Below, one piece after another: positions 1-22,346 of a DNA stretch of 22,346 bases (positions are counted from its first letter, which is position 1; every line of letters starts with the position of its first letter). This DNA comes from a virus. The DNA is taken from positions 1 to 22,346 of the IMG/VR virus record IMGVR_UViG_3300021957_000347, one strand, 5' to 3'. Under the pieces are notes generated by a model. The model was not told where the DNA came from and searched no databases. It saw only the letters and a program-made list of their open reading frames with translations. Both the position numbers and the translations under genes were made by a program.

Positions 1-263
1 ATACTTTCTTAAAAGACGGGTACTTTGCAGAACTAAAAAATGCAGAGATACTAAGAGAAAGATTAAGTCTTGCACAAGAAGTAAGTCCGTATGTAGGTAA
101 GTACTATTCTGTTGAGTATGTAAGAAAACATATCTTACAACAAACAGATGAAGATATTATTGAAATTGATGGGCAGATTGCCAGTGAGATAAAACAAGGA
201 ATTATTGCCTCGCAAGATATAAGCAATGATGAATATGGTGATATAAATATAGGAGATGAATAA
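1..263 (+). CDS. gp20: Portal vertex protein gp20, C-terminal part (5' end outside window)
   Basis: The reading frame is open from base 3 and stops with TAA at 261-263, giving about 86 residues of a protein that begins before the window. The visible part contains the segment VGKYYSVEYVRKHIL followed by an acidic, glutamine-rich helix, which resembles the C-terminus of T4-type portal proteins (GKYxSVEYVxK pattern). The portal is the dodecameric ring at the head vertex through which DNA is packaged and on which the prohead assembles. The neighbours support this: gp67-, gp21-, gp22- and gp23-like genes follow in T4 order. The last codons include a TATAAATA string (242-249) that could act as a late promoter for the next gene. 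The identity rests on the short C-terminus plus gene order. Confidence 0.85.
   Translation, partial: TFLKDGYFAELKNAEILRERLSLAQEVSPYVGKYYSVEYVRKHILQQTDEDIIEIDGQIASEIKQGIIASQDISNDEYGDINIGDE
242..249 (+). promoter_or_regulatory. Possible T4-type late promoter upstream of gp67-like gene
   Basis: An exact TATAAATA, the T4 late promoter core, ends 16 nt before the ATG at 266. It lies inside the last codons of the portal gene, where gat-ata-aat-ata codons could produce it by chance in AT-rich DNA. The predicted start near 255 would leave little of the AGGAG at 251-255 in the transcript. Confidence 0.35.
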
Positions 264-265
264 TT

Positions 266-559
266 ATGTCAAATGAAAGTGTAGTAAATATGGTAGATTC
301 ATTAACAGGCGGCGACAATGTTGCGGCTCAAGATGCGTTTAAAAGTGCGTTGACTGATAAGATTGGTATGGCGTTAGATGCTAAAAGGCAAACTGTCGCA
401 AACGACTGGTTGAATGCTGGTGATGAACATGAGGCAATAGAAGCTGGTTCTGAACTATCAGGACAATCTGCTTTTGATGCTGTTGCAGCTCAAGTTGATG
501 CAGATGTTGATGACCATGTTGATTTTGAGATTGATGACGACCAAGTAGAGGAAGAGTAA
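266..559 (+). CDS. gp67: Prohead core protein, gp67-like
   Basis: A 97-residue acidic protein directly follows the portal gene, the position of T4 gene 67, an internal prohead scaffold component that the prohead protease degrades. The N-terminal half contains an ALTDKIGMALDAKRQTVAN segment, similar in style to phage gp67 proteins. The last 25 residues are almost all Asp, Glu and Val, a tail typical of core proteins. The ATG at 266 is preceded by AGGAG at 251-255. The stop is immediately followed by the GTG of the next gene. The call depends on position, composition and the DAKR segment. The family varies in sequence, so the name is probable rather than proven. Confidence 0.65.
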   Translation: MSNESVVNMVDSLTGGDNVAAQDAFKSALTDKIGMALDAKRQTVANDWLNAGDEHEAIEAGSELSGQSAFDAVAAQVDADVDDHVDFEIDDDQVEEE

Positions 560-808
560 GTGAGCGAAATTTCGTTTAAAAGTTTCACAGGTAAACTGGT
601 TGAACGAAAGACTTCGTTACCCACTACGCAGTTTAATAAATTATCTCCGAAGATGAAAGCGGCAATAACAGATATGTATGCAATGATAAACAAGGCATCT
701 GACCCTCTCATCTCTAAGATAGAAGGTATTGTTAAGGCAGTATCAAAGAAACACGGTGTTAGTGTTTATGATATTGAAGATTATATTGACAACGAATTAA
801 TAAAATAA
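560..808 (+). CDS. Small head-module protein in the gp68 position
   Basis: This 82-residue lysine-rich protein starts at a GTG directly after the stop of the gp67-like gene, with GAGGAAG at 548-554 as ribosome binding site. An ATG start would remove the N-terminus. It contains a predicted helical stretch (NKLSPKMKAAITDMYAMINK) and a C-terminal GVSVYDIEDYIDNELIK. T4 gene 68, another prohead core protein, sits here but is longer (about 141 aa). I cannot confirm homology, and position is the main argument. Its basic, helical character next to a very acidic partner would suit a role in the prohead core, which is an inference. Confidence 0.6.
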   Translation: MSEISFKSFTGKLVERKTSLPTTQFNKLSPKMKAAITDMYAMINKASDPLISKIEGIVKAVSKKHGVSVYDIEDYIDNELIK

Positions 809-819
809 AGGAATAAAAA

Positions 820-1245
820 ATGGCTATTGCAACAAGAACACTCAAAGATACAAAAATTGCAACAGGTAGTGGTGCTGCTGGTGGTAAAGTAACTGTCTTA
901 GTAAACATGAATGACAATACTACTGCCGACTCACTTGTAGTTGATGCAAGTGGTTTAGCGGGACATGCTAATGGTGCAAAACTAGATATCACCAGAATAT
1001 GGTGGGCATTAGTACAAGGTACTGCTGACGATAACACAGGTTGGGCTTCGCTTTATTTTGAAGGCGATACTGATGTTACAGCAATTAATCTTGCTGGCAC
1101 AGGACACTATGATGGCACTGCTGGTAAAATTGAAAACAGCGCAACAAATACCGGCGCAACTTCGGGAGATATAAAGTTAAGTGCTTATGGTGTTTCTGGT
1201 TATGTTATGATTGAACTAAGAAAAGACGAAAGCTTTACTGCGTAA
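820..1245 (+). CDS. Beta-rich putative virion protein A (paralogue of the gene at 1590)
   Basis: A 141-residue protein with a clean start: AAAGGA at 807-812, seven bases before the ATG. It is rich in Gly, Ala, Thr and Ser, with alternating hydrophobic strands, no signal peptide and no membrane segment. It shares a block pattern with the protein at 1590-2009: LVVDASGL, then an ITRIWWA strand, a GHYD turn, and a C-terminal SGYVMIELRK strand. This looks like a small beta-sandwich. Lying between the prohead core and protease genes, it is probably expressed late and may be a head decoration or other virion protein. I recognise no named family. Confidence 0.7.
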   Translation: MAIATRTLKDTKIATGSGAAGGKVTVLVNMNDNTTADSLVVDASGLAGHANGAKLDITRIWWALVQGTADDNTGWASLYFEGDTDVTAINLAGTGHYDGTAGKIENSATNTGATSGDIKLSAYGVSGYVMIELRKDESFTA

Positions 1246-1251
1246 TTTCTA

Positions 1252-1590
1252 ATGAATAATACGGAAGTTGTGAATACTGCTTCCAAGTACATTGTTAAGA
1301 CGACAGGTGCTGGAAGCGAAACCGACCAAGTGTTGGTTAATGCGAATGACCTGACAGGTGGTACAAATGAATCACTCATATGTTTGATTGAGTGTTACTA
1401 TCTGATAGAAGGTACAGGAACATTGACAATTAGTGCTGATAGTGAGAGTAAACCTTTAACTTTAACTGGCAAAGGCAAGTACGGATTAAGACCAGACCAG
1501 TTACAGTTTGGTAATGACAGAAAAATGACACTAACAACTGACTCAAATATAAAGAGTTATTTGTTAGTAACAGAATTTAGGAGAAAATAA
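1252..1590 (+). CDS. Beta-rich putative virion protein B (diverged relative of its neighbours)
   Basis: A 112-residue protein between the two clearer paralogues. It keeps their outline: an N-terminal strand after a short Thr/Val tail, a DQVLVNANDLTGG segment in the place of the LVxxxASxL block, a KYGL turn, and a C-terminal strand SYLLVTEFRRK comparable to YVMIELRK and YTLIVEVRK. No good ribosome binding site precedes the ATG at 1252, six bases after the preceding stop, so translation may be coupled. The stop overlaps the next ATG (TAATG at 1588-1592). Function is unknown; a virion role is inferred from location. Confidence 0.65.
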   Translation: MNNTEVVNTASKYIVKTTGAGSETDQVLVNANDLTGGTNESLICLIECYYLIEGTGTLTISADSESKPLTLTGKGKYGLRPDQLQFGNDRKMTLTTDSNIKSYLLVTEFRRK

Positions 1591-2009
1591 TGGCTGATGT
1601 TGTAACAAGTCAAACATTAGTAGACACAGCAGGCACAAAGACTGTAATGAAGTTTACTAATATGAGTGATGGTTCAGGTGAAACACTTGTAACAAAGATG
1701 GACGCTAGTGCGTTGACATTTATGACCGAAGATGCGACAAAGAGTATCGCAAAAATTTGGTGGAGTTGTAATACAACGAATGGTAAATCAGGTGTTGAGT
1801 TGTTGTGGGCAGGAAGTGGTACGAGTTCTGCGAATTCAACAATAGGATTTTTTACTGGTGTTGGTTATTGGGATTTATATACGGCTGGTAATAGTATACC
1901 TAATAATGCAACATTGACAAGTCTGACATCTCCTGCTGGTGATGTGTTATTATCAACAAAAGGATTTGTTGCCGGAGATAACTATACATTAATAGTAGAA
2001 GTAAGATAG
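1590..2009 (+). CDS. Beta-rich putative virion protein C (paralogue of the gene at 820)
   Basis: A 139-residue protein with AGGAG at 1579-1583 and a start codon overlapping the previous stop. It matches the 820-1245 protein in block order: LVTKMDASALTF, then SIAKIWWSC, a GYWD turn, a GDVLLSTKG segment and a C-terminal YTLIVEVR strand. The IWW pair and the Gly-aromatic-Asp turn are the clearest shared positions. This suggests gene duplication within the head module. A small beta-sandwich that decorates the capsid or forms part of the virion is a reasonable inference, but no specific family is recognised. Confidence 0.7.
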   Translation: MADVVTSQTLVDTAGTKTVMKFTNMSDGSGETLVTKMDASALTFMTEDATKSIAKIWWSCNTTNGKSGVELLWAGSGTSSANSTIGFFTGVGYWDLYTAGNSIPNNATLTSLTSPAGDVLLSTKGFVAGDNYTLIVEVR

Positions 2010-2195
2010 ATGAGTAAGAGAAAACCTAAAGACCATTCTTATGAGATACTCGAAAGAATAGTCGGCACTAAGTCAAAGGCAACTTTGGCCGAAGCGTTCA
2101 AATTAGCATTTGCAGAAAAGTATGATGTTAAGAGAGATGAAATTAAACACGGTATAGTCGATAAAGTCTATAACAAAGAAAAGGTGGAAAAATGA
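2010..2195 (+). CDS. Small basic protein upstream of the prohead protease
   Basis: A 61-residue lysine-rich protein whose ATG directly follows the preceding TAG and whose end overlaps the gp21 start by four bases (ATGA at 2192-2195). It is probably helical (KATLAEAFKLAFAEKYDV) and carries no recognisable domain. The tight coupling to gp21 suggests co-translation with the head genes. It could be a prohead core peptide or a small regulator, and nothing in the sequence decides. The overlaps and uninterrupted frame support it as a real gene. Confidence 0.6.
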   Translation: MSKRKPKDHSYEILERIVGTKSKATLAEAFKLAFAEKYDVKRDEIKHGIVDKVYNKEKVEK

Positions 2196-2827
2196 AACTA
2201 ATTACAGAAACAATTGAAGATATCGATATCTTAACAGAAGCCAACTCAAAAGGTGGTAAAGATTATAAAATTAAAGGTGTCTTTATGCAAGCGGACATTA
2301 AGAACCGCAACGGTCGTGTATATCCAGTAGGCACTTTGCAAACTGAAGTTGCACGATACACACAAGAATTTATCAATAAGAAAAGAGCTTTTGGTGAACT
2401 TGGGCATCCTGACGGACCTACAGTTAACCTAGAAAGGGTTTCGCATATGATAACTAGTCTAACTCCAGAAGGTAAAAACTTCATCGGTGAGGCGAAAATT
2501 ATGGATACTCCTTACGGCAAAATCGTCAAAAACTTAATTGACGAAGGCGCACAGTTGGGTGTATCTTCAAGAGGTATGGGTTCTATATCTAACGGCACAG
2601 TTGGTAAGGACTTTTATCTCGCAACGGCGGCTGACATTGTTGCAGACCCGTCAGCTCCAGATGCTTTCGTAGAAGGTATTATGGAAGGCAAAGAGTGGGT
2701 ATGGGACAATGGCGTACTAAAAAGTAAAACCGTTGAAGAATACAAACAAGAAATAGAAAAAGCAAAAATGCACGAACTTGCAGAAGTGAAGGCAAAAGTT
2801 TTTGCGAATTTTATTTCAAAACTGTAA
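2192..2827 (+). CDS. gp21: Prohead core maturation protease gp21
   Basis: This 211-residue protein matches T4-type prohead proteases, serine proteases of the herpesvirus-assemblin-like fold that sit inside the prohead and cleave scaffold and capsid proteins before packaging. The N-terminal half has KNRNGRVYP and the conserved GELGHPDGP segment, with His72 as likely catalytic His. About 53 residues later comes LGVSSRGMGS, where Ser125 or Ser126 would be the nucleophile. The length is close to T4 gp21. It starts four bases inside the preceding gene, with AAGGTGG upstream, and is followed by gp22 after a 101-bp gap carrying a late promoter. A likely target site (MTE) is visible in gp23. Confidence 0.93.
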   Translation: MKLITETIEDIDILTEANSKGGKDYKIKGVFMQADIKNRNGRVYPVGTLQTEVARYTQEFINKKRAFGELGHPDGPTVNLERVSHMITSLTPEGKNFIGEAKIMDTPYGKIVKNLIDEGAQLGVSSRGMGSISNGTVGKDFYLATAADIVADPSAPDAFVEGIMEGKEWVWDNGVLKSKTVEEYKQEIEKAKMHELAEVKAKVFANFISKL

Positions 2828-2875
2828 AAAAGTACGCAGATTATCCAATTAGCGTAAGCTGAAACGGCTGATTTG

Positions 2876-2883
2876 TATAAATA
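2876..2883 (+). promoter_or_regulatory. T4-type late promoter for gp22-gp23
   Basis: An exact TATAAATA in the 101-bp gap between gp21 and gp22. By the T4 rule, with the box about 6 bases before the start, transcription would begin near 2889. That leaves a 40-base leader containing the AAAGGAG ribosome binding site of gp22. The location in the only sizeable non-coding gap of the head module makes it credible. It would be read by RNA polymerase carrying gp55, which is encoded in this window. Confidence 0.8.
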
Positions 2884-2928
2884 ATTATAATTAACAAAAT
2901 TAATTAATTTTTTAATAAAGGAGACAAT

Positions 2929-3918
2929 ATGTCTGAAACCGAAATTAAAGAAGAAGTAGAAGTGGTTGAGCAAAAAAATGCAGCTAACAAAGATGCAGCT
3001 CCAGCTGAGGCTACTCACCTTGAAAACGACGCTGAAGATTTAGGTGCACCAGTAGTTAAGCCTACTGATAGTAACCCAGACGCAGCGAAAAAGGTATCTA
3101 AAGTATCTGATGTTGCAAATAAAGATGCTAAGGATGGTTCTTTAGAGAAGGACAACAAACCAACTACAGCTTCTGAAGAAGTAGAACTTGACTTAACTGA
3201 TGATGTTAAAGCATTAGTTTCAGCTGACGCTGATTTATCTGAGGAATTTAAAGATAAAGCTGCGACAATTTTTGAAACTGCTGTTAAGACTAGAATCAAA
3301 GAACAGTCAGCGATACTTGAAGCACAGTTTGAAGAAAAACTTGCATCTGAAACTGAAACAGTAAAAGAAGCTATGGTCGAGAAAGTCGATTCATATCTAA
3401 ACTATGTTGTTGAAGAATGGATGAAAGAAAATGAATTAGCAGTAGAAAGAGGTATTCGTACTGAAATCGCTGAAGATTTTATCACTGGACTAAAAGGACT
3501 TTTCAAAGAGCATTATATTGATGTTCCTGAAGAAAAATACAATGTACTAGACGATTTAACTGGTCAAGTCAAAGATTTAGAAAGCAAACTAAACGAACAG
3601 ATTGAGAAAAATGTCAATCTTTCTAAAGATGTTTCTGAGTCTAAGAGAGCAAGTTTAGTTATTTCTGTATCTGAAGATTTAGCAGACACAGAGAAAGAGA
3701 AGTTTGCTTCTATGGCTGAAAATGTTGAGTTCGATAGTGCTGAAAAGTTCCAAGAGAAATTAGAAACTATTAAAGAATCTTATTTCCCTAAAACGAAAAT
3801 AGAAGAAGCTACATCTGCTGATGAAGTTGATTCTGTGGCTACGAATTTACCTGTTAACACTGGTACATCCGATGCTATGGCTGCATATACGGCCGCTATT
3901 TCAAAAGACGCTAAATAG
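2929..3918 (+). CDS. gp22: Prohead scaffold protein gp22
   Basis: A 329-residue, strongly acidic, helix- and coiled-coil-rich protein between protease and capsid genes, as expected for the main scaffold protein that fills the prohead and is later cut up by gp21. The first 100 residues are low-complexity (Glu, Asp, Ala, Lys). Residues about 100-260 contain long heptad-like helices, including VKDLESKLNEQIEKNVNLSK. The C-terminus has the DAMAAYTAAISK motif resembling gp22 C-termini that contact the shell. The start has a strong AAAGGAG nearby. Expression probably comes from the late promoter at 2876-2883. Confidence 0.9.
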   Translation: MSETEIKEEVEVVEQKNAANKDAAPAEATHLENDAEDLGAPVVKPTDSNPDAAKKVSKVSDVANKDAKDGSLEKDNKPTTASEEVELDLTDDVKALVSADADLSEEFKDKAATIFETAVKTRIKEQSAILEAQFEEKLASETETVKEAMVEKVDSYLNYVVEEWMKENELAVERGIRTEIAEDFITGLKGLFKEHYIDVPEEKYNVLDDLTGQVKDLESKLNEQIEKNVNLSKDVSESKRASLVISVSEDLADTEKEKFASMAENVEFDSAEKFQEKLETIKESYFPKTKIEEATSADEVDSVATNLPVNTGTSDAMAAYTAAISKDAK

Positions 3919-3946
3919 ATTCTATTTGGTGGTGATTAACAATTAA

Positions 3947-3954
3947 AATAAATA
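3947..3954 (+). promoter_or_regulatory. Possible variant late promoter upstream of gp23
   Basis: AATAAATA, one mismatch from the T4 late core, lies in the 50-bp gap before the capsid gene. It is followed by AAGGAGAG and then the ATG at 3969. A start near 3960 would cut into the ribosome binding site. It may be weak or not used, with gp23 read through from the gp22 promoter. Confidence 0.35.
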
Positions 3955-3968
3955 ACAAGGAGAGATAA

Positions 3969-5300
3969 ATGTATCTTACTGAAAATTTACAAGAAAAGTG
4001 GCAGCCAGTATTAGAGCATCCAGATTTACCAAAAATCGGTGATAGCTATAAGCGTGCTGTTACAACTGTTATTCTTGAGAACCAAGAAAAAGCAGTAAGG
4101 GAAGACTCAGAGTTTATGACTGAAGCGGCGCCTGCGAATAGCACAGCTGCGGCAGCTAACTGGGATCCTGTACTAATTTCTTTAGTACGAAGAGCAATGC
4201 CTAACCTAATTGCTTATGATGTTTGTGGCGTACAACCAATGACTGGACCAACTGGTCTAATCTTTGCTATGCGTTCAAGATATAGCACTACTGGTGGTAC
4301 AGAAGCGTTATATAACGAAGCTAACACAGAATTTTCTTCTGATAATGCTACTACAAACAGCCCGACAGCATCTGGTGATGCACAAGCAGGAACAAACCCT
4401 GCAATTTTGAACGACAGCCCATCTGCTGGTACTTATACTACTAGTTCTGGTATGACAACTGCTGGTGCAGAAGCTCTAGGCGATGCTTCTACTAACGCAT
4501 TTGCTGAAATGGCGTTCTCTATTGACAAAGTTACTGTTACTGCTCGTTCAAGAGCTCTTAAAGCTGAGTATACAATGGAACTTGCACAAGACCTTAAAGC
4601 GATTCACGGCTTAGACGCTGAAACTGAATTAGCTAACATCTTGTCAAGCGAAATTCTTGCTGAAATCAACCGTGAAGTTGTTCGTTCTATCTATGGTCAC
4701 GCTAAAGCGGGTGCTCAAGTTAATACTACAACTGCTGGTATCTTCGACCTTGATACTGATTCAAATGGTCGCTGGTCTGTTGAGAAGTTCAAAGGACTTC
4801 TTTATCAACTAGAAAGAGATGCTAATGCGATTGGTCAACAGACTCGTAGAGGCAAGGGTAACATAATCATCTGTTCTGCTGATGTAGCTTCTGCTCTTCA
4901 AATGGCTGGTGTTTTAGATTACGCTCCTGCTCTATCTACTAACTTGAATGTTGATGATACTGGTAATACTTTTGCTGGTGTTCTTAATGGTAAGTTCAAA
5001 GTATATGTTGACCCATATAGTGCGAATGTATCTGCAAGTCAATTCTATGTTGCTGGATATAAAGGTACTTCACCTTATGACTCTGGACTTTTCTACTGCC
5101 CATATGTCCCATTACAAATGGTTCGTGCAGTTGGTCAAGATTCATTCCAACCTAAAATTGGTTTCAAGACTCGTTACGGAATGGTTCAAAACCCATTTGC
5201 AACGACTCGTGGTACTGGTGTGCTAGATGTATCTGGCGCAGTTGCTGCTGCAGACCAAAATATGTACTACCGTAGAGTTAAAGTTACAAACATTATGTAA
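3969..5300 (+). CDS. gp23: Major capsid protein gp23
   Basis: A 443-residue T4-type major capsid protein (HK97 fold). Recognisable segments include the N-terminal arm ending FMTEAAPAN, the conserved LVRRAMPNLIAYDVCGVQPMTGPTGLIFAMRSRY, and AEYTMELAQDLKAIHGLDAETELANILSSEI further on. The T4 protease cuts gp23 after a hydrophobic-x-Glu triplet. Here Met50-Thr51-Glu52 is the likely site, releasing a 52-residue propeptide. The protein is shorter than T4 gp23 (521 aa), as is usual in marine T4-like phages. A strong AAGGAGAG precedes the ATG and a strong terminator follows. No gp24 vertex gene follows. Confidence 0.97.
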   Translation: MYLTENLQEKWQPVLEHPDLPKIGDSYKRAVTTVILENQEKAVREDSEFMTEAAPANSTAAAANWDPVLISLVRRAMPNLIAYDVCGVQPMTGPTGLIFAMRSRYSTTGGTEALYNEANTEFSSDNATTNSPTASGDAQAGTNPAILNDSPSAGTYTTSSGMTTAGAEALGDASTNAFAEMAFSIDKVTVTARSRALKAEYTMELAQDLKAIHGLDAETELANILSSEILAEINREVVRSIYGHAKAGAQVNTTTAGIFDLDTDSNGRWSVEKFKGLLYQLERDANAIGQQTRRGKGNIIICSADVASALQMAGVLDYAPALSTNLNVDDTGNTFAGVLNGKFKVYVDPYSANVSASQFYVAGYKGTSPYDSGLFYCPYVPLQMVRAVGQDSFQPKIGFKTRYGMVQNPFATTRGTGVLDVSGAVAAADQNMYYRRVKVTNIM

Positions 5301-5322
5301 TTTTTTCTACAAAGTAGATATG

Positions 5323-5351
5323 AAAAAGGCACCTTCGGGTGTCTTTTTTTT
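5323..5351 (+). terminator. Rho-independent terminator after gp23
   Basis: An A-rich left arm with GGCACC, a TTCG tetraloop and GGTGTC run into eight T's. The stem is 6 bp of mostly GC (one G-U pair) extended by A-U pairs. The UUCG loop and T tract make it a textbook terminator. It closes the head operon 22 bases after the gp23 stop. Confidence 0.93.
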
Positions 5352-5365
5352 ACTTCCATAACTCT

Positions 5366-5373
5366 TATAAATA
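5366..5373 (+). promoter_or_regulatory. Late promoter immediately before the 111-aa gene
   Basis: An exact TATAAATA lies between the gp23 terminator and the ATG at 5379, with only five bases between box and start codon. By T4 geometry the first transcribed base would be at or next to the A of the ATG, giving a leaderless or nearly leaderless mRNA. No Shine-Dalgarno sequence is available in the short gap, which agrees. Confidence 0.8.
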
Positions 5374-5378
5374 ATAGT

Positions 5379-5714
5379 ATGAAAACATTAAAACAAGTAG
5401 AACAAATAGACTGCATTTGCGAAGAAAAATATCAAGACTTAGTAATTACAGAAGCAGAGTATCAAGGTAAAAAAGTCAAACTGAACGACCCGATACGAGG
5501 TGGTAGTAAGAAGTTTTATGTTTATGTCAAAGATGGCGACAAAGTAAAGAAAGTATCTTTTGGTGATACGACAGGATTGTCTATCAAAAGAGATGACCCA
5601 GCGAGAAGAAAGTCATTTCGTGCTAGACACAACTGCGATACTGCAAAAGATAAAACAAGTGCAAGATACTGGTCGTGTTATCAATGGCGTGCAAACGCAC
5701 CTGTAAATAACTAA
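5379..5714 (+). CDS. Conserved basic phage protein (RARHNCD...TSARYWSC motif), unknown function
   Basis: A 111-residue protein with a lysine-rich centre and a well-conserved-looking C-terminal half: SIKRDDPARRKSFRARHNC, then about a dozen residues, then TSARYWSCYQW. The His and Cys residues of that block could bind a metal, although the spacing is not a standard zinc finger. I have the impression of a family found in large marine phages, but cannot assign a role. It is expressed from its own late promoter just after gp23, which points to a virion or head-linked protein. Its TAA overlaps a second, truncated copy of the tail-tube start (TAATG at 5712-5716), so tail-tube was probably its original next gene. 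Confidence 0.75.
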   Translation: MKTLKQVEQIDCICEEKYQDLVITEAEYQGKKVKLNDPIRGGSKKFYVYVKDGDKVKKVSFGDTTGLSIKRDDPARRKSFRARHNCDTAKDKTSARYWSCYQWRANAPVNN

Positions 5715-5733
5715 TGACAACAACGAATGTAAA
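5714..5733 (+). repeat. 20-bp direct repeat, copy 1 (duplicated start of the tail-tube gene)
   Basis: Bases 5714-5733 are identical to 6272-6291, the first 20 coding bases of the tail-tube gene (Met-Thr-Thr-Thr-Asn-Val and part of the next codon). The two copies flank the oxygenase at 5736-6275. The flanking bases differ on both sides, so the repeat is exactly 20 bp. It looks like a target duplication or recombination scar from insertion of the oxygenase. Confidence 0.9.
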
Positions 5734-5752
5734 TAATGATAAAAGTACATGA
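5714..5752 (+). pseudogene. Remnant 5' end of the tail-tube gene
   Basis: ATG at 5714 opens a 12-codon frame (MTTTNVNNDKST) that stops at 5750-5752. Its first seven residues are those of the intact tail-tube protein starting at 6272. It keeps the original TAATG overlap with the 111-aa gene, so ribosomes may still initiate here and re-initiate at the oxygenase ATG (5736), which lies inside this short frame. Confidence 0.75.
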
Positions 5753-6275
5753 TGATTTTTTTGATAAACAATGGTTAGACGAAATATCAGATAGATTTAT
5801 TAATGCTCCATGGTATGCAAACAATGTTGCTAATGCAGACACTTGGCCATATGGATTAAAAGGCACTCATAGAATTCTTGGTGATTGTTTTTATAATACC
5901 GAGTCTGACAATTATAATCATACAGACAAAAAATTAGGTAATGGATTAATAAATTCGTTTGAGCACATACAATATAAATTAAAAAGAGAAATGAAATTGT
6001 TAGTGATACATACCAATTTGCAATTTATGGGTATGGACGGCACACTTCATGTAGATGGTAATAGTAACCAATCTGCCTTTATTTTAATGTTAAGTAATGA
6101 ACATTATTCAGAGAATATAGGTGGTGGTTTTTATCACGAACCTACTGACACAATTATTGATTACAAATATGGTAGACTAATAGAAATTACGGCCTCTGAC
6201 CCACATAAAGGCCTATCATTTAATAAACCGGATATCGCAAGATTTTCCGTAAAATATCTAGGCGAAAATATATGA
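5736..6275 (+). CDS. 2OG-Fe(II) oxygenase 1 (HxD type)
   Basis: A 179-residue putative 2-oxoglutarate- and Fe(II)-dependent dioxygenase. The iron triad is visible: His105-Val-Asp107 in GTLHVDGNSNQSAFILML and His157 in SDPHKGLSF, with Arg169 (ARFSVKY) placed to bind 2-oxoglutarate. The family hydroxylates proteins, nucleic acids or small molecules while turning 2-oxoglutarate into succinate. The substrate is not evident. The gene sits between the two copies of a 20-bp repeat, has no Shine-Dalgarno of its own, and takes its TGA stop from the second copy (ATGA overlap with the tail-tube start). It is the clearest inserted oxygenase in the window. Confidence 0.85.
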   Translation: MIKVHDDFFDKQWLDEISDRFINAPWYANNVANADTWPYGLKGTHRILGDCFYNTESDNYNHTDKKLGNGLINSFEHIQYKLKREMKLLVIHTNLQFMGMDGTLHVDGNSNQSAFILMLSNEHYSENIGGGFYHEPTDTIIDYKYGRLIEITASDPHKGLSFNKPDIARFSVKYLGENI

Positions 6276-6291
6276 CAACAACGAATGTAAA
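6272..6291 (+). repeat. 20-bp direct repeat, copy 2 (functional tail-tube start)
   Basis: The second copy of the 5714-5733 sequence, here forming the first codons of the intact tail-tube gene. Its ATGA also supplies the stop codon of the upstream oxygenase. Confidence 0.9.
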
Positions 6292-6847
6292 CACTAGAGA
6301 ACCGACCGTACTAGACTATGCAAGCCCTGTCCAGTTTAGGTTTAAGTGTTCTAAACTACCAACTGTAGAGTTCTTTTGCCAGACTGCAAACATTCCTGGC
6401 ATCTCATTAGGGCAGGCGACTGTAGACACGCCTCTGAAATCAATACCTTTTCCAGGCGATGAGTTAAATTATCAAGACTTAGGTATATCATTTCTTGTAG
6501 ACGAGAATCTAAACAACTACAAAGAAATACACGACTGGTTAACTGGTCTTGGTGCACCACAGAATCACAATCAATTCTCAACTTTGAGAGATACGGGCAC
6601 AGATAGATTTCCTGGTCAAACTACAAGTTCGCCAAACAATAATGTAATACCAGATGGCGGCACATATTCAGATGCTACATTGACGATACTGAATAGTAAG
6701 AACATTGCAAAAGTTGAAATAAGATTTCACAACATTTTCCCAACATCTCTTGGTGCATTATCGTATGATGTACAGGCAAGTGATGTGAACTATCTACAAG
6801 CATCTGTAGATTTTAGTTACATGTACTATGAAATAGTTCAGCTGTAA
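6272..6847 (+). CDS. Tail-tube-family protein (gp19 type; may be the tube initiator gp54)
   Basis: A 191-residue protein with the outline of T4 gp19-family tube proteins: an N-terminal SPVQFRFKCSKLPTVEFFCQ strand pair, ANIPGISLGQATVDTP, and GDELNYQDLGISFLVDENLNNYKEIHDWL. The C-terminal part is KVEIRFHNIFPTSLGALSYD then VDFSYMYYEI, like the gp19 ending in which the tube ring interface lies. In T4-like phages the main gp19 gene normally sits beside gp18, upstream of gp20. This copy lies after gp23, so it may be the related baseplate tube initiator gp54 or another tube-like protein. Family assignment is firmer than the exact role. Confidence 0.75.
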   Translation: MTTTNVNTREPTVLDYASPVQFRFKCSKLPTVEFFCQTANIPGISLGQATVDTPLKSIPFPGDELNYQDLGISFLVDENLNNYKEIHDWLTGLGAPQNHNQFSTLRDTGTDRFPGQTTSSPNNNVIPDGGTYSDATLTILNSKNIAKVEIRFHNIFPTSLGALSYDVQASDVNYLQASVDFSYMYYEIVQL

Positions 6848-6858
6848 CACTTGAAATA

Positions 6859-6873
6859 CCCACTTTTTGTGGG
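6859..6873 (+). terminator. Short hairpin after the tail-tube gene
   Basis: CCCAC, a five-T loop and GTGGG form a perfect 5-bp GC-rich stem 12 bases after the tail-tube stop. No T tract follows on this strand; the sequence runs straight into a late promoter. It may be a weak terminator or an mRNA 3'-end stabiliser. Confidence 0.5.
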
Positions 6874-6875
6874 CG

Positions 6876-6883
6876 TATAAATA
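6876..6883 (+). promoter_or_regulatory. T4-type late promoter before oxygenase 2
   Basis: An exact TATAAATA starts two bases after the hairpin. Transcription would begin near 6889, leaving a leader of about 23 bases before the ATG at 6912. The hairpin-promoter combination suggests a new late unit starting with an oxygenase. Confidence 0.75.
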
Positions 6884-6911
6884 TAATATAACAACACATG
6901 ATGAATATATA

Positions 6912-7508
6912 ATGAAAAATGCATTGGTACATGATATCTTTAAAGTTCCAGTATATGAAATTGACTTAGATATCGATAATCAAAAACTATATAATTACTG
7001 CAATGAATATCAAAAAACCGAACAGGGTAGGGTTATAAGTAATCTGGGCGGATATCAATCAGAGGACTTAGATTGGAACGAGTCTGCTCTACAACCACTA
7101 ATCGAACAAATAAAATTAAACACAAACACTTTTGCTAGTGAAGTTGTGAATAGTAGCGAGCAAAGTTTAGCTAATATATGGTTTAATATAAACCGTTACA
7201 AAGATTCCAACCTAATGCATATGCACCATAACTGCTCAATATCCGGTGTATATTATGTAAAGACTCCAGATTATTGTGGTCAAATAGTTTTTGAACACCC
7301 AGTAGCAGATTTATTAGAATACTGGGATTTTAAAAGAAAACTTAAATCAGACAGAACTCCATATGATGCTGTAACATGGAACATGCCTGTTTATCAAAAC
7401 AGACTTTATCTATTTCCATCTTGGTTGAAGCACCGTGTAGACTCAAATTACAACCTAACCGAAGATAGGGTTTCGTTTGGGTTTAATACTCACTATAAAG
7501 GCGAATAA
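6912..7508 (+). CDS. 2OG-Fe(II) oxygenase 2 (HxH type)
   Basis: A 198-residue protein from the ATG at 6912; an upstream TTG in frame (6867) lies in the hairpin and is not a credible start. The core carries HMHHNCSISGVYYV, with His103 and His105, then LFPSWLKHRV with His174 and Arg186 (DRVSFGFN). The HxH...SGVYY...FPSWLxH...R pattern is that of a putative 2OG-oxygenase family common in marine phages. The usual acidic iron ligand is replaced by His, so the metal site is inferred, not proven. It is the first gene after a late promoter. A four-codon frame (6898-6912) ends in TAATG on its start and may couple translation. Confidence 0.8.
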   Translation: MKNALVHDIFKVPVYEIDLDIDNQKLYNYCNEYQKTEQGRVISNLGGYQSEDLDWNESALQPLIEQIKLNTNTFASEVVNSSEQSLANIWFNINRYKDSNLMHMHHNCSISGVYYVKTPDYCGQIVFEHPVADLLEYWDFKRKLKSDRTPYDAVTWNMPVYQNRLYLFPSWLKHRVDSNYNLTEDRVSFGFNTHYKGE

Positions 7509-7511
7509 ATT

Positions 7512-7940
7512 ATGACACTAGAAGAACTACAAGAATCAGCTAACAGAGATTTAAAAATAGACGATACTGACTTAGGCACAGAATCAATAAACATACCAAT
7601 ACTTCACAACAAATATCTACAACACTTCAATAAGTTTTCTTTACTTCTAAAGAAGGCTGAGTACGACCATCGAGTTCTTAAACGACAGAAGTGGGAATAT
7701 TATACAGGTAAATCAGACCCATCAGTTTATAAAGAGAAACCATTTGACTTGAAAATACTCAAGGCAGATGTTCATATCTATATGGATTCAGATGAAGAAC
7801 TACAGAAAGCCGACCAGAAAGAAGCGTATTTAAAACAAGTAGTAAACTATCTTGAACAACTGTTGAGAAGTATTAACAGTCGAAACTTTGTAATCAAAAA
7901 CGCAATTGATTGGGCAAGATTTACGAGTGGGGCATTGTAA
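7512..7940 (+). CDS. uvsY: UvsY, recombination mediator protein
   Basis: A 142-residue protein with the length and pattern of T4 UvsY (137 aa), the mediator that helps the UvsX recombinase replace gp32 on single-stranded DNA. Shared features are the N-terminal LEELQESANRDLKID, the central LKRQKWEYYTGKSDP (T4 has a comparable ALKARLDYYSGRGD), and the C-terminal SINSRNFVIKNAIDWARF (compare KSRGFAIKHIQDMRAF). It precedes uvsW as a functional partner, but three oxygenases now lie between them. Its TAA overlaps the ATG of the next oxygenase (TAATG at 7938-7942). Confidence 0.93.
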   Translation: MTLEELQESANRDLKIDDTDLGTESINIPILHNKYLQHFNKFSLLLKKAEYDHRVLKRQKWEYYTGKSDPSVYKEKPFDLKILKADVHIYMDSDEELQKADQKEAYLKQVVNYLEQLLRSINSRNFVIKNAIDWARFTSGAL

Positions 7941-8461
7941 TGATACTTGTTAATAGAGTAAAAGAACACGAAAAACACAAGGCTTCTCTGTTGTCTAAAA
8001 TTGAACTACTTAAAGATGTTTCGGACACGCCACTTATGCCAGGTGTGTATTCAGATTGGGATTTACCAGCAGATGTAGCTCGAGAGTATCTGGATGAATT
8101 CTATGATTTATTAGACCCAATTATGGAAGCTATTGCAGAATCTCATGGATTTAATACACCCAAATATCTCATAAGAGATTATCAAATGGGCATAACAAAG
8201 ATATGGTTTAATCAATACGAAGAAGGCGGAGAACACGATTGGCACAACCACCCAGGTTGTCAATTTACTAACTGCTATTATTTGGAGTTGCCTGATGCCG
8301 AATATGCTACTGAGGTTGTTGATGCCACTGGCGGACTCTGTACGATTTACGCAACAGAAGGTGATGTGATGACTTGTCCTTCATGGATGAAACATCGCTC
8401 AAAACCTAATGGGCCTGGAAGAAAGACAATCATTGCCTGGAATTCTAATTATGAAGTATAG
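7940..8461 (+). CDS. 2OG-Fe(II) oxygenase 3 (HxH type, diverged)
   Basis: A 173-residue protein. The ATG at 7940, overlapping the uvsY stop by one base, is preferred over a TTG further up inside uvsY. The core has GGEHDWHNHPGCQFTNCYYL with His102 and His104, and later CPSWMKHRSKP with His152 and a basic Arg161-Lys162 (GRKTIIAWN). It fits the oxygenase layout but has TNCYY where its relatives have SGVYY. Substrate is unknown. Its first bases (ATGATACTT...) partly resemble the start of uvsW (ATGGATACTT...), which may be a trace of how it entered the uvsY-uvsW junction. Confidence 0.75.
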   Translation: MILVNRVKEHEKHKASLLSKIELLKDVSDTPLMPGVYSDWDLPADVAREYLDEFYDLLDPIMEAIAESHGFNTPKYLIRDYQMGITKIWFNQYEEGGEHDWHNHPGCQFTNCYYLELPDAEYATEVVDATGGLCTIYATEGDVMTCPSWMKHRSKPNGPGRKTIIAWNSNYEV

Positions 8462-8482
8462 GAGAAAATAATGGAACATCAT
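8459..8482 (+). repeat. Imperfect junction repeat, copy 1 (before oxygenase 4)
   Basis: Bases 8459-8482 consist of TAGGAGA, ten extra bases, then ACATCAT. Removing the ten bases gives exactly the 14-base sequence at 9036-9049. The repeat includes the ribosome binding site and first codons of oxygenase 4. Confidence 0.55.
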
Positions 8483-9073
8483 AAGATATTTCCAACACAT
8501 TTATTTTTAATAAATGACTTTTATAAGTCTGATATGACAACAATGAAAAAATATATTTCTGATTTGTGGGTGAATAGAGGTTATGATTCAAATTGGCAAA
8601 CGAACTCAGCTGATTTACACAAGAAAAAAGAGTTTAAAGAATTTTCAGAATTAGTTATATCAACCAGTAAAGAGATATTGAATGAATTAAAATATGATGT
8701 CGAAGATGTCATAATAACTGATATGTGGGCAAATGTATTGAAAAGTGGAGAACATCATCCTGCTCATACACACTCAAATAATTTTTTAAGTGGGGTGTGG
8801 TATTTACATTCTGACAAAGGCGCTGGCATACAATTTCACGACCCTCGACCAGCCGCAGATGTAATTGTGCCTAGAAAGAAAGAAACAACAGTAAATAATT
8901 CAAGTATGTTGGGCTATGACTCTACAGCAAATAGAGCACTAATTTTTCCGTCATGGTTGCCACATTGGGTTCAACAGAACAAATCTAAATATAATCGCAT
9001 AAGTATAGCGTGGAATATTCAAGTAATAGGACAAGTAGGAGAACATCATGAATTCCAGTCAGCAAGTTTCTGA
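8471..9073 (+). CDS. 2OG-Fe(II) oxygenase 4 (HxH type)
   Basis: A 200-residue protein with a strong AGGAG at 8460-8464. The core has GEHHPAHTHSNNFLSGVWYL with His99 and His101, then ALIFPSWLPHWVQQN with His165 and Arg176 (NRISIAWN). It follows the same HxH...SGVxY...FPSWLxH...R layout as oxygenases 2 and 5' relatives at 15093. Its 3' end runs 26 bases into the next gene. It is flanked by imperfect copies of a junction sequence that contains the downstream gene's ribosome binding site, so it is a candidate second insertion. Substrate unknown. Confidence 0.83.
   Translation: MEHHKIFPTHLFLINDFYKSDMTTMKKYISDLWVNRGYDSNWQTNSADLHKKKEFKEFSELVISTSKEILNELKYDVEDVIITDMWANVLKSGEHHPAHTHSNNFLSGVWYLHSDKGAGIQFHDPRPAADVIVPRKKETTVNNSSMLGYDSTANRALIFPSWLPHWVQQNKSKYNRISIAWNIQVIGQVGEHHEFQSASF
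9036..9049 (+). repeat. Imperfect junction repeat, copy 2 (ribosome binding site of oxygenase 5)
   Basis: TAGGAGAACATCAT at 9036-9049 holds the AGGAG and first two bases of the ATG of the next oxygenase. It equals 8459-8482 with ten bases removed. Confidence 0.55.
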
Positions 9074-9608
9074 TTACATCTTTTTATATCCAAATGTCAT
9101 GGATAAAAAAACTTGTGAAGCAATAACAACTAGTTACGAAAAAACAGCAATGTGGCATAAGTCTACATTTTATGATGGCAAAAAAGATACAGGCACTTCA
9201 CAAGTCGCAATGAATGAACTTTGGGTTGATAATCAAATGCCATACTTTGAAGATATTAAAAAGTCTTTTGCATATTGTATAGATGACTACAAAAGCATTC
9301 ATGAAACTCTAAATTATTCCTTGACATGCACTAACTTTAGATTAAATTTCTATAGAGAAGGCGGATTTATGAATCAACACATTGATAATATACACCAAAG
9401 TCATGGGCAGAAACAAGGATATCCACATCTTACATCTTTAATCTTTTTAAATGATGACTATGAAGGCGGTGAGTTTGTTATATGTGGTGAGCCTTTAAAA
9501 AAGGAACAAGGTTCTGCTGTTGTTTTTCCATCAAACTTTATGTACCCACACGAAGTCAAAAAAGTTACAAAAGGGAAGCGATTTAGTGTTATGACATGGA
9601 TACTTTAA
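9048..9608 (+). CDS. 2OG-Fe(II) oxygenase 5 (prolyl-4-hydroxylase-like, HxD)
   Basis: A 186-residue protein with the classical prolyl-hydroxylase-type layout: FYREGGFMNQHIDNIH giving His111-Ile-Asp113, a LTSLIFLNDDYEGGEFVI strand pair, VVFPSNFMYPHEV with His168, and Arg178 (KRFSVMTW) for 2-oxoglutarate. The AGGAG at 9037-9041 fixes the start although it lies inside the previous gene. Its 3' end overlaps uvsW by 13 bases. This type often hydroxylates proline or other residues in proteins. The phage target is unknown. Confidence 0.9.
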   Translation: MNSSQQVSDYIFLYPNVMDKKTCEAITTSYEKTAMWHKSTFYDGKKDTGTSQVAMNELWVDNQMPYFEDIKKSFAYCIDDYKSIHETLNYSLTCTNFRLNFYREGGFMNQHIDNIHQSHGQKQGYPHLTSLIFLNDDYEGGEFVICGEPLKKEQGSAVVFPSNFMYPHEVKKVTKGKRFSVMTWIL

Positions 9609-11074
9609 TTATAGAAAAGAAAGACGAGGTATATCTAACGGTTGATACTGAGCCAAGTGTTCAACGAGAGTTATCTGAGTTTTTCACATTTTATGTACCT
9701 GGCTACAAGTTTATGCCAGCGTTTCGTAATCGTATGTGGGATGGAAAGATACGAATGTTTTCACAAAAGACAAAAGAAATCTATTTTGGTTTGTTTCCAT
9801 ACATTAAATCTTTCGCAGAAGAAAGAGGATATAATATTGTTTGTGGCAAAGATGTTGAGATAGACAACAAGGTAGATAGGGAACTTGTTGAAAAGTTTTC
9901 TAACAGCCTCGGCCAGAAGTTTGAAGCAAGAGATTATCAGGTCGATGCTATTTACCATAGTCTAAAATTCAATCGTGCATTACTTCTAAGTCCGACTGCA
10001 AGTGGTAAGTCATTTATTATTTACTCACTTATTCGATACTACACACATCTAATCAAAGACGACACAAACAATCGAATACTTCTCATTGTGCCAACTACAT
10101 CATTAGTAGAACAAATGTATTCTGACTTTCAAGAGTATGGTTGGAATGTAGAAAAGTATTGTCATAGATTGTATAGTGGGTATTCAAATGTTACAGACAA
10201 GAAAGTATTAATATCAACATGGCAAAGTTTGTTTCGATTGCCAAAGGCATACTTCGACCAGTTTGGCGTTGTGTTTGGTGATGAGGCACATCTGTTTAAA
10301 TCAAAGTCATTGACTGAGATTATGTCTAAACTGACAGACTGCAAATATCGAATCGGTCTAACAGGAACACTTGATGGTGCTCAGACACATAAACTTGTGT
10401 TAGAGGGTTTGTTTGGTGCCGTCAATAAAGTTACATCAACGAAGAAACTAATGGACAAGAAACAACTATCTAATTTGACTGTTCGTTGTTTGATATTGAA
10501 ACATATACCAGAACATTGCCAAGCGATATCGAAAGGCAAGTATCAGGATGAGATTGACTATCTAGTAAGTAGTCGGTCAAGGCAAAACTTTATTCGTAAT
10601 CTTGCGTTGAAACTAGAAGGTAACACACTTGTATTGTTTCAACTTGTAGAGAAACATGGCAAGAATCTACATCAAATAATCAAAGACAAGGCAGCTGATG
10701 ATAGAAAAGTCTTTTATATTTTTGGTGGTGTTGAGGCTGATGAGAGAGAAGCAATTCGAGGCATTGTTGAAAAAGAAAAAGATGCCATCATTGTTGCAAG
10801 TTATGGCACATTCTCTACTGGTGTTAATATTAAGAATCTACATAATATCATATTTGCAAGTCCGTCTAAAAGCAGAGTACGAAATCTACAATCGATTGGT
10901 CGTGGTCTAAGACTCGGTGAGAACAAAGTTGATGCTACATTGTATGATATTGCAGACGATATGACATGGAAGTCAAAAGAAAACTTTACTTTAAAACACT
11001 TTCAAGAGAGAATAAACATCTATACAGAAGAAGAATTTGATTACGAAATGCACAGCATAGAGTTAAAGGACTGA
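9596..11074 (+). CDS. uvsW: UvsW, RNA-DNA and DNA helicase
   Basis: A 492-residue superfamily 2 helicase. T4 UvsW unwinds R-loops and D-loops and rewinds DNA, ending origin-dependent replication and helping stalled forks. The N-terminal domain has FYVPGYKFMPAFRNRMWDGK, typical of UvsW. Helicase motifs follow: SPTASGKS (132-139, Walker A), GDEAH (228-232, Walker B), GLTGTL (254-259) and QSIGRGLR (432-439, motif VI). The length is close to T4 UvsW (about 500 aa). The start at 9596 lies inside the previous oxygenase, with no clear ribosome binding site, so translation is probably coupled. Confidence 0.96.
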   Translation: MDTLIIEKKDEVYLTVDTEPSVQRELSEFFTFYVPGYKFMPAFRNRMWDGKIRMFSQKTKEIYFGLFPYIKSFAEERGYNIVCGKDVEIDNKVDRELVEKFSNSLGQKFEARDYQVDAIYHSLKFNRALLLSPTASGKSFIIYSLIRYYTHLIKDDTNNRILLIVPTTSLVEQMYSDFQEYGWNVEKYCHRLYSGYSNVTDKKVLISTWQSLFRLPKAYFDQFGVVFGDEAHLFKSKSLTEIMSKLTDCKYRIGLTGTLDGAQTHKLVLEGLFGAVNKVTSTKKLMDKKQLSNLTVRCLILKHIPEHCQAISKGKYQDEIDYLVSSRSRQNFIRNLALKLEGNTLVLFQLVEKHGKNLHQIIKDKAADDRKVFYIFGGVEADEREAIRGIVEKEKDAIIVASYGTFSTGVNIKNLHNIIFASPSKSRVRNLQSIGRGLRLGENKVDATLYDIADDMTWKSKENFTLKHFQERINIYTEEEFDYEMHSIELKD

Positions 11075-11080
11075 TAAATA
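11073..11080 (+). promoter_or_regulatory. Near-consensus late promoter before the 149-aa gene
   Basis: GATAAATA, one base from TATAAATA, overlaps the uvsW stop codon and ends five bases before the ATG at 11086. Its spacing to the start codon is identical to the exact late box at 5366-5373, again predicting an essentially leaderless message. Confidence 0.5.
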
Positions 11081-11085
11081 TAAGT

Positions 11086-11535
11086 ATGCAAACAATAAAT
11101 GAACCAACACACCCAACTGATTACAGACTAGTAAAGTTAATGGATGGAACTCTATTAATGGGAACTATATCTGTTGATGATAATCATATGCGAATTGTAA
11201 ATCCATTAGAACTAATTACAACGCCTCGTATGACAGACCAAGGCCTAAAAGAAGATACGACTTTAACAAAGTGGATACAATTTACTGATGAGGTAGAGTT
11301 TGTTATTGCAAAGGACAAAGTGTTGGTGATAACTTTATCATCTGTTGATTTAGCACATTACTATGAAGTTGTATTAGATAAAATACAAAAGACTGATGCT
11401 AAAATCAGACCGGCTTTGAGTGCTGAAGATATAGATAGAATATTAGATATTGCAGAAGATATGGATATGCAAATTGGACCTGAAGATGACGAACCCGAAT
11501 TTCAACTACTAGATAAAGGCGTAACTGTTCACTAG
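11086..11535 (+). CDS. Conserved hypothetical protein after uvsW (149 aa)
   Basis: A 149-residue acidic protein that I do not recognise with confidence. Residues 15-40 read DYRLVKLMDGTLLMGTISVDDNHMRIVNPLEL, a strand-turn-strand pattern like the small Sm-like or SH3-like beta barrels of RNA-binding proteins. The middle is a hydrophobic-acidic mix and the C-terminus is strongly acidic (EDMDMQIGPEDDEPEF). There is no ribosome binding site in the 11 bases after uvsW. A near-consensus late promoter ends five bases before the ATG. A consensus promoter on the opposite strand (11580-11608) points into this gene. Confidence 0.7.
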   Translation: MQTINEPTHPTDYRLVKLMDGTLLMGTISVDDNHMRIVNPLELITTPRMTDQGLKEDTTLTKWIQFTDEVEFVIAKDKVLVITLSSVDLAHYYEVVLDKIQKTDAKIRPALSAEDIDRILDIAEDMDMQIGPEDDEPEFQLLDKGVTVH

Positions 11536-11579
11536 GTTAGCTTTAGGCTTTATGGTCTCTCACCGCATCTACATATGCG

Positions 11580-11608
11580 ATTATACACTCTTTTTTTAGA
11601 CTTGTCAA
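11580..11608 (-). promoter_or_regulatory. Consensus sigma70 promoter on the minus strand
   Basis: Read on the minus strand, TTGACA (11608-11603), a 17-base spacer and TATAAT (11585-11580) are an exact match to the bacterial consensus, preceded by GC as at the two + strand early promoters. Transcription would start near 11573 and run leftward, antisense to the 149-aa gene and then uvsW. No credible minus-strand gene lies downstream. Confidence 0.65.
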
Positions 11609-11627
11609 GCGTTTATTCCAAATAATT

Positions 11628-12236
11628 ATGTTTGAAGATAAAATTAAATCATTAGTGCCTCATTTTGGTAAAGCTAAAAAGAATCTTTACACTTGGAAAG
11701 AATTAGAAGGACTATTAAATTTAAGACCTTTTATGAGCTCTAATAGATTTCATCCTGTCGGCACAGCAACCTACGAATGGAATACTACTGGTTGGGTTAC
11801 TGAGCAAAATTCTTGGCCTATATCTTGTGTGAAAGATGTATTAAGTAAAGCCACAGCATATATTCAGGATTGTAGTAGAGTAAATGAAAAGATAAACGCA
11901 GTTTGTAAACAGTTAGAGGAGTTATTAAGTAGTAATTCAGACTGCCATATATATTTTTCAGTTGATAAAAGCTTACCAAACTTCGATAAACACAAAGATT
12001 CTTCTCATAATTTGATAATAGTGGCAGATGGAACTATAAGATGTGAATTGTGGGTAGAGGGCGGTCATATTATAGAAAAACATTTAAATAATGGCGATTA
12101 TGTTTTTATACCAGCCCATATGTATCATAGAATTACGCCTTTGAGTGATAAGCGCCTAAGTTTAAGTTTTCCAATAAAGACACATAAGGCAGAGCACTAC
12201 GAAGAAAGAGAGTGGTTAAGGCTTGACAATCTATAG
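11628..12236 (+). CDS. 2OG-Fe(II) oxygenase 6 (HxD type)
   Basis: A 202-residue protein. The C-terminal half has DKHKDSSHNLIIVADG giving His122-Lys-Asp124, a Gly-rich EGGHIIEKHLNNGDYVFIPAHMYHRITPL with His167, and Arg176 (KRLSLSFP). The layout of a double-stranded beta-helix is clear. The N-terminal 90 residues are specific to this protein and include a Trp/Pro-rich stretch. No Shine-Dalgarno precedes the ATG. Its last codons (Leu-Asp-Asn) encode the -35 box of the next promoter, so the gene ends exactly where the gp55 regulatory unit begins. Substrate unknown. Confidence 0.82.
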   Translation: MFEDKIKSLVPHFGKAKKNLYTWKELEGLLNLRPFMSSNRFHPVGTATYEWNTTGWVTEQNSWPISCVKDVLSKATAYIQDCSRVNEKINAVCKQLEELLSSNSDCHIYFSVDKSLPNFDKHKDSSHNLIIVADGTIRCELWVEGGHIIEKHLNNGDYVFIPAHMYHRITPLSDKRLSLSFPIKTHKAEHYEEREWLRLDNL

Positions 12237-12251
12237 GAGATATAGTATAAT
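12223..12251 (+). promoter_or_regulatory. Consensus sigma70 (early) promoter for the gp55 unit
   Basis: TTGACA (12223-12228), a 17-base spacer and TATAAT (12246-12251) form a perfect consensus. The -35 box lies inside the final codons of oxygenase 6. The expected start is at or next to the ATG at 12258, so the first message may be leaderless. It would drive the small basic protein and gp55 with host RNA polymerase. Confidence 0.9.
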
Positions 12252-12257
12252 ACTCAT

Positions 12258-12416
12258 ATGAATAAAAAAACTAACAGAAACATCAAAAAGGCGACTCAAT
12301 TAAAACATATCAAAGAAAAACTTCATCTACTGAAGGACAAGAAATCAAGTAAAAAGAATAATTTAGTCAAAGGTTTGAAGAATCTATTGAAGCGTAATGA
12401 CAGAAAAGGAATATAA
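12258..12416 (+). CDS. Small lysine-rich basic protein, early expressed
   Basis: A 52-residue frame from ATG 12258 to TAA 12414-12416. About one third of the residues are lysine, with asparagine and leucine spaced as in an amphipathic helix (NLVKGLKNLLKR near the C-terminus). It starts six bases after a perfect -10 box, and the gp55 ATG follows its stop by one base. Its place at the head of the transcript and its very basic composition suggest a nucleic-acid- or polymerase-binding peptide expressed early, but no family is recognised. The AAAAGGA ribosome binding site of gp55 lies inside its last codons. Confidence 0.6.
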   Translation: MNKKTNRNIKKATQLKHIKEKLHLLKDKKSSKKNNLVKGLKNLLKRNDRKGI

Positions 12417-12417
12417 C

Positions 12418-12936
12418 ATGGCAGAAGAAGTAAAACTAAAACCAAAACAGAAACCTCATTATGTAGATAATAAGAAGTTTCTGGCAGCAATGACAGAGTA
12501 TCGTGCATTAAGAATCAAGGCCGAAGAAGAAGGCAAAAAGCGACCTACTGTTACTAATTACATAGGCGAATGTTATCTAAAGATTGCTAATCACCTATCG
12601 TATCGACCTAATTTTATTAATTACACATATCGAGATGATATGATTTCTGACGGCATAGAGAATTGTCTACAGTATATGGACAACTTCGACCCCGAAAAGA
12701 GTAACAACCCATTCGCATATTTTACACAGATTATATACTATGCATTTATTCGTAGAATACAAAAAGAAAAGAAACAACAACATGTCAAGCAAAAAATGAT
12801 ACAAAACTTTGGCATTGAAAATATGATGGATTCAATAGAAGGTGATGATACACAATATCAAAGTCAAATGCTAGATTTTTTAAGGAGAAACAGCAGAGAA
12901 GAACTGCCAGAAGATAAGAAAAAAGAAACTAAATAA
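12418..12936 (+). CDS. gp55: Late transcription sigma factor gp55
   Basis: This 172-residue protein resembles T4 gp55, the small sigma-like factor that makes host RNA polymerase read TATAAATA late promoters. The core NYIGECYLKIANHLSYRPNF, then DDMISDGIENCLQYMDNFDP and NPFAYFTQIIYYAFIRRIQKEKK, corresponds to sigma region 2 and is close to gp55. The start at ATG 12418 is chosen because AAAAGGA (12404-12410) stands seven bases before it. An earlier in-frame ATG (12397) has no such site. It is expressed from a host-type promoter, as needed for a factor that switches on the late genes seen elsewhere in the window. Confidence 0.94.
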   Translation: MAEEVKLKPKQKPHYVDNKKFLAAMTEYRALRIKAEEEGKKRPTVTNYIGECYLKIANHLSYRPNFINYTYRDDMISDGIENCLQYMDNFDPEKSNNPFAYFTQIIYYAFIRRIQKEKKQQHVKQKMIQNFGIENMMDSIEGDDTQYQSQMLDFLRRNSREELPEDKKKETK

Positions 12937-13412
12937 TGCATTTGGAAAATAATTATTATTATTTCCAATCAGCAGTTCGCCCATCATTTTGTGATGACAT
13001 TAGGGTTAATGCCTTAGTTAAATCGGGTAAATTAGCAATACCTAATGAGGTTGATTCTGATGTTGTTTTGATGGATGATGACTGGTTATATAAAACATTA
13101 CATCCATATATTCATGAAGCAAACGAAGAGGCTGGTTGGAACTTTGATTGGGGGTTTTCAGAATCGTGCCAATTCAGAAAATATACAGAAGGCGCCTTTT
13201 CATCCTGGCATTATGATTCTTCAAGAAAGTTATCAGTTATGATAAACTTATCAGATGATACAGAATATGAAGGTGGAGATTTAGAGATTGAATCTAAAAT
13301 ATGTAAAGAAATAAAACCGAAGGGATCCATTGTGGTATTCCCTTCTTTTGTGAAGCACAGAATAAAACCAGTAACTTTTGGTACAAGATATTGGCTTAAA
13401 TTAGATAACTAA
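12936..13412 (+). CDS. 2OG-Fe(II) oxygenase 7 (HxD type, compact)
   Basis: At 158 residues this is the shortest oxygenase here. The core is FRKYTEGAFSSWHYDSSRKLSVMINL, giving His92-Tyr-Asp94, then YEGGDLEI, GSIVVFPSFVKHRIKP with His141, and Arg151 (TRYWLKL). This is a classical prolyl-hydroxylase-like core with nearly no N-terminal addition. Its start overlaps the gp55 stop by one base (TAATG). It is separated from gp47 by 13 AT-rich bases without a ribosome binding site. It splits the gp55-gp47 pair. Confidence 0.88.
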   Translation: MHLENNYYYFQSAVRPSFCDDIRVNALVKSGKLAIPNEVDSDVVLMDDDWLYKTLHPYIHEANEEAGWNFDWGFSESCQFRKYTEGAFSSWHYDSSRKLSVMINLSDDTEYEGGDLEIESKICKEIKPKGSIVVFPSFVKHRIKPVTFGTRYWLKLDN

Positions 13413-13425
13413 AAAATAATATATT

Positions 13426-14502
13426 ATGAAAATTGCCCTACTAAATGACACCCATTTCGGTGCCAGAAACGATAGTCTAATCTTTGATGATTTCTTTCAC
13501 AAGTTTTATGATGAGATATTCTTTCCTTATCTAAAAGAACACAACATCAAAACGCTCATTCATCTGGGCGATGTCGTAGACAGAAGAAAGTTTATTAACT
13601 TTAGAATTGCACACAACTTTAGAAACAAGTTTATGCAACGACTATGGGATGAAAAGATAGACACCCATATCATTATCGGTAATCATGATATCTACTATCG
13701 AAACACAAACAAAGTAAATGCCATAAAAGAGTTATGTACAACTCCTGACGGCAAGAACGAGCCTTGGATATACGAAGAAGCAAAAGTAGTAGACTTTGAT
13801 GGTACAAAGTTATTGATGATGCCTTGGATTAATCCAGAGAATGAAGCAGATTCAATTGAAATGTTAAAGACTGCCGAAGCAGATGTGTGTATGGGTCATT
13901 TTGATTTGAATGGTTTTGCAATGAATGATACTATGAAACAATCACATGGCCATGATAAGAGTATTGTGAGTCGTTTTGAAAGAACTTATAGTGGTCATTT
14001 TCACCACAAGAATGATGACGGCCAAGTGTATTATCTAGGCAATCAATATGAAATCACATGGTCAGACTACAAGAATCAGAAAGGATTTCATGTGTTTGAT
14101 ACTGAAACAAGAGATGTTGAGTTTGTGCCTAATCCAAATACTATGTTTATCAAGCTTCATTATGATGATGCCTTGACGAACTATGATAAGTTTGATGTTA
14201 CAGATTACAATCAAAAGTATGTGAAGTTGGTTGTTGTCAATAAAAAAGATAATGAAATGTTTGACAGATTGCTAGAAAGACTGTATAATGATATATCTGT
14301 ACACGAACTAAAAATACTTGAAGATTATTCTGACCTATCACATGTAAATGTAAGTGATGATGTTGTAGAAGGTGCAGAAGATACAATGAATTTAGTAAGT
14401 AACTATGTTGACCAGTTGAAAGTTGACCTAGATAAAGACAGACTGAAAGTGATGATTAAAGAAATGTATATTGAAGCACAAGATACTGATGCAATTAAAT
14501 AA
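13426..14502 (+). CDS. gp47: gp47, recombination nuclease subunit (Mre11/SbcD-like)
   Basis: A 358-residue metallophosphoesterase, partner of gp46 in the T4 recombination exonuclease that trims DNA ends and degrades host DNA. Phosphodiesterase motifs are in order: LNDTHFG (Asp8, His10), GDVVDRR (48-54), GNHD (85-88), MGHFD (157-160) and SGHFHH (189-194). The size is close to T4 gp47 (339 aa). The ATG at 13426 lacks a Shine-Dalgarno sequence and lies in an AT-rich string. The 3' end overlaps the next oxygenase by 14 bases. In T4 gene 46 lies close by; here two oxygenases intervene. Confidence 0.96.
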   Translation: MKIALLNDTHFGARNDSLIFDDFFHKFYDEIFFPYLKEHNIKTLIHLGDVVDRRKFINFRIAHNFRNKFMQRLWDEKIDTHIIIGNHDIYYRNTNKVNAIKELCTTPDGKNEPWIYEEAKVVDFDGTKLLMMPWINPENEADSIEMLKTAEADVCMGHFDLNGFAMNDTMKQSHGHDKSIVSRFERTYSGHFHHKNDDGQVYYLGNQYEITWSDYKNQKGFHVFDTETRDVEFVPNPNTMFIKLHYDDALTNYDKFDVTDYNQKYVKLVVVNKKDNEMFDRLLERLYNDISVHELKILEDYSDLSHVNVSDDVVEGAEDTMNLVSNYVDQLKVDLDKDRLKVMIKEMYIEAQDTDAIK

Positions 14503-15112
14503 ATTTGAGTTAGATAAAGACACACTCATAGGCGGCTGGTTTATGCCAGAGTCGGTTATAGATGATATAAATGAATACTGGAACTCACCAGATGCTCAAC
14601 AATATAAAGATTCTGGCCAGAGTGGTAATAGTGTTGAATCCGACTCAGATTCATATGGAGTTAATTTATCTACAAAAGAATCTATTGATATTTCAATTCG
14701 GCCTGAAGATGACAGTAACCCATGGTCTGAATATAGAAAACATTTACAAGGTTGCTTAAATAACTATTTAAAACTATTTCCAGCCGCTAATAATGTCAAA
14801 ACTTTTAACATAAGAGAGATATACAATCTACAATGGTATCCAAAAGGTGGCGGATATAAAAAATGGCATTCTGAAATAACTGGGGACTCATGGAATATTC
14901 ATAGACATCTGGTTTTTATGACATATTGTGGAGATGTGCCAGATGCTGGAACACATTTTAAATATCAAAACATTACTGTGCCTTGTAAAAAAGGACTAAC
15001 ATTAATTTGGCCTAGTGCTTGGACACATACTCACAAAGGCCAAATATCAAATGACCATGAAAAAATGATAGTTACAGGGTGGTATAATTTTAATGAAATT
15101 TATGATAAATAA
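14489..15112 (+). CDS. 2OG-Fe(II) oxygenase 8 (HxE type)
   Basis: A 207-residue protein from ATG 14489, 14 bases inside the end of gp47; a TTG further up is less likely. The core reads LQWYPKGGGYKKWHSEITG with His127-Ser-Glu129, then HLVFMTYCGDVPDAGTHF and LIWPSAWTHTHKG with His180. The residue expected to bind 2-oxoglutarate is probably a lysine (EKMIVTGWYNF, Lys192) rather than Arg, as in some prolyl hydroxylases. The HxE triad is an accepted variant. An acidic Ser/Asp-rich stretch lies at residues 42-60. It overlaps the next gene by 20 bases. Confidence 0.83.
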   Translation: MQLNKFELDKDTLIGGWFMPESVIDDINEYWNSPDAQQYKDSGQSGNSVESDSDSYGVNLSTKESIDISIRPEDDSNPWSEYRKHLQGCLNNYLKLFPAANNVKTFNIREIYNLQWYPKGGGYKKWHSEITGDSWNIHRHLVFMTYCGDVPDAGTHFKYQNITVPCKKGLTLIWPSAWTHTHKGQISNDHEKMIVTGWYNFNEIYDK

Positions 15113-15710
15113 TGTATTCCCAACTCCTGTATATATTGCAAGGAGTGATTCAGATTTAACTTCTAATGAAGAAATTCAAAAGATTATTAAAGAGGGCATG
15201 GTTGATAATGACTATAATTTATCTTCAGAAAATAATTACATTTTTGATGAAAATCTTAAAGAGTTAAAACAATTTTGTGAGCACCATATTAAAACATATG
15301 TCAAAGAAGTTCTGGCCCCTAAGGAAGAATTAGACTTCTATATTACTCAATCATGGTTAAATGTAACTAAACCAGGCCAACAACACCATCAACATTGCCA
15401 TCCTAATAGTTGTATAAGTGGGGTTTTTTATGTATCAGCTGAAGAAGATGATAGTATTACATTTATTGACTACAATTGGACATTAAAAGAAATGATAAAA
15501 CCTGAAATCAAAGAGTTTACTCAATGGAATTCTCCTCTTTGGTTTTTTCCTGCTATAGCCGGAGAACTTGTTTTATTTCCTTCATGGTTACAACATAAGG
15601 TGCAACCAAACGAAAAGGCAACTACGGATAGAATTTCTATTTCATTTAACACTTTTGTTCGAGGCAAATTGGGCAATAATAAAGAATTAACGGAATTAAT
15701 TATAACATGA
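15093..15710 (+). CDS. 2OG-Fe(II) oxygenase 9 (HxH type)
   Basis: A 205-residue protein (202 if the ATG at 15102 is used; neither has a Shine-Dalgarno sequence). The N-terminus NVFPTPVYIA is typical of this subgroup. The core is GQQHHQHCHPNSCISGVFYV with His101 and His103, LVLFPSWLQHKVQP with His168, and Arg180 (DRISISFN). It is closest in layout to oxygenases 2 and 4, with SGVFY after the HxH. Its end overlaps the gp46 start by four bases (ATGA at 15707-15710). Substrate unknown; the acidic iron ligand is replaced by His. Confidence 0.85.
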   Translation: MKFMINNVFPTPVYIARSDSDLTSNEEIQKIIKEGMVDNDYNLSSENNYIFDENLKELKQFCEHHIKTYVKEVLAPKEELDFYITQSWLNVTKPGQQHHQHCHPNSCISGVFYVSAEEDDSITFIDYNWTLKEMIKPEIKEFTQWNSPLWFFPAIAGELVLFPSWLQHKVQPNEKATTDRISISFNTFVRGKLGNNKELTELIIT

Positions 15711-17422
15711 TAATATTTAAAAAAGTAAGATATAAAAACTTTTTATCAACAGGGCAACAATTCATAGAGATTAATTTGAATGAGGCGCCTACGACACTTG
15801 TTGTTGGTAATAACGGTGCTGGTAAATCTACAATGTTAGATGCCTTATGTTTTGGACTATTTAATAAACCATTTCGTGCTGTAAAGAAAGACCAACTAGT
15901 AAACACAATCAATGAAAAAGAATGTGTCGTTGAAGTTGAGTTTCAGATAGGCAAAAAAGAATATAAGATTATTCGTGGTATAAAGCCTAATCTATTTGAG
16001 ATTTGGTGTAATGGTGATATGTTAAATCAAGATGCAGCCATTAGAGATTATCAAAAACATTTAGAACAACACATACTCAAACTAAACTTTAGGTCATTCA
16101 CACAAGTTGTGATTTTGGGCAATGCTTCGTTTGTTCCTTTTATGCAACTTCGTGCTAGACACAGACGAGAAGTCGTAGAAGAAATACTTGATATTGAAAT
16201 CTTCTCTAAACTGAATCTAATGTTCAGAGAGAAGGCAAAGGCACAAGACGAAACAATCAAACAGGCAGACTTCAATTATCAACTGTTAGATGGTAAGATA
16301 GAAACACAACAGAAACATATAGATGATATTAGTAATACTACTAAACACACCGCTGACACAAAGAAACTAGAAATCGAAAACTCAAACACAGATATCGAAA
16401 ACTATAAAGAAGATATTGCTCGTGTAAGGCGAGAGATTGCAGAATTACAGGTAGAGATAATTGACCAGACAAAGATTACTAACAAACATGGCAAACTTAC
16501 AACCATGGAAGCAAAGTTAGAAAACACTTGTATCAAACACAAAAAAGAATTGAGATTTTTTAAAGAACATGATGATTGTCCGACATGTAGACAGGCAATT
16601 GATGAGGCATTTAAGAAAGCAACAATCGCTGTCAAAGAGTCAAAAGTTGTAGAACTCGAACTTGGTATGTCGCAGATTGATAATGCAATCAGAACATCAC
16701 AAAAGAAACTAGATAAAATTAACGATACAGTTGTTGCAATACGAGAAAAAGAATTATTGATTAGTCGTTACGAAACCTCTATAAGTGAGATTGATAAATA
16801 CAAGGCCAGACTACAAACAGAAATAGACGACCTATCAGATGAAAAGTTTTCTACAGGCGTTGCAACAGGCGAACTCAATCAACTACAAGAGCAGCTTGTT
16901 GATGCAGAGAAAGATAAGTTAAAACAAAAAGAAGAAAAACTTTATATCGATACTGCAAGACACCTCATGCAAGATACTGGTATTAAGACCAAGATTATCA
17001 AACAGTACTTGCCTGTAATGAATCAATACATCAATAAGAATCTTGCTGATATGGACTTCTTTGTGAACTTTACACTTGATGAAGAATTTAACGAAACAAT
17101 CAAGTCAAGGCACCGTGATGATTTTCAGTATCATTCATTTAGTGAGGGAGAAAAGTTACGAATTGATTTAGCAATACTATTTACTTGGCGTGAGATTGCT
17201 AAACTGAAAAACTCTACAAACACAAATCTATTAATACTAGACGAGATATTTGATAGTTCGTTAGACACATCTGGTACTGACGAGTTTATGAGAATACTAT
17301 ATCATACAATGAATAAAGAAAATGTATTTGTAATATCTCACAAAGGCGACACCTTAATCGATAAGTTCCCAAGAGTAATGAAATTTGAAAAATATAAAAA
17401 CTTTACAAGGATGGCTGAATAA
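15707..17422 (+). CDS. gp46: gp46, recombination nuclease ATPase subunit (Rad50/SbcC-like)
   Basis: A 571-residue SMC-like ATPase that works with gp47. Walker A is GNNGAGKST (34-42). A long coiled coil (about 175-415) is interrupted by a zinc-hook CPTC (291-294). The C-terminal half has the signature SFSEGEK (477-483), Walker B LLILDEIF (508-515) with D-loop SSLD (517-520), and the switch His in ISHKGD (545). The length is close to T4 gp46 (560 aa). The start overlaps the previous oxygenase by ATGA. The last codons, AAGG-ATGGCTGAA-TAA, happen to look like a start site matching the first codons of the deformylase gene downstream. Confidence 0.97.
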   Translation: MIIFKKVRYKNFLSTGQQFIEINLNEAPTTLVVGNNGAGKSTMLDALCFGLFNKPFRAVKKDQLVNTINEKECVVEVEFQIGKKEYKIIRGIKPNLFEIWCNGDMLNQDAAIRDYQKHLEQHILKLNFRSFTQVVILGNASFVPFMQLRARHRREVVEEILDIEIFSKLNLMFREKAKAQDETIKQADFNYQLLDGKIETQQKHIDDISNTTKHTADTKKLEIENSNTDIENYKEDIARVRREIAELQVEIIDQTKITNKHGKLTTMEAKLENTCIKHKKELRFFKEHDDCPTCRQAIDEAFKKATIAVKESKVVELELGMSQIDNAIRTSQKKLDKINDTVVAIREKELLISRYETSISEIDKYKARLQTEIDDLSDEKFSTGVATGELNQLQEQLVDAEKDKLKQKEEKLYIDTARHLMQDTGIKTKIIKQYLPVMNQYINKNLADMDFFVNFTLDEEFNETIKSRHRDDFQYHSFSEGEKLRIDLAILFTWREIAKLKNSTNTNLLILDEIFDSSLDTSGTDEFMRILYHTMNKENVFVISHKGDTLIDKFPRVMKFEKYKNFTRMAE

Positions 17423-18033
17423 TGAAAGTAGACTATAATGTTTTTAATCTAGGAACTAAGGTAGTAAGATTTAAACTACCTAAAGATTTCGTAGATAGTA
17501 TTAATCAGGCGTATGATGACAAGTCAAATGAACTGAAACCACATAACGACCAACTTGCTGGTAAAATTGCTGATGAAAAAGCAATTGATGAGATATTAAC
17601 TGATGAGATGAAAGATAGTTTTCAATCCCTTTTTCAACATTATTTAACCATTGTTTTAAATGATGAAATAATGTGGGAACCAGTTTTAAGTCAAGCTTGG
17701 ATAAATGAAATGAAATCGGGCGAATATAATCCTGTACATTGGCATACAAGTGCAAAAAGTGAAATAGGCTTATCGTCTGTATTGATGTTAAAACGACCCG
17801 ATTGGTATGGTATAGAAGCATCAAGAGAAGAAGCGCCCGCAAACGGATGGTTAGAATTTACTGGCGGCGACCAATCACTACTTTCTAGGTCGCAAGTCCG
17901 AGTAGACGCTCAAGTAGGAGAGTTTTATGTATTTCCATACACTCTGTTACATGGTGTATATCCGTTTAATAACACCGACCAGGTAAGACGAACATTATCT
18001 TATAATTGTGATTTAATTAGAAAAGGAAAATAA
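17422..18033 (+). CDS. 2OG-Fe(II) oxygenase 10 (HxH type)
   Basis: A 203-residue protein starting in the gp46 stop (TAATG). The core has AWINEMKSGEYNPVHWHTS, with His106 and His108, and SSVLMLKRP. The second half has GEFYVFPYTLLHGVYPF, with His177, and Arg189-Arg190 (VRRTLSYN). An N-terminal LAGKI segment and the W-N-x-M-K-x-G-x-N-P-x-H-x-H block link it to the tandem pair at 20296 and 20925, making these three one subgroup. The acidic iron ligand position is His. It splits gp46 from the deformylase gene, which follows after one base. Confidence 0.78.
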   Translation: MKVDYNVFNLGTKVVRFKLPKDFVDSINQAYDDKSNELKPHNDQLAGKIADEKAIDEILTDEMKDSFQSLFQHYLTIVLNDEIMWEPVLSQAWINEMKSGEYNPVHWHTSAKSEIGLSSVLMLKRPDWYGIEASREEAPANGWLEFTGGDQSLLSRSQVRVDAQVGEFYVFPYTLLHGVYPFNNTDQVRRTLSYNCDLIRKGK

Positions 18034-18034
18034 T

Positions 18035-18712
18035 ATGGCAGAAAAACTAAACGCAGAAAACATTGAGGCAGCAGTTCAACACTTAGAGAATATACAAACA
18101 GGCAAGACGCCTATTCTTAGTGAACTGAAAGGCAATATAAAAGAAAAACAAAAGAAAGTATATCCTTTAATACCGCCAAACGACCCAAGATTATTAATGC
18201 AAGTTGCACCTTTTGTAGACGACACATTAGAACAGTTTGGGTTTGCAGACAGAAAAGAATTATCAAAAGTTATGTATGATAATATGGCAAAGTATGGTGG
18301 TCTTGGACTATCAGCAAATCAAGTTGGACTACCATATCGTATGTTCATCATGGGCGGACACCCACAAATAGAAGATGGCAAAGTTAGAAGTGTTTTCAAT
18401 CCACTTATCAATGATGTAAGTCCTGAATCTATCAACTTGAAAGAAGGTTGTTTATCTTTCCCATTTTTATTCTTATCAATCAAAAGACCGAAATGGTGTT
18501 CAGTAAGATATACTGATGAGAATGGTGAAGAAATAGAAGAAACTTTACACGGCATGTCTGCTAGAATATTCATGCATGAGAACGAACATATGAACGGATA
18601 TGTTTTCACAGACCTCGTGAGTAAGTTGAAGTTAGAAAGAGCCGAAAAGGCAAAAGGGAAGATGATTAAAGAATTAAAAAAGAGGCAAGATGCCCCGAAA
18701 ATCATTCACTAA
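18035..18712 (+). CDS. def: Peptide deformylase
   Basis: A 225-residue peptide deformylase, the metal enzyme that removes the formyl group from the first methionine of new proteins. All three family motifs are present: GLGLSANQ (89-96), EGCLSFP (137-143, Cys139 a metal ligand) and HENEH (181-185, two His ligands and catalytic Glu182). The last motif usually reads HExDH, so Glu184 replaces Asp. About 45 residues precede the catalytic domain and a lysine-rich helix ends the protein. AAAAGGA (18024-18030) precedes the ATG. Deformylases are well known in marine T4-like phages, where they are thought to favour translation in the infected cell. Confidence 0.95.
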   Translation: MAEKLNAENIEAAVQHLENIQTGKTPILSELKGNIKEKQKKVYPLIPPNDPRLLMQVAPFVDDTLEQFGFADRKELSKVMYDNMAKYGGLGLSANQVGLPYRMFIMGGHPQIEDGKVRSVFNPLINDVSPESINLKEGCLSFPFLFLSIKRPKWCSVRYTDENGEEIEETLHGMSARIFMHENEHMNGYVFTDLVSKLKLERAEKAKGKMIKELKKRQDAPKIIH

Positions 18713-18718
18713 GCGCTA

Positions 18719-18738
18719 AACACTACTCTCAGAGTGTT
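18719..18738 (+). other. Hairpin between deformylase and acetyltransferase genes
   Basis: AACACT, an eight-base loop and AGTGTT form a perfect 6-bp stem seven bases after the deformylase stop. No T tract follows, so it is more likely an mRNA processing or stability element than a full terminator. A TTGACA (18744-18749) follows but has no -10 box at the right distance. Confidence 0.5.
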
Positions 18739-18764
18739 AAGGATTGACAAGGAACAATTTTAAT

Positions 18765-19211
18765 ATGGTACACGCAAAAGATATAGATTATACCGTTGTA
18801 AAAGAGATATTTTCTCAACATAAGCAGTGGTTTCCACATGTTAGGCAAGATTATATCAAAAGAATGATTGCCAGTGGCAATTTGATACTAGATAATGATG
18901 TTATCATAACATACAATTACTATAAAAGAAAACAGAGAATAGGTAATATAACAGCACAACAAGGTGATTGTATATTACACCAAATAGCTGCCAAGAACAA
19001 AGGTACTGCAAGTCAAAAACTTCAGGACTTTTTTAAGTGGACTAATAGACGAGTCTTTCTAAGTGTTAGGAGTGATAATCACATTGCAAAGAAGTTTTAT
19101 GAAAAGAACGGCATGAGTTTAGTAGGACAGACATCATGGTCTAAAGACGGCGTGAAGAACGCATTACCTGGCGATGTGTATATGTATGATAATGTAAAGG
19201 AAGTTTTATGA
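18765..19211 (+). CDS. GNAT-family acetyltransferase
   Basis: A 148-residue protein from ATG 18765, which has AAGGA at 18749-18753 upstream; a TTG at 18744 is an unlikely start. The C-terminal half holds the most typical GNAT segment, FLSVRSDNHIAKKFYEKNGMSLVGQ, in which N-x-x-A-x-x-F-Y-E-K-x-G-F/M is the usual end of the acyl-CoA fold. The middle has GNITAQQGDCILHQIAAKNKGTASQKL, corresponding to the central strand and CoA loop. It would move an acyl group from CoA to an amine on a protein, nucleic acid or small molecule. Its end overlaps the DNA methyltransferase start (ATGA), so the two are co-translated and may act together. Confidence 0.75.
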   Translation: MVHAKDIDYTVVKEIFSQHKQWFPHVRQDYIKRMIASGNLILDNDVIITYNYYKRKQRIGNITAQQGDCILHQIAAKNKGTASQKLQDFFKWTNRRVFLSVRSDNHIAKKFYEKNGMSLVGQTSWSKDGVKNALPGDVYMYDNVKEVL

Positions 19212-20296
19212 GTGCAAGTGATGAACTAATACAACAAGTCTATGATGAATGGAAAGAGAAAGGTTTTCCATATTATTCTACTGATGATGCTTGGCGTAAT
19301 CAAAGATTTGAACAACTAATGAACTATAAAAGAGATGTTCTTGTAGACAGAAGAACAAAAGTCATAGGACAAACACAACACGGACAAAGTCTTGCATGGT
19401 CTTTTATGGAACACGCTTGGGGTATTCAATGTGGTAAGATGCTTACACCTATGGATATATGGAATGATGAAGAAAAACTAAAACACGGCATTTCTAAATT
19501 ACTGAATGGTATATTTTTTCCAAAAACATTGCCTCATAAAATTACTGACTCACTTATGAGATTGATGTTAAGACGAGTTACAGGCACACAGATGGTTTCA
19601 AACTTTAGACCGACAGCGGCCGCTGCCCTCTATGATGTCTTTGTAGATAAAGATAGTCCATTAGAAGGTACTGAGGCTGGCACAGTTTGGGACCCAAGTA
19701 TGGGGTATGGTGGTCGATTACTGGGTGCGATTGCAGCTGGCGTGAATTATATCGGCACAGACCCATGCATACCGACATATGAAGGACTAGAAAAGATACG
19801 AGATAACTATGGTCATCCCAATAAGAGATATGAACTTCGCAGAGAAGGTAGTGAAACTTATGTGCCGCCAGAAGAAAGTTTAGATTTTGTAATGACAAGT
19901 CCGCCATACTTTGGTTGGGAAGCATATGGTGATGAACCAGAACAATCAAGCATTAAGTTTGATACCTCAGAGATGTGGAAAGAACACTTTCTAAAACAGA
20001 CTATCGCCAATGCACATGTAGGCCTTAAAACTGGCAAATATCTTGCACTTAATGTTGCAAACACAAAACAATATAAAACCTTTGAAGAAGATACAGTATC
20101 GCTTGCGAAAGAAGTGGGCTTTGAACATGTAGATACATGGTGGTTATCATTGAGTACACAACAAGGCAAACCTGCTATTATGAACCTAGATGGCGAAATG
20201 ACAGAACCGAAACAGAAACAAAGATATATGGGTGAATATGTCAGACCCGATATCCCAGGAAAGAAGTTTGAACCAACCTTTATATTTAAAAAATAA
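19208..20296 (+). CDS. DNA methyltransferase (amino type, SPPY motif)
   Basis: A 362-residue S-adenosylmethionine-dependent methyltransferase. Motif I is VWDPSMGYGGRLLGA (160-174) followed by YIGTDP, and the catalytic motif IV is TSPPYFGWEAYG (230-241). SPPY occurs in enzymes methylating the amino group of cytosine (N4) or adenine (N6). The first 130 residues (DDAWRNQRFEQLMNYKRD, then a hydrophobic helix region) may bind DNA. No nuclease partner is present, so it is an orphan methylase, probably protecting phage DNA or changing its properties. It overlaps the acetyltransferase by four bases and the next oxygenase by one. Confidence 0.85.
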   Translation: MSASDELIQQVYDEWKEKGFPYYSTDDAWRNQRFEQLMNYKRDVLVDRRTKVIGQTQHGQSLAWSFMEHAWGIQCGKMLTPMDIWNDEEKLKHGISKLLNGIFFPKTLPHKITDSLMRLMLRRVTGTQMVSNFRPTAAAALYDVFVDKDSPLEGTEAGTVWDPSMGYGGRLLGAIAAGVNYIGTDPCIPTYEGLEKIRDNYGHPNKRYELRREGSETYVPPEESLDFVMTSPPYFGWEAYGDEPEQSSIKFDTSEMWKEHFLKQTIANAHVGLKTGKYLALNVANTKQYKTFEEDTVSLAKEVGFEHVDTWWLSLSTQQGKPAIMNLDGEMTEPKQKQRYMGEYVRPDIPGKKFEPTFIFKK

Positions 20297-20910
20297 TGCT
20301 CAACATTTCTTCTACAAATTGGGGACCATATCTTTTTAAATCAGAAGCGCCTCAATATATTATTGATAGGTTATTGATTGATGGTAAAAAATTAATAGGG
20401 CAAAAACAAATGCATCAATATTGTTCTCGACCTTTATCGTTTCTATATAATGATGATACAAAATCTTGGTTTATTAATGAGATTGATATAGCCTTAGAGT
20501 CTTATAGACAAGGTCATATTGAATATCATGGAGAAAACTACCATGGAAAAATACAAGAAGATAAATATATGAACTTTCAATTAGATGAGTTGTGGGTCAA
20601 TTATATGAAGCCTGGCGATTTTAATCCAAGACACTTTCATGATAGTGATTTATCATTTATACTTTTTTTAGATGTGCCGAAAGAATTAGATGAAGAACAG
20701 TCTAAATTTAAAGATAGAAGCGACCCACCGGCGTCTTTAATATTTTATTATGGTTCTGAATCAAGACCACAATGGGCGACTGCCTCTAAAACCTTTAGGC
20801 CTAAAACTGGCGAAATGTTTATGTTCCCATCACTATTAGAACACGCAGTAATGCCTTTCGATTCAGATGTTACTAGAATATCTGTAGCTGGTAATATTAG
20901 TATAACCTAA
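20296..20910 (+). CDS. 2OG-Fe(II) oxygenase 11 (HxH type, tandem copy 1)
   Basis: A 204-residue protein starting in the methyltransferase stop (TAATG). Core: ELWVNYMKPGDFNPRHFHDSDLSFILFLDVPKEL with His113 and His115, then GEMFMFPSLLEHAVMPF with His183 and Arg194 (TRISVAGN). It is a clear paralogue of the next gene: both begin with an NWGPYL segment, share YRQGHxEYHG at residues 70-80 and the VPKELD block. An acidic pair (Asp116, Asp118) lies just after the HxH and might help bind metal. Location after the methyltransferase could mean a DNA-related role, which is speculation. Confidence 0.82.
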   Translation: MLNISSTNWGPYLFKSEAPQYIIDRLLIDGKKLIGQKQMHQYCSRPLSFLYNDDTKSWFINEIDIALESYRQGHIEYHGENYHGKIQEDKYMNFQLDELWVNYMKPGDFNPRHFHDSDLSFILFLDVPKELDEEQSKFKDRSDPPASLIFYYGSESRPQWATASKTFRPKTGEMFMFPSLLEHAVMPFDSDVTRISVAGNISIT

Positions 20911-20924
20911 AGGATGAAAAAGTA

Positions 20925-21557
20925 ATGGCAAATAGAGTAGATTATTTTTATTTCAATTGGGGACCATATCTTTGGTCAACCGAACTAGATAAAAATATCA
21001 TTGATAAATTAAAGTTTGATGGTGAAAAAACAAAAATAGATTATAACAGTACTTTGGCTGGTCACTTAGATAATCAGTTTGGATATGATAAATCAACGCA
21101 AAAATGGTTTGAAAAAGAAACTAAAGAAATTCTTTCCGTATATAGACAAGGACATTGTGAATATCATGGTTTAGAAAATTTCGAAGTTAAATATGAACTT
21201 GTAGATATGTGGATAAACTATATGAAACCTGGCGATTTTAATCCTTCACACACTCACGCAGAGGATTTATCATTTGTAATTTTTTTAGATGTGCCGAAAG
21301 AATTAGATAAAGAAAGACAAGATTTCGTGGGAACATCTACAGCACCAGGTTCTTTATGTTTTAATTATGGCACTCAATCGAAACCTACATGGGCAAGAAC
21401 TGGAGTTCATATTGTGCCAAGGGAAAGGGGCATGTACATATTCCCATCATTATTAGAACATACAGTTGTTCCCTTTAAGTCAGATGTTACCAGAATAAGT
21501 GTTTCTGGCAACTTTAGAATTACTAATAGAGATACCCTTCCAGATAATTATTACTGA
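20925..21557 (+). CDS. 2OG-Fe(II) oxygenase 12 (HxH type, tandem copy 2)
   Basis: A 210-residue paralogue of the preceding gene. AAAGGA (20909-20914) precedes the ATG by ten bases. Shared blocks in order: FNWGPYLW, STLAGHL (also in oxygenase 10), YRQGHCEYHG, DMWINYMKPGDFNPSHTHAEDLSFVIFLDVPKEL with His109 and His111, and GMYIFPSLLEHTVVPF with His179 and Arg190. The pair probably arose by tandem duplication, and the divergence suggests different substrates or long separation. It is the last oxygenase of the window and is followed by a hairpin terminator. Confidence 0.82.
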   Translation: MANRVDYFYFNWGPYLWSTELDKNIIDKLKFDGEKTKIDYNSTLAGHLDNQFGYDKSTQKWFEKETKEILSVYRQGHCEYHGLENFEVKYELVDMWINYMKPGDFNPSHTHAEDLSFVIFLDVPKELDKERQDFVGTSTAPGSLCFNYGTQSKPTWARTGVHIVPRERGMYIFPSLLEHTVVPFKSDVTRISVSGNFRITNRDTLPDNYY

Positions 21558-21558
21558 C

Positions 21559-21606
21559 CCAGTTCCACTCCAAATAGTGGGCTACTGGCACCATAAGTTT
21601 TTTCAT
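21559..21606 (+). terminator. Hairpin terminator after the tandem oxygenases
   Basis: CCAGT and inner CCACT pair with AGTGG and outer ACTGG (21559-21588) around a six-base loop, with small bulges between the two stem parts. A run of six T's follows at 21598-21603, about ten bases after the stem. The T run is rather far for a strict terminator, but location and GC-rich stem support the call. Confidence 0.6.
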
Positions 21607-21624
21607 TTCACCCTCAAAATAGTG

Positions 21625-21630
21625 TATAAT
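21625..21630 (+). promoter_or_regulatory. Probable early promoter (-10 box) for the 134-aa gene
   Basis: An exact TATAAT preceded by AGTG, as in the minus-strand promoter near 11580. The -35 region (21600-21607) is a poor match. The following leader CTATATTATGATGAAAA closely resembles that of the next gene (22131 on), which supports a shared promoter-leader design. Confidence 0.5.
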
Positions 21631-21665
21631 ATAACTATATTATGATGAAAAAGGATGAAAAAAAT

Positions 21666-22070
21666 ATGAACTACCCACTAGATTTCAAATTAGGTAAAGG
21701 CGACAGAGAGTTTGCAGATGCAAACGACAAAGGTCTTGTTGTCAACTATTCAGATGCGGCTGTAAAACTTTGTCATTGGTACAAAGATGATGCTAAAGAA
21801 CATAGTGGTTTTACTTATGTCTACATTGAGTTTGCCTTTGGTTGGTCTCCTGTTGCAGAACTTGAGTTTGACTTTGATGCTGACGGATGGTGGCACGGTT
21901 CATACTTCTTTAATTCAGGCAAAGAAATTTCAGAGTTCTGGCAATCAGAACTAGGCATAAATCTTTATGCTAAAGAACAAGCCGAAAGACAAAAAGAAAT
22001 TGATTCTTTAATCAATGCACATATCTGTGAAGTGTCTGAAGGCATGATGTCATTATCTCATGTGGGATAA
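21666..22070 (+). CDS. Hypothetical protein, early-type unit
   Basis: A 134-residue acidic protein of unknown function. ATG 21666 is chosen because AAGGA at 21651-21655 stands ten bases upstream. In-frame ATGs at 21642 and 21645 lie almost at the predicted transcript start and lack a ribosome binding site. The centre is rich in aromatic residues (YVYIEFAFGWSP, FDFDADGWWHGSYFF), suggesting a compact beta-sheet domain, followed by a helical C-terminus. I recognise no family. It is the first gene after the oxygenase region and is transcribed as a separate unit between two hairpins. Confidence 0.65.
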   Translation: MNYPLDFKLGKGDREFADANDKGLVVNYSDAAVKLCHWYKDDAKEHSGFTYVYIEFAFGWSPVAELEFDFDADGWWHGSYFFNSGKEISEFWQSELGINLYAKEQAERQKEIDSLINAHICEVSEGMMSLSHVG

Positions 22071-22097
22071 TTATTCCATCCAATTAAACGGAATAAT
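22070..22097 (+). other. Hairpin over the stop of the 134-aa gene
   Basis: ATTATTCC and GGAATAAT form a perfect 8-bp stem around a 12-base loop. It begins in the stop codon and ends two bases before the next -35 box. Without a T tract it is not a classical terminator, but it separates two transcription units. Confidence 0.55.
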
Positions 22098-22099
22098 GC

Positions 22100-22127
22100 T
22101 TGACATTAGTCCACTATCTGTTATAAT
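22100..22127 (+). promoter_or_regulatory. Consensus sigma70 promoter for the last gene
   Basis: TTGACA (22100-22105), a 16-base spacer and TATAAT (22122-22127), preceded by GC as at 12221. Start expected near 22134. It marks the beginning of an early-type unit. Confidence 0.85.
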
Positions 22128-22159
22128 GGCTATATATTATGAATAAAGTGAGAAACAAA

Positions 22160-22346
22160 ATGATTAACAAAGAAGCAAAATCTTATCTTGCAAAATTACT
22201 TGCGACTGAAAATATTACTGTTGAACACAGAAAAGTCGAAACTGCCTACTTTGATTTAGGTAATCGACTTCTTGTAGTTCCTATCTGGAAAGAAATGAAC
22301 AATGACATACTTGATATGCTTCTTGCTCACGAGATTGGTCATGCAC
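22160..22346 (+). CDS. Putative metallopeptidase-like protein, N-terminal part (3' end outside window)
   Basis: An open frame running off the window, 62 residues visible. The end shows LLAHEIGHA, an HExxH zinc-binding motif preceded by a helix as in zincin-type metallopeptidases. Before it come KSYLAKLLATENITVEHRKVETAYFDLGNRLLVVPIWKEM, similar in style to a peptidase-like protein seen in marine T4-like phages. Two starts are possible: ATG 22160, taken here because a weak GTGAG precedes it, and in-frame ATG 22139 (seven residues more), which lies close to the predicted transcript start. The rest of the protein, needed to judge the domain layout, is missing. Confidence 0.65.
   Translation, partial: MINKEAKSYLAKLLATENITVEHRKVETAYFDLGNRLLVVPIWKEMNNDILDMLLAHEIGHA

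Follow-up and report, generated by a model that had tools for sequence, protein, structure and literature searches.

The closest known counterpart of the locus analyzed here is found in the mycobacteriophage LRRHood, which carries a 1.35-kb insert flanked by 29-bp direct repeats, while its relatives have this sequence only once (Pope et al. 2011, PMC3029335). An extra gene inserted where relatives have two neighbouring genes side by side has been termed a moron (as quoted in PMC3029335 and PMC1524935). In T4-type phages, modular shuffling mediated by promoter/stem-loop motifs, or PeSLs, has been described (Arbiol 2010 and Comeau 2014, as cited in PMC4503421).

Our locus lies in a 22,346-base IMG/VR virus record, the whole of which we refer to as the window. 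Here, a single oxygenase gene flanked by a short direct repeat separates a gene encoding 111 amino acids (aa) from the gene for the tail tube. As in LRRHood, there is extra DNA, the short direct repeat is located at a gene end and is single in close relatives, and genes of mobile elements are not invoked. The two cases differ in that LRRHood has gained four genes rather than one and belongs to a different phage group. The scar in the window is therefore a new, and unusually clear, case of a kind that was already published for LRRHood; we found no report of the same phenomenon in T4-like phages in the open-access literature that we searched. The insert also resembles a moron, in that it is an extra gene between genes that adjoin each other in relatives. 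However, morons typically have their own promoter and terminator, whereas scans of positions 5250-7000 gave no evidence of either, and the insert appears to be part of an overlapping operon. The likeness to PeSL-mediated shuffling, as this is presented in the citing article, consists in gene turnover at short repeats near gene starts in a T4-type phage; PeSLs are promoter/stem-loop motifs, while the repeat in the window is tail-tube coding sequence. Finally, the insert does not look like a transposon or insertion sequence: it contains no transposase or integrase ORF, homologues of its gene have no common ends, and the gains surveyed have no fixed length of duplication.

The repeat, ATGACAACAACGAATGTAAA, is an identical 20-mer found at positions 5714-5733 and 6272-6291 (all features are given on the + strand), and each copy opens with ATG. 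This exact duplication was reported in a preliminary description, and it holds up well: no third match with up to three mismatches occurs on either strand of the record, and the two copies are far beyond what chance would produce (0.02 matches expected at this tolerance in shuffled sequence). The sequence also confirms the roles that had been assigned to the two copies. The left copy overlaps the stop codon of the 111-aa gene (5379-5714; phrog_7595, unknown function) by one common base, in the form TAATG, and opens a frame of only 12 codons, MTTTNVNNDKST, that ends with TGA at 5750-5752 (frame 5714-5752). The right copy begins the intact tail-tube gene (6272-6847; 191 aa, gp19-like, phrog_45, E=6e-40), which is the target of the insertion, and its ATGA provides both the start of this gene and the TGA stop of the oxygenase gene (5736-6275).

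We took tail-tube relatives from viral contigs and read the DNA 5' of each start. As had been predicted for relatives without the oxygenase, 27 contigs (L002 to L028) have a single-copy TAATG junction in which the 111-aa gene ends on the tail-tube ATG. One of them, L004, is contiguous exactly at the position of the oxygenase and shares 94.8% identity with the window to the left of this point and 93.7% to the right. Because the left copy matches the empty relatives over 22 bases (5714-5735), the duplication amounts to 20-22 bp and the new DNA, which the empty relatives lack, to about 536 bp (5736-6271). Among the tail-tube loci compared, the 12-codon frame is seen in carriers only, as a stub of the tail-tube start, and is not conserved as a gene in its own right. 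The empty relatives therefore support the original reading, in which the 111-aa and tail-tube genes were once adjacent and the oxygenase entered with a 20-bp duplication. The feature is real and was read correctly from the start, and insertion with target duplication is established as far as comparison of sequences allows.

A single ORF, encoding 179 aa, fills the insert. This protein reaches no Pfam cut-off (best match E=0.047), and its PHROG match is phrog_274, a family labelled DNA endonuclease V. We judge this label to be wrong for the protein and call it an oxygenase on the basis of its fold and motif. The pattern HxD...H...R (H105, D107, H157 and R169) is invariant among homologues. A structural model based on six sequences (pLDDT 80, pTM 0.81) has the double-stranded beta-helix fold and matches 2OG-Fe(II) oxygenases in the PDB, with the viral collagen prolyl hydroxylase vCPH (5c5t, E=2e-7) and 6n1f (TM 0.71) leading. 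The product is thus a predicted 2OG-Fe(II) oxygenase. The label of phrog_274 may be wrong for the family as a whole.

Homologues occur in cyanophages and pelagiphages (HTVC008M, S-RIM4 and Sf-CH1b), with 31-38% identity over nearly the full length. They start and finish at nearly the same residues as the protein in the insert, so the inserted DNA corresponds almost exactly to one coding sequence minus its stop. The homologues in HTVC008M, S-RIM4, L083 and L422 are in genomic contexts other than the tail-tube start; that of HTVC008M, for example, has a tail-sheath-stabilisation gene on one side and the gene for the small terminase on the other. None of the homologues that we examined at other sites has a comparable flanking repeat. 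Since the repeat is the native tail-tube start, and since homologues elsewhere lack it, we consider it a property of the target and not of the insert, and we rejected the idea that it is an end carried by the oxygenase. In the sequences that we searched, no donor was found, and the homologues were distant ones only, with 49% identity at best.

We also surveyed gene gains in 420 fetched loci, comprising 3.3 Mb. A gain was defined as extra DNA whose flanks share at least 85% identity with a relative that is contiguous there, and clustering resulted in 58 distinct gains. In-register flanking repeats of at least 16 bp are present in 4 of these, where shifted registers lead to an expectation of about 0.17. 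The four cargoes differ, consisting of two oxygenases, an adenine methyltransferase and a small ORF. Apart from the insert in the window, the gain in L089 is an oxygenase (Pfam 2OG-FeII_Oxy_3) flanked by 20 exact bases, whose ATG comes from the left copy and whose TAA comes from the right. L225 has gained a Dam-type adenine methyltransferase whose TGA overlaps the ATG of the next gene; its repeat consists of 16 exact bases from the end of the upstream gene. The gain in L103 is a 77-aa ORF in a promoter region, with a 24-base repeat that includes two mismatches. Late-promoter sequence forms part of the repeats in both L089 and L103, and the similarity of these repeats could partly reflect common function rather than duplication. 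Scars of this kind do recur with other cargoes. Across all 58 gains, the offset between the joins forms a continuum that extends from the loss of tens of bases to the duplication of about 24. Two further candidates were discarded: a 35-bp repeat seen in L223 relative to L161 reflects recombination between related oxygenase genes and not target duplication, and the apparent overlap of 11-13 bp at the junction of a second oxygenase in the window (6912-7508) is unconvincing, as it matches AT-rich start-codon context.

The preliminary description left the mechanism open, and the survey favours two independent illegitimate joins over a mobile element. We put the probability that a T4-like marine phage acquired the single gene in this way at roughly two in three. 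A piece of DNA extending from the oxygenase's start codon to just before its stop would have been joined at the boundary of the 111-aa and tail-tube genes. The right join would have fallen at the tail-tube ATG and the left one 20-22 bases further into this gene, such that those bases are now present twice. The left copy would then retain the stop of the 111-aa gene, and the right copy would retain the tail-tube start while supplying, with its ATGA, a stop for the newcomer. The duplication leaves both neighbours whole because the ancestral stop and ATG had a base in common (TAATG); with such a border, an insertion can spare both neighbours only if it duplicates at least this base. Replication in T4-like phages is driven by recombination, and template switching or end joining in its course may have made the joins. 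The need to keep all genes intact would presumably filter them; a comparison of overlapping and gapped gene borders, made with regard to such a filter, gave p=0.23. The late promoter upstream would probably drive expression of the oxygenase, together with translational coupling.

Several alternative explanations have to be considered. The right copy might be the donor's own tail-tube start, if the oxygenase already directly preceded the tail-tube gene in the donor. In that case, a single illegitimate join, on the left, would have sufficed, with ordinary homologous recombination completing the exchange. A detail that fits this idea concerns base 21, which is T in the left copy, as in most empty relatives, but C in the right copy. 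However, the window is about as similar to L002-L004 to the left of the insert as to its right, with no drop in identity beside it or in the tail-tube gene, such that derivation of this gene from a donor is less likely. Moreover, apart from the carriers, the oxygenase precedes none of the other tail-tube genes in some 184 loci. We consider this scenario unlikely. It could also be supposed that the ancestor had the oxygenase and that the relatives lost it, as recombination between the 20-bp copies would yield precisely the empty junction, and the same alternative was raised for LRRHood (Pope et al. 2011, PMC3029335). Such a loss would be required in all 27 of the diverse relatives that have the 111-aa gene, while the carriers constitute one tight group (more than 99% identical) and more distant relatives lack both genes. 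In addition, what remains in the left copy is truncated tail-tube coding sequence, so this copy must itself be secondary. These points make the loss scenario improbable.

A dedicated enzyme, transposase-like or other, that makes a cut with a stagger of about 20-24 bp, inserts a gene and leaves a target-site duplication would account for the repeats of 16-24 bp that flank four independent gains of different cargoes. Yet 54 of the 58 gains have no such repeat, the offsets are continuous and include losses, the cargoes have no common ends and oxygenase homologues lack flanking repeats. The remark that no transposase or integrase is nearby is also consistent with our annotation: in the part of the window that is annotated, we recognised neither. 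The continuum of offsets, the differing cargoes, the lack of ends that travel with the gene and the lack of a recognised transposase or integrase thus all disfavour an enzyme with a fixed stagger, and we regard this explanation as very improbable. We see equally little prospect for the broader conjecture that T4-like marine phages have an unknown dedicated activity that places single genes at gene borders, duplicating 16-24 bp of target and thereby copying promoter, start or stop signals to both sides. Given that the record is a fragment from a collection of uncultivated viruses, a misassembled metagenome contig might also be suspected. However, the insert, with a repeat copy at either end, is also present in two contigs from other datasets, which show small point differences from the window outside the junctions: L081 shares 99.4% identity with it over 8.5 kb, and L082 99.9% over 4.6 kb. 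An assembly error therefore has a negligible chance of being the cause. Two independent illegitimate joins, with a filter for intact genes, explain the data with the fewest assumptions.

The entry of single genes into tightly packed phage genomes is usually inferred by comparing the states before and after, as the scars are erased, whereas both junctions can here be read to the base. Together with an empty relative that is about 94% identical and with three further gains in which other cargoes left a scar of this type, this legible scar offers a concrete means of measuring how marine T4-like phages gain genes. The case further suggests that such gains may survive thanks to the duplication of sequence where gene borders overlap.

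The 111-aa gene itself is apparently an earlier addition, a point that the preliminary description did not make. Among 174 usable tail-tube loci, 100 have a late-promoter-like motif of the TATAAATA type immediately in front of the tail-tube ATG and no ORF that ends at this point, while in 38 the 111-aa gene is in between and ends on that ATG; these counts are not fully independent, as some loci share contigs. In the window, TATAAATA is located at 5366-5373, now 5' of the 111-aa gene, and is called late-promoter-like from its position and consensus. The 111-aa gene thus apparently came to separate the late promoter from the tail-tube start, and the site appears to have received two genes in succession. 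Other small genes are found at this site in more distant loci (L073 and L050). The 111-aa gene also has relatives in Methylophilales and Flavobacterium phages and in HTVC008M, whose annotation shows no tail-tube gene beside it. In L006, an internal deletion (around 400-480) removed most of the 111-aa gene but kept its end and the tail-tube junction. The scans of 5250-7000 detected no promoter-like excess and no terminator-like site; phage-specific promoters might lie inside the insert.

Around 12 small oxygenase genes of the 2OG-Fe(II)/cupin type are present in the 22 kb (window positions 5736-21557). Most of them are wedged, singly or in pairs, between T4-core genes, i.e., those for UvsY, UvsW, gp55, gp47, gp46 and peptide deformylase, and relatives lack differing subsets of them. 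At the border of the gp55-like and gp47-like genes (12917-12936 and 13407-13428), the TAA stop of an oxygenase is supplied by AACTAAAAAATAATATATTATG; this sequence corresponds to the gp55 tail and junction in empty relatives and is possibly an older, eroded target duplication. This border took different genes in different phages: the adenine methyltransferase in L225 (5081-5590), a 515-aa gene resembling tryptophan halogenases in L209 (about 509-2057) and a further insert of about 480 bp in L098 (about 5297-5776). Lastly, the adjacent oxygenase genes at 20296-20910 and 20925-21557 share blocks of 73-90% DNA identity and look like a tandem duplication.
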